Shown: positions 1-64,000 of the stretch, one piece after another
Layout: each line of letters starts with the position of its first letter
Position numbering within the stretch: the first letter of the stretch is position 1
NCBI GenBank assembly: GCA_021787475.1
Contig: JAJYLW010000005.1
Span: 1-64,000 of the forward strand
From: Actinomycetes bacterium
Lineage (GTDB): Bacteria > Actinomycetota > Thermoleophilia > BMS3ABIN01
DNA length: 64,000 nt
Direction of reading: 5' to 3'
Made by a program: the position numbers and the translations under genes
The notes under the pieces: generated by a model
The model's database searches: none
Told to the model about the DNA's origin: nothing
Seen by the model: only the letters and a program-made list of their open reading frames with translations

Positions 1-28
1 CGATTTCGCGGCCATGGCCGCGAAATCG
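1..28. repeat. 28-bp perfect palindrome, possible terminator
   Basis: The first 28 bases equal their own reverse complement, with CCATGG at the centre. The palindrome lies 46 bp beyond the stop of the minus-strand surface-protein gene, so it could form a hairpin ending that transcript. No T-run is visible because the window starts here, and a C8 run follows it on the plus strand. A protein-binding palindrome is an alternative. Confidence 0.5.
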
Positions 29-73
29 CCCCCCCCATGTTAATCATGTCTGCGCGCAGCCGCGCGCCATCAG

Positions 74-1762
74 CTACAACCCGCTCGCTGGCTTGCTGGG
101 ATAGTAATAGGTGGTACCGCTGCTGTCCTGGCAATGGCCGTAAAGGGTGGTGTGGAATGACTGCACGCCCGGCGGTATGTGATACGTTATTGAGAAGGTG
201 ACGCCATGGGAGGGCACCGTTTCGATATCACCAAGAGAAACAGGCAACGGGGTCGCGGCCGTAACGCCGTTGTCGGCGTCAACGCGGTCCACCGATGCCG
301 ACAGCGCCTCTTTCTGTCCATAATTCATGATCCTGAATTCAACGGTCAGCTGCCGGCTAGTAGAATCAGCCCACTCGGCATTCATGTAAAGCAGTTGCAG
401 GTCCGGCATCATCGCTCCGATTTGCTGGCCGGTGGCGTATCGGGGCAGCCCCACCAACTCGTTGAAGCTGGTGCTGTTATAGAGCACCCGCTGGCTGGCC
501 AGCAGCACGCCGCTCCCCATCACGTTTACGGGACCGTTCATCACGCCCGGGAACTGGGGCGTCACCCGGCCGCCGCCGGGAACGGCCGCCGAATAAATGG
601 GGTTCGGGCTTGTCGAGTTTATGTAAACGCTCGCCGCCGCGCCTGGCGAGGTCGGGTCGGGATTGGAGATTAGCTGCCAGCTTTTCATTCCGGGGCTCTG
701 CTCGTCGTACCAGCCGAAGTCCATCTCCGTGTCCATCCCGGCCGGTGGCGTTCCCTGCACCTCTTCAAACGAATTCTTGTAAAGCATCCGCTGACTGACA
801 ATCAGCCTGCCGCCGGCGGAGCACCCGGAAGTGCAGATCACCCGCACGGGCCCGTTCATGAGCCCCGGGTAAGTCGGCGTGACAGTCTGGTGCGGGCCAA
901 GCGTGTAGGTTCCGCGCGGGTTGGCGCCGCCGCCGATGTAGACCTGGGCCTGCACCGACGCATTATTGGGATTGGACACAAGCACCCAGTTGCCGGCGCT
1001 GAAGTCCGAGGTCATGTCGTACCAGTCGAAATAATAGACGCTGTCGAGGCTGCTCTCCGGAAAGCCCATCACTTCATTGAAGCTGTTCTTGTAAAGCACG
1101 CGCTGGGAGACAAGCAGCTTCTGGCCGCCGGCGCTCTCCACATGAACGGGGCCGCCCATCCGTCTGGGAAACTGCGGCGTCACAAACTGCCCCGGCGCAA
1201 GATTAAATGACCGGGCCGGCGCCGGGCTGCTGCCGATGTAAACATTGACTGCGGCCGCCTGGGTATCCTCGTTAGCGATCAGGACCCAGTTGCCGTTCAT
1301 GCTGTCCTGGGGCGTAAAATCGTACCAGGTGAAATAATACGAGGAATCGAGGCTGCTGCCCATAATGGCGGCAACTTCGTTGAAATAGCCGTTGTGAATG
1401 ACACGCTGGGTGACGATCAGCGCCTGCCCGCCGGTGGAAACCACTTTAACCGGGCCGCCCATCGTGTTGGGCCAGCTGACGACCTGGCGCGCCAGGGGAC
1501 CGAGGTTAAACTGCTTCCGCTCCTGATCTCCGAAAAACACCTGCACATTTGCGGAACTGTTTTCAAGGTTGCCGATGATGATCCAGTCTCCCTGCATGCC
1601 GTCCGCAGGCGTGGAGTCATACCAGGTGAAATAGTAAGTCTTGGAGGCCGGCACACCCTGAGCGCCGGCGCTCCCGGCAAGAGCGGCAGCCCCCAGCAGA
1701 ACCGTGAAAATCACGAGTGGCAATAATTTAAAAGTTAGTGTGCGTGCTGAAAGCTTCTTCAA
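74..1762 (-). CDS. secreted protein with four ~100-residue WYD repeats
   Basis: Function not recognised. The likely start is the TTG at 1762, about 10 nt after a GGAGG (near 1777-1773); it gives a classical signal peptide (KK at the N-terminus, a hydrophobic core, then AGA-QG). An ATG at 1807 would add 15 residues. The mature protein has four tandem units. Each opens with an aromatic-WYD motif, then W-x-L-I-x-N, V-x-V-Y-I, M-x-G-P-V and S-Q-R-V-L-Y, and ends F-N-E-V. The C-terminal ~110 residues look like a beta-sandwich adhesion-type domain. Export and the repeats suggest a surface or matrix protein. The stop is followed by the 28-bp palindrome at the window edge. Confidence 0.75.
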   Translation of the reverse strand: MKKLSARTLTFKLLPLVIFTVLLGAAALAGSAGAQGVPASKTYYFTWYDSTPADGMQGDWIIIGNLENSSANVQVFFGDQERKQFNLGPLARQVVSWPNTMGGPVKVVSTGGQALIVTQRVIHNGYFNEVAAIMGSSLDSSYYFTWYDFTPQDSMNGNWVLIANEDTQAAAVNVYIGSSPAPARSFNLAPGQFVTPQFPRRMGGPVHVESAGGQKLLVSQRVLYKNSFNEVMGFPESSLDSVYYFDWYDMTSDFSAGNWVLVSNPNNASVQAQVYIGGGANPRGTYTLGPHQTVTPTYPGLMNGPVRVICTSGCSAGGRLIVSQRMLYKNSFEEVQGTPPAGMDTEMDFGWYDEQSPGMKSWQLISNPDPTSPGAAASVYINSTSPNPIYSAAVPGGGRVTPQFPGVMNGPVNVMGSGVLLASQRVLYNSTSFNELVGLPRYATGQQIGAMMPDLQLLYMNAEWADSTSRQLTVEFRIMNYGQKEALSASVDRVDADNGVTAATPLPVSLGDIETVPSHGVTFSITYHIPPGVQSFHTTLYGHCQDSSGTTYYYPSKPASGL

Positions 1763-2087
1763 GGACCAAACACCTCCATTTTTGCGCGTAGTTGTTCTTC
1801 CGGCCAATGAACTGTGCCAAGCGGCAACTCGCCTGTCAAATGCCTACTGGGAAAGTTCGAGAAGTATAATGGCAGTTATGCTGCCGGGCTATGTCGGTCC
1901 AGGCCCGCGCAATGGCTGCGCCAAGCCTCACAGCATGAACTTCCCCCCCCTTATACCCCGGCCCCCGTGGCTATGAATCTATGTTAGCTAAGACTGTGAT
2001 TTTGTGCAGGTAAGTATACTAGGCCGTTGGAAATATTACAAGACCGCTCATGGATTGATGACGCATGTCCCCTAGTTCCCAAATATT

Positions 2088-3371
2088 TTACAGGTTCGGA
2101 TAAAGTGGAAATGCCGCCAGCAGTTCGGTGACACGCCGCCGCAGCCGTTTTTTGTCAGCCGCAGTAACACGCCGGCCTAACGCCGCGAGGATAATTGCCG
2201 CCACTTCTTCCATCTCTGCCTCACGAAAGCCGCGCGTCGTGACTGCCGGCGTGCCGATGCGAATGCCGCTCGTCACCGTAGGGGGCAGCGGATCAAAGGG
2301 AACGGGGTTTTTGTTCACTGTGATGCCCACTTCTTCCAGGCGGTTCTCAGCCTCAATGCCGGTGATGCCGATGTCGGTCAGATCCGCAAGCATCAGGTGA
2401 TTGTCGGTGCCGCCCGAGACAAGCTGGATGCCGCCCTCCTGGAGCCGTCCGGCCAGCATGGCCGCATTGGCAACGGTCTGCTTCTGCCTCTGCCGGAACT
2501 CTGCCGTCGCCGCAAGCTTGAAGCAGGCGGCTTTGGCGGCGATGATGTGCATCAGCGGTCCTCCCTGCAGTCCGGGGAAAATCGCCTTATCGATATTCCG
2601 GGCATATTTCTGCCGGCAGATGATGACGCCGGAGCGCGGGCCGGCCAGCGTTTTATGCGTGGTGGTGGTGACGTAGTCGCTGACGGCGACGGGATCGGGG
2701 TGGAGCCCCGCCGCCACCAGGCCAGCAATATGAGCCATGTCAACCATCAGCCGGGCGCCCACCGAGCGGGCAATCCCGGCGAAGCGGTCAAAGTCAATGC
2801 GGCGGGGATAAGCGCTGGCGCCGGCGATGATCAGCTGCGGCTGGCGCTCGCGGGCAATCTCCTCGATTCTGTCATAGTCCAGGCGGCCGCTTTCCCGGTC
2901 CAGCCCGTAGCTGTGCACGTGATAAAAACGGCCTGAGAAATTTACCTTCAGCCCATGTGTGAGATGCCCGCCGTGGTCGAGCTTCATCGCCAGGATGGCG
3001 TCCCCCATGGCAAGCTCCGCAAAATAAACGGCCTGGTTTGCGGTCGAGCCGCTGTGCGGCTGGACGTTGACATGCTCGGCGCCGAATAACTGCTTGCAGC
3101 GACCGATGGCAAGCGTCTCCACTTCATCAACAACTTCACAGCCGCCGTAGTAGCGCGCCCCCGGGTAGCCTTCCGCGTACTTGTTGGTCAGGACCGAGGC
3201 CGCCGCCTCCAGCACGGCGCGGCTGGTGAAATTCTCGGAGGCGATCAGCTCGATGGTGCCGCGCTGGCGCGCCAGTTCTTTTTTAAGCAGGCCGGCCAGC
3301 TCGGGATCGGCATCCTTCAGCCGCGCCCGGAACTCCGGCTGTGTTTTTGCTTCTACCCTGAGACGGGCCAA
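2088..3371 (-). CDS. glyA: serine hydroxymethyltransferase
   Basis: This is the PLP enzyme interconverting serine plus tetrahydrofolate with glycine plus methylene-THF, in the cytoplasm. The 427 aa are the normal family length. The N-terminal IELIASENF signature is present, and the PLP-binding lysine lies in [14 protein letters not shown]. The chosen ATG overlaps the end of rpiB by 19 nt, which fits translational coupling. It is the last gene of the minus-strand run that includes rpiB and the tsaC/sua5-type gene. It supplies methylene-THF, which ThyX in the same cluster consumes. Confidence 0.97.
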
Positions 3372-3808
3372 TTTTTCTCCAGTTCGGCAATCTGGCTCAG
3401 CCGGCGGGCATGGCGGCCGCCATCGAAATCCGTCTTCAGCCAGGCGTCAAGGATGGCAAACGCGGTCCGGTCTTCCAGCGAGCGCTGGCCCAGGCAGAGG
3501 ACGTTGGCGTCGTTGTGCCGCCGGCTCATCACAGCGTGCTCCACACTGCAGGGTCCGACCGCCCGCACCCCGGCGACCTTGTTGGCGGTTATGCACATGC
3601 CCAGCCCGGTGCCGCAAACAAGCACGCCCCGGTCGGCCTTGCCGGCCGAGACGGCACTTGCGACTTCGATGGCGTAGGCGGGGTAATCCACGCTTTCACC
3701 GGAATTGGTGCCCATGTCGATCACCTCATGACCGGCCGCTTCGAGGCGGCTCACGGTCATCTGCTTCAGCTCAAAGCCGGCGTGGTCCGCCGCCAGGGCA
3801 ACCTTCAC
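3353..3808 (-). CDS. rpiB: ribose-5-phosphate isomerase B
   Basis: This enzyme isomerises ribose-5-phosphate and ribulose-5-phosphate in the pentose phosphate pathway. At 151 aa it is full length for the RpiB/LacA/LacB family. The N-terminal ALAADHAG phosphate-binding motif and the catalytic-cysteine segment VCGTGLGM followed by ANK are present. It overlaps glyA by 19 nt and is probably co-transcribed with it. This rpiB-glyA pair is common in Gram-positive genomes. The low-molecular-weight phosphatase gene often found just upstream in relatives is missing here; the gap holds repeats instead. Confidence 0.96.
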
Positions 3809-4110
3809 CCGCTTCCTCCTTCTCCTCCCTCAGCTTTCAGCTTCCATCCCGCATCCCGAGAGCGCCTCCCACAACCACGGTAAATGCAGGCTTTAGCATG
3901 TCTGTAGCGTGTCCGCCACTTCAAGATAGCACTCCACAGCCTCTCTGATAGGTCGGGTATCAGCCTCAGCCAGCGGCCGGCGTCCCGGCTCCTGCGGGAA
4001 AACATGCCAAGTATACATAAAACGGATTCTGGATGCTGGACTCTGGATGCTGGGTAAGACCCCAAAACCGGATTCCGGATGCTGGATGCTGGATGCTGGA
4101 TTGCCCAGAC
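3809..4110. other. 302-bp gap carrying ~10-bp intergenic repeats
   Basis: No convincing gene. An 86-codon minus-strand frame has no homology I recognise and its N-terminus lies in repeats. Between about 4020 and 4105 there are several copies of a GGAT(T/G)CTGGA-type unit in two clusters, part of the degenerate repeat family seen in other gaps up to 12,350. Confidence 0.7.
4020..4105. repeat. degenerate GGATNCTGGA tandem units
   Basis: Five or more imperfect direct copies of a ~10-bp unit (GGATTCTGGA, GGATGCTGGA) lie in two blocks. Related units occur at about 4740-4765, 4830-4863, 5528-5550, 6843-6872, 8238-8262, 8372-8398, 9480-9565, 11548-11580 and 12312-12350, on either strand and only between genes. 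Confidence 0.75.
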
Positions 4111-4734
4111 TCAGGTGATCTTTCCGATCAGCGCCGCCACTTCCTTGCGCGGCATTGCTCCTTCGCGCAAGATGCGCGCCGGCGCATCCGCCGCCAGCGG
4201 CCGCAGGTCAATCACGGTCGAGGCAGCGCAACCGGCGATCCGGCCAGCATCGAGCACAAACTCGCAGGCATCTCTGACACGATCAGGAATCTCGTCAATG
4301 GCACAGGGATCGGGCCCGCCAGAGATGTTGGCGCTGGTGAGCGCCAGCGGCGTGGGCAGCCGCTGAAACAGGGCCGCTTCCGGGAGCGGCAGCACCCGCA
4401 CGCCGATGCCGCCCTGGAAGGCAACCATCGCCCCCGGCTTTTCCTCCGCCCCGGCCGGGGCCGGCAGAACAAGAGTCACCGCTCCCGGCAGCAGCTCCTC
4501 CGCCGCGTTTAGCACCGCTGCCGGCAACCGGGTATACATATGCACCAGCCGGATAAAATCGTCAAAAACCAGCGCCACCGGTTTTTCCGGCTCCCTGCCT
4601 TTGGCGGCATAGAGCCTCTTTAGCGCCTCTGGCTCCGGCTTGCAGGCGATGCCGTAAACCGTATCGGTAGGCACGGCGATCAGCCGCCGGCGCTCCAGCG
4701 CCGCGGCCACGTCCGCCCAATCCGAGCGGGTCAT
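4111..4734 (-). CDS. tsaC: L-threonylcarbamoyladenylate synthase (TsaC/Sua5/YrdC family)
   Basis: It makes threonylcarbamoyl-AMP from threonine, bicarbonate and ATP for the t6A37 modification of ANN-decoding tRNAs. Hallmarks are PTDTVYGI near the N-terminus, the KGR...KP nucleotide-site motif, SANISGG and a late STVIDL. The protein is ~207 aa, the YrdC-only size, without a Sua5 C-terminal domain. The frame opens at 4755, but its first seven codons lie in the intergenic repeat (AGTTCAAAGTTC-like), so the internal ATG at 4734 (MTRSDW) is preferred. The start choice is uncertain. It lies upstream of rpiB-glyA with a repeat-filled gap between. Confidence 0.93.
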   Translation of the reverse strand: MTRSDWADVAAALERRRLIAVPTDTVYGIACKPEPEALKRLYAAKGREPEKPVALVFDDFIRLVHMYTRLPAAVLNAAEELLPGAVTLVLPAPAGAEEKPGAMVAFQGGIGVRVLPLPEAALFQRLPTPLALTSANISGGPDPCAIDEIPDRVRDACEFVLDAGRIAGCAASTVIDLRPLAADAPARILREGAMPRKEVAALIGKIT

Positions 4735-4864
4735 GGATTTTAGTTCAAAGTTCAAAGTCCGAGTTCCAAAAATTATATCGCTTATTTACTGTTTGTCAAG
4801 TTATTTTTTGGTTTTTCGGGTCTTGGTTTTATCCAACGTCCAGCGTCCGATATCCAATATCCGC

Positions 4865-4894
4865 TTGACAGTCGTACGTTCGTACTCCTATAAT
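4865..4894 (+). promoter_or_regulatory. consensus promoter with SOS-like operator in the spacer
   Basis: TTGACA at 4865-4870 and TATAAT at 4889-4894 are both perfect sigma-70 consensus boxes separated by 18 nt. Inside the spacer, 4874-4885 reads GTACG-TT-CGTAC, an inverted repeat with perfect 5-bp arms. A repressor bound here would block RNA polymerase. The repressor gene begins 57 nt after the -10 box, so autorepression is the natural reading. The motif resembles, but is not identical to, the Gram-positive LexA box GAAC-N4-GTTC. Confidence 0.85.
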
Positions 4895-4950
4895 GTAATT
4901 TCCCCAAGGAGCGGGGTGCACGGCGGGCGAACCGGGCCGGGGCTCTCACC

Positions 4951-5523
4951 ATGAACAGGACGCCAAAACATTTCGACAGGATCGTCGCCTTTTACCGGGC
5001 CAACCGGCGCATGCCCAGCCACGCCGAGATCGCCCGGGTTGCCGGGCTGCGCTCCAAGGGAACCACCTACAAGCTGGTAAACCGGCTGGTTTCCCTCAGT
5101 CTGGTCGAGCGCGACGCGAAAGGGAAGCTGCTGCCCGGAAGCAGGTTCATGAGCCTGCCGCAGTTGGGGACGGTCGAGGCGGGCTGGCCCTCTCCCGCCG
5201 AGGAGGAGCTCCTGGACACGATGAGCCTGGAGGAATTCCTAATCGAGCGGCCGGACAATACCTTCATCCTCGAGGTGCGGGGCGACTCGATGATCGAGGC
5301 CGGGATCATGTCGGGCGACATGGTCCTGGTGGAACGGGGCGTGCGGGAGAAAGACGGCGACATCGTCATTGCCGAAATTGACCATGAATGGACTATGAAG
5401 TACTACCGCAAGAAGAACGGCAAAGCCTGGCTGGAAGCGGCCAACCGCAAATACAAACCGATATATCCGCGACAGGAGCTGCGGGTCGCCGCTGTGGTGA
5501 AGGCGGTCATTCGAAAGTACTGA
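4951..5523 (+). CDS. LexA/UmuD-like self-cleaving repressor (S24 family)
   Basis: A 190-aa protein with an N-terminal winged-helix-like DNA-binding region (residues 1-65) and a C-terminal S24 peptidase domain. The expected autocleavage Ala-Gly pair is A77-G78, in a UmuD-like VEAGWPSPAEEE context. The catalytic dyad is Ser113 (GDSM) and Lys150. It combines a LexA-type architecture with a UmuD-like cleavage region. It sits 15 nt upstream of a Y-family polymerase, giving a self-regulated lexA/umuC-type operon. RecA-stimulated cleavage in the SOS response is inferred from the family. Whether this is the genome's main LexA cannot be told from the window. Confidence 0.9.
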   Translation: MNRTPKHFDRIVAFYRANRRMPSHAEIARVAGLRSKGTTYKLVNRLVSLSLVERDAKGKLLPGSRFMSLPQLGTVEAGWPSPAEEELLDTMSLEEFLIERPDNTFILEVRGDSMIEAGIMSGDMVLVERGVREKDGDIVIAEIDHEWTMKYYRKKNGKAWLEAANRKYKPIYPRQELRVAAVVKAVIRKY

Positions 5524-5538
5524 TTAAGCGGATTCTGG

Positions 5539-6843
5539 ATGCTGGATAAAAACCTTTCCATCTCTTCCTTCCCCCGCGCGGTCATCCATATCGACGCCGA
5601 CGCCTTCTTCGCCGCCTGCGAGCAGGCGCGCGACCCGCGCCTGAAGGGGCGACCGGTGATCACCGGCAAGGAGCGCAACATCGTCGCCTCGATGAGCTAT
5701 GAGGCCAAAGCCCGCGGCGTCGTGCGCGCCATGCGGCTGTCGGAGGTGAAAAAGCTATGCCCGGACGCGGTCTTCCTGCCGTCTGACTACGAGACATACA
5801 GCCTTTTGTCAAAACGGTTCTTCGCCATTGTCAGGCGCTTCACGCCAGACGTGGAGGAGTACGGCATCGACGAGTGCTTTGCTGACATCACCGGCATGCG
5901 CCGGCCGCTTAAGATGAGCTACCCGCGCATCGCCGCCGCGGTCAAGGAGGAGCTGGACCGCTCCTTCGGCCTCACCTTCTCCTGCGGCCTGGGGCCGAAC
6001 AAGACGGTCGCCAAGATTGCGTCAAAATGGAAGAAGCCGTCGGGGCTGACGGTCATCCGCGGCCGCGACATCCAGGACTTCATCCGCGGCATGCCGGTGG
6101 AAAAGGTATGGGGCATCGGTCCGCAAACTACAGCCTACCTGAACAAGCTGGGCATCCGCACGGCGCTCCAGTTTGCCCAAAAAGACGATGACTGGGTGAA
6201 GGCGCGCTTCAGCAAGCCGTTCTACGAAACCTGGCAGGAGCTGAATGGCCGGATGGTCTTTGAACTGGAAACGGAGGGAAAAGACACCTATGCCTCGATC
6301 CAGAAAGTAAAGACTTTCACGCCACCATCCCGCGACCCGGAGTTTGTCTTCGCGCAACTGTCCAAAAATGTGGAGAACGCCACCATGAAGGCCCGGCGCT
6401 ACCGGCTGGCGGCCGGGCGCGCCATCCTGTTTTTAAAGGCGCAGGATTTCCGCGGCGCCGGTGCCGAGATCAGGTTCTCACGCCCCACCGCCTTCCCTCA
6501 CGAAGTCATCGCGGCGATGGAGCCGGCCTTCAAGCGTCTCTTTGACCCAAAAAAGCTTTACCGGTCAACAGGAGTCGTGCTGTTCAAGCTCACCGAGGAC
6601 CGCATCGTCCAGCCCGACCTCTTTGGCGTCACCGCCCGCTGCGAGCGGCTGGGCAGGGTTTATGAAGCAGTTGACGGCATCCGGGTCAAGTACGGCAAGC
6701 ACACGCTGTTTCTGGGCTCCAGTTTCTACGCCCACAAGTTCGCCCAGCACCTGGGCGAGCGCGGCGACGCCCCCCGGCGCAAGAAAAAGCTGCTTAAGGG
6801 CGAGACAGAGCGGCAGCGGTTGAGAATACCCATGTTCATGTAA
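5539..6843 (+). CDS. Y-family DNA polymerase (DinB/UmuC-like, Pol IV/V)
   Basis: A translesion polymerase of 434 aa. Palm-domain acidic residues are in HIDADAFFAACE (D19) and YGIDECFAD (D111, E112); the thumb helix-hairpin-helix follows (KVWGIGPQT), then a little-finger domain and a basic tail. No proofreading domain is present. The only plausible start, the ATG at 5539, lies inside a copy of the intergenic GGATGCTGGA repeat, and no strong ribosome site precedes it, so translation may be coupled to the upstream repressor, whose stop is 15 nt away. Damage-induced expression with that repressor is likely. The exact subfamily (Pol IV versus UmuC) is unclear. Confidence 0.93.
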   Translation: MLDKNLSISSFPRAVIHIDADAFFAACEQARDPRLKGRPVITGKERNIVASMSYEAKARGVVRAMRLSEVKKLCPDAVFLPSDYETYSLLSKRFFAIVRRFTPDVEEYGIDECFADITGMRRPLKMSYPRIAAAVKEELDRSFGLTFSCGLGPNKTVAKIASKWKKPSGLTVIRGRDIQDFIRGMPVEKVWGIGPQTTAYLNKLGIRTALQFAQKDDDWVKARFSKPFYETWQELNGRMVFELETEGKDTYASIQKVKTFTPPSRDPEFVFAQLSKNVENATMKARRYRLAAGRAILFLKAQDFRGAGAEIRFSRPTAFPHEVIAAMEPAFKRLFDPKKLYRSTGVVLFKLTEDRIVQPDLFGVTARCERLGRVYEAVDGIRVKYGKHTLFLGSSFYAHKFAQHLGERGDAPRRKKKLLKGETERQRLRIPMFM

Positions 6844-6941
6844 GCGGACATCGGATTTTGGATAGTGGATGTTTCGGAAGAAAAGCCTCCGGGAATGCTA
6901 CAGCAGTGCTAATCAGTTTAATGATGGAGGTGGACACAATC

Positions 6942-7334
6942 ATGACTTGCGGAATGGAACATGGACATGGTTACGGTCATGGCTGCCGCGAATACGGCGG
7001 ATATGGTGGCGTGAGAAAATCCCCCCACGCCTGCCCGATCTGCGGCATGCCGCATGGCGGCAAAGGCAGGTTCAGAGGAATGGAGGCGATGGGAACCGGA
7101 TACGGCCATGGCTATCTCGTCAAGAAAGCGGCGAAGAAGCTCCTGATTGAAAAGACGAAGGCCAAGCTGGACGAGCGCTGGGGGGACAAGCTTGACGCCA
7201 TCGCCCAGGATATGGTTGACATGGCTGAAGAAAAGATGAAGCTGAAAAAAGAGATGTGGAAGCGGAAGAAAGAGATGAAAGAACGCCTGCACGGGCTGTT
7301 TGCCGAGGAAGAAGAGGCGGGCGAGGAGGAATAG
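6942..7334 (+). CDS. His/Gly-rich putative metal-binding protein
   Basis: Not recognised as a named family. The start at 6942 (MTCGMEHGHG) follows a GGAGG at 6926-6930; the frame is open further upstream to 6858 but those codons lie in repeat sequence. The ~130-aa product has an N-terminal HGHGYGHG-type stretch and a C-P-I-C-G-M-P-H motif (candidate zinc or other metal ligands), then a K/E-rich helical, coiled-coil-like C-terminal half ending in an acidic tail. It follows the Y-family polymerase by ~100 nt on the same strand and could share its transcript. No role in DNA repair can be claimed. Confidence 0.7.
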   Translation: MTCGMEHGHGYGHGCREYGGYGGVRKSPHACPICGMPHGGKGRFRGMEAMGTGYGHGYLVKKAAKKLLIEKTKAKLDERWGDKLDAIAQDMVDMAEEKMKLKKEMWKRKKEMKERLHGLFAEEEEAGEEE

Positions 7335-7367
7335 CTGCTCGCCACGGATTAGCTGCCGGGACAGGCT

Positions 7368-8237
7368 CTAGGCCGCTTCATCGCGGCAGGCGATAGCGAC
7401 GCGGTCATTGCCGGCATAATCCTGCTCGATGTCAACGTGCCCGAACATGGCGGCGCCGGCAAACAGCTCCCGCACGGGGTCGCCCTGGCGGTAGCCAATC
7501 TCAACAACCAGGCAGCCGCCGGGCCGCAGGAACTGGGGCGCCTCGGCCGCCAGCCGGCGGAAACAGTCAAGCCCGTCCAAGCCCCCGTACAGCGCCTGGC
7601 GCGGCTCGAAGTCGCGCACGTCAGGCGGCAACTGCGGCCATTCCTCCTCGGAAATATAGGGCGGATTGGAGATGATAAGGTCAAAAGTCTCCATCGGGTC
7701 AAGCCTTTCAAAGAAATCCGACATGGCAAACTCGATGTTGCCGTTAAAACCGGCGGTTCTGGCGTTCTCCTCCGCCAATGATAACGCCTCTCCGCTCAGG
7801 TCAACGGCGGTGACGTCCGCCTGCGGGAAACCCGCCAGCACTGAAATAGCGATGGCGCCGCTGCCCGTGCCCAGGTCCAGCACCCGCGGCGGGCGCTGCC
7901 AGTCCTTCTCCATCAGGAAGCTCAGCGCCGCATCGACGACGATTTCGGTCTCCGGTCGCGGCACCAGCACCGCCCGGTTCACCTTCAGCGTCAGGTTGCG
8001 GAAATACGAACGGCCGAGGATGTAGGCCACCGGCTCCAAAGCGGCCCGCCGCCGGATCAGTTCCCGGTAATGGTCAACTTCGCCGCTAGTGAGCGGCTTG
8101 TCAAAATTCGTATAAAGCTCGATCCTGCTCGCGCCCAGCACTTCCGCCAGCAGCAGCTCAGCGTCCAGGCGCGGCGTCGCCGATCCCTTCTCCTTCAGGT
8201 AGGCGGCAGATGTTTGCAGCAGTTCAGAAATAGTCAT
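7368..8237 (-). CDS. prmC: peptide chain release factor N5-glutamine methyltransferase
   Basis: It methylates the glutamine of the GGQ motif in RF1/RF2 using SAM. The 289 aa include an N-terminal helical release-factor-binding domain, the SAM motif DLGTGSGAIA (121-130) and the catalytic NPPY (191-194). It lies downstream of prfA, its substrate gene, on the minus strand, separated by a ~160-bp repeat-containing gap. It converges with the plus-strand metal-binding gene, with 33 bp between the stops. Confidence 0.96.
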   Translation of the reverse strand: MTISELLQTSAAYLKEKGSATPRLDAELLLAEVLGASRIELYTNFDKPLTSGEVDHYRELIRRRAALEPVAYILGRSYFRNLTLKVNRAVLVPRPETEIVVDAALSFLMEKDWQRPPRVLDLGTGSGAIAISVLAGFPQADVTAVDLSGEALSLAEENARTAGFNGNIEFAMSDFFERLDPMETFDLIISNPPYISEEEWPQLPPDVRDFEPRQALYGGLDGLDCFRRLAAEAPQFLRPGGCLVVEIGYRQGDPVRELFAGAAMFGHVDIEQDYAGNDRVAIACRDEAA

Positions 8238-8399
8238 AAAGCGGACATTGGATGTTGGATAAAATCAAAAACCTTAAATATCACTTGACAAATGGCAAAT
8301 GGTCGCCATTTTAAATACGAAAAAAACCGGGCAATGCAAGAAGACCGATCCCGGATTTTGTTGGGTTTATCCAGTTTCCAAAATCCGGCATCCGGTTTT

Positions 8400-9470
8400 T
8401 CATACCTTCAACTGCTCGGCCCGGTCGTGCGCCGCCAGCGCCTCGGTGAACTCGCCGATGTCACCCTGGAGGATGGCGTCCAGCTTGTGCAGAGTAAGGC
8501 CGACGCGGTGGTCCGTGACCCGGCCCTGGGGAAAATTGTATGTGCGGATCTTCTGGCTGCGGTCCCCCGAGCCGACCATCGACTTGCGGGCGTCGGCCAG
8601 CTCCTGTTGTTGCTCGGCCAGTTTCTGCTCGTAGAGCCGCGCTCGCAGTATCTTCATTGCCTGCTGCTTGTTCTGCAGTTGTGATTTCTCGTTCTGGCAG
8701 GACACCACCAGCCCGGTGGGAACATGCGTCAGCCGCACCGCCGAGTCAGTGGTGTTCACCGACTGTCCGCCCGGGCCGGTGGAGCGGAAAATATCAACAC
8801 GGACGTCCGCCGGGTCAACATCGACCTCGACGTCCTCGGCCTCCGGCAGCACCGCGACCGTGGCCGTGGACGTATGGATGCGACCGCCCGATTCGGTCAC
8901 CGGTATGCGCTGCACCCGGTGGACGCCGCTCTCGTACTTGAAAGCGCTGTAGGCTCCCCTGCCCTCAACCTCCATGATGACTTCCTTAAAGCCTCCCATC
9001 TCGGTCTCGCTGCTGGAGAGAATCCGGGTCCTGAACTTCTTCTGCTCGGCGTGGCGGGAGTACATCCGCAGCAGGTCGGCAGCGAACAGGGATGCCTCAT
9101 TGCCGCCGGCGCCGGCGCGAATCTCGATGATGACATCCTTCTCATCGCTAGGGTCAGGCTCGAGCATGGCCGCGCGGATCTCCTCGGCCAGCCGGTCCAT
9201 GGTCTCGCGCGAAGCGGATATCTCCTCGCGCAAAAACTCGCGCATCTCGGGCTCGACGGCCCCATCGCCGGCAAGAATCTCCTCCGCCTCGGCAAGGCCT
9301 TTCTCCGCCTCCCGGTAGCGGCGCACCAAGTCATAGGCGGCCTGCAGATCCGCATGCGATTTGGCGACCTCAGCGTAATGCCGCCGGTCGTTCATCACGG
9401 CCGGGTCGCTCAGCTCCCGGTTAAGTTCCTCATAGCGGGTCTCTATTTCTGTTATCAGTTCGTCAATCAT
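8400..9470 (-). CDS. prfA: peptide chain release factor 1
   Basis: It terminates translation at UAA and UAG. The 356 aa are normal. The peptidyl-tRNA hydrolysis motif GGQ is at 234-236, and the stop-codon-recognising tripeptide PVT (190-192) is of RF1 type, so it should not read UGA. This is relevant here because two genes in the window appear to decode UGA as selenocysteine, a codon normally handled by RF2. It is in the rpmE-thyX-DUF1385-prfA-prmC run, ~96 bp from the DUF1385 gene. Confidence 0.97.
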   Translation of the reverse strand: MIDELITEIETRYEELNRELSDPAVMNDRRHYAEVAKSHADLQAAYDLVRRYREAEKGLAEAEEILAGDGAVEPEMREFLREEISASRETMDRLAEEIRAAMLEPDPSDEKDVIIEIRAGAGGNEASLFAADLLRMYSRHAEQKKFRTRILSSSETEMGGFKEVIMEVEGRGAYSAFKYESGVHRVQRIPVTESGGRIHTSTATVAVLPEAEDVEVDVDPADVRVDIFRSTGPGGQSVNTTDSAVRLTHVPTGLVVSCQNEKSQLQNKQQAMKILRARLYEQKLAEQQQELADARKSMVGSGDRSQKIRTYNFPQGRVTDHRVGLTLHKLDAILQGDIGEFTEALAAHDRAEQLKV

Positions 9471-9566
9471 GTCAAAAAAGTTCTGAGTTCCTTCCCAGTT
9501 CCGAATTGAATGAATTTGACTGGCATCTCTAAAACTCGGAACTCGGGACTCAAAACTCGGGGCTCT

Positions 9567-10493
9567 TTACGCCATCACTTCCACGTCGGCCCGGCCGCCG
9601 TGGTCCATCTCGATCGGCTCGGCCGCCGCCACTCCTTCCAGCGCGGCAATCGCCACTTCAATCTGGGCAAGGTCGGGCTCGCGGGTGGTGAGCTTCTGCA
9701 GCAGCAGGCCGGGAATCATGACCAGGTGCATCGCGCGGCTGTCCTTGTGCCTCCCGGCATATTTTATCACTTCATACGAAAGGCCAACAATCAGCGGTAT
9801 GCCTAAAAGCCGCGACAATATCAACCATAGTAGCCCCGGCACTCCCACGAAAGAGAATACCGCGATCGCCAGCACCATCACTATCAGGAGAAAGTTGGTA
9901 CCGCAGCGCGGATGCAGGGGGGAAAACTTCTTGACGTTCTCGGGCACAAGCTCCAGCCCCGCCTCGAGTGCGTGAATGGTTTTATGCTCCGCGCCGTGGT
10001 ATTCAAACACGCGCCTGAGCTGCTTGATCCGCGACACGACCCAGATGTAGGCAATCAGGATCAGGATCCGGAGCAGGCCTTCCACCAAGACGAACAGGGA
10101 CGAGTTCGGCAGGAGGCTGTGCGCCGATCGCACCACAAACAGCGGCAGCACCACAAACAGACCAATTGCCAAAATAACGCCAATAGCGATGCTGACGCCC
10201 AGCTCTTTCCGGGAGATGTCTTCTTCTTCCTCCCCCATCGACTCGTTTGCCGACATTGCCAGCGCCCGCATGCCCAGTGACAGCGATTCCCAAAGGCCGA
10301 CCACGCCCCGCACCACCGGCAGCCTCAGGTAGGCATGCCCGTCTGCCAGCGGCTTCAATGGCTCGGAATGAACGCCAATGCCCTCGTCGGGGCGGCGCAC
10401 CGCCAGCGACCAGTGCCGCTTGCCCCGCATCATCACGCCCTCGATTACCGCCTGGCCCCCAACTGAAGCCGACGCATGCCGTCCTTCGCTCAA
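9567..10493 (-). CDS. DUF1385 (YqhQ-like) membrane protein
   Basis: A 308-aa protein of the DUF1385 family, recognised from the GGQAVIEGVMMRG opening and its usual position next to prfA/prmC in Gram-positives. Several hydrophobic segments (about residues 105-155 and 205-250) indicate an integral membrane protein. A conserved HGAEHKT-type metal-like histidine motif lies in the middle (EYHGAEHKTIHALE). The start is TTG at 10493 behind AGGGA. Biochemical function is unknown. It is 25 bp downstream of thyX. Confidence 0.88.
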   Translation of the reverse strand: MSEGRHASASVGGQAVIEGVMMRGKRHWSLAVRRPDEGIGVHSEPLKPLADGHAYLRLPVVRGVVGLWESLSLGMRALAMSANESMGEEEEDISRKELGVSIAIGVILAIGLFVVLPLFVVRSAHSLLPNSSLFVLVEGLLRILILIAYIWVVSRIKQLRRVFEYHGAEHKTIHALEAGLELVPENVKKFSPLHPRCGTNFLLIVMVLAIAVFSFVGVPGLLWLILSRLLGIPLIVGLSYEVIKYAGRHKDSRAMHLVMIPGLLLQKLTTREPDLAQIEVAIAALEGVAAAEPIEMDHGGRADVEVMA

Positions 10494-10518
10494 GGATCTT
10501 CCCTGCTGCCGTTCATGC

Positions 10519-11280
10519 CTAGAACCGATTCGTACTCACGGTCTTTCCCCAATACTTTTCCATCTTGTCAACTTCCTCCCGTGTGTACTCCTCGCCGCAG
10601 TACATCTTCCCCTCGCGGCACCGGCGAAAGAGGCAGTCCGGCCCCGATCGGCGGAACAGCAGCGGCGCCGCTTCCAGCACTAAAGAGCGCATCCACCAGG
10701 CGAGCCGGTTTATCTCCCACTGGGCCCGGCGGCAGCAGCGCACCTGGAAAAAATGGCGCAGTTCGCGGGCGTTCATGGTGACGACAATCCTGGTCTCGGC
10801 GGCATTGGGCAGGACAAACCGGGCATCCTCCTGGACAGCCTCCTTGCCCAGCCCCTGCTCGGCGCCAAGCTCGACCAGGCGCTCATAGGCGCGTGCGGCG
10901 CCGGCTACCGCTTCTTTGAAAACCGCCAGCGCTTTTTCATTTTCGGCGATTCGGGGCGGAATAATAAACCCTTTTTCGCTGGAAAAACGGACGTAGCGCT
11001 GCGACTGCTGGCTGTAAGACGCCAAGCGGTGGCGAACCAGCTGGTGCGAGCAGGCGCGTGAAATTCCATCGATGCCAAAAGTGAAACCGGCGTGCTCAAG
11101 CGTGCTCAAATGCCCTGAGCCGATGAGGATCTTCAGCAGCCGCTCCACCTCGTCAGGGGTCAAGCTTTCCTTAAGGCTGGCCGCGGTTGAGGACGAATAG
11201 CAGAGCCGGCCGGCAGCGGCCACTGTCCGCTCCGGGTCCGGGGTGTGGGAAAGCAGGACGACGTTTAGTCGGGCAGGCAC
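10519..11280 (-). CDS. thyX: FAD-dependent thymidylate synthase
   Basis: It makes dTMP from dUMP using methylene-THF and NADPH via FAD. The 253 aa carry the ThyX signature RHR at 83-85 followed by S93 (RHR-x7-S), and a second FAD/dUMP region (ARELRHFFQVRCCRRAQWEI). The start is GTG at 11280. It lies 12 bp after rpmE. No thyA-type gene is seen in the window. The one-carbon donor is produced by glyA in the same cluster. Confidence 0.96.
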   Translation of the reverse strand: MPARLNVVLLSHTPDPERTVAAAGRLCYSSSTAASLKESLTPDEVERLLKILIGSGHLSTLEHAGFTFGIDGISRACSHQLVRHRLASYSQQSQRYVRFSSEKGFIIPPRIAENEKALAVFKEAVAGAARAYERLVELGAEQGLGKEAVQEDARFVLPNAAETRIVVTMNARELRHFFQVRCCRRAQWEINRLAWWMRSLVLEAAPLLFRRSGPDCLFRRCREGKMYCGEEYTREEVDKMEKYWGKTVSTNRF

Positions 11281-11292
11281 CGGCGGGACCGG

Positions 11293-11505
11293 CTACTTCG
11301 CGGTTTGCCTTTTGGCATACTTGCGCTTGAAGCGTTCCACGCGGCCGCCGGTGTCAACCAGCTTGCGCTTGCCGGTGTAAAACGGATGGCATTTGGCGCA
11401 GATCTCCACGTGGATATCGGGAACCGTCGAGCGGGTCGTAAATTCATCGCCGCAGGAGCAGCGAACCTTGGTTTCCATATACTCAGGATGAATATCTTTC
11501 TTCAT
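11293..11505 (-). CDS. rpmE: 50S ribosomal protein L31, zinc-binding type
   Basis: A 70-aa L31 starting MKKDIHPEY. Cysteines of the zinc-ribbon form are present (CSC near residues 16-18 and CAKC near 36-39), the form replaced by a C-minus paralogue under zinc starvation in many bacteria. It is the first gene of the minus-strand housekeeping run, and a promoter should lie between 11506 and 11638, but I see no strong consensus there. Confidence 0.96.
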
Positions 11506-11638
11506 TTTTCCTCACATTTGAAGATGACAACAAATAATAGCAAAAAACGGGTGCCGGATACCAGATTCTGGATTGCGGGTGCCTATAACCCATCCCATTT
11601 CGAACCTGCCTGCTTTTCTATCTGTTATTCTGAAAGAA

Positions 11639-12241
11639 ATGAAAAAGCTGCATTTATTGATAATTATAATTGCCGCGGTTTTCGCAGTCTTTGGCGTGAT
11701 ACTTGCCTTCGTGCTTGTCCATGGACATTCCAGCGGTCAGTCCAGGGCGGCGGATCTGGCCCAAAACGCCGAGTCATTGAGAATGGCGGCGTCGGACAAG
11801 CTCAGCAAGGCGACACTTGCCATTGACAACCTGATCGAGGGCGCCACTGCCGGCGACGCGCTGCCGGTCAACCAGACCAAGGCGGCGATAGCACAGGCAA
11901 GCTCTGATCTGTCGTCTGCCAGTGATGATCTTTCCCGAAGAGCAGCCGCACTGAACAGCGCCGCCAATCCTGGCCTGAACGATAACTTTCGTCACTACCT
12001 GGCACTGCAAAAATCAGACAACGGCAAGCTGCAGGCAGCCATCATTGCCGCGCAGCAAATAACGCAGCTGCTTCAGAACCAGGAGTACTCGCTTGCCGGC
12101 TGGGACCAGGCCCAGGCGCAAAAGGCCGTCGCCCAGGTTCACTCCATGGAAGCCGGCCTGGACAAGACCTACGGCGACGCAGAATCTCTGCACAACCAGG
12201 CAGACCAGCTAAAACGGGACCATCCCGGCGATTTCGGTTAG
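11639..12241 (+). CDS. membrane-anchored coiled-coil protein, unknown function
   Basis: Not recognised. The preferred ATG at 11639 gives MKKLHLL and a single strong transmembrane segment or uncleaved signal (about residues 5-27, LLIIIIAAVFAVFGVILAF). The remaining ~170 residues are Ala/Gln/Ser-rich and helical, compatible with an extracytoplasmic coiled coil. The frame is open 66 nt further upstream, in the intergenic repeat. No cysteine lipobox is visible. It is divergent from rpmE and upstream of tRNA-Val. Confidence 0.7.
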   Translation: MKKLHLLIIIIAAVFAVFGVILAFVLVHGHSSGQSRAADLAQNAESLRMAASDKLSKATLAIDNLIEGATAGDALPVNQTKAAIAQASSDLSSASDDLSRRAAALNSAANPGLNDNFRHYLALQKSDNGKLQAAIIAAQQITQLLQNQEYSLAGWDQAQAQKAVAQVHSMEAGLDKTYGDAESLHNQADQLKRDHPGDFG

Positions 12242-12355
12242 GCCCTTGCCTTGCCAAAATGTGATATCTAAAATATAGCGAAAGCAGGGCGCCTGATTTT
12301 AATGGGTATTGGCTGATCCAAAATCCAAAGTCCAATGTCCAAAATCCGGTTTTAT

Positions 12356-12432
12356 GGGCGATTAGCTCAGCTGGCTAGAGTGCCGCCCTCACATGGCGGA
12401 GGTCACTGGTTCAAGTCCAGTATCGCCCACCA
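12356..12432 (+). tRNA. tRNA-Val (anticodon CAC)
   Basis: A full cloverleaf. The acceptor strands GGGCGAT and ATCGCCC pair perfectly, the anticodon stem is CCGCC/GGCGG with loop CTCACAT (anticodon CAC, reading GTG), the T arm is ACTGG-TTCAAGT-CCAGT, and CCA is encoded. A 26-bp palindrome 20 nt downstream may end the transcript. Confidence 0.97.
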
Positions 12433-12451
12433 AAAAATTACTTACCCCTCA

Positions 12452-12477
12452 GAAATGGCTTTGGCCAAAGCCATTTC
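12452..12477 (+). terminator. 26-bp perfect palindrome after tRNA-Val
   Basis: The 26 bases are self-complementary around TTGGCCAA, able to form a long hairpin with a tiny loop. A weak pyrimidine stretch (TTCTTGCCTTAATTTT) follows. A terminator for the tRNA transcript is the simplest reading. Confidence 0.6.
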
Positions 12478-12617
12478 TTCTTGCCTTAATTTTGATAACC
12501 AACCAAGGTCGAACTCGCCTGACCGGTTCAGGTCCGTGTTTTTTTCCGGACCCCTGGGTAAGCTTCAAACAATCAATCAAGTAAAGTCCGGACGCGCCGC
12601 GGTTACGGGGTCTGGTT

Positions 12618-13787
12618 ATGCTCAACTCGATCACCGACGCAATCACAAATTCGTTCAACATGTTCTGGGAGATCATGTGGGCCCTGATTCTGGGATTCTC
12701 GGTTTCGGCCGCGATCCAGGCGGTCGTCTCCAAGAGCGGGATGGCGCGCCTGCTGCCCGACGACTCACCCCGGACGCTGGCGGTCTCGACCTTGCTGGGC
12801 GCCGCCTCCTCTTCCTGCTCCTACGCCTCAGTCGCCATTGCCCGGTCGATGTTCAGAAAGGGAGCCGATTTCACGGCGGCGATCGTCTTCGAGTTCGCCT
12901 CCACCAACCTTGTCATTGAGCTGGGTGTCATCATGGCCCTGCTCCTGGGCTGGCAATTTACACTGGCGGAGTTTATCGGCGGACCGGTCATGATCGTCGT
13001 GCTGGCGCTGCTGTTTCGCATCTTTCTCAAACGCTGGATGGCGGAGCGGGCCCGGGAGCGGGCCAACCGCGGCCTGGTGGGGCGGATGGAGGGCCACGCC
13101 GCCATGGACATGTCGGTTTCAGGCGGAACGCTGCTTCAGCGGCTTTTATCAAAAAAAGGCTTTACCTCAACAAGCCGGTACTTTGTGATGGACTGGGCCT
13201 CGCTGCTGCGCGACATCATCCTGGGCTTGCTGATCGCGGGCGCCTTGGCTGCCTGGGTGCCCAATTCATTCTGGCAGTCCCTGTTTCTGAGCCAGAGCGG
13301 GTTTGCCGCCAAGATCTGGGGGCCTCTGATCGGGCCGCTGGTTTCTCTCGTCTCCTTTGTCTGCTCGATTGGCAACGTGCCGCTGGCGGTGATCCTCTGG
13401 GACGGCGGCATCAGCTTCGGAGGCGTCATCTCTTTCATCTTCGCTGACCTGATCATCCTGCCCATCCTCGATATTTACCGCAAGTACTACGGGATCAGGA
13501 TGAGCGCTTTTCTGTTGGCAACTTCGTATGCGGCGATGGCGACGGCGGGATATGTGTTGGAGGCCGTCTTTGGCGCCCTGGGCCTGATTCCGGCCCGCAG
13601 GAATCTCCAGGCTGTGTTTGCCAGCGTCAGCTTTAACTACACGACCGTGCTCAACATCGTCTTCCTGGTCGCGGCTGCGGCCATGCTGGTCCGCTTCTTC
13701 AGCACCGGCGGCCTCGCCATGTTGAGGATGATGAACGTGTCCGAGGATGAGATGACGCAAATGTCCGGCATGGCGGACATGAAATGA
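12618..13787 (+). CDS. permease, UPF0718/ArsP-like (PF03773 type)
   Basis: A 389-aa polytopic membrane protein with about eight hydrophobic segments. The family-typical block AASSSCSYASVAIARSMF followed by KGADFTAA and FASTNLVIELG is intact. Relatives are predicted permeases, some exporting organoarsenicals or other toxic species; the substrate here is unknown. It converges with the ArsR-flavoprotein operon (13902-17179), so functional linkage to sulfur or metalloid stress is only a guess. Start ATG at 12618; no strong ribosome site is visible. Confidence 0.85.
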   Translation: MLNSITDAITNSFNMFWEIMWALILGFSVSAAIQAVVSKSGMARLLPDDSPRTLAVSTLLGAASSSCSYASVAIARSMFRKGADFTAAIVFEFASTNLVIELGVIMALLLGWQFTLAEFIGGPVMIVVLALLFRIFLKRWMAERARERANRGLVGRMEGHAAMDMSVSGGTLLQRLLSKKGFTSTSRYFVMDWASLLRDIILGLLIAGALAAWVPNSFWQSLFLSQSGFAAKIWGPLIGPLVSLVSFVCSIGNVPLAVILWDGGISFGGVISFIFADLIILPILDIYRKYYGIRMSAFLLATSYAAMATAGYVLEAVFGALGLIPARRNLQAVFASVSFNYTTVLNIVFLVAAAAMLVRFFSTGGLAMLRMMNVSEDEMTQMSGMADMK

Positions 13788-13901
13788 CTCATTGAAATGG
13801 CGGGGCGTGAAATGACCCGGCATAGGCACCGGCGCCGGCCGGCGAAGCCCGGTAAACCTCTCTGCTGAAGTGGCCAGATCGCGCCCTGATTTCAAAGACA
13901 G

Positions 13902-15056
13902 CTAGAGGTACTTCCAAAACCAGTATTTCTCAAAACCAAGCTTCCCCCAGTGAAGCAGTTTGCTGGGACTCCGCGCCTCAATTCTGGGATTGGGCTCTGC
14001 GTAGAAGTTGCCTTTGGCAAAGCCAGCGGTTCCTGCACCGGTGTCGATAAAACAATAACCTTCGCCGTGATAAGGCGCGGGCGCCGCTTTTCCTTCAATG
14101 CGAGCCGCAATCTCAGCAGCCACGGTCTCGGCATGTTTATGGGCGAAAACGCCTGCCTTCGGCAGCATTTTTTTGCCATCCGGCAGCTTGACGGCAGCCG
14201 CGTCGCCAATAACAAACAGATTTTCATGTCTTGTCGCCAAGGTTCCGGGGTCGACCGGAACCCATCCGCCGTCGCCAGTCAGGCCCGCATCCCGAACCAC
14301 CTGGGCGCATTTGTGCGGCGGCACGTAAAGGAGAAGATCATACGGTACATCTTTCCCGCCTTCCAGGCTGAGACGATTGTTGTCAGGGTCAAACGAGTTG
14401 ATAGCCGCCTTATTCCGGTAAACGATCCCCTTCGGCTTTATCATCGAGAGCACCGCCTCGCCCATTGCCGGACCAGCCACCGGCATCGGCGCCGGTTCCC
14501 AGGTAACCATCTCGATTTCGGCCTTGCCTCTTACGCCCCGCTGGCGAAGAACGCTGTCCACAATCAGCGCCGCCTCGTAGGGGGCGGCGGGACACTTGTG
14601 AGGACGGCGGCAAACAGCGATGACAATGCGGCCCCCTTCGAACTTCAAGAGCTCCTGATGGGCCCTTTCCAGTCCGTCGGGCGTATAGATATTAATCCCC
14701 GTGCAGCACAGGCCCGGGATGGATTCCGGGTCGAGATCGGCTCCCAACGAGACAACCAGGTAATCATAGCCAACCTCGATGTCATCCGCCCATATCCTGC
14801 AGGCGACAGGATCTATCCCTGAAACATGGCCCTGAACGAATTCGATCCCTTTTTTGCTCAACCTGGACAGGTTTCTCTCAACTTGAGCCGGAGTGCGCTT
14901 GCCGTTCAGGATCCAGACATAAGAACCGGTAAAACTGTGAACGGGGCTCTGATCGATGACGATGATGCGATCTTCCTTGAGCAGGTGACGCAACTTGTTG
15001 GCCGCTACGACGCCACCGATACCTCCGCCCAGCACTACGATTTTTTTGCCAGCCAT
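13902..15056 (-). CDS. sulfide:quinone oxidoreductase-like flavoprotein
   Basis: A 384-aa FAD/NAD(P)-type oxidoreductase starting MAGKKIVVLGGGIGG (Rossmann GxGxxG) at 15056, 12 nt after a GGAGG; a frame-open ATG at 15134 is less likely. Cysteines are placed as in SQR: a CC pair before the central region (PGLCCTG), HKCPAAPYE, and a later PPHKCAQ. That fits the three-cysteine SQR pattern for oxidising sulfide to zero-valent sulfur with quinone reduction. C-terminal aromatic-rich residues may touch the membrane. It is the second flavoprotein of the operon, 96 bp after its paralogue, which lacks two of these cysteines. Confidence 0.85.
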   Translation of the reverse strand: MAGKKIVVLGGGIGGVVAANKLRHLLKEDRIIVIDQSPVHSFTGSYVWILNGKRTPAQVERNLSRLSKKGIEFVQGHVSGIDPVACRIWADDIEVGYDYLVVSLGADLDPESIPGLCCTGINIYTPDGLERAHQELLKFEGGRIVIAVCRRPHKCPAAPYEAALIVDSVLRQRGVRGKAEIEMVTWEPAPMPVAGPAMGEAVLSMIKPKGIVYRNKAAINSFDPDNNRLSLEGGKDVPYDLLLYVPPHKCAQVVRDAGLTGDGGWVPVDPGTLATRHENLFVIGDAAAVKLPDGKKMLPKAGVFAHKHAETVAAEIAARIEGKAAPAPYHGEGYCFIDTGAGTAGFAKGNFYAEPNPRIEARSPSKLLHWGKLGFEKYWFWKYL

Positions 15057-15152
15057 TTTCCCGTATCGCCTCCAAATCGCCCGGCCTCTTGTATTAATGC
15101 CAGCCCAGGGCTGGGAAATATCCGCTTGATCCAAAGGTCAGGCACTGGCGGC

Positions 15153-16790
15153 TTAGAACCAGTGCCTTAGCCACCATTTCTCAAAGAGGACCTTGCCCCA
15201 GTGCCAGGGGCGCAGCGGCGGATAAAGGCGCACGGACGGCTCCGGCTCGGCGTAAAAGTTGCCGGCGGCGAAACCAGCCTTGCCGCCGCCCAGCTCCAGC
15301 CAGCAATAACCCTTGCCGTTGAATGAGGCCTCTGCCTTCTCCCCATTGATCTCAGCGGCGATCCGCTCGGCGGCGACCCTGGCTTCGTAATGTGCGAAGA
15401 CGCCCGCCATGGGCAGGTTCTTGCCGTTGGCGAGCCTGATGTTGTTGACGTCGCCAATTGCGTATACGCCTTCATGTTCGGTTTCCATGGAATGCGGGTC
15501 GACATGCATCCAGCCGGAAGAGCCGATGAGGCCGGAGTACTGGATCACCTCAGGTGCCCTGTGGGGAGGCACAGCCAGAAGCAGGTCGACCTGATGGGGC
15601 TCGCCGCTGGACGGAACGATGGTTTGATCGCCGGGGCTGATCCACTCAAAGGTGAACAGCGGATGGTACCCGATATTGCGCTTGTCTAATACTTTTGTTA
15701 TTGCCTCCCCCATCGCCGGGCCGGCGATGGGCATTGGCTGGTGCTCGGGGGTGAAGATATGAACCTCGGATCTGTCACGGACGCCCTTGTTGCGCAGGAA
15801 TGAATCCACCAGCAGGGCCGCTTCGTACGGCGCCGCCGGGCACTTGAAAGGCATGTCGGTGACAAGCACGGCCACCTTGCCGCCGGAAAAATCATTCAGG
15901 GCGGCGTGTATCTTTGCCGTGCCCGCCAGATCGTAGAGATTCAGGGCCATCTCCTCGAAACCAAGCACCTCCTGGGGAGCCAGTTCGGCGCCCAGCGCCA
16001 CGACCAGAAAATCAAAATCGATTTCCTGCGCCGAGGTTCTCACCAGCTTCTGCTGCGGGTCTATCTGGACGACCGGCTCGTTGACAAACTCGACCCCCTT
16101 CTGCGTCAGGTCAGCAAGCGGCCGCTGGATCTGATCCGCCCGGCGCAGGCCCACCGCACGCCAGAGCAGCGACGACTGGAAAAGGTGGTTGGGCTCGCGG
16201 TCGATAATGACGATCCTGTGGCTCCTGGGAAGCTTGCGCCGCAGGTGGTAGGCGGCCACCAGTCCTCCGGCGCCGCCACCCAAAATGAGGATGTTGGCGC
16301 CCCATGGGCGCGCCCGCCGCGGCGCCACCCGCAGCGCCGGCTCAGCCGCGGCCGGCTTTTCGGCCGGCTCCTCGTACAGCTTTTCGACGGCGGCCGAAAA
16401 GCCCGCCTCCTGGAACTCACTCTCCCACAGGATTACCTTGCCGTCCGGCCCCACGAGGATGGAGTAAGGCACCCAGCCGTTGCTAAGTTTTTTGAAAATG
16501 GTTCCGTCTTCATCGGGAATCACGTCGAAGGGCAGCTTGTACTCGTCCTTCCACCGCTGACAGGTTTCCTTTGTTTCATAAGGACCAATATAGACGGCTG
16601 AGAGTCCTTTTGAGGCGAAGCGCTCATACAGGCGCTTTATGGCGGGAGCCTCCCGCCGGCAGCCCTGTCACTGCCCCTTCCAGAAAACAATCAGCATCCC
16701 CTTGTCCGGGTAAGCGGGCAGGCCCAACTCCGCGAGGGGAATTTCCATCCCTTCCGAGACTCCCTTGTAACTTTCTTCGAGAACTCTCAT
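15153..16790 (-). CDS. selenocysteine redoxin fused to SQR-like flavoprotein (UGA recoded)
   Basis: One continuous frame of 545 codons if the TGA at 16668-16670 (codon 41) is read as selenocysteine. Residues 1-~125 form a thioredoxin/TlpA-like domain: the hydrophobic strand LIVFWKG, then Q-U-Q-G-C (U41, C44) exactly where TlpA-type proteins have CxxC, and further on the VPYSILVGPDGKVI strand with a cis-proline position. Residues ~140-545 form an SQR-like flavoprotein (GGGAGG, FKCPAAPYE) that retains only one SQR cysteine. Start ATG 16790 follows AAGGA by 8 nt. It lies 32 bp after arsR. A perfect GGCGGGAG hairpin sits 10 nt after the UGA. The alternative, a nonsense mutation, is disfavoured because both halves are intact. 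Confidence 0.85.
16641..16657 (-). promoter_or_regulatory. candidate bacterial SECIS hairpin
   Basis: On the coding strand, GGCGGGAG and CTCCCGCC flank one G. Drawn as a 6-bp stem with the loop AGGCU, the apical loop starts 16 nt after the UGA at 16670-16668 and has G in its first two positions. These features match the published bacterial SECIS description as I recall it. SelB binding is inferred. Confidence 0.6.
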
Positions 16791-16822
16791 CTGTCAGTTC
16801 CTTTCCCGTTCGGCCGGAAGGC

Positions 16823-17179
16823 CTAGCGCCTTCTTTCTCCAGGATACTTTCCTGTTTTTGTCACCGGGCAGCATGGCGGCGGTTCCAGCTTTCTCCTGTA
16901 CTGCCTTCGGATTATCCCCAGAATATCCGGTACCGCCGGGTCAACCAGGTAATAACAGCGGAGGCGGCCGTCCATGAAATAATCGATCAGCCCGGCCCTT
17001 CTCAGCAACGACAGATGCTGAGAGATGTTGGGCTGGCTGGTTTCGAAAAACTCTTCCAGGTCGCTGACGCATTTGACGCCCTGCTCGAGCTGCTCCAGTA
17101 TCTTGACCCGGAGGGGATGCCCCATCAGCTTCAGGAGCTCGATCCTGTCACGTTCAATCTTGTCCGGTATGGTTGCCAT
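16823..17179 (-). CDS. ArsR-family repressor, probable reactive-sulfur sensor
   Basis: A 118-aa winged-helix ArsR/SmtB repressor (LLKLMGHPLRVKILEQL; recognition helix SQPNISQHLSLLRRAGL). Cysteines are C37, C75, C103 and C104. The C37-C103 spacing of 66 equals the C41-C107 spacing I recall for the persulfide sensor SqrR. The first gene downstream, 32 bp away, encodes an SQR-like fusion, so control by sulfide or persulfide is a reasonable inference. The upstream gap is very AT-rich with a 12-bp palindrome at 17218-17229 that could be its operator. A thiol- or metal-sensing role is the alternative. Confidence 0.85.
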   Translation of the reverse strand: MATIPDKIERDRIELLKLMGHPLRVKILEQLEQGVKCVSDLEEFFETSQPNISQHLSLLRRAGLIDYFMDGRLRCYYLVDPAVPDILGIIRRQYRRKLEPPPCCPVTKTGKYPGERRR

Positions 17180-17217
17180 CGTTGCGCCGTCAACCCGATA
17201 TTATCGAATATATAATA

Positions 17218-17229
17218 AAATAATTATTT
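17218..17229. promoter_or_regulatory. AAATAATTATTT palindrome, candidate ArsR operator
   Basis: A 12-bp perfect palindrome in the AT-rich region 39 bp upstream of the arsR start at 17179. AT-rich DNA yields such palindromes by chance, so this is weak. Confidence 0.35.
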
Positions 17230-17290
17230 ATTTATGGATAGTCAAGAGCGCTGTCCGGCATTAATTGAGAATTCCCGGAACGCCAATCCA

Positions 17291-17761
17291 TCACCCGCTT
17301 GATTTGGAGCCGTTTTTAAGCCGCCGCGTCTCCTGAAACAGCACCTCGCCGGCGCGATTGAGATATCCGCGGATCAGCTCCAGCTCCGTCTGGGTGTACT
17401 GTGACTCCAGCTCCGCCATTGCCCGAGCAAGCGGCTCGAAAAGCTTTATTACCTTTTTGCAGTTCTTGGGAATGATTTCCACGGTGACACGGCGCCGGTC
17501 ATTGGGATCAGGCAACCGCCGGACGTATCCGGCTTTTTCCAGCCGGTCGACGGCGGCGGTCATCGCCCCGGTGGTCAGACCAGTCAATTCCGCCAGCTCG
17601 CCGGCGGTTTTGGGACTGCCCATCAGAAACAACAGGGTCTTGTGGTCGGTTGGGTTTAACCTCAGGCGATCGGCCACCGCCTGGTGGAACATGATCGTGC
17701 GCGTGCTGGCCGCCGGCCCGATGCTAAGATCTTTAAAAGGAGGCTTGTCCTGGCTTGACAT
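17291..17761 (-). CDS. MarR-family regulator
   Basis: 156 aa. The winged-helix core is clear (SPKTAGELAELTGLTTGAMTAAVDRLEKAGYVRR), with the wing DPNDRRRVTVE and C-terminal dimerisation helices. It is divergent from an ABC exporter operon starting at 17852, with 90 bp between. A 20-bp perfect palindrome at 17782-17801 in that gap is the obvious operator, so it probably represses itself and the exporter until a ligand binds. Confidence 0.92.
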   Translation of the reverse strand: MSSQDKPPFKDLSIGPAASTRTIMFHQAVADRLRLNPTDHKTLLFLMGSPKTAGELAELTGLTTGAMTAAVDRLEKAGYVRRLPDPNDRRRVTVEIIPKNCKKVIKLFEPLARAMAELESQYTQTELELIRGYLNRAGEVLFQETRRLKNGSKSSG

Positions 17762-17781
17762 TATTTAAAAGATCAACTATC

Positions 17782-17801
17782 TTAATTATTTAAATAATTA
17801 A
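17782..17801. promoter_or_regulatory. 20-bp palindromic operator, MarR/ABC divergent region
   Basis: TTAATTATTTAAATAATTAA is a perfect palindrome between the divergent MarR gene and the ABC exporter. Its position and symmetry suit a MarR dimer site. Confidence 0.65.
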
Positions 17802-17851
17802 CAATTGTATTTCTCAATAATTATTATAAATATTCTATAGCAGTATAGCAG

Positions 17852-18849
<998 letters not shown>

Positions 18850-18853
<4 letters not shown>

Positions 18854-19611
18854 AGCCGCTCAGGGATATCGCCCTGCTTTACCGGCGCAGCTTTATTCAG
18901 ACCTTCCGGGTGCCGGTGTGGCTAGTGATCAGTTTTTCGACGCCGCTGCTTTACCTGGCTCTGTTTACGCCCCTACTTAAACCGATTGCGGGCGGGCCGG
19001 GCTTCCCTAACGGGAACGTCCTCGACGTGTTCCTGCCCGGCATTCTGGCGCTGATGGCCTTTATGAGCGGCGCCAGCGCCGGCTTTTCCACGATCTTCGA
19101 GCTACAGGCCGGCTACACCGAGCGGATCCGGGTGACGCCGGCGAGCCGCCTGGCGCTGCTCATCGGCCCCATCCTGTCGAGCCTGACGTGGACTTCTTTC
19201 TTTATTACCATGATCATCATCGTAGCGGTGCCCTTCGGTTTTCATATTCACATCGCCGGTCTGCTGATCGCGTACGTCTTGCTGGCGCTCCTGATGGTGC
19301 TGTTTGCTTCCTTTTCCATCGCCGTAGCACTGCTCACCAAGGAGATCAACAGCTTCGCCGCGGTGGTCAACGGCATTAACCTGCCCCTGCTACTGCTGGC
19401 GGGCATCATGCTGCCCCTGGAACTTGGCCCCTCCTGGATGCGCGCGATCGGCCACTTTAATCCCATGTATTATGTCGTGGAGGCCGACCGGCTCCTGGCC
19501 GCCGGCCAGCTGTGGAACGCCACGATCGCGGAGGGCTTCCTGGTGATGGCGCCGCTGGCAGGGGTGGCGGTCGTCTGGGCCACATGGGTTTACCGCCGGG
19601 CCATCGCCTGA
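18850..19611 (+). CDS. ABC-2 type permease (DrrB-like)
   Basis: 253 aa with six hydrophobic segments, an ABC-2 exporter membrane subunit. It begins within the stop of the ATPase gene (ATGA overlap). The segment GYTERIRVTPASR is typical of DrrB-like permeases. It partners the upstream ATPase. Confidence 0.92.
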
Positions 19612-19674
19612 CCCCACGGCCCTTTCCTTCGGTTTCGCCGCGAATTACCTACCGGGATAAGCTCTTAGTGCACT

Positions 19675-20322
19675 TCAGGTTTGGCCTGTTTGCGGCGCCA
19701 GGCCGCGGATGAGCGTTCGCACAATCGCCGGCAGGGATTGGCCGGCGCCGGGCTTGCCGGCGCCCATCTGGCTGTGCATCGCCAGCATGAAAGTCGAGCC
19801 GAGCAGGAGCGTGGCGACGGCGCCCGCATCGGCGTCAGGGTCAATCCGGCCCAGCTGCTGCTCCTCCCTCAGGTAACTGACAATCGGCCGTCTTACCTGG
19901 CGGGGGCCGAATGGTTCCCGGTGGATTGCGCCGATGAATTTCCGGAACAGGTCCGGATCTGTATGAAGCTCTGTCGCCAGCGGCAGCATCTCCCGGTGCA
20001 TTTTGAGGACGCCGCGGCAAAATGCCGTTAAGTTCTCCTCGATCGTGGCCGCGCCCGGCGGCGGCAGGATCTCGTCAATCCGGGCGGCGAGGAGGCTATG
20101 GCGCCGGGCCAGCGCCGCGGCCAGCAGGTCATTCTTGCTGGCGAAATAATTATAGAGAACGCCGCCAGAGACGTCGGCTGCTCTGGCGATGTCACGGGCA
20201 GTAATTGAGACCAAAGGGCGCTCCTGGATCAGCTGCTCCGCGGCCCCGACGAGCCGGCTGCGCAGGGCCGCGCCCTTATCGCCATTTTCTGCGCCTCTTT
20301 CATTTTGGGGGCTAGGTGACAT
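19675..20322 (-). CDS. TetR-family regulator
   Basis: 215 aa from the ATG at 20322. The N-terminal helix-turn-helix is typical (ITARDIARAADVSGGVLYNYFASKNDLLAAAL), followed by a helical ligand domain. It overlaps the end of the upstream ABC permease gene by 11 nt, so it is the third gene of a minus-strand exporter operon. The 34-bp double palindrome upstream of that operon (22014-22047) is the likely binding site. The frame is open upstream to 20490, but that part shadows the permease gene. Confidence 0.9.
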   Translation of the reverse strand: MSPSPQNERGAENGDKGAALRSRLVGAAEQLIQERPLVSITARDIARAADVSGGVLYNYFASKNDLLAAALARRHSLLAARIDEILPPPGAATIEENLTAFCRGVLKMHREMLPLATELHTDPDLFRKFIGAIHREPFGPRQVRRPIVSYLREEQQLGRIDPDADAGAVATLLLGSTFMLAMHSQMGAGKPGAGQSLPAIVRTLIRGLAPQTGQT

Positions 20323-21052
20323 CGCGCAGTATGGTAACCGAAACGGCAAGAACAATAAACAGGACCGCATATGCAGCCAGCACCAGACCGCCTTGCCATT
20401 GGGAAAGGCCGCCGCCGGCACCATCCATCGAAGGCGTGTTTGCCAGCGCTGCCCCGCTCCTGTATGGCAGCCACCTGCCGGCGCCGCCAAGGAGCTGGCC
20501 GGCGATGCCTTCCAGAAGCGCGATCCAGGCCAGCGCCGCGACGATGGCGCCGGTCAGATTGCGGATCAGGGCGCCGACGCCGACGCCAATCGCGCCAAAC
20601 ATGGCATTCCAGGCAATGCCTCCCAAGACCGTGCGCCAGATCTCGGTGCTGCCAAGATCAAACGAACCTCCCCTGGCCGCCAGCCAGATCGTGGTGGTGA
20701 TGATTGCCGTTGCCGCGCTCAGGATGCCGAACCCCAGCCCCGCCACAAAATAAACCGCGGTTTTGGCCGCGATGACGCGGCCCCGCCTTGGTTCTGAAAG
20801 AAAAGTGTCTATGATCGTCCGGTGCCGGTATTCGCCGGCCACCGCCACAATGCCAAGCACGAGCGTAAACAGGGAAATCAAGCCGATGTGCCCAAGCCCC
20901 TTGACGGCGACGCCGCTCAGCTGAGCGGTCGGCACCCGCGCCACAGCGCCGCTGATGCCGGCGATGACCATCACCTGGGCGGCGGCGAGCAGCATCCAGC
21001 CGCTGCGGACTGTGCGCAGCTTGAGAAACTCATTGCCAATTAATTTATTCAT
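20312..21052 (-). CDS. ABC-2 type permease
   Basis: 246 aa with six predicted membrane helices (for example LISLFTLVLGIVAVAGEYRH and the C-terminal VLAAYAVLFIVLAVSVTIL). It is the membrane subunit for the ATPase encoded immediately upstream, whose gene it overlaps by 8 nt. The GEYRHRTI motif is common in bacitracin/lantibiotic-type ABC-2 permeases. Substrate unknown. Confidence 0.9.
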   Translation of the reverse strand: MNKLIGNEFLKLRTVRSGWMLLAAAQVMVIAGISGAVARVPTAQLSGVAVKGLGHIGLISLFTLVLGIVAVAGEYRHRTIIDTFLSEPRRGRVIAAKTAVYFVAGLGFGILSAATAIITTTIWLAARGGSFDLGSTEIWRTVLGGIAWNAMFGAIGVGVGALIRNLTGAIVAALAWIALLEGIAGQLLGGAGRWLPYRSGAALANTPSMDGAGGGLSQWQGGLVLAAYAVLFIVLAVSVTILRDVT

Positions 21053-21980
21053 GATATGCCCCCATTCCCGCCGCCGCCGGGCCGGTTGCGGCCGTTGATT
21101 CTACGTCAGAGCTTGTCAGTTTCAGGAAAGCCCGTTCAAGCGAAGCGCCGGCGCCGGCAAGACCGGAGAGGGGGATGCCGGCGGCGGCCGCCGCCTCTCC
21201 CACTTCCTCCGCCGTGGCGCCGAAAATGTTGAGGGCGGAGTCTCCGGAAATCTCGACGCGAAAACTGCGGCCGGCCAGCAGGCCGGCCAATTCTTGCGGC
21301 CGGGACGTGCGCGCCACCACCGGGCCGGCGGCAAGGCCTGCGAGCGGCCCGCTGTAGCGGAGCCGGCCCTTGTTTATAATGATGACATCGTCGACAGTCT
21401 GCGCCACCTCGCTAAGCACGTGGCTGGAAACAAGAACTGTCCGCCCCTCGGCGGCCAGGCCGCGCAGCAGTTTGCGCAACCAGGCCATTCCCTCCGGGTC
21501 AAGCCCGTTAGCGGGTTCATCCAGCACCAGCACCTCTGGATCGCCTAGCAGAGCCGCCGCGAGGCCAAGCCGCTGGCGCATCCCCATTGAAAATCCGCCA
21601 ATGCGGCGGCGTACGGCGTCCTTTAAACCCACCTGCTCCAGCACCTCACCGACGCGTCCGGGGGCGAGCCCTGCCGCTCCGGCCAGGATGCGGAGATGAT
21701 CGCCGGCACGGCGGCCCGGATGGACACCGGTAGTCTCAAGCACAGCACCCAATACCCGGCGCGGCTGGGGCAACTCCCGGTAGTGGCGGCCGCCCACAAG
21801 CGCTTCGCCGCTGCTTGGCTCGACCAGCCCCAGCAGCATCTTAAGCGTCGTCGTCTTGCCAGCGCCGTTGGGGCCGAGAAAGCCGGTGATCTTCCCCGCC
21901 GGCGCCGTAAAGGACAGATCCTCGACTGCGTGGACGCCGCCAAAGCGCTTCGTCAGCACTTGCGCTGATAGCTCAGTCAT
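21045..21980 (-). CDS. ABC transporter ATP-binding protein (BcrA-like)
   Basis: 311 aa from the ATG at 21980, with AAAGG 9 nt upstream; the frame is open to 22037 but that part lies over the operator. Walker A GPNGAGKTTT, signature SMGMRQRLGLAAALLG and Walker B VLVLDEPANGLD are intact. It is first in the operon ATPase-permease-TetR. Its promoter region carries the 34-bp double palindrome. Confidence 0.94.
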   Translation of the reverse strand: MTELSAQVLTKRFGGVHAVEDLSFTAPAGKITGFLGPNGAGKTTTLKMLLGLVEPSSGEALVGGRHYRELPQPRRVLGAVLETTGVHPGRRAGDHLRILAGAAGLAPGRVGEVLEQVGLKDAVRRRIGGFSMGMRQRLGLAAALLGDPEVLVLDEPANGLDPEGMAWLRKLLRGLAAEGRTVLVSSHVLSEVAQTVDDVIIINKGRLRYSGPLAGLAAGPVVARTSRPQELAGLLAGRSFRVEISGDSALNIFGATAEEVGEAAAAAGIPLSGLAGAGASLERAFLKLTSSDVESTAATGPAAAGMGAYHE

Positions 21981-22013
21981 ACTGTTTGACCTTTCTTTAA
22001 TGTTGCCATGGCA

Positions 22014-22047
22014 ATATGAACACGTGTTCATGAACACGTGTTCATAT
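22014..22047. promoter_or_regulatory. 34-bp double palindrome (two GAACACGTGTTC sites)
   Basis: Two perfect 12-bp palindromes GAACACGTGTTC, at 22018-22029 and 22032-22043, are spaced 14 bp centre to centre, and the whole 34 bp is itself a perfect palindrome. It lies 34 bp upstream of the ABC ATPase start. This suits cooperative binding of two TetR dimers, the regulator being the last gene of the operon. Confidence 0.8.
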
Positions 22048-22112
22048 TAACCAATCCTTTTCAGCTAGTCAAGACTGATTGCAATCCGCCGATAATGAAT
22101 GTTAGTATTATT

Positions 22113-22127
22113 TGATAATAACTATCA
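22113..22127. promoter_or_regulatory. TGATA-N5-TATCA inverted repeat upstream of MFS gene
   Basis: A 5-bp-arm inverted repeat, 17 bp before the MFS start. It is a possible operator for the TetR regulator encoded just downstream of the transporter. Weak. Confidence 0.35.
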
Positions 22128-22143
22128 TTTAAGAGCAAATGTC

Positions 22144-23694
22144 ATGAATTTTGTGGATACTTCTTCCAACCGAAAATGGTGGGCTCTGGGCGCGCTCACC
22201 CTGGGAGTGCTGGCCATTGGCCTGGACGCTACCGTCCTCAGCGTCGCCCTGCCGACCCTGGCGGTGGATCTTAACGCTTCGACTTCCAGCCTGCAGTGGT
22301 TCGTCTCTTCCTATACGCTCTTTCTAGCAATCGGCATGCTCCCGGGCGGACTGATGGGAGACAGGTTCGGCCGCAAGAAAGTGCTGCTGATGGCGCTTGC
22401 CCTGTTCGCCGCAGGCTCCGTTGCCTGTGCTTACTCGCCTTCCGCCGGCGCGTTCATTGCCGCCCGGTCAGTTTTGGGGCTTAGCGCCGCCTTTGTCGTG
22501 CCATTGTCGCTTTCAGTCCTGACTGTGCTCTTCTCCAAAGAGGAGCGGCCGCGAGCGGTGGGCGTCTGGGCGGCAGCCAACTTTCTGGCACTGCCGGTCG
22601 GGCCGATCCTCGGCGGCTGGCTGCTCTCCAATTTCTGGTGGGGCTGGGTTTTTCTGATGAACCTGCCGGTGGTGGCGGTGGGAATGATCGCCGTGGTGTT
22701 GCTGGTGCCCGAGTCCCGCAGCAGCGAAAAGCCCGGGCTCGATCCGGCGAGCCTGCTCTCATCTGTAGCGGGACTGGCTCTGCTGACCTATGGTTTTATC
22801 GAGGCAGGCCAAAATGGCTGGCTGACTGCCGCGGCGATGGTTTCCATAATTTTGGGAACGCTGGTGCTGGTGGGCTTCGCACTCAGACAGGAGCAGCTTA
22901 GCCGCAAACCCGGCGGCCAGCCGCTGGTGGATCCGGAGTTGTTCAAGTCGCGAGGGTTTACCTGGGGGACAATTCTTGCCGGCATTCTCCTGTTCACATT
23001 TTTTGGCATCCTCTTTATCGGGCCACAGTATTTCCAGGCGATACTGGCAACGGACGCAATGGGCAGCGGCCTCAGGCTATTGCCGTTGATGGGAGGGCTG
23101 CTGCTGGGCGCCACCCAGGCCGACAGGATTTCTGCCCGCGCAGGCGCCAAGGTCACCGCGGCCGTGGGATTCTTCCTGTTGGCCGCTGGCCTGGCGGCAG
23201 GGGCGTTAACCAGCGTTGCCAGTGGTGATGGCTTCATTGCCGCCTGGACCGCTGTTTGTGGCGCCGGCGCCGGCCTGGCGCTGGCCACGGCAGCTTCGGC
23301 GGTGCTGGTCGAGCTTCCGGAGGAAGAAGCCGGTGTCGGATCAGCAGTGTTTCAGGCGGTGCAAAAAACGGGCGCGCCTTTGGCGGCCGCCATTCTCGGC
23401 GGCGTCCTTAACTCTGTTTATCAGGGGCGGCTGGATCTGGCCAAGCTTCCGCCCCAGACGGCCACCGCGGTGAAGGAAAGCGTCTTCGCCGGGGAAAAGG
23501 TAGCGGCAAAGCTTGGTTCCATGCCGCTGCTGGAATCTGTCAAGGAAGCCTTCGTCCACGGCGTTGACATCATGCTCCTGACGAGCTCCATTCTTGCCGC
23601 TTTGGGCGTCATCCTGACATTGATCTTCATGCCGCGGCGCGTTGCCGGGAAAAACAGTCATGCGGCAGATCAATCCACTCAATCGCAGGTTTGA
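22144..23694 (+). CDS. MFS drug exporter, DHA2 (14-TMS, EmrB/QacA) family
   Basis: 516 aa from ATG 22144; the first 15 codons of the longer frame are unlikely to be used. Motif A GDRFGRKKVL between helices 2 and 3 and the early D-A-T-V-L-S-V-A-L-P-T-L segment are typical of the DHA2 proton antiporters. Hydrophobicity supports 14 segments. It is followed 4 nt later by a TetR gene on the same strand that probably controls it. Predicted multidrug or biocide efflux across the inner membrane. Confidence 0.94.
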   Translation: MNFVDTSSNRKWWALGALTLGVLAIGLDATVLSVALPTLAVDLNASTSSLQWFVSSYTLFLAIGMLPGGLMGDRFGRKKVLLMALALFAAGSVACAYSPSAGAFIAARSVLGLSAAFVVPLSLSVLTVLFSKEERPRAVGVWAAANFLALPVGPILGGWLLSNFWWGWVFLMNLPVVAVGMIAVVLLVPESRSSEKPGLDPASLLSSVAGLALLTYGFIEAGQNGWLTAAAMVSIILGTLVLVGFALRQEQLSRKPGGQPLVDPELFKSRGFTWGTILAGILLFTFFGILFIGPQYFQAILATDAMGSGLRLLPLMGGLLLGATQADRISARAGAKVTAAVGFFLLAAGLAAGALTSVASGDGFIAAWTAVCGAGAGLALATAASAVLVELPEEEAGVGSAVFQAVQKTGAPLAAAILGGVLNSVYQGRLDLAKLPPQTATAVKESVFAGEKVAAKLGSMPLLESVKEAFVHGVDIMLLTSSILAALGVILTLIFMPRRVAGKNSHAADQSTQSQV

Positions 23695-23698
23695 CAAA

Positions 23699-24295
23699 AT
23701 GACATTTAATGCTGACAAGCCCGGATTGCGCCAGCGCAAAAAGGCAAAAACACGGGCGACAATCCAAAAGCATGCGCTCGGGCTTTTTCGCAAGCAGGGA
23801 TACGACGCCACCACGGTGGAGCAGATCGCGGCCGCGGCCGAAGTTTCGCCCAGCACTTTCTTCCGCTACTTTCCCGCCAAGGAAGATGTGGTGACCTGGG
23901 ATGAGTTTGACCCGCTTATCATCGCGGCGTTCAAGTCCCAACCGGCAGGCATGAACCCGATTGAGGCGCTCAGAAATGCGATGAAATCCGTGTTCGGCTC
24001 TTTTGGCGAGAAGAGAATAACAGAGCAAAAGGAGAGGCTCGCCTTGATTCTGTCGGTGCCTGCCCTCAAGTCGCGCTTGCTTGATCAGTTTTTCGGCTTG
24101 GTTCAACTGGTCGCCGGCATTTTCGCCGATCGGACCGGGCATGATGGCAATGATGTGAAAGTGTTAAATCTGGCCGGCGCGCTGGTCGGCGTGATGATGG
24201 CGGCCATGTTAACCATGGACAAGAACCCTGATGCAGATTTCCTTGCCCTGATCGACGCCAGCCTGGCGCATCTGGAAGACGGGCTGCCGCAGTAA
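23699..24295 (+). CDS. TetR-family regulator
   Basis: 198 aa from the ATG at 23699, directly after the MFS stop. The longer frame (23642) would overlap the transporter. Typical TetR N-terminus: RATIQKHALGLFRKQGYDATTVEQIAAAA, with helix 3 VSPSTFFRYFPAKEDVV. Its partner is likely the upstream MFS exporter. A hairpin terminator follows at 24370. Confidence 0.9.
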   Translation: MTFNADKPGLRQRKKAKTRATIQKHALGLFRKQGYDATTVEQIAAAAEVSPSTFFRYFPAKEDVVTWDEFDPLIIAAFKSQPAGMNPIEALRNAMKSVFGSFGEKRITEQKERLALILSVPALKSRLLDQFFGLVQLVAGIFADRTGHDGNDVKVLNLAGALVGVMMAAMLTMDKNPDADFLALIDASLAHLEDGLPQ

Positions 24296-24369
24296 CTACC
24301 CATTGACCGCGCCGCCCAGGCAGGGCAACCAAACAATCCGTTGAGGGGGGCCTAAACCTGGCTTATTGG

Positions 24370-24401
24370 CAGAAGGCGCAGCATTGCGCTTCTGACTTTT
24401 T
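24370..24401 (+). terminator. intrinsic terminator after TetR gene
   Basis: CAGAAG-G-CGCA / TGCG-CTTCTG stem with a GCAT loop and one bulge, followed by GACTTTTT. It lies 75 bp after the tetR stop, facing the converging ferredoxin gene. Confidence 0.75.
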
Positions 24402-24427
24402 AGCTGAGAGTTGCTGTTTGCGAGCCG

Positions 24428-24823
24428 CTACTTGCCCTGCGCTTCCTGGGCGGCCTTCAGTTTGGCAAGGGCCTCGTGCCTGTTCTCCAGCAGTTCCGCC
24501 TTTAGCGCCGCCGGGTCCTGGTTTGCCAGGCGGGCAACCACGCGGCCGCCAGCGAAATGCTCGCTGACGATCTCGGGCACATCCTCCACCTGCACGCCCG
24601 AATACCACACCCCTTCCGGATATACAACCATGTTCGGACCGCGGGTGCAGAGCCCGAGCGAGCCGCAGTTGGTTACCTGGACCTTCTCCGCCAGGCCCGC
24701 CTTGCCGAGCTCCGCCCGCAGCGCCTCCAGGACTTTCTGACCGCCGCGGTTTGAGCAGCTGGGCGCTTCCGGGTCCGGCTTTACTTGCGTGCAGACATAT
24801 GCATGATATCTGAATGGCTCCAT
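24428..24823 (-). CDS. (2Fe-2S) ferredoxin, thioredoxin-like fold
   Basis: 131 aa from the ATG at 24823, with AAGGAG 6 nt upstream. It has the pattern of thioredoxin-like [2Fe-2S] ferredoxins: YVCTQ..., CSNRGG, then NCGSLGLCTRGPNMVVYPEGVWY. The four ligands are probably the Cys in VCT, that in SCSNRGG, and those in TNCGSLGLC. An extra helical tail (~35 residues) follows. Such proteins act as stand-alone electron carriers or hydrogenase-linked subunits. No partner is adjacent. Confidence 0.9.
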   Translation of the reverse strand: MEPFRYHAYVCTQVKPDPEAPSCSNRGGQKVLEALRAELGKAGLAEKVQVTNCGSLGLCTRGPNMVVYPEGVWYSGVQVEDVPEIVSEHFAGGRVVARLANQDPAALKAELLENRHEALAKLKAAQEAQGK

Positions 24824-25098
24824 TCTAATCTCCTTGTTTCGAGAACCCTTTGTCCGTAGATAATCAATCCTTATCATACTTGCGTAAAAAAAGGGAGGCA
24901 TTTGGCTGCGCTTGATGAAACAATACTCGCCGCCAATGGTTTTGTTAACCGCGGGTAAGGGAATCCCGGAGCCGGGAATAATGGTTCTGGCCGGCGGAAT
25001 ATGATTCTGGCACGGGGCGGCGGCTTTTTGTTAAAATCCCCAAAGCAGCCTTGGCCTCGTTTCCGAGCCGGGGCAAGGGCCGGAAAAGGTTTGCCTGC

Positions 25099-25710
25099 AT
25101 GCAATACATTGAAAAGCTGAGGTACTATTACAGCACCGAGGCGCGACGGCTGTTCAGCCCGGTCACAGCAGTCCTGGGCCGCGCCAGCATCTCTCCGAAC
25201 CTGTTGACATTTCTCGGGCTGGCCTTTACGCTGGCGGCGGCGGCGCTGGTCTGGTACGGGCATTTTGTCCCTGCGGCCGTCATCTTCACCGCCGGCAGCC
25301 TCTTTGACATGCTGGACGGCGCCGTGGCGCGCCTGTCACGGCGGGTAACGCCGATGGGCGCTTTCATCGATTCAACTTTCGACCGGATCGGCGAAGGCGT
25401 TGTTCTGACATCAATTGCGCTTGTTTCCGCCAGGGACGGGAATCTCTGGCTGGTGGCGGCGGCTTTTGCCACCATGATCGGCTCCTTCCTGGTGAGCTAC
25501 ACCCGGGCCCGGGCGGAGGCCTTGGGCATGGAATGCAAGGTAGGCCTGATGACCCGCCCGGAGCGGCTGGTGCTGCTGATCGCCGGGCTGGCGCTCCACC
25601 GATTTGGAGTCCTGCCGCCGGTGATGTATATTCTAGCGGTGCTGACAGCTGTGACCGTGCTGCAGCGCACCCTGCACGTTTGGCGGCAGTTCCGGGAAAG
25701 GGAAAAGTGA
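25099..25710 (+). CDS. CDP-alcohol phosphatidyltransferase, probable PI-phosphate synthase
   Basis: 203 aa, six membrane helices. The catalytic CDP-alcohol motif D-x2-D-G-x2-A-R-x8-G-x3-D-x3-D is complete (DMLDGAVAR...GAFIDSTFD). In actinobacteria, an enzyme of this family beside inositol-3-phosphate synthase joins CDP-diacylglycerol with inositol-3-phosphate to give PI-phosphate. The next gene, 86 bp on, is exactly that synthase, and a GT4 enzyme follows. The start ATG 25099 follows AAAGG. The specific substrate is inferred from context. Confidence 0.9.
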   Translation: MQYIEKLRYYYSTEARRLFSPVTAVLGRASISPNLLTFLGLAFTLAAAALVWYGHFVPAAVIFTAGSLFDMLDGAVARLSRRVTPMGAFIDSTFDRIGEGVVLTSIALVSARDGNLWLVAAAFATMIGSFLVSYTRARAEALGMECKVGLMTRPERLVLLIAGLALHRFGVLPPVMYILAVLTAVTVLQRTLHVWRQFREREK

Positions 25711-25795
25711 AAGCCTAAGCATTTCCCGGCCGGCGGGCGCCGCAAAATGCTGCAATTGAAAACCTTGCTTTTGATCCAGTGGAGGTAATGCGGCC

Positions 25796-26878
25796 TTGAG
25801 CAACGACGTCAGAGTTGCCATCATCGGCGTGGGCAACTGCGCCTCTTCCTTTGTCCAGGGAGTGCAATATTACAGGAACGCCAAGGGGACGGAAAGAGTG
25901 CCGGGGCTGATGCACGTCAATCTGGGCGGCTATCACGTCAAGGACATCAAATTCGTCGCCGCCATCGACGTCGTCGAGGGCAAGGTAGGCAAGGACCTTT
26001 CCGAGGCCATCTTCGCCCACCCCAATAACACGGTAAAGTTTTGTGACGTTCCCAAGACAGGGATCAAGGTTGCCCGCGGCATGACCCATGACGGCATTGG
26101 CAAGTACCTGTCCCAGATCGTCAAAAAGGCCCCCGGGCCCACCGATGACATAGTTGGCATCCTCAAATCAACCAAGACGGATGTCGTTGTCAGCTATCTG
26201 CCGGTTGGCAGCGAAGAAGCCACCAAGTGGTACACGGAGCAGATCCTGACGGCCGGCTGCGCCATGGTAAACTGCATCCCTGTCTTCATCGCTCGCGAAG
26301 GCTACTGGCAGGGCCGCTTCCGGGAGAAAGCGCTGCCGATCATCGGCGATGACATCAAGTCGCAGGTCGGCGCCACCATCATCCACCGCATTCTCGCCAG
26401 CCTGATGCAGGACCGCGGCGTCCGGCTGGAGCGGACGAGCCAGCTCAACGTTGGCGGCAACTCGGACTTCCTCAACATGCTTGAGCGCGAGCGCCTCGAG
26501 AGCAAGAAGATCTCAAAGACCAACGCCGTCACTTCGCTGCTCGATTTTGACATCGGCGCCGAAAACGTCCACATCGGCCCCAGCGACCATGTTGCCTGGC
26601 TGGATGACCGCAAGTGGGCGTACATCCGCCTGGAAGGGCGCTCCTTCGGAGATGTGCCGCTGAACATCGAGCTGAAGTTGGAAGTTGTCGACTCGCCCAA
26701 CTCGGCCGGCATCGTCATCGACGCCGTCCGCTGCGCCAAGCTGGCGCTCGACCGGGGTATCTCCGGCGCCCTCGAGGGTCCTTCTTCCTACTTCATGAAA
26801 TCGCCGCCGGTGCAGCACCCGGACGATGTCGCCCGCAACCTGACCGAGGAATTCATCGCGGCAGAGCCCAGGGCCTGA
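25796..26878 (+). CDS. ino1: inositol-3-phosphate synthase
   Basis: It converts glucose-6-phosphate to inositol-3-phosphate with NAD. 360 aa, the short actinobacterial/archaeal form. The N-terminal Rossmann motif [12 protein letters not shown] and the signatures [19 protein letters not shown] and [12 protein letters not shown] are present. The start is TTG at 25796, after GGAGG (about 25781). It supplies the substrate for the PI-phosphate synthase 86 bp upstream. Confidence 0.96.
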
Positions 26879-27107
26879 CGCCTCAAGCACCCCCGTCCGC
26901 ACCTCAACCCGCCTAAGCCTGACACGCCGGGCCGCGCCCGAAAAAGTTGCCGCTACCCGATTACCGGGCCACCGGGCAATCCAGAATATTAAATAACTCC
27001 TATCGACATTCATTATTTTAAATTATAATATTTGCACAAAGGAATAGCTGCATGCGGCGGCGTATACCTTGTAGTGGCATTTTGCCGGCAACCAAAAAGG
27101 AGCAAAG

Positions 27108-27590
27108 ATGTCTACCAAAAAGATCCTTTCCGTGATCATTCTGCTAATCGGGGTGGCGCTTATCATCGCCCCATTTGGGTACAAGATGTTTGACCGGGCT
27201 TCGGCCGGGGCCGACATGATGAAGGCTTTCGAGCCGGTGCTGACGCGGCCCAACGTCACCACTTTCCAGGGGCACATGCACACGTTTGCCGGAATGCAAT
27301 CCGACATGAAAAGGATGCTCCCTGCGCTGGCGCAGCAAATGCACGTCAGCCAGGACCAGTTGAGTCAAATGATCCAGCAGCAGTTCCCCGGGGTGGCAAA
27401 CGGGCTGGCGCGAATGGACATGATGGGGAAGGACTTTAATACCGTCATCACCGTCATGGACCAGAACGTGGATAACTTCCAGAAGGCGGACCAGCTGCCG
27501 ATGCGGGCGATGCCATGGTTCTTCATTATTGCCGGCGTTGTGCTGGTGTTGCTGTCGGGAACGCAGTTGCTGCTGCCGGAAAAAAAGTAG
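27108..27590 (+). CDS. small protein with two terminal membrane helices, unknown
   Basis: 160 aa; not recognised. It has a transmembrane helix at each end (about residues 5-24 and 133-152) and a Met/Gln-rich, helical extracytoplasmic middle. A strong ribosome site (AAAGGAG) precedes the ATG at 27108, and an intrinsic terminator follows 23 bp after the stop, so it is probably a single-gene transcript. Confidence 0.75.
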   Translation: MSTKKILSVIILLIGVALIIAPFGYKMFDRASAGADMMKAFEPVLTRPNVTTFQGHMHTFAGMQSDMKRMLPALAQQMHVSQDQLSQMIQQQFPGVANGLARMDMMGKDFNTVITVMDQNVDNFQKADQLPMRAMPWFFIIAGVVLVLLSGTQLLLPEKK

Positions 27591-27612
27591 CGGCGGCGTC
27601 CAAGCCATTTTG

Positions 27613-27640
27613 AAAAGGCGGCTTCCAGAGACCGCCTTTT
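27613..27640 (+). terminator. intrinsic terminator
   Basis: AAAAGGCGG ... CCGCCTTTT hairpin with a ~10-nt loop and T4 tract, 23 bp after the stop of the 160-aa membrane protein. The A-run also makes it bidirectional. Confidence 0.85.
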
Positions 27641-27744
27641 CACTTTATTTTGGCGGCATCGGCCGCCGTTGCCGGCTGGTTCAAATCCCGCATCTGGTTG
27701 AAAAAACGTTGCGACCCTTGCTGCTTTAAATTAACCTGTAGTGC

Positions 27745-29676
27745 ATGGCTGAGCCGCCGGAACACCTGAGGGTGGGGATAGTCTCGCCTTACGCCTGGAC
27801 CTCGCAATGGGGAGTGAACCGCCATATCGGGGGCCTGGCAGCCGCCCTGGCCGCCCACGGTCATGATGTCTCGATCATCGCCCCGTCGGAAGAAAGAGCC
27901 GAGGCGCGGGTGGCGCGCCGCCGGGCGCGGGCCAACCGGAAAAGCGGCCCCGGGCCTCGTTCGCAATCAGGCGCCGCGCCTGCCCCTGCTGCCGAACATG
28001 ATATCAAAAATGTGCATTTGCTCAAGGTGGCGGGAACCTTTCGCGTCCCCTACAGCGAATCGCTTGCCAATCTGGCGCTCCCCCTGGATGTTACCGACCG
28101 CCTCGATGAGATTCTCTCCGGCAGCCAGTTCGATATCATCCATTTACACGAACCGTATCCGCCCAGCCTTTCGTTTACCGCCCTCCGGCTGGCGCGCAGC
28201 CCGGCGGTGGCCACATTCCACACGGCCGGCGAGCGATTCCTGAGCCACCAGCTAATGCGCCCGGTGGTGGAGAGGTTTTTCTCCCGCCTGGACGGCCGCA
28301 TTTGCACTTCTCACGCCACCAGGCGGATCGTCTCCGGTTACTTTCCCGGAAACTACGAAGTTGTCGGCGACGGCGTCGATGCCAGGTCCTATTTCCCCCC
28401 GGGCAAAACCCGGGAGCCTGACAATGTGCCGCTTATCCTGTTTGCCGCCTGGAGCGAGCCCCGCAAGAGCCTGGGACTGCTGATGCGCACCATGAGGCTG
28501 CTTCCGCCCGGCCTGCCTCCTTTCAAGCTGGCCATTGTCGGCGGCGAAGATCTGGCCTGGCGGGCAAACCTGATCGTGCCGCGGCGCCTGCGAGAGCGGG
28601 CGTTCTTTCAGGGCGCGGTCAGGCCGGGCGAAGTTGCGGCGGCGTACCGCCGGGCAGAAATCGTTTGCGCTCCTTACGCCGGCGGAGGCCTGAACTGCGC
28701 CGTTCTCGAGGCGATGGCGTCAGGCAACGCTGTCATTGCCCCGGGCCGCGCCAGCATCCGTGAACTCATTGGCGAAGGAAATGAGGGGCTGCTTCTGGAT
28801 CAGCCGTATTCCTACAACCTGGCGGCCGCACTGGTGGATTTGCTTCGCAACCCCCGCCTGAGACGGTCGCTTGGAGCCGGAGCGGCGCGAAAGGCGCGCC
28901 AGCTCTCATGGCAAAAAGTCACCACCGGCGTCGAGGCGGTTTACGGGCGAGCTTGCGGGCGGCGGGGCCTCCGCCCCGGCAAACAGAGGCCACCGGAATT
29001 CGAAACAAAGAAGACCATTCTTGCCGACCTTCACATGCATACCAGCTTCTCAAAGGACTGCGCCACAACTCCGGCAGAGCTGCTCGCTGCCTGCCAGGAG
29101 AGCGGCCTCGAGGCAATTGCCGTAACCGATCACAACACCATTGCCGGAGCAATTGAAGTCAGACAGCTGGCTCCCGGGCACATGCTGGTGATTACCGGCG
29201 AGGAGATTAAAACAACGGCAGGCGAGATTATCGGCCTCTTTCTTAAAGAAGAGATTCCGCGGGGCCTCTCGATCGAGCAGACGATCCGGCAAATCAAGGA
29301 GCAGGGCGGCCTGGTTTACGTGCCGCACCCTTTTGACCCCTTGCATCTTACCCCTGCTTACGAACTGCTGGCCAGAAACGCCGCCGATATCGACATCATC
29401 GAGGTTTACAATCCGCGCATAACCTTCTCGGCATTTAATGAAAAGGCGAGAAGGCTGGCGCTGAAATATGACATCCCCGGCGGAGCCGGAAGCGACTGCC
29501 ATGTGCTCCAGGGCGTGGGAACGGCAATGCTGTCGCTGCACAAATTCCGGACCCCCCCCGAGCTGCTGGCCAGCCTCCGCAGCGCCGACATCATCCGCAG
29601 CAGCAAGAGCCCGCTCTACCTGCATTCGCTGAAGCTGCTAAAAAACAGCCAGGCCGGACGCCAGGAAGCAGATTAA
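27745..29676 (+). CDS. GT4 glycosyltransferase fused to a PHP phosphoesterase domain
   Basis: 643 aa. Residues 1-~400 form a GT-B/GT4 glycosyltransferase resembling PimA-type phosphatidylinositol mannosyltransferases: GVNRHIGGLAAALAA at the acceptor side, HEPYPPSL, and the donor-site block PYAGGGLNCAVLEAMASGNAVIA. After a basic linker, residues ~425-620 form a PHP domain with metal motifs DLHMHTSFSKD, TDHN, ITGEEI, HPFDP and GSDCH. Fusion of a mannosyl-type transferase with a PHP hydrolase suggests synthesis plus a phosphate-removal step on the same lipid or sugar. The context (PI-phosphate synthase, inositol synthase) supports a PIM-like glycolipid pathway. Substrates are inferred. Confidence 0.88.
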   Translation: MAEPPEHLRVGIVSPYAWTSQWGVNRHIGGLAAALAAHGHDVSIIAPSEERAEARVARRRARANRKSGPGPRSQSGAAPAPAAEHDIKNVHLLKVAGTFRVPYSESLANLALPLDVTDRLDEILSGSQFDIIHLHEPYPPSLSFTALRLARSPAVATFHTAGERFLSHQLMRPVVERFFSRLDGRICTSHATRRIVSGYFPGNYEVVGDGVDARSYFPPGKTREPDNVPLILFAAWSEPRKSLGLLMRTMRLLPPGLPPFKLAIVGGEDLAWRANLIVPRRLRERAFFQGAVRPGEVAAAYRRAEIVCAPYAGGGLNCAVLEAMASGNAVIAPGRASIRELIGEGNEGLLLDQPYSYNLAAALVDLLRNPRLRRSLGAGAARKARQLSWQKVTTGVEAVYGRACGRRGLRPGKQRPPEFETKKTILADLHMHTSFSKDCATTPAELLAACQESGLEAIAVTDHNTIAGAIEVRQLAPGHMLVITGEEIKTTAGEIIGLFLKEEIPRGLSIEQTIRQIKEQGGLVYVPHPFDPLHLTPAYELLARNAADIDIIEVYNPRITFSAFNEKARRLALKYDIPGGAGSDCHVLQGVGTAMLSLHKFRTPPELLASLRSADIIRSSKSPLYLHSLKLLKNSQAGRQEAD

Positions 29677-29695
29677 TGGTTGACCGGGATAGATT

Positions 29696-31261
29696 CTAAC
29701 TGGCGGCGCCGAGGTCCATCGCCGGGGCGATCCGCGGCAACGCCTGCCTGCCGATGGCGTCAATAAAAGCGTCGACGCAGGCCGGGTCAAACTGGGCGCC
29801 GGCGCAGCGCCTCAGCTCGTTTACCGCCTCCGGCTCAGTGAGCGCTGTCCGGTAAGGACGGTCAGAGGTCATTGCCTCAAAGGAGTCGGCGACCGCCATA
29901 ATCCTTGCTTCCAGGGGGATCGATGCTCCCGCCAGGCCATCTGGATAACCCCTGCCGTCATAACGCTCATGATGATGCCTGACCGCCGCCTTGACCGCCG
30001 GCGCGATCCTGACAGGATCAAGGATGCGGGCGCTGACGATCGGATGCTTCCTCATCAGCTTCCATTCCTCGGTTGACAGGCGCGTCGTTTTCCCCAGCAG
30101 GCTGTCGGGAATGCCGATTTTGCCGACATCGTGCAGGTAACCGGCGTATTTAAGCTGCTCAAGCGCCCGGCCGTCAAGGCCCAGCTTCCGGCCCAGCATG
30201 ACGGCGTACTTCGACACCCGGTCGGAATGACCGTGTGTAGAGGGATCCTTGGCGTCAATCGCCTCCGCCAGAGACCTGATTGTGCCCACAAATGCGCTCT
30301 CAAGCTCCTTATGGACAAGGGCATGGCCCACCGCCACCGCCCCCTGGTTTACAATCGTCTGGCAGAGATCAGACTTTTCCCGGTTGATCGGGTCCCGCGC
30401 CCAACTCCTCTGCTCGCCAATGCCGACGACGCCCACAACCCTGCCGCTGACGACCAGCGGAAAAATCAGGAATGATTTGGCGTCGCCGATGATCTGGCTC
30501 TGGCTCGGCGTCAGCAACGCCTCCTGCCGCCGGCCGCCGGTGATGACGGCCTTTTTTGTCATAATTGCCTTTCTATGGTCAGGAAGCTCCGCGAGAGGAA
30601 AAGAAACGCCGATGAGGTCATCCCACTCCATTCCCTCATCCCGCACCGGAAAGGCGGCAACAACCTCCATGCGGGCGCCGTCCTCGCTCAGGAGGGCAAT
30701 GCGGCAGACAGAAGCTCCCATCGTCTGAACAATCCTTTCGGCAAGCAGCTGCATGACCTGCTCGATCTGAAGCGACGAGCTGACCGCCGCCGAGACTTCC
30801 AGCAGCAGTCCGAGCCTGTCGGCCCGCTCGCGCTCTGCGCTCAGGGCTCTCTCCTTTTCCTTGGCGATGCCCAGCCCGTAGTAATTCAGGGAAGTTGCCG
30901 CCCCGGCGAACAGGACCCAGCGGCTGAACAGGCCGATAAAAAAACCCTCATAATGTCCCATCATGAACTCGAGGTGGGCAAAGTAAACTGCGGTATAAAT
31001 GGCGATGATCGCCGCGGCGGAGATCATCGCGCCCAGACGGTGGAAGTAACGGGCGCTGATGGCGATGGGAATGAAATAGCCGATATAGAGGAACTCCTCC
31101 CATTCGTGGTTACGGCTTAGCATCAGCTGCAGCACCACCATCACCAGCGTGCTGCAGATAATGGCGATGATGGCGGGCCTGCGGATGACGACGCGGCGCA
31201 TCTTCCTGCCGTTGTCAGCAGCCGGGGAGAGGCCGGTCCTCCGCCCGATCTTCCGGTTCAT
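29696..31261 (-). CDS. membrane GAF-HD-GYP c-di-GMP phosphodiesterase
   Basis: 521 aa from ATG 31261 (AGGAAGAG upstream). Order: cytoplasmic basic N-terminus, about four membrane helices (~25-135), a short coiled coil, a GAF domain (~155-310) and an HD-GYP domain (~320-500) with HDVGKIGIPD and HHERYDGRGYPDG. The HD-GYP motif is intact, so hydrolysis of cyclic di-GMP is likely, tuned by a GAF ligand. It stands alone, convergent with the GT4-PHP gene (19 bp between stops). Confidence 0.93.
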   Translation of the reverse strand: MNRKIGRRTGLSPAADNGRKMRRVVIRRPAIIAIICSTLVMVVLQLMLSRNHEWEEFLYIGYFIPIAISARYFHRLGAMISAAAIIAIYTAVYFAHLEFMMGHYEGFFIGLFSRWVLFAGAATSLNYYGLGIAKEKERALSAERERADRLGLLLEVSAAVSSSLQIEQVMQLLAERIVQTMGASVCRIALLSEDGARMEVVAAFPVRDEGMEWDDLIGVSFPLAELPDHRKAIMTKKAVITGGRRQEALLTPSQSQIIGDAKSFLIFPLVVSGRVVGVVGIGEQRSWARDPINREKSDLCQTIVNQGAVAVGHALVHKELESAFVGTIRSLAEAIDAKDPSTHGHSDRVSKYAVMLGRKLGLDGRALEQLKYAGYLHDVGKIGIPDSLLGKTTRLSTEEWKLMRKHPIVSARILDPVRIAPAVKAAVRHHHERYDGRGYPDGLAGASIPLEARIMAVADSFEAMTSDRPYRTALTEPEAVNELRRCAGAQFDPACVDAFIDAIGRQALPRIAPAMDLGAAS

Positions 31262-31441
31262 CGTAGCTCTTCCTGTTTTTATGACCAAATGGATGCAGGC
31301 GTCTCCACCCGCCCGATCGAAAGGTTCTCAAAAAAACGCTCTCAGCAGGGACATCGGCATTTTCCCGGCTTGCTTTATTGCTGAACATTTCAAACCGGAA
31401 ACGTCCCGCGCGCAAAACCGGTTTGCGGGTAGGATAAAACC

Positions 31442-32785
31442 ATGTGGCTTCATGGAAAAATAACAGCGGCGCTCGCCGCGATTGCCCTGGCGGGCAGCAC
31501 CGCCCTTGCCCTTGCGGCTCTAACCGGCAACGCCGAACCGGATACGGCGGGACTGGTTTACCTCAAGTCTCCTTTCGGCCTCTACGGTCCCGGCACCCTC
31601 GATCAGGTCCCGGCCGGCGCCGCCCGGGAGATGATCGCGGCCCTGGGAATGGATTCGCTTACCGAATATCAGGATTATTCACTCGGGCTGGCCAAAGAGA
31701 TCGGGGTCAGCTGGGTCAGGATTGATTTCAATTTTGACGGCTGGAACTTTGCCGCCCCCGCCGATTACCTCGCGAAGCTTCATCGTGCCGGCCTTGAGGT
31801 CGTCGCCTGCATCCGTCCGGTAAACAATATTGCCCCCGCCGACCTTGCCGGTTTTCAAAACGGACTTCGTCGCCTCGTGCGCCGCTACCCCTGGATCACC
31901 GTCTGGCAGATCGGCAACGAGCCAAATACTTCCTGGCGGGACCCGGACCAGTACCCGCGCTTTTTTCTGGCCGGCGAGCAGGCCGTGCGCCAGGAATGCC
32001 CCCGCTGCCGCGTGGCGCTGGCCGGGGTCGCGGCCCGGTACCCGAGCCAGTCAGACAACAGCGAGGCGCTCAAGATTTACGACCGGATCCTGGGGGAGAT
32101 TGTCAAACAGGCGCCCGATGACCGCCGCCCCTTCGATATCTTTGACATGCACTTCTACGGGTATTACGGCTGCGCCGGCGACATTGTTGCCTCTATCAAC
32201 GGCTTTCACGAACTGCTTGCCCGCCACGGGCTTGACCGCGGCACTGATTTTTGGGTTACCGAGACGGCGACGCCGACCGGCCAGCCCTCCTGGCCGGCGG
32301 CGTCGCCGGATCAAACTGAAGAACAACAGGCCGCGGAGCTGATCAAGCGGTTCACCGTCATGCTCAGCGCCGGGGTCAGCCATGTCTCCTGGGCCCGGCC
32401 TTACGAGAACTACCGTTACGAGAACGATGCCGGCAGCTTCTATGATTATGCCGGCCTTGTTGACAACGGGCTCGGCCGGGAGCGGGTCGCCGGCATCAAA
32501 GCCGGGACAAAGAAAAAGGCTTTCTACGCCTACAGGACGCTGGTGGCGAAAACAAAGGGCGCCACCCGGATTCAACGGCTCGGCTGGGGCCAGTACCGGT
32601 TTGCGTTCGCGGACGGACGGACGCCCCTTTATTTGCTCTGGTCAGAGACAGGCTCGGATTTGCCCGCCGGCCTGAGCGGCCCGGTGACGGTTACGGACAT
32701 CACCGGAAAACAAACACAAACTGAAGCTGAAGCGGTCATTCTCGGGCCAATGCCCATATTTGTGCAGAGCTGCCCGTCTGCCTGA
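31442..32785 (+). CDS. secreted glycoside hydrolase-like TIM barrel (clan GH-A)
   Basis: 447 aa. An N-terminal signal or anchor (about residues 6-27, ITAALAAIALAGSTALALAAL) is followed by a (beta/alpha)8 barrel. The acid/base glutamate lies in IGNEPN and the nucleophile candidate in WVTETATP, the clan GH-A arrangement. A smaller beta domain follows. It may cleave exopolysaccharide or cell-wall glycan outside the cell. The family within the clan (GH5, GH39 or other) cannot be settled by eye. Confidence 0.85.
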   Translation: MWLHGKITAALAAIALAGSTALALAALTGNAEPDTAGLVYLKSPFGLYGPGTLDQVPAGAAREMIAALGMDSLTEYQDYSLGLAKEIGVSWVRIDFNFDGWNFAAPADYLAKLHRAGLEVVACIRPVNNIAPADLAGFQNGLRRLVRRYPWITVWQIGNEPNTSWRDPDQYPRFFLAGEQAVRQECPRCRVALAGVAARYPSQSDNSEALKIYDRILGEIVKQAPDDRRPFDIFDMHFYGYYGCAGDIVASINGFHELLARHGLDRGTDFWVTETATPTGQPSWPAASPDQTEEQQAAELIKRFTVMLSAGVSHVSWARPYENYRYENDAGSFYDYAGLVDNGLGRERVAGIKAGTKKKAFYAYRTLVAKTKGATRIQRLGWGQYRFAFADGRTPLYLLWSETGSDLPAGLSGPVTVTDITGKQTQTEAEAVILGPMPIFVQSCPSA

Positions 32786-32837
32786 CTTGGAATCTATCTC
32801 AAAAGGCGCATTCTGCTGCGGCCGGTTGCAAAAGCCA

Positions 32838-33896
32838 TTACGCCGCCGGCCGCATGGCTTTTCTTACCCCGGGCAGCGCCTCCAGAAATGACAAGCCCCG
32901 GACGGTTGCGTGGTTTAACCACTGCTCAATTTTGATGCATAAGAAGAAAAATATCGGCAACAAAGCAATTATTATCAAAATGCTTTTCGGATCGTTGTCT
33001 TTGAGGAGCCCCAGTCTCAGCAGCAGCGCGTAATAAGGGATGTGGAAAAGATATAGCGAATAAGAATGCCGTCCCAGGGTGACGAACCCTCTTTTTAAAG
33101 GCAGGGGCGGGCTGGCGCAAATCCAGGCCAGGCCGAGGGCAAAAGCTGTCAAGATCATCAAGGGTATGAAGGCAACGTGCGAGCGGTCAAAAATATCATC
33201 CCCCGTTCTGGTGAGATAAACGGCCAGGGAAAATGCCGCCAGGGAGGCAACGAACATAGATCTGGTCACTTTCTCGCCAAGGCTTTCCACCAGCGTTGGC
33301 AACGCCATGCCCAGCGCAAACAGCACTAAATGCGCGCCCAGAAAGTAACGATATGAAAGAACGTCAACGATGCGCGTGTAGGGAAGCAGCACCGAAAGGG
33401 GGAGCGCCAGCAGAGCAATGCCGGTGTTGATCAACAGAAAGGCTTTTACTCCAATCCGCCTCAGCAGCAAGTAAAGCAGCGGCGCCAGCAGATAGCATTG
33501 AAACAGAGCCGTCATGAACCAGTAAAGCCACGGCGCCCCAAAAAATGGCAACCCCAGATAGATCAGCAGGCCCCCGGGGCTGTGTAGGACGGTAAAGTTT
33601 CCCGGAAAAGCCCAGGGGGCGATGTAGAGCGACAACCAGTAAAGCGGGTAAATTCTGAGCGCCCGGTCGAAGAAATACTTGACCAGCGCCCTCCCCCCGG
33701 CGCTGCCGGCAAACCGCTTCTTCAATGAGAAAAACAGGCCGTAACCGCTGAAGAGAAAGAAGATTGCCACCAGGCCGTTGGCGTAATCGCCGAGCAGCCC
33801 ATAGTAACGGGTGAGAAACTGGCCCGAGAAATGATCGGCAAGGACGACCAGGATTGCAAATCCCTTGATGTAGTTGGTCAGCTGGCGGGAATTCAT
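32838..33896 (-). CDS. membrane acyltransferase (acyltransferase-3 family)
   Basis: 352 aa with about ten hydrophobic segments. The N-terminus ILVVLADHFSGQ carries the conserved histidine in the place expected for acyltransferase-3/OafA proteins, and the FFLFSGYGLF segment follows. Such enzymes O-acylate surface glycans. Neighbouring glycosidase and GT genes fit an envelope-polysaccharide role, but this is context only. Confidence 0.85.
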   Translation of the reverse strand: MNSRQLTNYIKGFAILVVLADHFSGQFLTRYYGLLGDYANGLVAIFFLFSGYGLFFSLKKRFAGSAGGRALVKYFFDRALRIYPLYWLSLYIAPWAFPGNFTVLHSPGGLLIYLGLPFFGAPWLYWFMTALFQCYLLAPLLYLLLRRIGVKAFLLINTGIALLALPLSVLLPYTRIVDVLSYRYFLGAHLVLFALGMALPTLVESLGEKVTRSMFVASLAAFSLAVYLTRTGDDIFDRSHVAFIPLMILTAFALGLAWICASPPLPLKRGFVTLGRHSYSLYLFHIPYYALLLRLGLLKDNDPKSILIIIALLPIFFFLCIKIEQWLNHATVRGLSFLEALPGVRKAMRPAA

Positions 33897-34003
33897 CTGC
33901 TGCTAAAAACGATCATTTGCCACTATACAAAACCGGGCTAGGCCGACGCAAACAGCAATCAGCCGTCTGGAACCTGATTCTGGGGTTATTTGCCCGGTTT
34001 TCC

Positions 34004-34032
34004 TTGACATTTAACTTCCGCCAACGTATAAA
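34004..34032 (+). promoter_or_regulatory. sigma-70 promoter for dsrE-like gene
   Basis: TTGACA (34004-34009), 17-nt spacer, TATAAA (34027-34032). The gene starts ~114 bp downstream. Confidence 0.8.
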
Positions 34033-34145
34033 ATTTCCAACTGGCGCCAGGCTTTAATTTAATCACCGCATCTCGTATTTTCGATCAAAAGTTTTACGGC
34101 CCGCCGCCGGCGTCTTAAGAATCGCGGAACGGGGGAAAAGATAAT

Positions 34146-34577
34146 ATGGCTACAGAAAAGAAACCGGTAAAGTTTGTTTCAATCATGTGTTTCCATGACG
34201 AGATGTGCCAGGTTTTCAATGCGCTCATGACTGCTCAAAGCCTGCTCAGGTCCGGCTCGAAAGTGACCATCTTTTTCGGCTCGCGCGGCATCAATGCCGT
34301 CCACAAGGACAAGATCGACAAGCTCGTCTGCCTGCCGGACCAGCCTCAGGAGATACAGGACGCGGTCACGAAAAGAATGGAAGAGATGGACCTGCCCGAG
34401 ATCAGTCTGCTGATGGAAACCCTGTATTACGAGGGGGCCAAGCTGCTGGCCTGTCCGCTGAATCTGAACGTATTCGGCATGAGCGAGAATGACCTGGTCA
34501 TGGGGGTGACTGTCGCCGATCCGGCCACCTATTACAAGGATGTCATGATGGCGGCGGACATGAACCTGGCGTTTTAA
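34146..34577 (+). CDS. DsrE/DsrF-like family protein
   Basis: 143 aa of the DsrE-like fold. It has an early strand VKFVSIMCF, a central LLACPLN cysteine in the position used for sulfur or persulfide relay in relatives, and a helix rich in methionine. It is short, cytoplasmic and probably co-transcribed with the ArsR gene 79 bp downstream. A sulfur-trafficking role is the family expectation, and it fits the SQR genes elsewhere in the window. Confidence 0.85.
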   Translation: MATEKKPVKFVSIMCFHDEMCQVFNALMTAQSLLRSGSKVTIFFGSRGINAVHKDKIDKLVCLPDQPQEIQDAVTKRMEEMDLPEISLLMETLYYEGAKLLACPLNLNVFGMSENDLVMGVTVADPATYYKDVMMAADMNLAF

Positions 34578-34628
34578 TTAAACCGATCATCCTCTTCACT
34601 CAGGCCGGCCTCTTCACTCATTTGTGCT

Positions 34629-34646
34629 TATCCGTCTATGCGGATA
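34629..34646. promoter_or_regulatory. TATCCG-N6-CGGATA operator for ArsR
   Basis: An inverted repeat with perfect 6-bp arms, ending 10 bp before the arsR start, resembling known ArsR/SmtB operators. Confidence 0.6.
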
Positions 34647-34656
34647 TAGTGCTATT

Positions 34657-34917
34657 ATGAAAAAGACGGCGCAACTGTTCAAGTCTCTCTCCGACGACAC
34701 CCGGCTGCGGATCATCGCCTTGCTGCTTGACGGCAAGCTCTGCGTCTGCGAGATCATGGCCATCCTCAGGTTGCCGCAGTCGACTGCGTCGCGCCACCTT
34801 GCCTATTTAAAAAACTCCGGCCTGGTCCTTGACCGGCTATTGCATCATGCCTACGCCATCAGCATCAGCGGCAGGAGTTACCGGCTGAAGGACAAGGAGG
34901 TGATGTTCAAGGATTAA
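34657..34917 (+). CDS. ArsR-family metal(loid) regulator
   Basis: 86 aa from the ATG at 34657. It contains the KLCVCEI motif, the C-V-C arsenic/antimony-type metal site, and the helix LPQSTASRHLAYLKNSGLV. The C-terminus departs from usual ArsR sequence after LVLDR, so the tail may be unusual or frameshifted. The last codons and stop (AAG GAT TAA) run into the 15-bp target duplication of the inserted element, leaving the reading frame intact. Confidence 0.85.
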   Translation: MKKTAQLFKSLSDDTRLRIIALLLDGKLCVCEIMAILRLPQSTASRHLAYLKNSGLVLDRLLHHAYAISISGRSYRLKDKEVMFKD

Positions 34918-34926
34918 TCAAACGCC
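34912..34926 (+). repeat. target-site duplication, left copy
   Basis: GATTAATCAAACGCC, identical to 46613-46627. It includes the arsR stop codon. Three further G residues also match but belong equally to the inverted repeat. Confidence 0.95.
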
Positions 34927-34971
34927 GGGGTATAGGGATGTGCAGTTCGTGGACCACATTGTGATATCTTG
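34927..34971 (+). repeat. left terminal inverted repeat
   Basis: Begins GGGGTATAGGGATGTGCA, then contains GGACCACATTGTG and ATCTTG. It pairs with the reverse complement of 46568-46612, with 5 mismatches in 45. Confidence 0.95.
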
Positions 34972-35271
34972 AGACATACCCTGATGAAATCTAGCCTGAT
35001 CCGTTTGTCCGTATAATTATCATTCGGCTGATTTTAGGATTGGGTCGAGATGTTTGAACAATAAGGCGCGAGCAGTCCGGGTGGCCTCTGAACGACGTCG
35101 ATATTCAAGGTAGGCAAGATCAAGTGCCTTGACGGTAAGGCCGCCAGCAACAGCACTAGCGAAAAGATCAACCTAAGAGGTAGTCATTAGTTTACTATAA
35201 TTGATTTACGTTATCGCATAAAGTCTGACAATCAAGCACCACGGATGGGAAAGATGATAAACGAATAATTC
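34972..35271. other. casposon left sub-terminal region
   Basis: About 300 bp between the left inverted repeat and the protease gene. It holds a decayed minus-strand coding fragment (35020-35187) and otherwise no gene I can support. Confidence 0.6.
35020..35187 (-). pseudogene. remnant of a membrane-anchored cargo protein
   Basis: An ATG at 35187 is followed by a TAG at codon 5, then an open stretch with protein-like composition: LFASAVAGGLTVKALDLAY, a basic YRRRSE patch and LLFKHLDPIL, ending at a TGA. It resembles the N-terminal helix plus basic region of small membrane-linked defence proteins. Broken and truncated; speculative. Confidence 0.35.
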
Positions 35272-35307
35272 TTGTGTAAGATATCCGATCGTAAATATTT
35301 TTCCAAT

Positions 35308-36231
35308 ATGTATGACCAACAAATAGAGATTGTGCAAGAAAAGGACAAAACACTTTTTTATAAAGAACATGCAGACGATGCTCTCTTTAAAGTCCGGCTT
35401 CACACGACGCCGATCCTAATATTCGATGGCCCGTTGGATAATCATACTCTTGTCAGTTTGGGAACCGGCATTCTTGCAAGGATAGCTTCGAGGTACTTTA
35501 TTCTATCCGCAGGACACTGTGTCAGAGATAGCGCAGGCAGCGGCAAGGTTTTGGCATTAGGAGTCAAGAAGAAGGCACCGCCGCTACGTGCGCAAATTGC
35601 AAACAGCGGTTATTGTTATAAGCCGAACACCGAAATAGATTTTGGCTACTGGGAGCTAGCGGAATACGATGCCGGCGACTTAAAAGGAAACCATGTTTTC
35701 ATTTCGCTGGACGGCATAGTGAGCGCTTCGCCGGCAGAGCTTGTGTCTCTAAATGATTGGATGGTGTTAGCTGGATTCCCAGGGGAAATACCTCCTCCAG
35801 GCATAAGGAAATACACCGCGCAAATCTTTGCATATACAACAATTTTGGCTGGGCCTAGTAATTCCGGGATTATACCTACCCGATTACACGAAGAAATAGG
35901 AATGTTGGATCTATGTGTTGAGGCCAAAGGGGATCTTGCAACTACAGAGGAACACGCAAAACAAATTGATATTCCAGACCTCGGTGGATGTAGTGGCGGA
36001 GGCGTTTGGCTAAGCGGCGTTCGTTCGGAACGTGACGATTGGAAATCAGAGAATATGCGTCTTGCAGGAATCTACATAGGCAATTGGCCGTACGAGAAGG
36101 GTCGCCGTTTTGGACGTGCGGTACTGGTCGGTCATCATCTCAATCTGATTGCAAACCACTACGATGATTTACGAGAAGAGATTTGTAAGAGATTTCCCAG
36201 ACTCGACGAATTTTCATTAAGCGGTGATTAA
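35308..36231 (+). CDS. trypsin-like serine protease, casposon cargo
   Basis: 307 aa from ATG 35308, or 319 from a TTG at 35272; neither has a good ribosome site. The catalytic triad can be placed (319-aa numbering): His82 in LSAGHC, Asp123 in TEIDFGYWEL, Ser241 in GGCSGGGVW. There is no signal peptide, so it acts in the cytoplasm, like the trypsin-like effectors found in bacterial defence loci. The gene is AT-rich compared with the host. It is transcribed towards the convergent DUF4062 gene. Confidence 0.82.
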   Translation: MYDQQIEIVQEKDKTLFYKEHADDALFKVRLHTTPILIFDGPLDNHTLVSLGTGILARIASRYFILSAGHCVRDSAGSGKVLALGVKKKAPPLRAQIANSGYCYKPNTEIDFGYWELAEYDAGDLKGNHVFISLDGIVSASPAELVSLNDWMVLAGFPGEIPPPGIRKYTAQIFAYTTILAGPSNSGIIPTRLHEEIGMLDLCVEAKGDLATTEEHAKQIDIPDLGGCSGGGVWLSGVRSERDDWKSENMRLAGIYIGNWPYEKGRRFGRAVLVGHHLNLIANHYDDLREEICKRFPRLDEFSLSGD

Positions 36232-36307
36232 ATTCAAAGGAAACCTCGCTGATATTTTTTTTGTAAAAAGAAATGCTGGCACGAGCTAGGATAATTAAGC
36301 AGAAGCT

Positions 36308-37240
36308 TCATTCTGTTTTTGAATGGAGCTTTGCTATTTCGCTATCAATCTCGTCCGAGACTTGTTTAAGCATCTCGATAATTTCATCTCCTTTTTTCCA
36401 GAAAGCTCTAAATGAAGTACCACCGTCTAAATAAAGCTCATGCCTCTTTATCTCACGAAGTTTAATGGCAATTTGGTCTAGTGAACTACTCAGCGTTTCT
36501 TGTCCATCAGCAGCAACGGCCCCACGAAAATTTAAAACGTAGCCGAGGGCGCGTGACAATATTGCCTGTCCCTCGTCGATGCTGTATGGTTCACTGTCAC
36601 GCTCACTGACCCATTCTGCTTGAAGCCGACGTAGAAAAATCCCAAATCTATCCTTTAAGTCGTTTAGATCAGTAAGCTCTTTAGAAATCGAGCTTGCTAC
36701 CTGAACCGGACCAGGTGGATGCCCCTCTAACTGTTTCTCCATTAATGTTGCTAAATGGGTTTGAAATTGTTCTCTAAAGTTTTCAAGGGAATCATATCTA
36801 GCAACAAGGCCTCGACCTTCCTTTTCCAGTTGTTCTCTGTACCCGACTAGAGCACCGTACTGATCACGATCTATGCTTTCCGGAATAATTGGAACAGATG
36901 AGAAATAGAGCAATACCAGCTTTCCAGCGGCAATAAACTCTTCGATCTCTTCTACAGTCCCAGAAACACTCTTGCCGGTCGGGCTGCCAATTCTTGTCCA
37001 AAATGTTCCTACGAGAATGTCACAATTATCTACAATTTGCTTATTTACAATGGCTTGTGCCCTGTCACCCATTTCGGGATATGCATGCGTTTCCCACTTC
37101 ACAGGTTCTAGTATTGCTGCTTTTGATAAAGAATTTGAGATGTTCCACTTACGAATGATATCCGGTATAGCTTCTCTTTCTTCTGAGCAGTCGGAAGGAG
37201 AAGCGATAAGAATTCTGTAAATGAGACCGTTTTGCGGCAT
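36308..37240 (-). CDS. DUF4062-domain protein, defence-like cargo
   Basis: 310 aa. The N-terminal ~170 residues match the DUF4062 (TIR/SLOG-like) style: YRILIASPSD, EEREAIPDIIRKWN, EPVKWETHAYPEMGDRAQ, DILVGTFWTRIGSPTG and SGTVEEIEEF. The C-terminal part is helical with no recognised effector. DUF4062 proteins are common in defence islands as signalling modules. It starts 3 bp after the stop of a 102-aa gene, so the two form an operon pair. Confidence 0.8.
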   Translation of the reverse strand: MPQNGLIYRILIASPSDCSEEREAIPDIIRKWNISNSLSKAAILEPVKWETHAYPEMGDRAQAIVNKQIVDNCDILVGTFWTRIGSPTGKSVSGTVEEIEEFIAAGKLVLLYFSSVPIIPESIDRDQYGALVGYREQLEKEGRGLVARYDSLENFREQFQTHLATLMEKQLEGHPPGPVQVASSISKELTDLNDLKDRFGIFLRRLQAEWVSERDSEPYSIDEGQAILSRALGYVLNFRGAVAADGQETLSSSLDQIAIKLREIKRHELYLDGGTSFRAFWKKGDEIIEMLKQVSDEIDSEIAKLHSKTE

Positions 37241-37243
37241 GAG

Positions 37244-37552
37244 CTACCCTTCGAGCTGTTTCTTCATCCATTCGGAAGCCGCTGTCTTTTTCATTTCATC
37301 CCAATCAGCAAATCTAGTAAGTCTCCTAATTACTTCATCCCAGTCTGCATCAGGTATATTTTCAAAGTCTTCCTGGTTATCACACTTAAATCCGCTTTTG
37401 TCCAGTAGCTCCTGGAAGCTGTTTACCGTTGAATTTTGTAACATGAAAGCATCATGGAAAAGTTGATCTAGTGATACCTGCTTACCTACTTCAAGTTCCT
37501 CTAGCTTACGAATGAATTCATCAAATTCGGGCGTGTCGATTTGAATGTCCAT
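37244..37552 (-). CDS. small acidic protein, unknown
   Basis: 102 aa from the ATG at 37552 (GGGGGAA just upstream); the frame is open to 37657 without a good start. It is acidic and helical (MDIQIDTPEFDEF, later QDEVIRRL-like segments). Not recognised. It lies between cas1 and the DUF4062 gene on the same strand and could be a partner or inhibitor of the DUF4062 product. Confidence 0.65.
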   Translation of the reverse strand: MDIQIDTPEFDEFIRKLEELEVGKQVSLDQLFHDAFMLQNSTVNSFQELLDKSGFKCDNQEDFENIPDADWDEVIRRLTRFADWDEMKKTAASEWMKKQLEG

Positions 37553-37678
37553 TGTTCCCCCGATTATTGTTTCGTCCTGAACGGGTTGATTATCTGACTT
37601 TGGATCAAGAATGTCTAGAAAGACTATGCCGTAGACACATATATTCTGTTGTGCCATAAACGCTTTTCGCCTGCAGAA

Positions 37679-39079
37679 TCACAGCGGTGGCGATCTGCCA
37701 ATTAATGTATCTATCACAGGATCAAGTGAAACAACTGAAGCCGATATGCTTTGCACAACCCGCCGTGCTAGCTCGGGATGCAGTCGACAGACCCCCTTTG
37801 TGTCAATCACGAAATCTCTGGGCGCAAACGTCTGCGAGCGAGCAAACCCCAGCACCTCTTCGTCCACCTTTGGCCGATGCGGCTCCATGAGATCGTAGAC
37901 GAACGAACTGCGCCCCGCCTGGCAGACATGCAGATAACCGATCGTCGGATCAAGCCCGACTGCGGCGATGGCGATGCGCACCTGGCTTTCGAGAACCGCA
38001 TAACCGTAGTTGAGTAGTGCGTTTACCGGGTGGTGTGCATGACGATTCGATCGCTTGAGAAAGTTTTGCCGCACGCCAATGCGTCTCCATTCCGGGGGAA
38101 TCGGTTTCTTTGCAGTGCCCTTCCAACGAAGCTCAACCCTGCGCCAGGCGGCAAAGTAGGGGATCGCTGCCCACGCTTCCAAGAGGCGCAGGTCGTCGAT
38201 CGTTTCAGGCGGCTGCGCCCTGAGCCGCTTAAGCAGGGATGTGACACGGTTGATCGCAGAATCTTTTTCTTCTGAGGGTGGCAGAGTCGCTAAGGTGTTA
38301 AGCGAGGCCGCGAGCTTCTGTTCAATCAGTGAGCGGGCAAGGACAAGGCCAAGCCCGTTGGTCACCGCCTCGATCTGCGCCCGTCTGAGGTCAAGGTCGG
38401 CGGCCGTGGTTTCGCTGCCGAGGACGCTCACTACCTGCCCGCGGTAGTCGAGCATCACGAGAGGGACGTGCTGCTCAGAAAGCCAGCGGATCACGTCAAG
38501 TGACAGTGACCCATTGGCTGAGAGCAAAATGATGCGGCTTGGCAGCTTCGGATCACCGGCAAAGAACCTCTTTTCACGAACGGCCTGCGGGTAGTGCGTA
38601 AATCCGTGCCTGACAACCAGGCTGCCGTAGTGGATATGCAGTCGCAGGCCGTGACCGGCCAAAACAAGTGGTTTGCGCTCCCGGCGGCGATAGAATACCG
38701 CTTCGCGGGCTTCGGGATCAACCTGCTCTTGCCAGTAGGCACCGCGTTCAGCCCAAAGAACATCGTCGGCTTCTTCTCCGCCCTGAGCCATCGATAGCGC
38801 AGAATTACGAAAAGCCATGCGCCGCTTCCAAGTTGCCTGCTCGCCAGCTCGGGGATCGTGACCGGCGTCCTTCATCTCCTCAAGCTTGGCAAGCCCCTTC
38901 TTTGAATTTTCACTTTGGCGGTTCTGGCCCCACCAGCGGCGGTAGCAGTGCCTTGAACAAAAGAGGCCCCTGGTCTGACGTTTGGGAATAAACTCATTGC
39001 CGCAGAACTGACAGGTTCGTGGTTCCCGATCGACGCTGCGGCGACCATCAAGATATTCGGGTGTATCATGTGTCTGCAT
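37679..39079 (-). CDS. cas1: Cas1-family integrase (casposase) with N-terminal zinc finger
   Basis: 466 aa. The Cas1 integrase fold covers ~130-466. The metal ligands can be placed as E301 (RLLEAWAAIPYFAAW), H374 (GYLHVCQAGR) and D386/E389 (VYDLMEPHRP), and HHPVNALLNYGYAVLESQ marks the conserved helix. The N-terminus has C23, C26, C41 and C45 in a FCS-like zinc finger (CQFCGNEF, LFCSRHC) not found in CRISPR Cas1. There is no Cas2, Cas4, Cas6 or repeat array nearby. GGAGGTAA precedes the ATG. It should cut and join the element ends to the target. It is third-from-last of the minus-strand operon HTH-cas1-102 aa-DUF4062. Confidence 0.95.
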   Translation of the reverse strand: MQTHDTPEYLDGRRSVDREPRTCQFCGNEFIPKRQTRGLFCSRHCYRRWWGQNRQSENSKKGLAKLEEMKDAGHDPRAGEQATWKRRMAFRNSALSMAQGGEEADDVLWAERGAYWQEQVDPEAREAVFYRRRERKPLVLAGHGLRLHIHYGSLVVRHGFTHYPQAVREKRFFAGDPKLPSRIILLSANGSLSLDVIRWLSEQHVPLVMLDYRGQVVSVLGSETTAADLDLRRAQIEAVTNGLGLVLARSLIEQKLAASLNTLATLPPSEEKDSAINRVTSLLKRLRAQPPETIDDLRLLEAWAAIPYFAAWRRVELRWKGTAKKPIPPEWRRIGVRQNFLKRSNRHAHHPVNALLNYGYAVLESQVRIAIAAVGLDPTIGYLHVCQAGRSSFVYDLMEPHRPKVDEEVLGFARSQTFAPRDFVIDTKGVCRLHPELARRVVQSISASVVSLDPVIDTLIGRSPPL

Positions 39080-39151
39080 GCGGACTTACCTCCGTGTGCC
39101 GTGCCCCCGGACGTTGGCGCGTCGCGGGGGCGTTTATTTTAAATTCCTCGT

Positions 39152-40324
39152 TTATTTGCTTGTGCCTTCTTGCTCTGGATGGAGCGCCTGCGTGTACTCA
39201 GGATGGTTAATCAGGAATTGCTCGAACTCAACCGGATCATATTTTGCGATGCCCTGCACCTCAGAAAGTAGACGCTCCATCTCGGTCTCGTCACGCAAAG
39301 CTGCATTTAACCTTCGGGTCGCTAGGGTCCCATCTTCGGTTAGCATCGGAACTTCATTTATGAGCAGCTTTAAAAGCTCAAGCGAGGGCTGGGCGCTCGC
39401 CACGGCAAGTGCACCGTCGCTAGGTTCTGTGAGAAGTTTCTCCGCTAGGACCGTCGCCACTATTAGCAGCCATAAAGCTTGGCTTTTCGCCCTAGCTGAT
39501 AGAAAAACATTTACTAAATTCCAAGCCGTCTTTTCGCTCCGGGCTGTTTTTCCACCTATTAGTTGTGCGATCACAACTTCAAATCCCCGAGCAACCTCAA
39601 AAATCATTTTAAACAGGTCGCGGCCTTGGCAAAGTTCATCGTCGGATAACAATTCAAGACGTTTGCTGAAGGGAACCGATAAGGCACCCCGAACGGCCAA
39701 CAGCAGCATTACTGCGTAGCTATTACTTAGCAACTTTTTGTCAAGTATCTGCTTGTCGAAAAGAACTTTAAAACAACCCTCCGCGATATGTTCCATGCCT
39801 GGCTCAACATTGGAATCTGAACGGACTAATAACAGAAGAGTGACCCCCAAATCTGTAAACTGGTCTCTACCCACCCGTCGCCTGAATGGGTTGAGTAGTT
39901 TTTCATCACCAGAAACCCTCCTCTTTGGGTCCATCTCTGCTTCCAACAAATCTCGAAGTTCTTCAGGTGTTTTTTCCTTTAACTTGGTCCAGTTCGCATC
40001 CCACTGACCGGCGACTAACTTTAGAAACTCCCGCACGAGTGGCATTGGCACGTCGTAGCCGTCCCACCACTGATACCAGGCCAGATGAAGGTGGCGACGT
40101 TCGTGCTTTTCCTTGCGCAGCTCTAAAAGATGCAGGAGCTGATCTGCTGTTTGGGATGGATAGATGGCTTCTTCGGTTCCATGGCCCTTACCGAGTGAGC
40201 GCCGCTTGGGCTTTGGCAAAAGCCCAATGCGGTGCCACCTACTAAGCTGCACGTCGCTTACCTTGGGGTGACCACGGTCGGCGGCGAGCTGCCTTAAGTC
40301 TTTCTTTGTATATCCAGCGGTCAT
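39152..40324 (-). CDS. MerR-like HTH protein, casposon-encoded
   Basis: 390 aa from the ATG at 40324; the longer frame (40396) is unlikely because a -10 box lies in it. The N-terminal ~75 residues look like a MerR-type winged helix (YTKKDLRQLAADRG, VQLSRWHRIGLLPKP, then GTEEAIYPSQTADQLL). The rest is helical with no recognised domain. It sits just upstream of cas1 on the same strand and is probably the regulator of that operon. The predicted -10 is so close to the ATG that the transcript may have almost no leader. Confidence 0.75.
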   Translation of the reverse strand: MTAGYTKKDLRQLAADRGHPKVSDVQLSRWHRIGLLPKPKRRSLGKGHGTEEAIYPSQTADQLLHLLELRKEKHERRHLHLAWYQWWDGYDVPMPLVREFLKLVAGQWDANWTKLKEKTPEELRDLLEAEMDPKRRVSGDEKLLNPFRRRVGRDQFTDLGVTLLLLVRSDSNVEPGMEHIAEGCFKVLFDKQILDKKLLSNSYAVMLLLAVRGALSVPFSKRLELLSDDELCQGRDLFKMIFEVARGFEVVIAQLIGGKTARSEKTAWNLVNVFLSARAKSQALWLLIVATVLAEKLLTEPSDGALAVASAQPSLELLKLLINEVPMLTEDGTLATRRLNAALRDETEMERLLSEVQGIAKYDPVEFEQFLINHPEYTQALHPEQEGTSK

Positions 40325-40333
40325 GTGAAGCTT

Positions 40334-40362
40334 ATTATACAGAATTACTTTTGAGCTTACAA
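40334..40362 (-). promoter_or_regulatory. promoter for HTH-cas1 operon
   Basis: On the minus strand, TTGTAA (40362-40357), 17-nt spacer, TATAAT (40339-40334). The ATG is 9 nt beyond the -10 box, implying a near-leaderless mRNA. Confidence 0.75.
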
Positions 40363-40479
40363 TTTGGCCACCTTTCCACATCATCACGCGCGGCATCTAT
40401 GATGCTGGTTCAAAGAGAAAGTATCCAATCGAAAGGTGCCTATGGAAAATAACTAGTTGAATTGAAAAACGTCGGTTAT

Positions 40480-40515
40480 AAAAAAGCCTGCACGGAGTTG
40501 GCGCTCCGCCCAGGC
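40480..40515 (-). terminator. minus-strand hairpin with U6 tail
   Basis: Nested stems GCCTG/CAGGC and CGGAG/CTCCG (40486-40515); read on the minus strand they are followed by TTTTTT (40485-40480). It lies between the divergent casposon operons. It may stop antisense transcripts before the HTH promoter or end a small RNA. Confidence 0.55.
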
Positions 40516-40595
40516 CCTAAAAAGGTGATCTTTTCAATGATTTATTCTATTGGTTTACTAATCATTCGTCAACTGATTCCGGGCGGTGATCTCTA

Positions 40596-41177
40596 ATGGC
40601 CCGCCGCAAGCGCAACTACAAAGCCGAGTATGCCCGCCGCATCGCACGTGGGAAGGAAAGGGGGCTTTCCCGCTCCCAATCACGCGGGCATCCCCGCCAC
40701 CACGAGCCGTACATAGCTGACATTGTCAAGCCCCGCCCCTGGGGCCCTGAGCTTGAAGCCGGACTTAAGCAGGTACGTGAGGGGGAGTCACTCACAACGG
40801 TTGCCAGGCGTATGCATGTTGCGCCTGAGCGTCTGCGCTCTTATCTGGTGAGAACCGGGGTGGGGCGCAAGGAACATTCGCGCTGGAAGGTGGGTCCCGA
40901 CGCCCGCCAGCGCCAGATGCTTATCTACACGCGCGGGCGCGAGATTGTCGTCGTCCTGCCCGACTATGACTCAGCCCGATTGGCAGGTCGCTACATGGCA
41001 GCAGTGGGACAGTTTCTTGAAAGTAACGATCCTACCCATCTTGAAGAGTTCGTGAGGCAGGGGGTGGGCGACGCCGAAGGTCAGTTCCACCCTTTTGAGA
41101 CACGCAAAAACGTACTCTACCGACTTTCAGAAACACAAACAGAATCCTTCCAGGATGTCTACAAGATCGTAGCTTAA
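40596..41177 (+). CDS. basic DNA-binding protein, casposon-encoded
   Basis: 193 aa, not a named family to me. The N-terminus is strongly basic (ARRKRNYKAEYARRIARGK, RSQSRGHPRHH), and residues ~50-85 resemble a helix-turn-helix (ESLTTVARRMHVAPERLRSYL). It is the first gene of the plus-strand replication operon leading to the polymerase. It may be a terminal-repeat or origin-binding protein. The gap upstream (40400-40595) holds the hairpin described separately. Confidence 0.7.
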   Translation: MARRKRNYKAEYARRIARGKERGLSRSQSRGHPRHHEPYIADIVKPRPWGPELEAGLKQVREGESLTTVARRMHVAPERLRSYLVRTGVGRKEHSRWKVGPDARQRQMLIYTRGREIVVVLPDYDSARLAGRYMAAVGQFLESNDPTHLEEFVRQGVGDAEGQFHPFETRKNVLYRLSETQTESFQDVYKIVA

Positions 41178-41196
41178 CAAACGAAAGGAGAAAGTT

Positions 41197-41706
41197 ATGC
41201 AAAACGAGTCACAACCATCGAACAATGAGGCACGCGCCGAGGCAGCTTTCGAGCGTCTGGGAACACGCAGGCCCAAATGCAGCGTTCCCGGTTGCAACGA
41301 GAGTGACTGGCGAGCACTGACCGGCAAACACCCGCATATCCTCTGTTACGAACACATGTGTGCCGAGCAGGGGCGTTCAACTGTAGAGCAACAACACACT
41401 CTTGGACGGAAAATCGACCCAGACATGGAGGTCACAATGGCAGGAAACGATCACCGCATAATGGACAGCTACAAAGACCAATGGCCCAAAGAAACACGCG
41501 AAAACCCCGATGGCAGCCCGGCGCTGCTAGCCGCCGCGTACCTGAGGGTCCCCTTCGACTGGCTAATCATGATTGCAAAGCGTTACCTTGAGCCGGTCTT
41601 TCTCTGGCTAGAAGCACTCGACAGCCTCTTCTGCGAGAAGTTGGGGCGGCGCTGGTGGGTTGGGCTTGGCCTTCCCGACATCTATAGCCGGAGGGTCGAG
41701 CAATGA
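41197..41706 (+). CDS. HNH-like zinc protein, casposon-encoded
   Basis: 169 aa with AAGGAG upstream. The N-terminal half has CSVPGC, ILCYEH, QQHTLGR and GNDHRI, an arrangement like HNH nucleases, with two cysteines and several histidines as zinc or metal ligands. The C-terminal half is hydrophobic and aromatic (PFDWLIMIAKRYLEPVFLWLEAL). It overlaps the polymerase frame by 4 nt (ATGA at 41703). It may be a nuclease or a replication accessory. Confidence 0.6.
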   Translation: MQNESQPSNNEARAEAAFERLGTRRPKCSVPGCNESDWRALTGKHPHILCYEHMCAEQGRSTVEQQHTLGRKIDPDMEVTMAGNDHRIMDSYKDQWPKETRENPDGSPALLAAAYLRVPFDWLIMIAKRYLEPVFLWLEALDSLFCEKLGRRWWVGLGLPDIYSRRVEQ

Positions 41707-41777
41707 AAGTACCTATACCACAAGAACAACAAATCGCGCTACGCGCTTATGCAGTTCCACAAACCAAGGAGAGACAA

Positions 41778-44732
41778 ATGACCATGGCAAACAATGAAGG
41801 AAGCACCCCTTTGGGTCCTTCTGATTACTCACTCACTTTCGATACCGAGACAACCACGACAGCTGAGCAAAGGCTCAGAGTGGGCAATTATCAGCTCCGC
41901 AAAAAGAGCGTTCTAATCGAAGAAGGCTTGTTCTACGATCCGGCGGCTTTAAGCATCAAAGAGCGCCGACGCTTGCAAGACTACGCTCGCCGCCACCACC
42001 TCAAGCTGAGAACGCTCAGCGAGTTCACCCAGGAGATATTTTACCGCAAGGCATATCTGCTGAACGCGCTCATTATCAGCTTCAATCTGCCTTTTGATCT
42101 TTCACGGCTTGCCATCCGTCATGGTTCGGGGAAGGGTAAAAAGATGGGCGGCGGCTTCTCCCTGACACTGAGCGAGAACTGGCCGCCTGTTCGGATCAAA
42201 CACCTTTCGCGGACCGCATCTCTTATCGACTTTGCTTCCCCAGGCGGTCAGCGCACAGGCCGTTCCTGGCGAAAAAAGAACTGGCGGCGGCATGTCCGTC
42301 GCGGCTACTTTTTGGATGTGTGCTCGCTGGCGGCGGCCATTACCAGTGGCTCGCACTCGCTGGACTCGCTGGGCCGCTTGCTGGGGACTGCTCATCAAAA
42401 GACCGAAGCCGAACATGGCCAGGAGCTCACTGCAGAATACCTTGGATACTTAAGAAACGACGTGCAGGTGACATATGAGTGCTTTGAAGTTCTGGCGACG
42501 CGTTATGAAAGCTTTAAGCTGACGGCGACGCCGGTGTCTAGCATCCTAAGTGAAGCGTCTATCGGCAAGGCTTCTCTTAAAGAAATGGGAGTAAAGCCCT
42601 GGCGCGAGGTGCAGCCTGATTTTCCAGCCGAACTTACCGGCGTCATCATGTCTTCCTACTTCGGGGGCCGCTCCGAGGTGCACTTAAGGAGAGTAATCTC
42701 CCAGGTCGCCTACTGCGATTTTCTCTCCACGTATCCAACTGTCTCAGTCCTGCAGGGTCTCTGGGGTTTTGTTACCGCCAAGGGCATCGACTGGAGCGAC
42801 GCGACCGAGGCAACAAGGGTCTTTGTTGAAAGCCTCAAGCTCGGTGATCTGGCAAAGTCAGCAACATGGAAAAAGCTGGCGGTGCTCGTCCAGGTCGAGG
42901 CCGACGAGGACCTTTTTCCTGTGCGCGGAGCATATGCTGAAAGCAGCTCGGCGCTTTCAATCGGTCTCAATTACCTGAGCTCAGACGAGCCGCTTTGGTT
43001 CACCCTGGCCGATGTGCTGGTTTCTAAGCTGCTGACCGGAAAGACGCCGAGGATAAAGAAGGCGCTGTCCTTTACTCCCCGGGCAAGGCAGTCAAATCTA
43101 AAACCGATTGATCTCCTGGGTAATTCTGGCTACCGCATTGATCCTGCCAGCAATGACTTCTATTTGAGGCTCATTGAGATGCGCTCTTTTGTCAAGCAGC
43201 ATAAGAGGCGCTGTAATGATGAACCTGTGCGTGAGCGACTGGAAAGTGAACAGCTGGCAATGAAGATCATCGCCAATTCCAGCTGCTACGGCATATTCGT
43301 TGAGCTTAACGTACAGGAGTATGCTCGCAAGCAACCGGTGACATATTTTAGCGGCGACGAGAAAGCCCGCACGGCAAACCTGGCTTCCATTGAAGTGCCT
43401 GGCAGGTACTTTCACCCGCTTGTTGCCACTCTGACTACGGGAGCCGCCCGGCTGATGCTGGGGATTGCCCAATCCCTGGCCCAAAAGGAAGGTCTTGACT
43501 GGGCTTTTTGTGATACGGACAGCATGGCCCTGGCCCGCCCGGTGGGAATGCAAGAGGCTAAGTTTATTCGACTAGTCGAAAAGGTGCGGGGTTGGTTTGA
43601 GCAGCTTAATCCCTACAGCTCGGGTGATGAGCTGTTTAAGCTTGAGGATTACAACTTCGAACTGGATGCATCTCATAAGCAATCGCCACTTTTCTGCTTT
43701 CCCGTCTCTGCCAAACGCTACGTTTTGTTTAACCTAGGCTCAGACGGAAAACCCATCCTGCGCAAAGCATCGGCCCACGGTCTCGGCCATCTGCTAGCGC
43801 CCTACGGAAAAGACAAAGCACCGAGCTTTATCCCGGTGCCCCGGGTGGCACTCACAAAGATAGGCGTCAGGCGCTGGCAGCATGACCTCTGGTTCCTGAT
43901 TCTTCAGGCAGCACTGGAAGGTCGTGCAGAGCTGGTTGACCTGGGAGCACTTCCCGGTTTTAATGAGGTGGCGGCGAGCCGCTATGCGGCCACCCGACCG
44001 CGACTTCTTAAGTGGTTTGCCGCGTTTAACAGGGGCAAGCCCTACGACCTGCAAGTGCACCCGTTTGGTTTCTTAAACGCTTATCAGACCAGGATCGTGG
44101 CCCAGCTAATACAAGCTGATATTCTCAGTTTGATCGATGAGCGCACGGGCGGACAGGGTAAGCGGCCGGAAGCGTTCAAACCTCCCCGAGCCGTATCACC
44201 CTTTGACTTTGATCCGGCGGTAGCCGTAAGAGATTGCTTTGACCGTGATACAGGAGAAGCTGTCCCACCAGAAATGCTTTGCACTTACCGCGAGGCCCTA
44301 ATCCGCTATCACCTGCACCCGGAGCGCAAGTTCAGAGGGGGTGACTACACCGATTCGGGGCCGCTTGAGCGGCGTCACATCCGGATTCCTGAGGTGAATG
44401 GTATTCAGTACATTGGCAAGGAAGCCAATCGCTGGGAAGAGCGTATGCATACCGGTGAGGACCCGGATGCAGTGATCAGGTATGGGGTGGCGGGTGGTAG
44501 CCTGGATCAGCTAAGAGAACAGGTGGCGACTGCCTGCAGTAAGTTTGGAGTGCGAAGGGTGGCGCGGGCGGCAGGGTTTTCACACAGCACGGTGCTGCGC
44601 TTTCTTGCAGGCGAAAGTGAGTTGCAGGCAGCTACGGTGAGTCGGCTGCAAGTGGCCATCGCGCAGTTGTCTTCGCAGCGCGGTGAGAGCGACGCAGTGC
44701 TAGCTCAAGCAAGAGAAGCAAAGAGGACCTGA
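41778..44732 (+). CDS. family B DNA polymerase with C-terminal HTH
   Basis: 984 aa from ATG 41778, 6 nt after AAGGAG; an ATGA-coupled start at 41703 would add 25 residues. The 3'-5' exonuclease motifs are FDTET (~21), SFNLPFD (~101) and YLRND (~224). The polymerase motifs are A DFLSTYPT (~314), B KIIANSSCYG (~496) and C CDTDS (~578). After the thumb, the last ~80 residues form an HTH-like module (VRRVARAAGFSHSTVLRFLAG). It should copy the element, consistent with self-synthesising casposons. Whether priming is by protein or RNA cannot be judged by eye. Confidence 0.93.
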   Translation: MTMANNEGSTPLGPSDYSLTFDTETTTTAEQRLRVGNYQLRKKSVLIEEGLFYDPAALSIKERRRLQDYARRHHLKLRTLSEFTQEIFYRKAYLLNALIISFNLPFDLSRLAIRHGSGKGKKMGGGFSLTLSENWPPVRIKHLSRTASLIDFASPGGQRTGRSWRKKNWRRHVRRGYFLDVCSLAAAITSGSHSLDSLGRLLGTAHQKTEAEHGQELTAEYLGYLRNDVQVTYECFEVLATRYESFKLTATPVSSILSEASIGKASLKEMGVKPWREVQPDFPAELTGVIMSSYFGGRSEVHLRRVISQVAYCDFLSTYPTVSVLQGLWGFVTAKGIDWSDATEATRVFVESLKLGDLAKSATWKKLAVLVQVEADEDLFPVRGAYAESSSALSIGLNYLSSDEPLWFTLADVLVSKLLTGKTPRIKKALSFTPRARQSNLKPIDLLGNSGYRIDPASNDFYLRLIEMRSFVKQHKRRCNDEPVRERLESEQLAMKIIANSSCYGIFVELNVQEYARKQPVTYFSGDEKARTANLASIEVPGRYFHPLVATLTTGAARLMLGIAQSLAQKEGLDWAFCDTDSMALARPVGMQEAKFIRLVEKVRGWFEQLNPYSSGDELFKLEDYNFELDASHKQSPLFCFPVSAKRYVLFNLGSDGKPILRKASAHGLGHLLAPYGKDKAPSFIPVPRVALTKIGVRRWQHDLWFLILQAALEGRAELVDLGALPGFNEVAASRYAATRPRLLKWFAAFNRGKPYDLQVHPFGFLNAYQTRIVAQLIQADILSLIDERTGGQGKRPEAFKPPRAVSPFDFDPAVAVRDCFDRDTGEAVPPEMLCTYREALIRYHLHPERKFRGGDYTDSGPLERRHIRIPEVNGIQYIGKEANRWEERMHTGEDPDAVIRYGVAGGSLDQLREQVATACSKFGVRRVARAAGFSHSTVLRFLAGESELQAATVSRLQVAIAQLSSQRGESDAVLAQAREAKRT

Positions 44733-44749
44733 ATGGGTTCGCCAGTCGT

Positions 44750-45385
44750 CTATTGACTCCTCTTTTGCCGCTGCGTGATACTACAAAGGATTGCCGGCGC
44801 AGCTTCTTCGAAGGACTTGCCCGACTTCACTCCATTACATACAAGACATGCTGTTCTCAGGTTATCTTTAGAATGAGCGCCGCCTTTGCTCTGCGGCACG
44901 AAATGGTCGAGCGTAGCATTGTCCTGGCTGACTAATTCTCCGCAATATTGACAAGTCCAATTATCTCTTTCGAATAGTATCTGTCTCTTTTTGGGGTCTG
45001 TGAAGTAGTCATCTTCATCTTCGCTGGAAATCTTTATGTTTGTAATATGTTCCTTGACAAGCGGGATATCGCGTGGAAGGAGAATTGTATAGAGAGTTCC
45101 TTCGCGTGTGGTATTGCCAACTCTAAGGCAGCCCTTCACTTCAAGGCCGCTGATCACTCTTGTCATGTGGGTGTAATTTGTCTTCTTACCGCGAGAGCCC
45201 GTGCCATATCCTTGGGCCATGGATCGCTTGCCGATGCGAATCTGAATCGTTCCGTCTCTCAAGAGGGAATTTCTCAATAAGAATAAGTAAAGCGAGGCCT
45301 CGTAGGGAACAAGTTCCGGCATAAGGTAGTCAACAAAATCATTGAATATCAACTCGAAGTTTTCGGATGCGTTTTTACGCTTCAT
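44750..45385 (-). CDS. HNH endonuclease with N-terminal winged-helix-like domain
   Basis: 211 aa. Residues ~1-115 look like a winged-helix DNA-binding or replication-initiator domain. Residues ~135-205 are a classical HNH nuclease: CQYCGE, LDHFVPQSKGG, NLRTACLVCN. HNH enzymes are a regular casposon component. It converges with the polymerase, with 17 bp between the stops. Confidence 0.88.
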   Translation of the reverse strand: MKRKNASENFELIFNDFVDYLMPELVPYEASLYLFLLRNSLLRDGTIQIRIGKRSMAQGYGTGSRGKKTNYTHMTRVISGLEVKGCLRVGNTTREGTLYTILLPRDIPLVKEHITNIKISSEDEDDYFTDPKKRQILFERDNWTCQYCGELVSQDNATLDHFVPQSKGGAHSKDNLRTACLVCNGVKSGKSFEEAAPAILCSITQRQKRSQ

Positions 45386-45417
45386 CTGGAAAAATCGTCC
45401 ACTTCATTTTTGAATTA

Positions 45418-46353
45418 TCACTTGAACGAAGCCTCAGCGTCCCCAAGTAAGACGATTGCGGAAGCTGTCAGATGGAGCATATAAGCTGCCACGTAACGCG
45501 GAACCTCGGAGGGATTGGCACCCTGTCCATGACCACTTAGTTTGTTTCGCCCTGTTGGTATCCCGCTCTCTAAAGTACTTCGCAGAGATGTGAAGTGCTG
45601 CTGCCAGAATGTGGGAATCAGATTGTTATCTAAGCAAACTTGGATTAAATTCTTTGCTCCAGCCCCCTGATTATAGACCCAGCCATGCTTGTCACAGATC
45701 ACTTTCATCATACTCTCAAAGGCTTTAAGACAATCATTCAGGCATTCCTTTGTTTTGCCCGAACGATAATGAGCATGCGCAGAAAGAAACTCCTGCTGAA
45801 CGCCATCGAATTGTTTGTCCGAAAGAAGCGCAAGCACAGGTTTCACTATTTCCGTATGTGCGTATTCAGAGTCAATTCGAATCATCTGGCCATTCGAAAA
45901 CTCAAAGCCTACAACATGTTCCTTGAAACGACCGTTCAACTCCCCAATTGCCTCATCAGCACGTTCGGATGCATCCTGGCGTAGCAAGTAGGGATAGCTG
46001 CGCGTCGATGAATCTATGACTCTGAACGAGAGCTCTATAGCATCCAGGGTCCGCTCTAAATCGGGTTCATTCAAAATAAAATTGATGAGCTCCTCGACAT
46101 AGTTGCGACTTCCATAATTTTTTGTCGGCGGAAGCTCAAAAACTCCGTACTCTCTACAAAGCGCCTGCACTATTGCCTCGTAGGCCTTCCATGGCTCATT
46201 TGTATGATCATTCCCACGTCCGCCAAGGGTATCCAACATGATGTGTACAATCTGAGTTCGCAACCCATCTGGTAACTCATCATATGTGTATACGTCTGGA
46301 ACTTCTCCCCGTAAATGTTGCTGCCTTTTTGAGAAGATGTTGAGAATCGCCAC
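45418..46353 (-). CDS. STM4504/CBY_0614-like (HEPN/Abi-type) protein, cargo
   Basis: 311 aa. The C-terminal ~150 residues (HYRSGKTKECLNDCLKAFESMMKV, SGIPTGRNKLSGHGQG, the helix ending in LTASAIVLLGD) match what I know of the abortive-infection C-terminal/HEPN-like family associated with STM4504-type proteins. A HEPN-like RNase or NTase-partner role in anti-phage defence is inferred. It is upstream of the HNH gene on the same strand and AT-rich relative to the host. Confidence 0.75.
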   Translation of the reverse strand: MAILNIFSKRQQHLRGEVPDVYTYDELPDGLRTQIVHIMLDTLGGRGNDHTNEPWKAYEAIVQALCREYGVFELPPTKNYGSRNYVEELINFILNEPDLERTLDAIELSFRVIDSSTRSYPYLLRQDASERADEAIGELNGRFKEHVVGFEFSNGQMIRIDSEYAHTEIVKPVLALLSDKQFDGVQQEFLSAHAHYRSGKTKECLNDCLKAFESMMKVICDKHGWVYNQGAGAKNLIQVCLDNNLIPTFWQQHFTSLRSTLESGIPTGRNKLSGHGQGANPSEVPRYVAAYMLHLTASAIVLLGDAEASFK

Positions 46354-46567
46354 TAGCTATTTCCTTATAAGAGGGCTTAAAGATTTGATTTAATAGTCTA
46401 TGCCGCTCTGGCTGACCCGTAAAGAGGGCAGCAACCAAGTTGCAAGATGAGACCACGCACTCGGCCACCCATGATGATTGGGATGACTTCACAAACCAGC
46501 ATAAAGTCAATTGTAGAATTGAAACAATTGACAAACGGCTGTTTTAGATGAAGACCGGAATACGTAA

Positions 46568-46612
46568 CAAGATGGCACAATGTGGTCCGCGCATTGCACA
46601 TCCCTATACCCC
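46568..46612 (-). repeat. right terminal inverted repeat
   Basis: The reverse complement begins GGGGTATAGGGATGTGCA and matches the left end at 40 of 45 positions. Confidence 0.95.
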
Positions 46613-46627
46613 GATTAATCAAACGCC
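46613..46627 (+). repeat. target-site duplication, right copy
   Basis: GATTAATCAAACGCC directly after the right terminal inverted repeat, matching 34912-34926. Confidence 0.95.
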
Positions 46628-46771
46628 GGGTGCGGGAAGGTTGCTGTCACTTAACTTCGGGAATCTTGGTGTCACTTGACAGGTGTACCTTTCCAATCAT
46701 CAAAATAGTTAAACTCTAAGTCACTGTAATGCACCTTTGATAACCAGCCGTAATATGTGATAATCAAGTCC

Positions 46772-47734
46772 ATGAAAATCAGAAAGATTATCATTCTAAT
46801 TAGTATGCTCATTGGACTATTCATCATTGTCTTCATATCATCAATAGTTTTAAAAAAATCATCCACTTTATCTCAAATTCACAGCAGTTCATTAGAATCT
46901 GGCGATTACAATTTTACCTTGAGGGTTGGCAATATGGACAGAACCTATCTGGTTCATGTTCCTGGCTCTTACATGAAGGACAAGCCAGTGCCGCTGGTTT
47001 TCGCTTTCCACGGCAGCGGTGGCAGCGCCAGAATCATGGCCGCCTTTTACAACTGGGTTCCAAAATCAGACCATAAGGGTTTCATCGTCGTCTTTCCCGA
47101 CGGCGTCCGCGGCCCTGGCGGAGTGAGCGCCTGGAACGCCGGCGACTGTTGCGGCTACGCCCAGCGGGCCGGCATTGATGACGTTGGCTTCGTCAGGGCC
47201 ATGCTCAATGATATGAAGTCAAAGTTTGATATTAACCAGTCCAGGATCTTTGCCACAGGCATGTCCAACGGCGGCATGTTCAGCTACCGGCTTGCCTGCG
47301 AGCTGCCAGACCAGTTCAAGGCAATCGCCTCAGTCGCGGGAACGGATAACGATTACTATTGCCAACCTGCGCGGCCAATCTCGATAATGCACATCCATGC
47401 CATGGATGACGAGAACGTTCCCTTTAACGGCGGCAGCGGCAAGGGGTTGGTTGGAAAGACAGGATATAGTTTCACTTCGGTGCCCGACACGATCTCAAAA
47501 TGGGTGAGCATTGACAAGTCGGGCGAAGCGCCGCAGCGGGTCTTGAACAAACCGGGGGCCTATTGCGATCTATATGCCGACGGCCTTGACGGCACACAGG
47601 TCAAACTATGCGTCACCCGGACCGGCGGCCACTCGTGGCCCGGAGGGCAGAAACCGAGAGCCGCTTCTGATGCTGCCAGCACCACGTTTTCCGCCACTGA
47701 TGTGATCTGGAGTTTCTTTAGCAGCCAGAATTAA
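46772..47734 (+). CDS. membrane-anchored PHB-depolymerase/feruloyl-esterase-like hydrolase
   Basis: 320 aa from the ATG at 46772 (a GTG at 46757 is the alternative). An N-terminal membrane helix (about residues 5-25) is followed by an alpha/beta hydrolase of the LpqC/PHB-depolymerase type: HGSGGSA oxyanion motif, catalytic Ser in GMSNGGMF, Asp in DDENVPF, His in GGHSWPGG. It probably hydrolyses an ester polymer or glycan ester outside the cell. The first ~60 codons are AT-rich, unlike the rest, perhaps reflecting proximity to the inserted element. Confidence 0.87.
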   Translation: MKIRKIIILISMLIGLFIIVFISSIVLKKSSTLSQIHSSSLESGDYNFTLRVGNMDRTYLVHVPGSYMKDKPVPLVFAFHGSGGSARIMAAFYNWVPKSDHKGFIVVFPDGVRGPGGVSAWNAGDCCGYAQRAGIDDVGFVRAMLNDMKSKFDINQSRIFATGMSNGGMFSYRLACELPDQFKAIASVAGTDNDYYCQPARPISIMHIHAMDDENVPFNGGSGKGLVGKTGYSFTSVPDTISKWVSIDKSGEAPQRVLNKPGAYCDLYADGLDGTQVKLCVTRTGGHSWPGGQKPRAASDAASTTFSATDVIWSFFSSQN

Positions 47735-47928
47735 TTAACCGCCAATGCTCGGTGGCTGACTTAGTTGAGGCTACCCGGAGATATGCTTCTAAAACCCGCC
47801 GGCGGGACGATCCGCGGGCCGCGCTCTTGCCGGACCGGCCTATAAAACGATACCGAAAAACCAACAGTTGTCAGATTCACTTGATTTACAGCCTTTGATT
47901 TCTTCGATCTTGCAAGCGGGGGGCGAAT

Positions 47929-50478
47929 TTGCGTCAGGTTGACATAGCATCTATTAGTGGCCTTTCTGAGACCGAGGCAGAGCGGCGGCTCCGGGCCGAA
48001 GGCTTCAACGAACTGCCATCTGCCAGCCGGCGCAGCTTTCTCGGCATTGCTTTCGGCGTTGTCCGCGAGCCGATGTTTCTGCTGTTGATTGCGGCCGGCA
48101 GCCTCTATCTCTTCCTCGGCAGCATCGAAGAAGCGCTTCTGTTGTTATTCTTCGTTTTTGTTGTGATGGGCATCACTTTCTACCAGGAGCGAAAAAGCGA
48201 GCGCGCCCTGGAGGCGCTCAGGGGGCTTTCCAGCCCGAGGGCGCGCGTCATCCGCGGTGGCGATGTCAAGCGCATCGCCGGCAGGGAGGTGGTCCGGGGC
48301 GACATCCTCATCGTCGATGAGGGCGACCGTGTGCCTGCTGATGCCAGGCTCGCTTTTAGTGAAAACCTTTTTGTGGATGAATCGCTTCTTACCGGCGAGT
48401 CGGCGTCGGTGCTAAAGGACGCCCGCGGCGGAGCGCCGGCAGCACGGCCGGGCGACGGGCAGCCGTTCATTTACTCAGGCACACTCGTGGTTCGCGGCCG
48501 CGGCATCGCTAAAGTGGAAAAAACCGGCATCGCCACGGAAATGGGGCGAATCGGGGGAACCCTCGAGAAAATCGAACCCGGGGACACTGTCCTTCAGATC
48601 CAGACGAGGCGCCTGGTGCTCAACCTCGCAATTATCGGGATCTCGCTCTGCGTTCTTGTTGCCGTAATCTACGGCGCCACCCGGGGTGACTGGCTGGCCG
48701 GACTTCTGGCCGGGATAACGCTGGCGATGGCAACCCTGCCGGAGGAGTTTCCGGTCGTTCTCACAGTTTTTCTGGCTTTGGGCGCCTGGAAAATGTCACA
48801 GAGCCGCGTGTTGACCAGAAGAATGCCCGCCATTGAAACGCTGGGCGCGGCGACGGTACTCTGTGTCGACAAGACCGGCACGCTCACCATCAACCGGATG
48901 GCAGTCGGCAGGCTGTTCGCCGAGCACCGTGAATTTGACCTGGAAAAAAATATTCCGGCAAACAAGATTCCCGAGGAGTACCACCAGTTGATCGAGTACG
49001 GGATCCTGGCGAGCCAGCGTGATCCTTTCGACCCGATGGAGAAGGCGATCCGTGGTCTGGGCGAGCACGAACTGGCGCAGACCGAGCACCTTCATGACAA
49101 CTGGAAGCTCATCCAGTCCTACCCGCTTTCGGAAGAACTGATGGCGCTTTCCCATGTCTGGCAATCGCCGGACGGCGATGAATATGTCATTGCCGCCAAA
49201 GGCGCACCGGAGGCAATTGCAGATTTGTGCCATTTGAGCGGTGAGGAGATGCAGGCCCTGAACCGGGAAATTGGCAGGCTGGCGGCGGCCGGGCTGCGGG
49301 TGCTGGGAGTGGCCCGTGCCCGCTTCCGCCGCAGCGAGGCGCTTCCCTCCGGGCAGCACGACTTCAATTTTGAGTTTGTCGGGTTGCTTGGGCTCCTGGA
49401 TCCCCTCCGGCCGGAGGTGCCGGAAGCGATAAAGGAATGTTACCGCGCCGGTATCCGTGTCATCATGATCACTGGCGATTACCCGGGGACGGCAATCAAC
49501 ATTGCGCGGCAGATAGGCCTCCGCGGCGGTGAGGGGGTTGTCACCGGTCAGGAGATTGAACAAATGACGGCGGCGGAGCTTAAGCGCCGCGTCCGCTCCA
49601 CAAACATTTTTGCTCGCGTCGTTCCGGAGCAAAAGCTGCGCCTGGTTCAGTCCCTCGCGGCCGCCGGCGAGACAGTGGCAATGACGGGCGACGGCGTCAA
49701 CGACTCGCCGGCGCTGAAGGCGGCGGCCATCGGCGTAGCCATGGGCGGCCGCGGCACGGACGTCGCCCGTGAGTCCGCGGCGCTGGTCCTGCTTGATGAT
49801 GATTTCTCTTCAATCGTGCGCGCGGTCCGGATGGGGAGGCGAATTTACGACAACATCAAAAAGGCGATGGCTTACATCGTCGCCGTCCATGTGCCGATCG
49901 TCGGCCTGAGTATTGTTCCCTTATTGCTGGGCTGGCCTTTGATTCTCATGCCGGTGCATATTGTCTTCCTCGAATTGATCATCGACCCGGCCAGCTCCAT
50001 CGTATTTGAGGCAGAGCCAGAGGAAGAAGACATTATGCACCGGCCTCCCCGAAACCGGGGCGAGCCGCTCTTTGGCCACCGCGCCCTGTCACTCAGCGCG
50101 CTCCAGGGGATAAGCGCGCTGGCGATTGTGTTGTTTTTCTATTTCTTCTTCCATTATCGCGGTCACGGCCTGGGCACGATCCGGGCCATGACTTACACGA
50201 CGCTTATTTTTGCCAATCTGGGGTTGATATTAACAAACCGCTCCTGGTCCAAAACCATATTCCAGACAATCCGGATAAGGAACCGCGCCCTCTGGTTGCT
50301 ATTGGGCAGTGTTCCTGTATTCCTGGGGCTGGTGCTATACGTGCCCTTCCTGAAAAACTTGTTTCTTTTCGAGGAGCTGAAGCCAGTTGACCTTGCTGTC
50401 TGTTTCATGGCGGGTTTTATCAGCATCGCCTGGTTCGAGCTGCTTAAATTCCTGCGCGCAGCGCAAGCTAAGTCTTGA
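47929..50478 (+). CDS. cation-transporting P-type ATPase
   Basis: 849 aa. The N-terminal cation ATPase domain, the TGES actuator (~154), the helix-4 motif PEEFP, the phosphorylation site DKTGTLT (D~315) and the hinge TGDGVNDSPALK are all intact. Four C-terminal helices resemble P2-type (Ca2+-like) pumps. The start is TTG at 47929 behind a G-rich ribosome site. The ion cannot be fixed: PEEFP differs slightly from PEEI/LP of Ca2+ pumps. Confidence 0.94.
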   Translation: MRQVDIASISGLSETEAERRLRAEGFNELPSASRRSFLGIAFGVVREPMFLLLIAAGSLYLFLGSIEEALLLLFFVFVVMGITFYQERKSERALEALRGLSSPRARVIRGGDVKRIAGREVVRGDILIVDEGDRVPADARLAFSENLFVDESLLTGESASVLKDARGGAPAARPGDGQPFIYSGTLVVRGRGIAKVEKTGIATEMGRIGGTLEKIEPGDTVLQIQTRRLVLNLAIIGISLCVLVAVIYGATRGDWLAGLLAGITLAMATLPEEFPVVLTVFLALGAWKMSQSRVLTRRMPAIETLGAATVLCVDKTGTLTINRMAVGRLFAEHREFDLEKNIPANKIPEEYHQLIEYGILASQRDPFDPMEKAIRGLGEHELAQTEHLHDNWKLIQSYPLSEELMALSHVWQSPDGDEYVIAAKGAPEAIADLCHLSGEEMQALNREIGRLAAAGLRVLGVARARFRRSEALPSGQHDFNFEFVGLLGLLDPLRPEVPEAIKECYRAGIRVIMITGDYPGTAINIARQIGLRGGEGVVTGQEIEQMTAAELKRRVRSTNIFARVVPEQKLRLVQSLAAAGETVAMTGDGVNDSPALKAAAIGVAMGGRGTDVARESAALVLLDDDFSSIVRAVRMGRRIYDNIKKAMAYIVAVHVPIVGLSIVPLLLGWPLILMPVHIVFLELIIDPASSIVFEAEPEEEDIMHRPPRNRGEPLFGHRALSLSALQGISALAIVLFFYFFFHYRGHGLGTIRAMTYTTLIFANLGLILTNRSWSKTIFQTIRIRNRALWLLLGSVPVFLGLVLYVPFLKNLFLFEELKPVDLAVCFMAGFISIAWFELLKFLRAAQAKS

Positions 50479-50662
50479 TCTGAAAAATTGCCAGATCCAT
50501 GATGTCCAGCTTGCCGTCCATGTTCATATCCATGTAATCCAGCGTCCCGTTTTGCAGATGGAAATCGTAAACGAGCTTCGGTATTGAGGCATATAGTCCT
50601 GCTTTCTCAAACCCACGATTATTATGATGCTTATTTTCAACCAAGCACCCGCAGGTTTCAAA
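50468..50662 (-). pseudogene. dockerin/EF-hand-like C-terminal remnant
   Basis: Minus-strand frame of ~65 codons ending in TAG at 50468. It encodes DMNMDGKLDIMDLAIFQ, an EF-hand/dockerin-type calcium loop, after a plausible linker (GFEKAGLYASIPKLVYD). No start is visible, and a TGA closes the frame upstream. It overlaps the end of the ATPase gene by 11 bp. Probably the tail of a lost secreted protein. Confidence 0.45.
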
Positions 50663-50702
50663 ATGGCATCAAAAGTTCAGAATAAGGTGAAGAGGAAACG
50701 GA

Positions 50703-51023
50703 ATGGTGAGCTTGGCCAAGGTTGACTACAATCGCGATTCTTATAACGCATGTCTTTGCGGCGGCTGCCCGGTAAACCGAGGCAGCGCCTGCATTCACGC
50801 GCAGGAAGAGAAACTGGCGCCGAGCACGGACGCAATTGAAAAAGAAGGACTGATGCCGCCCCCGGAAATCATGCCGGGAATTTATTGCGCCATCGGCAAA
50901 TCTTCTTGTGAAGACCTAAGCAGCCGGAAAAAATGCCTCTGCCCGGCCTGCCCGGTGCAGATTGAAACCGGTCTCAGCAAAAGCTATTATTGCCTGCTTG
51001 GCAGCGCCACCGAGGTGGGCTGA
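50703..51023 (+). CDS. cysteine-rich DUF2769-like protein
   Basis: 106 aa, with two C-x-C-x2-C-P-V modules (CLCGGCPV near the N-terminus, CLCPACPV near the C-terminus) and further cysteines (SACIH, YCAIGKSSCEDL). This resembles DUF2769, small cysteine-rich proteins of unknown function, likely binding metal or Fe-S. It overlaps the next gene at TGATG. Two similar genes lie at 51023 and 53659. Confidence 0.75.
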   Translation: MVSLAKVDYNRDSYNACLCGGCPVNRGSACIHAQEEKLAPSTDAIEKEGLMPPPEIMPGIYCAIGKSSCEDLSSRKKCLCPACPVQIETGLSKSYYCLLGSATEVG

Positions 51024-51412
51024 TGGCTGTTATATCCCTGAACATCAGCAATTATGGAAAATGTCTTTGCCCTGTCTGCCCCGTGCAACTGCGGAGCAAG
51101 TGTATCGCGGCCAAGAATGAAGGGTGGCGGCAGGCCAGGCTCAAAGTAGGGGAGATGCTTAAGCAATACCACGAACATCCGGAAGCCTACGAAATGGAAA
51201 TGAGCGAGCTGGAAAAAAGCGAGGTGGGGCAACGGCACGCTTTTACCGAGCCAAAACCTGCTGACATGCAGGAGCTTTATTGTTCAGAAGCTGTCGGCAA
51301 GTCAAATTGCAGCGATCTGGACGAAGGGAAAATGTGCCAGTGCCCGGACTGCGTGGTCTGGCAGCAAAACAAGCTGGGCAGCACCTATTTCTGCCTCAGC
51401 GGCGCCGCGTAA
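51023..51412 (+). CDS. cysteine-rich DUF2769-like protein
   Basis: 129 aa starting at the ATG that overlaps the preceding stop. It has CLCPVCPVQ, a helical middle, then YCSEAVGKSNCSDLDEGKMCQCPDC, mirroring its upstream neighbour, so the pair arose by duplication. Translationally coupled. Function unknown. Confidence 0.75.
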   Translation: MAVISLNISNYGKCLCPVCPVQLRSKCIAAKNEGWRQARLKVGEMLKQYHEHPEAYEMEMSELEKSEVGQRHAFTEPKPADMQELYCSEAVGKSNCSDLDEGKMCQCPDCVVWQQNKLGSTYFCLSGAA

Positions 51413-51473
51413 AGCAATTCTTGATTAGTTTCCTATCTCGATTGATTGATTTCTTCTCAGGGGATTCCCTGAT

Positions 51474-51501
51474 TGTTTCTTAATCCAACTGGTCCTATAA
51501 T
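51474..51501 (+). promoter_or_regulatory. promoter for small peptide gene
   Basis: TATAAT at 51496-51501 is a perfect -10 box, with TTGTTT (51474-51479) 16 nt upstream as a weak -35. The peptide start is 38 nt after the -10. Confidence 0.6.
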
Positions 51502-51538
51502 AATTTAGTTTTAATACTATTAGCATAAGGGGGTGTAG

Positions 51539-51670
51539 TTGAGTCAGGCAGACGGGGTATACATGCGACCGGAGCTCAACAAGCTGGGAAATGTGGTTGA
51601 CGTTACTTTTGACGATGTCGGCTGGGGCTTAAGTTCCTGCGGGGGTGATGACGACTGCGGGGATGACTAG
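51539..51670 (+). CDS. RiPP-like precursor peptide with lasso-type leader
   Basis: 43 aa from TTG 51539, directly after the G-rich ribosome site GGGGGTG (51529-51535); an ATG at 51563 would lose the leader tyrosine. The leader reads Y-M-R-P-E-L-N-K-L-G-N-V-V-D-V-T, the Y-x2-P-x-L ... G-x5-T pattern of lasso-peptide leaders recognised by PqqD-like proteins. The tail, FDDVGWGLSSCGGDDDCGDD, is acidic with two cysteines. It has its own promoter and a strong terminator. No maturation enzyme, transporter or PqqD-like gene is seen within ~10 kb, so it is an orphan. Confidence 0.7.
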   Translation: MSQADGVYMRPELNKLGNVVDVTFDDVGWGLSSCGGDDDCGDD

Positions 51671-51695
51671 GCCCACCTGGCGAGCAAAGATTATT

Positions 51696-51720
51696 GCGGC
51701 CTCTCCCGGAGGCCGCTTTT
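51696..51720 (+). terminator. intrinsic terminator after small peptide gene
   Basis: GCGGCCTC-TCCCG-GAGGCCGC followed by TTTT, 26 bp after the peptide stop. Confidence 0.9.
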
Positions 51721-51783
51721 ATATTGCGCCTGGTATTTACGCCCGCAAAATTCGACGTCGGGACCGACTTTTTTGATTTTAGT

Positions 51784-51812
51784 TTGACCCGGCGTCCGCC
51801 TTCCCCTATTAT
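51784..51812 (+). promoter_or_regulatory. promoter for tRNA-Asp
   Basis: TTGACC (51784-51789), 17-nt spacer, TATTAT (51807-51812). The tRNA begins ~75 nt downstream; an ACGGAAG/CTTCCGT inverted repeat lies between. Confidence 0.7.
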
Positions 51813-51886
51813 TTGTCTTCACGGAAGTTGGTTTGGGCTGAACCTTCCCTTGCCGAAGCGGCTTCCGTAAAATTGAGTTTGCCCCC

Positions 51887-51964
51887 GGGGGCGTAGTTCA
51901 GTCGGTTCAGAACGCCGGCCTGTCACGCCGGAGGTCGCGGGTTCGAGTCCCGTCGCTCCCGCCA
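51887..51964 (+). tRNA. tRNA-Asp (anticodon GTC)
   Basis: The acceptor GGGGGCG pairs with CGCTCCC (one G-U). Anticodon stem GCCGG/CCGGA-type with loop CTGTCAC (anticodon GTC). T arm GCGGG-TTCGAGT-CCCGT; GCCA at the 3' end. Confidence 0.96.
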
Positions 51965-52429
51965 ATTGTTTTACCTGCAAAGCCGCCGATTATGGTGGTA
52001 AAAGGCCGCTGGGTCCAGGCTTTTCAAATTCATCTATTTCCCATATTCGCGTATTTCGTCATGCCAGAAGATTCTCTGCAGCGGGTGTTGATAAAGCACG
52101 GCATGCCGGCTGCAGCTCAATCCGGCGCCGGGGCGGGCACGATCGTCACCGTCCGCTTCAGCGTCCAGCGCCGCAGCAGCACCACTTCAATTACCCTGCC
52201 GATCACGTCTGCCGTCAGCAGCCGGTGAACATCGTCGAGGTTGGCGACTGGCCGGCCGGCAAAGGAGATGATGACGTCGCCCTCCTTCAGGCCGGCTCTG
52301 ACGGCTGGAGATCCTGGGCTCACACCGGCGACAAACGCAGCAGAATCCTGCCGCAGGTTGAAATGCCGGGCAACACGGACCGGCAGCGGCACCGTCTGAC
52401 CGTTGATGCCAAGGTAACCTCGTGTTACT

Positions 52430-52446
52430 CCCCCCCCCCCCCCCCC
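52430..52446. repeat. C17 (coding-strand G17) homopolymer
   Basis: Seventeen consecutive C on the plus strand, at the junction between protease and PDZ frames of the htrA-like gene. One base fewer would restore a single frame. Confidence 0.95.
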
Positions 52447-52515
52447 GCATCAGCAGGGTGATGACCCAGCGCATCGTGTTTACGGGAATGGCGAAGCAGA
52501 TGCCTTGGGCAAACT

Positions 52516-52593
52516 GGATGATGGCGGTGCTGATACCGATCACCTCGCCGCGGGGGATGATGGCGGTGCTGATACCGATCACCTCGCCGCGGG
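52516..52593. repeat. 39-bp perfect tandem duplication in htrA
   Basis: Units 52516-52554 and 52555-52593 are identical. The length is 13 codons, so the frame is kept. Confidence 0.95.
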
Positions 52594-53209
52594 AATTCAC
52601 CAGCGGACCGCCGCTGTTGCCGGGATTCAGGGCGGCGTCTGTCTGAATGATGTTCTCGATCAGCCGCCCGGAATAGCTGCGCAGCGACCGCCCCAGGGCG
52701 CTGATGACGCCGGAGGTAACGGTGCTCTGAAAGCCGAACGGATTCCCGATCGCGATCGCCAGCTGGCCCACGCGCAGTTTCTCGGAGTTTCCTAGCGGGG
52801 CGCTCGGAAGCCCGGCGGCAGGCACCCTGATCAGGGCCAGGTCAGTGGCTGCGTCCCGGCCGGCGGCCTCGGCAGGGTATGATATACCGTCTGCCATGTT
52901 AACCCGGATGGCGCTGGCCCGTTCGATCACATGGCTGTTGGTGACAACATAGCCATCGGGCGCAATTATTACGCCGGAGCCGCTGCCTTCGGCCTCGGGC
53001 CGGCGCCGGCTGCGGGGGGCCTGTTTCTGCTTTACGGCGATATGTACAACAGCAGGTCCATCTTTTTCCACGACGTCAACGACGGCGCGGGAATAGGCAT
53101 CGAGAATCTCCGGGTCTTCCGGGATATCGGTCTCTTGTTTGGCACTGTTCGGGAACTCAAGGCCGGCAGGCCTCGCATCCGCAAGTTGTGTTTTTGTCAT
53201 TGTTACTCA

Positions 53210-53446
53210 TCACTGGCCCTGTTTTGACCTCTTCCGAAAGGTGCCGCGCCCGCTTGTGCCTCGCCGGCTGGTGATTATGTGAAGATGATGGCGCAGCAAC
53301 TCCTCTATCTCGCCGTCTTCAATCGGAATCATCATCGCCGCCGGCCTGCCGTGCGAAGTCACGATATAAAGCTCGCGCTCTTCCTGCACGCGGCGCACTA
53401 TCTCGCAGGCGTGGCTCTTGAAATCCCTGATTCCGACGATAGGCAT
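53210..53446 (-). CDS. Phd/YefM-type antitoxin, orphan
   Basis: 78 aa with the Phd/YefM N-terminus (VGIRDFKSHACEIVRRVQEERELYIVTSHGRPAAMMIP). The downstream position where a toxin is expected holds the htrA-like gene, 10 bp away, so there is no toxin partner. It might be a solitary regulator, or control htrA. Confidence 0.8.
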   Translation of the reverse strand: MPIVGIRDFKSHACEIVRRVQEERELYIVTSHGRPAAMMIPIEDGEIEELLRHHLHIITSRRGTSGRGTFRKRSKQGQ

Positions 53447-53658
53447 GGCGGCTCTTGTCTGGCTCGCTTTGGGGAAAGGCCTAAATCATAGCCATAATTA
53501 TAACTATTATTGTAACCACTATATTATGGCGCCGCTTGGTTTACATGTCAAGGAGAGGCGACTCTCAAGAAATGACCAGCGCCGCCCGCCGCGGTTTACC
53601 CTTTTCCGGCGCGGGGAAGATTTTTTCTGTCTGTAAAAAAACGATCAGGGGGAGAAAC

Positions 53659-53868
53659 ATGCCAGTTCCCAACACTCAGGAAAACATATCACGGTGCGTC
53701 TGCGGCTCCTGTCCATCATACCTGGAAGGGGGCAGCGGTTTTTTCTGTTCTCTAAGCCAGAGCCAGAAAAATCCCGAGCGGAAAGGCTGCATCTGCAACA
53801 CCTGCGGCAACTGGGGCGAATTTGGCCTGAGCACCGGCTACTATTGCGTTGAAGGCAAGGCGGAATAA
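53659..53868 (+). CDS. cysteine-rich DUF2769-like protein
   Basis: 69 aa from the ATG at 53659, after GGGGGAG. Cysteines: CVCGSCPSY, FFCSL, CICNTCGNW, YYCVEG. Third member of the family in the window. It is followed without a gap by the Rieske frame, in a different reading frame. Confidence 0.75.
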   Translation: MPVPNTQENISRCVCGSCPSYLEGGSGFFCSLSQSQKNPERKGCICNTCGNWGEFGLSTGYYCVEGKAE

Positions 53869-54146
53869 TCAGGGCGGCGGACATACCGCCCGGCCAGGGC
53901 GTCACAGCCGAGATCCAGGGGCAGCCGGTGGCGATCTATAATGCCGGCGATCAGTTGGTGGTGCTCCGGAATGTTTGCACCCACATGGGCTGCCAGACCG
54001 GCTGGAATGACGCCAGCAAGACATGGGACTGTCCCTGCCATGGCTCCCGTTACCACCCTGACGGCGGAGTGCTGCTGGGCCCGGCGGCGGCGCTGCCGCG
54101 GCTGGAACACCGGCTTCAAAATGGCGGAATAGCACTTGTTACTTGA
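53853..54146 (+). CDS. Rieske-type [2Fe-2S] protein, start unclear
   Basis: The open frame runs 98 codons. The Rieske motifs C-T-H-M-G-C and C-P-C-H-G-S are intact, with the usual ADIPPGQG opening and GPAAALPRLE after the cluster loop. The first good start, GTG at 53928, would cut off the first two strands; upstream there is no ATG, GTG or TTG before a TGA at 53850. Translation by a -1 slip from the overlapping cysteine-rich gene, a non-standard start, or a sequence error are possible. It may donate to or accept from the DUF6529-like membrane protein downstream. Confidence 0.65.
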   Translation, partial: RQGGIIRAADIPPGQGVTAEIQGQPVAIYNAGDQLVVLRNVCTHMGCQTGWNDASKTWDCPCHGSRYHPDGGVLLGPAAALPRLEHRLQNGGIALVT

Positions 54147-54215
54147 ATATTTAGCGCAGGTGCTGAGCGGGTAAATTAGTGCTGGAAGCGTTGATATTGA
54201 TCGAAAGCGGTTGTC

Positions 54216-54560
54216 ATGGAATCGATGGATTGTCCATATTGCGACAAGGAAAATCACTCAAGTTGCCCGGAAGTTATGGCGGGCTGCGCCTACTGTGGCA
54301 AGAGGTTTGCGCAGGCGTCAACTGAAAGTGGGAAGCTCGTCATTCTGGGCAGGGATCAAGAAAATTCCGGCAGGATAGCCGCAAAGTTGACAGCGGCCTG
54401 GCGGCAGAATGGAGAGACTCAAAAGGAAGCGATTGTTGACCGCCGTGATGATACCGGCACACGCAAACAATATCATGGACCCGAGCGGCGGCGGGTCTCC
54501 GATGCCGGGAACGCACGGCCTCTGGCTGCGGATGTGATCGACTTATCAGTCAAGTTGTAA
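54216..54560 (+). CDS. zinc-ribbon-like small protein
   Basis: 114 aa. C-P-Y-C near residue 6 and C-A-Y-C-G-K near 24 form a rubredoxin/zinc-ribbon-like pair. The rest is polar with a charged tail. Not a named family to me. It lies between the Rieske and membrane-protein genes on the same strand. Confidence 0.65.
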   Translation: MESMDCPYCDKENHSSCPEVMAGCAYCGKRFAQASTESGKLVILGRDQENSGRIAAKLTAAWRQNGETQKEAIVDRRDDTGTRKQYHGPERRRVSDAGNARPLAADVIDLSVKL

Positions 54561-54645
54561 AAAGTTGTAAAAGTAACTGGATCTTTCGGCTTCGCTTCAA
54601 ACCGTTGCCCTGAGCGCCGCGCAGGGACAACCATTTGAAATCAAG

Positions 54646-55124
54646 ATGGCCAAGCTTTCAGTTGTTTCATATCCGCCGGTAGCGGAAATCATGCCAGTCA
54701 GAATGATTTCCTTTTCCATTTTGACAAAAAGCATCCTGGCCACACTGTTGCTGGCGCTGGCAATGCTGCAGCTGACTGCGATTGCGATTGCCCTGGGCTG
54801 GCTCGGCCGCTTCTCCCCGCAGGCCCGCCGCCGGGCTGCGCTGTTTCACCGGCTGGAAGGGTACGCGGCGCTGGTTGTCATCCTGACGATAGCCTATGAT
54901 TGCATCTTTGTTATCAGGCCAAATCTACCCCTGGTCTCAACGCGGGCGCAAATCCATGCCTTTCTCGGCGCCAGTGTTCTCGCCCTGATTTTTGTCAAAA
55001 TGTTTTTTTCGCCAGATTCGCTGGCAGCCACTTTGGCTGGCTGTTCCAGGTTGGCATAACGTTGTTCTTTGCCATTATAGCCATCTGGATCAGCAGCGCC
55101 GGCTGGTATTTCTTTTGGTATTGA
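54646..55124 (+). pseudogene. DUF6529-like membrane protein, split by a T7 frameshift
   Basis: Frame 1 (54646-55059) gives three to four membrane helices with conserved-looking histidines (LFHRLEGYAAL, QIHAFLG). At the T7 run 55002-55008 the protein continues in another frame: FFARFAGSHFGWLFQVG... ending in WYFFWY at 55124, the expected family-like C-terminus. One extra T, or a -1 slip on the U7, would join them. A cytochrome-b561-like electron-transfer role is suggested by histidine-bearing helices and by the Rieske and Fix neighbours, but is unproven. Confidence 0.6.
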
Positions 55125-55140
55125 AGAAGCTGCGGACGAA

Positions 55141-55542
55141 TTAACCAAATCTGTACTGCACCCCGTAGCCGCCGCGCGGGTAGCGCATCTCGATGTTGTC
55201 ATAGGGGCAGCCGCCACTGCGGCAGGTTCCGCATTCGAGGCAGCCTTCATAAGATATGGAAATCTTCTTTTCCTCGCCCTCCCAGTGGTAAACCTGCGCC
55301 GGGCAGGAGTGGGTGCAATACTTTTGGTGGCAGCGGCGCCGGCAAACCTCGGCGTCCTTGATGCTCAAGTGCGACCGGCTGTCAAGGTTGAATTTGACCA
55401 GGGCCAACTTATTCGCCACAGCCGGCGCCGGCTGTGGAAATCCCAGCTCCGCCGGATTGGGCAAAACTCCTTCGGCAGGCGCCTGTTTTATCCGTCCGCC
55501 TGCCGGCTCAATGTTGGTTGCCAGGTCACGTTTCGAACTCAT
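55141..55542 (-). CDS. fixX: FixX ferredoxin-like protein
   Basis: 133 aa with a ~45-residue N-terminal extension. The ferredoxin core has CRRRCHQKYCTHSCPAQVY and CLECGTCR, the FixX pattern. It accepts electrons for the ETF-quinone oxidoreductase encoded just upstream (overlap of 4 nt). It is last in the fixABCX operon. Confidence 0.92.
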   Translation of the reverse strand: MSSKRDLATNIEPAGGRIKQAPAEGVLPNPAELGFPQPAPAVANKLALVKFNLDSRSHLSIKDAEVCRRRCHQKYCTHSCPAQVYHWEGEEKKISISYEGCLECGTCRSGGCPYDNIEMRYPRGGYGVQYRFG

Positions 55543-56885
55543 GTCAATGACCTCCAGGCGTCATACAGGTCCTTAAGCAACCTGCGCGTGGGGACCTGGG
55601 AATGGAACAACCGTAGCAGCAGCTTCTCCTTGTTCGCCTTGCTGAGACTGTCCACGGTGAGGAACTCCCGCGCCAGCGCGGCCATCAGCTCCGGATAAAG
55701 GCCGAACAGTTGCGGATGGGAAGCCAGGAACGGGGTGGCGTTCTCATATTTTTTCAGGTCTTTGATGACAATGCTTTTTTCCAGCTTCTGCTGATAAAGC
55801 GCCAGCGCGTGGCGGTCAAAGCATCCCTCACGGCGGCAGGCCAGCACCGTCTCGGCGGCCATCTGGCCCGAAAGCAGCGCCAAGTTGGCGCCCTCGCTGT
55901 TGATCGGGTTGACCATGCCCGCGGCGTCACCGGCGACAAGGACGCCGTCGCCGTAAAGCTGCGGCATGCAGCGATATCCTCCCTCGGGAATGAGGTGGGC
56001 GGAATATTCGCGCGGGCTTGCTCCCTGGATCAGGCGGCGCAGCTGCGGCTGCTGCTTGAACTTGTCCAGTATTGTGTATGCCTCTGTGACATTGTCAACG
56101 AGGCTGTTGAGGAGGACGCCGACGCCGATTGAGATGGTATCGCGGTTGGTGTAGATAAAGCCGGTGCCGGGCAGGCCGCCGGTGATCTCGCCGATTATCT
56201 CGATGGCGGCGCCGGCACCCGGCTCCAGGTCGAAACGGTCCTCGATTTTCTCCGTCGGCAGCGCCAGCACCTCCTTGACCGCCAGGGCAACGTTGGGGGC
56301 CTGGGGCGGGCAGGAAGCCAGACCAGCCTTCTCGGTGAGAAACGGGTTGACGCCCTCGGCGATGATGACGACGTCGGCCTCCAGGTCCCCCTGGGGGCGG
56401 CCGGAACGGACGCCGGCGACGCGGCGGCCATCACGGAGCAGATCCTCCGCCAGCGTCTCCGTGATCATCCAGGCGCCGGCGGCAGCGGCCTGCGCCGCCA
56501 GCCACTTGTCGAAACGGGCGCGGTAGACGGTAAAGGAGTTGTACGGCTCCTGGCCGAAGTCGGTGGACTCAAAGGAAGCTTTGATGGTGGAATCCGTTGT
56601 CGCGAACCACATGTCGCGCCGGGTGACAAGCCTCTCCAGGGGCGCCTCGCGCCAGAACTCGGGAAAAACAGCGGCGGTGGGATGGGAGTAAATGACGCCG
56701 CCCATCATGTTCTTGCTGCCGGACCAGTTGCCCCGCTCCAGGCAGGCGACCTTGACGCCGGCCCGGGCCAGGGTGAAGGTGGTGGCCAGGCCGGCGGGGC
56801 CGCCGCCGACGACGATTGCGTCGAAGCGCGCGGGCGCGGCCCCGGCCGCGCCGGCTGTTCCCGTTTCTTTTTTACCTTTGTTCAT
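55539..56885 (-). CDS. fixC: FixC, electron-transfer-flavoprotein:quinone oxidoreductase
   Basis: 448 aa, FAD motif VGGGPAGLATTFTLARAG at the N-terminus, CLERG, and the GDAAGMVNP motif near residue 310. It passes electrons from the EtfAB pair to menaquinone or ubiquinone. It overlaps fixB by 4 nt and fixX by 4 nt. The whole set supports flavin-based electron bifurcation from NADH. Confidence 0.93.
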   Translation of the reverse strand: MNKGKKETGTAGAAGAAPARFDAIVVGGGPAGLATTFTLARAGVKVACLERGNWSGSKNMMGGVIYSHPTAAVFPEFWREAPLERLVTRRDMWFATTDSTIKASFESTDFGQEPYNSFTVYRARFDKWLAAQAAAAGAWMITETLAEDLLRDGRRVAGVRSGRPQGDLEADVVIIAEGVNPFLTEKAGLASCPPQAPNVALAVKEVLALPTEKIEDRFDLEPGAGAAIEIIGEITGGLPGTGFIYTNRDTISIGVGVLLNSLVDNVTEAYTILDKFKQQPQLRRLIQGASPREYSAHLIPEGGYRCMPQLYGDGVLVAGDAAGMVNPINSEGANLALLSGQMAAETVLACRREGCFDRHALALYQQKLEKSIVIKDLKKYENATPFLASHPQLFGLYPELMAALAREFLTVDSLSKANKEKLLLRLFHSQVPTRRLLKDLYDAWRSLT

Positions 56886-57988
56886 TTTCGAGCGCTTTTT
56901 TCTATCCGCAGGCCGCCGTCGGCGCCTGCCTCCGCCTTGCGGCGCCTGACTTCCTCGGTCAGCACCGGCGTAACTTCAAACAAATCGCCGACGATGCCGT
57001 AATCGGCGACCTCGAAGATGGGCGCCTCCGGGTCGTTGTTGACGGCAACGACAATGTCGGACGCCTGCATTCCGGCGAGATGCTGGACGGCGCCGGAGAT
57101 ACCCATGGCAAAATAAAGCACCGGCCGTACCGTCTGGCCGGTCTGTCCCACCTGCCGTTGGGACGAGATCCAGCCGGCGTCCACGGCCGCCCGCGAGGCG
57201 GCAACGGCGCCGCCCAGTTCGCAGGCCAGCTCTTCCAGGAGGGCAAAATTGCGCGCCGCTTTCAGGCCGCGTCCGCCGGCGACAATCACCTTCGCCCCCT
57301 GCAGGGAGACCTCGTCTTTCGGTGCCCGGATAAACTCGAGCTGTTTAACCGAGACATTGGTTGGTTTTAGCCGCGGCTTCGAAGCGATGATCTCGCCGGA
57401 CGCTCCCGCGACGGGCTCAGGCGCAGGAAACACTCCCGGCCTGACAGTCGCCATTTGGGGTTGACGTTTCGGTGTAATGATGGTAGCCATCACGTTGCCG
57501 CTGAAGGCAGGGCGCGTCTGGAGGAGCAGTTTCTTTTCCGGGTCAATTTTCAGCTCGGTGCAATCGGCGGTCAGGCCAGTTTCCAGTTCGGTGGCGGCGG
57601 CAGAAGCGAGGTCGCGGCCGCGAGTAGTGGCTCCCAGCAGAATGACCTGGGGCTTGTGGCGGGCGGCCAGGCCGGCGAGCGCCTGGCAGTGGGGATCGGC
57701 TGAATAGGCGCCGAGCTTCGGGCCGGCAGCCAGGTAGGAGGCGGCGGCGCCGTATGAAAACGCCTTCCGTGCCAGTTCCTGCTCGCCAGCGCCAATGATA
57801 ACGGCAGCGGCGCGCACGCCAAGCTCATCCGCGAGGGCCCGGGCTTCGCCGACGAGCTCCCAGGAGACCGGCGCCGCATCCGCACCCTCGTGCTCGATGA
57901 CGACCCAGATTTCGCCCTCGCCTTCGGCTGCCGCTTTTTTTGCCTGCGGCTCCCTGCCGCTGGCTTTGTCTTTCTTGAGCTCAGCCAC
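56882..57988 (-). CDS. fixB: FixB/EtfA electron transfer flavoprotein alpha
   Basis: The GTG at 57988 overlaps the fixA stop by 8 nt and is preferred (368 aa); an ATG at 58030 gives 382. N-terminal ETF domain (EIWVVIEHEG, LGATTRGRDLA), C-terminal FAD-binding domain (ISGAVQHLAGM, VVAVNNDPEAPIFEVADYGIVGD). It pairs with FixA. Confidence 0.93.
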   Translation of the reverse strand: MAELKKDKASGREPQAKKAAAEGEGEIWVVIEHEGADAAPVSWELVGEARALADELGVRAAAVIIGAGEQELARKAFSYGAAASYLAAGPKLGAYSADPHCQALAGLAARHKPQVILLGATTRGRDLASAAATELETGLTADCTELKIDPEKKLLLQTRPAFSGNVMATIITPKRQPQMATVRPGVFPAPEPVAGASGEIIASKPRLKPTNVSVKQLEFIRAPKDEVSLQGAKVIVAGGRGLKAARNFALLEELACELGGAVAASRAAVDAGWISSQRQVGQTGQTVRPVLYFAMGISGAVQHLAGMQASDIVVAVNNDPEAPIFEVADYGIVGDLFEVTPVLTEEVRRRKAEAGADGGLRIEKSARK

Positions 57989-58835
57989 CGCGCCTGCCGA
58001 TCTTAAGGCCACGCTCAGCCAGCCGGTCAAACAGAAGGGCGGCTACTTCTGCGACTGATCTTTCCGGCGCGGTGAGCGTCTCTCCCCGCTTTCTGGCTGG
58101 CGGCGCAAAGATCTTGCTCACCCGGGTCGGCGATCCTCTCAGCCCCAGACGCTCCCGGTCCACGTCCAGGTCCGCGGCGCTCCAGACCTCAACCGGTTTC
58201 TTTGCTGCCGTGATCAGGTCCGGCAGGGCGGCGTAGCGGATCGAGCTGCACTGCTCGGTTACGGTGACGGCAACCGGCATCTTTGCCTGGAGGAGCTCGC
58301 GCCCGTCTTCCCGTTGCCGCCAGGCTTCAACACACCTTGCCTCAACGTCAATTTCAATAAGGGAGCAGACATAAGTCAACTGGCTGAAATTGAGCCGCCG
58401 CGCCATCCCCGGTCCGACCTGCCCCGTGTCGCCATCGATTGACTGCTTGCCGGAAAAAATTATGTCAATCCCGCTGGCGCCGGTTTGCGCATCCCGGCCG
58501 GATGCGATTTTTTTAACGGCAGCCGCCAGCGCGTATGTGGTGGCCAGCGTGTCGGCGCCGGCAAAAGCGCGGTCGGAGAGGAGCACCGCCCGGTCAACTC
58601 CGTATCCGAGCGCTTTTCTTAAAACTTCTTCCGCCTGGGGCGGTCCCATCGACAGCGCCGTGATAAATCCGCCGTGCTGGTCCCTGACGCTGAGGGCTGT
58701 TTCCAGCGCGTAGAGATCGTAAGGGTTGGCAACCGAGGGAATTCCTTTTCGGACAAGGCTGCCGGTCTCCGGGTCAATCCTGACCTGGGTTGTGTCCGGG
58801 ACTTGCTTTATACAAACTAGAGAGTTGATTGACAA
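57981..58835 (-). CDS. fixA: FixA/EtfB electron transfer flavoprotein beta
   Basis: 284 aa. Starts with the EtfB signature LVCIKQVPDT. Later motifs include GKQSIDGDTGQVGPGMAR, the bifurcating-type AMP/FAD region. It is the first gene of fixABCX, whose product couples NADH oxidation to ferredoxin and quinone reduction. The upstream gap (58836-58956) shows no strong promoter. Confidence 0.93.
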   Translation of the reverse strand: MSINSLVCIKQVPDTTQVRIDPETGSLVRKGIPSVANPYDLYALETALSVRDQHGGFITALSMGPPQAEEVLRKALGYGVDRAVLLSDRAFAGADTLATTYALAAAVKKIASGRDAQTGASGIDIIFSGKQSIDGDTGQVGPGMARRLNFSQLTYVCSLIEIDVEARCVEAWRQREDGRELLQAKMPVAVTVTEQCSSIRYAALPDLITAAKKPVEVWSAADLDVDRERLGLRGSPTRVSKIFAPPARKRGETLTAPERSVAEVAALLFDRLAERGLKIGRRGG

Positions 58836-58956
58836 CTTATGCCGCTCCTTGATTTGCCAGCAGGCTTGTCACGTGGCAGGGACGGCGGGAAGGAACCGAC
58901 TGCGCCGTCAGTTTTCACCCGGCGTCGCCGGCGGCGGACAGATTGAGCCGGCCGGT

Positions 58957-59304
58957 TTATGAGGCAACGCCAGCAAGCGCTTCTTCCCTGGTCTGAAAGA
59001 TATCGAAGACGCTGTTTAGGCCGGTGATCTGAAAGATCCAGTTGACGTTTTCATCAACGCTGACGAGAACGAGCTTTCCGTCCCTGGGCTTGAGCCGTTT
59101 GACGCCGCCAATTAGCACTCCCAGAGCGGAGCTGTCAATGAAATGAACCCCCGACATGTCAATGACGATCCTCAGCGTTCCGTCTTCGACGGCCGTCAGC
59201 AAAGCTTCTTTTAAGCGCGGCGCCGTGTAGAGGTCGAGTTCACCGTCGACTTCGATAACTGCCACACCGTCGGGAGTTTTTTCAGTTGCGATATTGAATT
59301 CCAT
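58957..59304 (-). CDS. STAS-domain anti-sigma factor antagonist
   Basis: 115 aa of the SpoIIAA/RsbV fold. The phosphorylatable serine is in FIDSSALGVL (S58 or S59). It probably binds an anti-sigma kinase encoded elsewhere. No kinase is adjacent. Confidence 0.92.
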   Translation of the reverse strand: MEFNIATEKTPDGVAVIEVDGELDLYTAPRLKEALLTAVEDGTLRIVIDMSGVHFIDSSALGVLIGGVKRLKPRDGKLVLVSVDENVNWIFQITGLNSVFDIFQTREEALAGVAS

Positions 59305-59526
59305 GCGCTCCTCCAGTCAATTAAAAGTCTGGCTCGGTTGCAACTTCCATTATCCCGACATGATATCAGCTTCGCCGGCCAATATTGTACATTGCAGATT
59401 GGATGTTGTATAAAGCAGCGAACCGTCAATCTTTGGTACGCCGCGGTTTTAGAATTTTACCTCTGTGGTAATTAAAGTAAACGTGGAGGCAGACCACCGG
59501 GCCAAAAACTTTGGAAAGGAGAAGAC

Positions 59527-59727
59527 ATGCGTGTAAAGATCGAGCCGAGGGACGAGTGTCTTGGCGACGCCATTTGTTCGGACGAGTGTCCAGAGGTGTT
59601 TGCCATTAACGAAGAAGACGGCCTGGCGATGGTCATCAAGGAAAATCCTGACGAAAGCTTGCGCGAAGCGGTCCAGAGCGCGGTTGATGAGTGCCCGGCG
59701 GAGATAATCGTCATCGAGGAAGACTAG
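59527..59727 (+). CDS. single-cluster ferredoxin
   Basis: 66 aa. Cysteines are in DECLGDAICSDECPEVF and DECPAEI, the short 3Fe-4S/4Fe-4S pattern with aspartate at the second ligand position. It is acidic. GAAAGGAG precedes the ATG. It could serve the Fix or TrxR-like proteins. Confidence 0.92.
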   Translation: MRVKIEPRDECLGDAICSDECPEVFAINEEDGLAMVIKENPDESLREAVQSAVDECPAEIIVIEED

Positions 59728-59796
59728 CTCTTTTTTAACAAATAGCCTCCCGGATGTTCCGCGCAATGTGGGGGCGGATGCTACAGGAGGGGATCC

Positions 59797-60201
59797 ATGA
59801 GAAGGACGCGGCAACGATTTGGGAGGCTGCTGCTGTTGATCGGCCTCGCGCCGGCGGCAGCGATCTTCTTTTTTGCCTGCGGGTACGGTGGCGGCGGGTA
59901 TGGAGCCGGCGGGACCTCGGTGGCCGGCACAACCACAGTCACAGGCAACTCTGCCAGTGTCTCGATGAAGAACATCGCCTTTAATCCCGCCGACATCACC
60001 GTCAGCAAGGGCACAAAAGTGACCTGGGCCAACAATGACAATGTCGCCCATACAGTCACGGCATCTGACGGCATGTTTGACTCGGGCAATGTAAATCCCG
60101 GTAAATCATTCAGCTTCACGTTCAATCAGGCAGGCACGTTTCCTTATTACTGCAGGTACCATGTATCGCTGGGCATGAAAGGAGAAGTGACGGTCAAATA
60201 G
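59797..60201 (+). CDS. plastocyanin-like cupredoxin, probable lipoprotein
   Basis: 134 aa. Signal peptide with a lipobox-like FFAC (C28), then a Gly-rich linker and a cupredoxin. Type-1 copper ligands H85, C119, H122 and M127 are in place (VAHTVTAS, YYCRYHVSLGM). AGGAGG ribosome site. An exported electron carrier or copper protein. Confidence 0.92.
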   Translation: MRRTRQRFGRLLLLIGLAPAAAIFFFACGYGGGGYGAGGTSVAGTTTVTGNSASVSMKNIAFNPADITVSKGTKVTWANNDNVAHTVTASDGMFDSGNVNPGKSFSFTFNQAGTFPYYCRYHVSLGMKGEVTVK

Positions 60202-60256
60202 ACAATGCATGCAGAGCGGCGGGGAAAGCAAGGTCGGGGGGATATTTTTCTTTTTT

Positions 60257-61483
60257 ATGAGCGATATGGCAGAGACGGCGCCTAAAAACAAAATAACGAT
60301 CTATACTACGCCTGGTTGACCTTTTTGCCGCCGCCTGAAGGCTCTCTTCCGTGAGAGGGGAATCGATTTCAGCGAGAAAGATGTCGCGGGAGACCTGCTG
60401 GCGCTCGAAGAGATGCGCAGCCGCACCGGCAAGAGTTTCGTTCCCCAAATATTTATCGGCGATGAGTACGTCGGCGGCTACCAGGATTTTCTCATTCTCG
60501 ACGCCAGGGGCGAGATCGACCGCAAGCTGGGACGGCCGCCGCATCCGGCCCGGGAAGTTGCCGAAATCTTCGACATGATCATCATTGGCGGCGGACCCGC
60601 GGGGCTGGCCGCCGCAGTCTACGCAGCCCGGAAAGGCATGAAAACGGTGCTGCTTGCCGATCTGCTGGGGGGCCAGCCGATCCTGACCGCCGACATCGAG
60701 AACTACATGGGCTATCAATTTATCACCGGGCCGGAGCTTATGGCCAAGTTTGAGGAACAGGTGCGGCAGTTTCCCAATGTCGCCCTTGTTACCGGCGCGC
60801 CCGTCAGCCGGCTTGAACTGGATGGCGGTTTGAAAAAAGCGACGGTGGAAACGGGCACGCCGTTTCTCGGACGGGCCGTCATCATTGCGTCCGGGAAGCA
60901 GCCGCGCCTTCTTAATATCCCCGGCGAGAGCGAATACGTCGGCCGGGGGGTCAGCTATTGCGCCACCTGTGATGCGCCCCTCTGCGCCGGCGAGAGCGTC
61001 ATGGTTGCAGGCGGCGGCAATTCGGCCATGCAGGCGGCCCTGGAGCTGTCGGCAATCTGCCCGCATGTTCACCTGGTGGCGAAGGACAAGCTATCGGGCG
61101 ACGAGGTGCTGATGGGAAAGGTGCTGTCCGAGGATCGCATCTGCAAGCACCTTGGCTGGCAGCCGGCCGAAATCAAGGGAGACGGCAATGAAGTCACGTC
61201 GGTGGTGATTGCCTCCATCGACGGAAAAGACAAGAAGGAGATTGAGATCAGGGCGTTTTTTGTTGAAGCAGGCCTGCATCCGAACGCCGATTTTGCCGTC
61301 GGGCTGGTGCAACTTAACCACGAGGGAGAAATTGTTGTTGATTGCGATTGCCGCACCGGCGTGGACGGGGTTTTTGCCGCCGGCGACGTCACCCAGGTAA
61401 GAGACAAGCAGATCGTGGTGGCGGCGGGAGAGGGCGCCAAGGCGGCCCTGTCGGCATATGAATATTTATTGGGGCAGAGATAA
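60257..61483 (+). CDS. selenocysteine glutaredoxin-thioredoxin reductase fusion (UGA recoded)
   Basis: A 408-codon frame if the TGA at 60317-60319 (codon 21) is selenocysteine. Residues 1-~95 form a glutaredoxin: ITIYTTPG-U-P-F-C, with U21-P-F-C24 replacing the usual C-P-F/Y-C, and VPQIFIGDEYVGG later. From ~115 on there is a thioredoxin-reductase-like flavoprotein: GGGPAGLAAAVYAARKG, C235-A-T-C238, GGGNSAMQAALE and GDVTQV. Both parts are in one frame and intact. The start ATG 60257 has only a distant G-rich site. It could transfer NAD(P)H electrons through the CxxC to the Sec-Grx head. Independent of the fusion at 15153. Confidence 0.87.
60333..60357 (+). promoter_or_regulatory. candidate SECIS region
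   Basis: Two alternative small hairpins: GCC-TGAA-GGC, whose loop starts 16 nt after the UGA and has G second, and CTCTC-N6-GAGAG. Weaker than the candidate at 16641. Confidence 0.35.
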
Positions 61484-61749
61484 TATTCTGCCGGGCAAAT
61501 GTATGGTTTTTTGGCCGCAGATAATATATGTCGTTTTAAGACACACAAACCCTGGCTCCCGGGGGAACCCCAATTTTAATGCTATCATTTGCGGCGCAGT
61601 TTTAAATCAAACTTTGGTATGATTTTCGTTTTCGAAAAGTTGTAGATTCCAGGTTGTCGATTTCGATTCGCGCCTTATTCATTTATGCCGGCCGGAAGCA
61701 TTATGCCTGTTGTCACATCATGCCAGCCTGAAACAATCAACCGCGCCGC
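61484..61749. other. gap upstream of adenine deaminase
   Basis: No gene. A CTCCCGGGGG-centred hairpin lies near 61557-61572. No riboswitch recognised. Confidence 0.5.
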
Positions 61750-63456
61750 ATGAGGCTGCAGGATTTTATCAGGGTGGCAAGGGGTCGGGCGCCGGCTGAC
61801 CTGATCTTAAGGAACGCCCGGCTGGTTGACGTCCTCTCCGGCGATGTCGTTCGCACCAATGTTGCCGTTTACGGAGGCCGCGTCGCCGGCCTGGGGGACT
61901 ATGGCGGCCGGGAGACTATTGATCTCGACGGCCGCTATCTTTGCCCCGGCTTCATCGACTCCCACATTCATATTGAAAGCACCATGCTGACGCCGCCGGA
62001 GTTCGCCCGCGCCGTCATTCCCTTGGGCACGACGTCAGTGATTGTCGATCCGCACGAGATTGCCAACGTCCTCGGCGAGGAGGGCATAAGTTATATGCTT
62101 GAGTCCAGCCGCGGCCTGCCGGTCACGGTTTACGTGATGCTTCCCTCCTGCGTGCCGACCACAGCCATGGAGACCTCCGGCGCCAGACTGGACGCCACGG
62201 CGCTGGCGCCGTTTCTAGGCAGGAAGCGCGTGCTTGGCATTGCCGAGATGATGAACTATCCTGGCGTACTTGACTCCGATCGCGAAGTGCTGGCCAAGAT
62301 CAGGCTGGCCGCGGGCCGGCCGGTGGACGGCCACGCCCCCGGCCTTAGCGGCAGGGACCTGTCTGCCTATATTGGCGCCGGCATCCGCTCTGACCACGAG
62401 TGCGTCACGGCCGCCGAAGCCCTGGAAAAACTGCGCCTGGGCATGCATATTCTTGCGCGCGAGGGCTCGACGGCGAAGAATCTGACTGAGCTGGTCACAA
62501 TAGTCAACGAGGAAAACTCGGGCCGCTTCAGCCTGGCGACAGACGACCGCCACCCGCCGGACCTAATCAGAGAAGGCCATGTCAATTACCTGGTGCGCCT
62601 GGCCATCGGCCACGGGGTGCCTCCCCTGACCGCCGTCCGGATGGCGACTATAAACACGGCCTCCCACTACGGACTGGTAAAACTGGGCGCCATCGCCCCG
62701 GGCTATCAGGCGGACATGCTGGTCCTTGACGGGCTGGAGCAGGTAAGCATCGCCAGCGTCTTCAAGAGGGGGCGGCTGGTGGCAAAGGACGGTGAGGCGC
62801 TTGCGTTCAAGGCGGCAAAGCCGCGCAGCGTTATCCATGAAACGGTCAATGTTGACGTGGCAAGCCTGGACCGGCTCGCCGTCCCGGCGGCAGGCAAGCG
62901 GCTGAAAGTGATCGGCGTCATTCCCGACCAGATTGTGACGGAAATTCTTGTTGTCAAAGCCAGGGTCGAGAACGGCCTGGCCGTCTCCGACCCGGAGCGC
63001 GACATACTCAAGCTGGCGGTGGTCGAGCGCCATCATGCCAGCGGCAATATCGGCCTTGGATTCGTGCGCGGCATCGGCCTTAAGTCAGGCGCGCTGGCCA
63101 GCTCGGTTGCGCACGACTCCCATAACATAATTGTCGTGGGCGTAAACGATGATGACATGCGGCTGGCGGTGCTCGAGCTGGCCGGGATGGGCGGCGGCGC
63201 CGCCGTCACCGCCGCTGGCGAAGTGCTGGCCTCGTTGCCGCTGCCGGTGGCGGGGCTGATGTCAGACAGGCCACTTGCAGAAGTTGCCGCCACTTCCGCC
63301 CGAACAATCGAGGCGGCCGCCCGCCTCGGCTGCGCCCTCCCCGACCCGTTCATAACGATGTCTTTCCTTGCTCTGCCGGTGGTGCCAAAGTTGAAGCTTA
63401 CCGATAAAGGACTTGTGGATGTAAACGCATTTAAGCTGGTGGACCTGTTTGAATAA
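61750..63456 (+). CDS. ade: adenine deaminase
   Basis: 568 aa. An amidohydrolase that converts adenine to hypoxanthine. Metal-binding IDSHIHIESTMLTP near residue 72, DPHEIANVLG, DGHAPGL and the C-terminal adenine-deaminase region (VAHDSHNIIVVG, MGGG) are typical. Full length. Purine salvage. Confidence 0.95.
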   Translation: MRLQDFIRVARGRAPADLILRNARLVDVLSGDVVRTNVAVYGGRVAGLGDYGGRETIDLDGRYLCPGFIDSHIHIESTMLTPPEFARAVIPLGTTSVIVDPHEIANVLGEEGISYMLESSRGLPVTVYVMLPSCVPTTAMETSGARLDATALAPFLGRKRVLGIAEMMNYPGVLDSDREVLAKIRLAAGRPVDGHAPGLSGRDLSAYIGAGIRSDHECVTAAEALEKLRLGMHILAREGSTAKNLTELVTIVNEENSGRFSLATDDRHPPDLIREGHVNYLVRLAIGHGVPPLTAVRMATINTASHYGLVKLGAIAPGYQADMLVLDGLEQVSIASVFKRGRLVAKDGEALAFKAAKPRSVIHETVNVDVASLDRLAVPAAGKRLKVIGVIPDQIVTEILVVKARVENGLAVSDPERDILKLAVVERHHASGNIGLGFVRGIGLKSGALASSVAHDSHNIIVVGVNDDDMRLAVLELAGMGGGAAVTAAGEVLASLPLPVAGLMSDRPLAEVAATSARTIEAAARLGCALPDPFITMSFLALPVVPKLKLTDKGLVDVNAFKLVDLFE

Positions 63457-63519
63457 AAATGAGGAATAGGAATCCCATCGCCCGCCTGTCCGCCTTTTCC
63501 AGTAAAACGCAAAACGTTT

Positions 63520-64000
63520 TTACGTCGCCGGCAGTTCTTCCTCCGGCCTATAAGCGTATGAATGGGGTAACGGCTCGCCCAGTTGCCGGTCCAGCTCCGG
63601 CTCTTCCTTGCGGGCCGGGTAATACCAAAGGAAACCGTCGATCGTCATCAGCACTCCGGCGGCGAAAAGCAGCATTCCCAAAAGCCCAGGGGCTTTAAGT
63701 TCATATATCTTGATCAGGCCCGCGCCGATGCTGGCAAAGACGATTCCCGTGCGGATAAAAGCCAGGCCCGTCCGGGCGCGGGCGTAGACGGTGCGGTAAC
63801 AACCGGCAATTGTCCTCTGCGCCGCCAGAATATTGCGCTCCCTGGCTAGGTAGGTCCGCACGCGGCTTTCCGGCTCCGGCCTGATAATGGTGCTATAGCT
63901 GGGCAACAGGTCTTCCAGGCGGGCAAGCATCGTTTTCCTGGCGCGGGGACGGGGAGCATCGTCCAGGTGATACCGCTCCAGGAAGAAGACCGTTGCCGCG
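63520..64000 (-). CDS. DUF202-like membrane protein, truncated by window edge
   Basis: An ATG at 63930 gives 136 aa with a DUF202-type core (ARTGLAFIRTGIVFASIG, two helices). However, the same frame stays open to base 64000 and reads plausibly (TVFFLERYHLDDAP), so the gene probably starts beyond the window. Conserved arginine motif RERNILAAQRT. Confidence 0.75.
   Translation of the reverse strand, partial: AATVFFLERYHLDDAPRPRARKTMLARLEDLLPSYSTIIRPEPESRVRTYLARERNILAAQRTIAGCYRTVYARARTGLAFIRTGIVFASIGAGLIKIYELKAPGLLGMLLFAAGVLMTIDGFLWYYPARKEEPELDRQLGEPLPHSYAYRPEEELPAT

Follow-up and report, generated by a model that had tools for sequence, protein, structure and literature searches.

A complete casposon, likely of family 3, in a probable IS21 remnant of a bacterial chromosome

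We conclude with high confidence that positions 34927 to 46612 (11.7 kb) of a 64-kb stretch of bacterial chromosome (the window) hold a complete casposon, likely of family 3 and likely lodged in an IS21 remnant, whose Cas1 is predicted to integrate the element and thereby give a 15-bp target duplication. The initial annotation had called the element a complete casposon, and this reading is borne out by its inverted ends, the duplication, a solo Cas1, a family-B polymerase, two HTH-type proteins, and two HNH-type proteins. The kind of element is already known; the new parts are the apparent preference of its lineage for tmRNA and tRNA-Ala sites and an empty site within the same genome.

The CRISPR integrase is held to derive from casposases, and the casposase experiments described concern archaeal enzymes. 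Here, one small bacterial genome combines a pair of intact-looking casposases that are 78% identical with common end sequences, defined occupied and empty sites, and its own CRISPR system. This allows casposase target choice, and the possible turn of that choice into leader-repeat recognition, to be tested directly in a bacterium.

Ends and gene content

A script that finds inverted arms (11-base seed) separated by 5 to 20 kb and bordered by direct repeats, applied to the 64-kb window, returned only the casposon at 34927-46612, in three overlapping registers. Its terminal inverted repeats, annotated earlier as ~45 bp with 18 perfect bases, pair over 53 nt at 34926-34978 and 46561-46613 (85% complementary). 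Counted from the exact ends, at 34927-34979 (plus strand, starting GGGGTATAGGGATGTGCA...) and 46560-46612 (minus strand), all 18 outermost bases match, as do 44 of the first 53. Perfect 15-bp copies of GATTAATCAAACGCC flank the element at 34912-34926 and 46613-46627, as had been proposed, and inverted repeats flanked by target duplications are a defining trait of the casposon superfamily.

A further such trait is a casposase-type solo Cas1 with catalytic-type residues outside a CRISPR locus. The 466-aa Cas1-family casposase of the window (37679-39079, minus strand) matches Pfam Cas_Cas1 at 157.4 bits (cut-off, 22.3) and has an N-terminal CxxC...CxxxC region that, by eye, resembles a zinc finger; in an alignment of 47 rows, residues H384, D396, and E399 are invariant and E364 is nearly so. 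The 1009-aa family-B DNA polymerase (41703-44732, plus strand), also typical of the superfamily, is identified by motifs and structure, its Pfam matches all being below the cut-off. Across 40 rows, its exonuclease and polymerase motifs are invariant or almost invariant, and motif C reads CDTDS. Since a sequence search of the PDB gave 0 matches, a structure model was used, and all 50 matches listed for it are family-B polymerases, going by titles that we take to denote that family. The C-terminal HTH-like region yields a LacI-type HTH match at residues 953 to 989, below the cut-off.

Two other core proteins are HTH-type, as annotated, although their Pfam matches fall below the cut-off. The 414-aa protein (39152-40396, minus strand) reaches only E 0.087 for a MerR-like HTH and is 30% identical (E 2.5e-22) to a 396-aa protein of a second casposon, on contig C24 of the same genome; the 193-aa protein (40596-41177, plus strand) is 81% identical to its counterpart in the C24 element, 69% in L005, and 40% in L007. 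As for the annotated HNH proteins, the 211-aa cargo endonuclease (44750-45385, minus strand) is clear (Pfam HNH, 48.6 bits; cut-off, 21.4), whereas the second, a 169-aa core protein (41197-41706, plus strand; 64% identical in the C24 element and 51% in L005), is HNH-like by a by-eye reading of its C/H residues and has no Pfam match.

The remaining cargo comprises a possible trypsin-like protease (35272-36231, plus strand; Trypsin_2 at E 0.049, a weak match below the Pfam cut-off), which was not found in the loci compared, and three minus-strand genes. These encode a DUF4062 protein (36308-37240; Pfam, 28.7 bits; cut-off, 24.7) resembling the candidate defence protein PDC-S60 (PADLOC E 2e-30), a 137-aa protein (37244-37657; phrog_2211, E 5.9e-16), and a 311-aa AbiJ-like/STM4504-CBY_0614 family protein (45418-46353; NCBIfam NF046078, 388.4 bits; cut-off, 150) that also matches Pfam AbiJ_NTD4 and DUF7014. 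A Pfam scan of ten element ORFs gave, in addition, one sub-cut-off match to the HTH part of ISL3 transposases.

By inference from homologues, the predicted casposase would link the element ends to opposite target strands at positions 15 bp apart, and fill-in would then leave the duplication; the polymerase may copy or repair the element, and the HTH and HNH proteins may help choose or cut the site. The ends, the duplication, and an empty copy of the site were observed directly.

Cas1 between casposases and CRISPR

By sequence profile and by predicted structure alike, the PDB entry nearest to the window Cas1 is the M. mazei casposase (6opm), to which it is 26% identical over 310 residues, its own first 134 residues being unaligned. 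The tree proposed as a check on the initial annotation agrees: it separates a casposon side from a CRISPR side (support, 99/92) and groups the window Cas1 with the M. mazei casposase. For this tree, 64 of 146 Cas1 domains were used, with every third identifier having a domain of at least 330 residues taken from 120 listed homologues; its references were one archaeal protein (6opm) and one Rhodobacteraceae element, with no named family 3 protein. L014 (a copy of L005) and P0001 and P0004 (copies of the two G000 proteins) were omitted, as was L017, which is too short.

General model TIGR00287 names the protein CRISPR-associated Cas1 (136.1 bits; cut-off, 71.7), but that the locus is a CRISPR adaptation module or its relic has a next to negligible probability. 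Such a module has an array and Cas2 beside Cas1, whereas an exact 22-mer test found no array in the 64-kb window and the ten element ORFs scanned contain no Cas2 domain; tree, structure, and profile all place the window Cas1 with the casposase. The genome's CRISPR Cas1, on contig C33, by contrast adjoins a 24-repeat array and falls on the opposite side of the tree. It was labeled CRISPR from a low profile score, its array being seen afterwards, and the same labels on the Cas1 rows of fourteen relatives likewise come from low profile scores, not from arrays. The 23 spacers of the C33 array, cut with the last part of the repeat still attached, matched nothing beyond chance in twelve loci (best match, 14 bases; E 0.026). 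The tmRNA target (...GAAAATGCC) might be related to the CRISPR repeat (...GAAATGCC...), but the similarity spans only 8 bases and no relationship is claimed.

Hardly more probable is an integrative element, pipolin-like or otherwise, that depends on another recombinase and carries Cas1 as a passenger: no serine, tyrosine, or DDE recombinase domain was matched in the ten element ORFs scanned (Pfam, E up to 0.1), and the element script found 14- to 16-bp duplications beside inverted repeats in five elements. Homologues are common in metagenomes. No relative was found among viral contigs, where 3 stretches matched and 0 were confirmed; among plasmids, none of 105 records covered 80% of Cas1, and the 20 matches listed of these 105 are annotated as CRISPR Cas1, with one hypothetical protein.

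Insertion sites in the genome and genus

The second full casposon, on contig C24, lies a short distance downstream of the tmRNA gene and has a 14-bp duplication. Its Cas1 and polymerase are 78% and 72% identical, respectively, to those of the window element, and all four ends of the two elements share the same outer 18 bases. Three more ends occur singly in the same genome, as does a different Cas1 of casposon type. Because several single ends are close to the ends of contigs, their elements are not readable whole; the element script found no ends with duplications in L109, L111, or L112.

The casposon might have inserted here and since become immobile, with Cas1 and the polymerase surviving by chance or serving some other purpose, a reading that we consider credible but on the improbable side. 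Remnants do exist in the genus: G005 has a 3.8-kb element (C43:32489-36316) that yielded only a Cas1 fragment when thirteen casposon proteins were searched for, and single ends occur on contigs C24 and C6 of G000; the window's terminal repeats have also diverged from each other inward of the outer 18 bases. However, the core frames are open, in keeping with the initial annotation, the Cas1 and polymerase motifs are conserved, and identity of the outer 18 bases across two diverged elements is as expected under selection for function. The window casposon likely moved to its present site, since both a second element and an unoccupied copy of the target exist elsewhere in the genome.

Nine insertion loci were found in the genus. 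In four, the insertion begins 23 to 24 nt beyond a called tmRNA or tRNA-Ala gene; another four adjoin apparent copies or terminator versions of these sites, and the window locus is the exception. As judged from these positions, 3' flanks of tmRNA and tRNA-Ala genes are likely the preferred sites of the lineage. The tmRNA was found in five of six genus genomes, with a readable 3' flank in four, and its terminator is unoccupied in two genus-mates. Full-length tRNA-Ala matches occur in G001, G004, and G005 (a search of G003 gave no close match); the sequences downstream are unoccupied but unlike the occupied loci, so no exact empty tRNA-Ala site is available.

A hairpin was also considered as the general target. 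Across six joined sites (plus strand), its z score ranged from -6.2 (L007) through -4.2 (C24 tmRNA site), -2.2 (G005), -1.7 (G560), and -0.7 (G010) to +0.8 (window), and a hairpin target is therefore not a rule. A broader proposal, which we hold tentatively and think rather unlikely, is that casposons of the lineage home to the intrinsic terminators that follow tmRNA and tRNA genes, with the tmRNA terminator hairpin corresponding to the palindromic CRISPR repeat and the CCACCA at the gene's 3' end to the leader. A single site logic would then be common to the mobile ancestor and the CRISPR integrase, and the window element would be a rare escape into an IS21 remnant, its empty site kept in the same cell.

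The initial annotation placed the window casposon at the 3' end of arsR. Residues 68 to 92 of this "ArsR" ORF match the C terminus of IstB (IS21) at 23.9 bits, narrowly below the 24.1-bit cut-off, so the gene end that was hit is most probably that of an istB remnant instead. Two IstB matches (23.9 and 23.1 bits; cut-off, 24.1) underlie the IS21 label. No IstA match was found by Pfam; an IstA part seen by eye in the C16 ORF is not claimed. The left part of the likely remnant (34828-34926, plus strand), the 3' end of istB in fusion with the start of arsR, is 98% identical to C16:102049-102147, and the right part (46613-46687, plus strand) is 96% identical to C16:101989-102063, where the two are contiguous. 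The search for empty-site alleles thus succeeded within the same genome: at contig C16 102147-101989, both flanks are joined and the 15 bp are present once. G011 has a diverged, unoccupied version. The window target flanks no tRNA gene and forms no hairpin (z +0.8), and so lies outside the preferred site type of the lineage.

Comparison with known casposons

Assignment to family 3 (bacterial) is likely. The host is bacterial (its genome has a tmRNA), not thaumarchaeal of the Nitrosopumilus type as in family 1. Families 2 and 3 share an HNH and an HTH protein; proteins of these kinds are present here, some by weak matches. The available part of the family 3 description (PMC4046053) lists NitAL212-C1, AceAut-C1, HenMar-C1, and StrAlb-C1 and gives 15 as the median target duplication over all casposons; the window element resembles this family in its bacterial host, its Cas1, polymerase B, HNH, and HTH genes, and its inverted ends with duplications. 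It differs in its cargo, and tmRNA or IS21 sites go unmentioned in that part of the source. A Cas1 N-terminal zinc-binding domain is reported there for NitAL212-C1, comparable to the zinc-finger-like region of the window Cas1, but the NitAL212-C1 Cas1 has a C-terminal HTH, and none was seen on the window Cas1.

The family 2 casposon of Aciduliprofundum boonei, as covered in the available section of PMC6614799, is similar in its 14- to 15-bp duplication, its site beside a tRNA 3' end, and recognition of a sequence located upstream of the stretch that is duplicated. There, however, part of the site lies within the tRNA-Pro gene, and the leader motif, TCAAATC, is found 9 to 15 bp upstream, whereas at the tmRNA site of the present lineage the element end begins 23 nt past the gene, whose CCACCA occupies positions -15 to -10. 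The window polymerase shares motif C (CDTDS) with the A. boonei group, which the available portion of PMC7544198 keeps apart from protein-primed polymerases.

L007, a complete element in a Rhodobacteraceae genome, has ends (GGGTATAGAGATA...) that resemble those of the window (GGGGTATAGGGATG...), and its Cas1, polymerase, and HTH protein are 41%, 45%, and 40% identical to those of the window element. Unlike in the window, 40 of 40 end bases match, and its duplication, 16 bp long in the best of the four registers, is a hairpin whose 6-bp stem is perfectly paired.

Boundaries, target and gene content of the window casposon

The window casposon extends from 34927 to 46612 (11,686 bp). Its 18 terminal bases are identical at the two ends, both of which read inward GGGGTATAGGGATGTGCA, and 44 of the 53 outermost bases of the inverted ends match; an inverted-repeat search gave 85% over 53 nt. 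The target duplication, GATTAATCAAACGCC, is present on either side. When the 64-kb window was scanned with a script that called for inverted arms 5 to 20 kb apart and flanking direct repeats, this element was the sole result, in three overlapping registers. The end motif (≤1 mismatch) was found in 4 of the 399 genomes of the class, all belonging to one genus; the motif read backwards, used as a control, occurred once.

Both flanks of the element, 34828-34926 (98%) and 46613-46687 (96%), recur uninterrupted on contig C16 of the same genome. Since the two matches are contiguous there and overlap by exactly 15 bp, this genome carries a filled and an empty version of one site. The empty stretch lies 156 bp from a contig end, and a diverged, unoccupied version was found in genome G011. 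The annotated target, arsR, most likely needs correcting to istB: the upstream ORF (34624-34917) is arsR in its first part only, and its residues 68 to 92 match the C-terminal end of IstB with a score slightly short of the cut-off. The end of the C16 ORF also matches IstB (23.1 bits, likewise short of it).

From left to right, the element encodes a trypsin-like protein (weak match), a DUF4062 protein, a 137-aa protein, Cas1 and HTH-414; HTH-193, HNH-like 169 and the polymerase follow on the other strand, and HNH-211 and an AbiJ-like protein lie to the right of the polymerase. Using thirteen proteins (ten from this element and three from a second casposon on contig C24) as tblastn queries against nineteen loci, we found that the two elements have in common Cas1, the polymerase, HTH-193, HNH-169 and HTH-414 (30%). 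The five outer proteins of the window casposon had no match at E ≤ 1e-4 in any of the loci searched and are here termed cargo. In model-based comparisons, two of the five are similar to proteins of phage defence.

All Pfam models scored under their cut-offs against the polymerase, and a PDB search with its sequence gave no match. The exonuclease and polymerase motifs are invariant or nearly so across 40 aligned polymerase rows; motif C is CDTDS. A structure predicted for the protein (pLDDT 84.6) had 184 PDB matches at E ≤ 0.001, the best 50 of which are family-B polymerases by title. PMC7544198 names a PolB_CDTDS group that includes the A. boonei casposon polymerase. The ends, duplications, empty site, open genes and conserved residues are all seen directly. 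The element is a real and complete casposon of a known superfamily, and the initial annotation recognised it correctly except for the target gene.

Insertion beside tmRNA and tRNA-Ala genes

With two mismatches allowed, the end motif occurred 12 times in 19 family genomes, confined to four genomes of the window's genus. Pairing gave nine insertion loci: in the window's own genome (G000), contigs C13 (the window), C24 (a pair), C24:50146, C17 and C6; elsewhere, G001 C31, G002 C34, G002 C50 and G005 C43 (a pair). ARAGORN placed a complete gene directly before four of the nine, in agreement with Rfam: tmRNA 23 nt before the casposon end in G000 C24 and G001, and tRNA-Ala(GGC) 24 nt before it in G000 C17 and G002 C34. 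Given that ~50 such genes (an estimated rather than counted number) with 30-nt flanks would make up ~0.1% of a genome, this proportion is far above chance. C24:50146 comes after a copy, 35 nt long, of the tmRNA 3' end, and a tRNA-like ...GGTCCACCA lies 25 nt before the C6 locus (two mismatches), where no gene was called. The G002 C50 and G005 C43 sites resemble the tmRNA terminator, the G005 tmRNA gene itself lying ~2.1 kb upstream of the insertion. The window is the ninth locus, outside this pattern. G004 and G005 have an intact hairpin, AAATGCCTTGTTTAAGGCATTTTTT, behind the tmRNA gene; the casposons of G000 and G001 begin right after the AAATGCC of this hairpin.

Casposon sites reported in PMC4046053 include tRNA 3' ends and aEF-2, with a median target duplication of 15, and PMC6614799 maps what the A. 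boonei casposon needs to TCAAATC 9 to 15 bp upstream and CC starting the duplicated segment. For the tmRNA-site insertion described here, the duplicated sequence, CCTCTGAAAATGCC, begins with CC, and CCACCA occupies -15 to -10; the window casposon's segment begins with GA. A search of the main texts of openly available papers turned up no casposon described at a tmRNA gene: PMC6563490 has the word tmRNA only inside a reference title, and PMC9710591 mentions it for pipolins and in a program's name. Separately, G000 contig C33 carries a 24-repeat CRISPR array (L010, ~11645 to 13340) adjoining the genome's CRISPR Cas1; the 8 bases (GAAATGCC) common to its repeat and the tmRNA casposon target are likely due to chance.

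During insertion, Cas1 would join the element's 3' ends at positions staggered by 15 bp, and the host or element polymerase would fill the resulting gaps. Copying of the element by its own polymerase may take place before or during movement, and the core HTH and HNH proteins could aid site choice. The superfamily is known and homologues are common in metagenomes, so the element alone is unsurprising; the value lies in the element pair, the empty site within the same genome and the likely preference for tmRNA and tRNA-Ala genes.

The second casposon and other casposon types

The second complete casposon of G000 lies downstream of the tmRNA gene on C24 (L009:573-15256). Its cargo, unlike the window's, includes a protein of the Mom family (146.7 bits against a cut-off of 27.1), along with a ParB-like protein (below cut-off), a TPR protein and an NYN protein. 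The Mom and ParB-like pair was also found in locus L005 and genome G603. A degraded inner right end (L009:14035, 6 mismatches) suggests a nested or tandem insertion. Between this casposon and a single casposon end is a toxin-antitoxin-like nucleotidyltransferase and HEPN gene pair (L009:15290-16170). In L005, ARAGORN called a tRNA-Val(tac) within the casposon (5043-5116) that overlaps the Mom-like ORF at its start; by eye, a stretch near L009:7400 resembles that region.

Contig C36 of G000 begins 309 bases before a different Cas1, a 527-aa ORF (L011:310-1893) whose C-terminal part appears by eye, without Pfam support, to be zinc-ribbon and HTH-like. It scored 255 bits with the casposon profile, CRISPR-type rows scoring 57 to 118 and the M. 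mazei casposase (6opm) 139. Downstream of this Cas1 is a gene for a PALP enzyme, which we read as thrC. At the corresponding place in G010, from another genus of the family, is a complete 13.9-kb element (L077+L078, 7190-21064) with a 14-bp duplication, GTCAAGCCATAGCT. That two genera of one family have this different casposon type at the corresponding locus, ahead of a thrC-like gene, could mean either that it was inherited vertically from long ago or that a single site was used repeatedly.

Cas1 matches above 115 bits, a rough boundary that we chose, occurred in 8 of 396 phylum genomes, with at most 4 candidates scored per genome (G000, G002, G010, G431, G560, G603, G564 and G728); two of the eight carry internal stop codons. 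Two further complete elements were found in G560 and in a Rhodobacteraceae record (L007). The L007 casposon, with its target duplication at 254-269 and 11167-11182, is inserted in a hairpin resembling a terminator (z, -6.2), after which comes a T-rich run.
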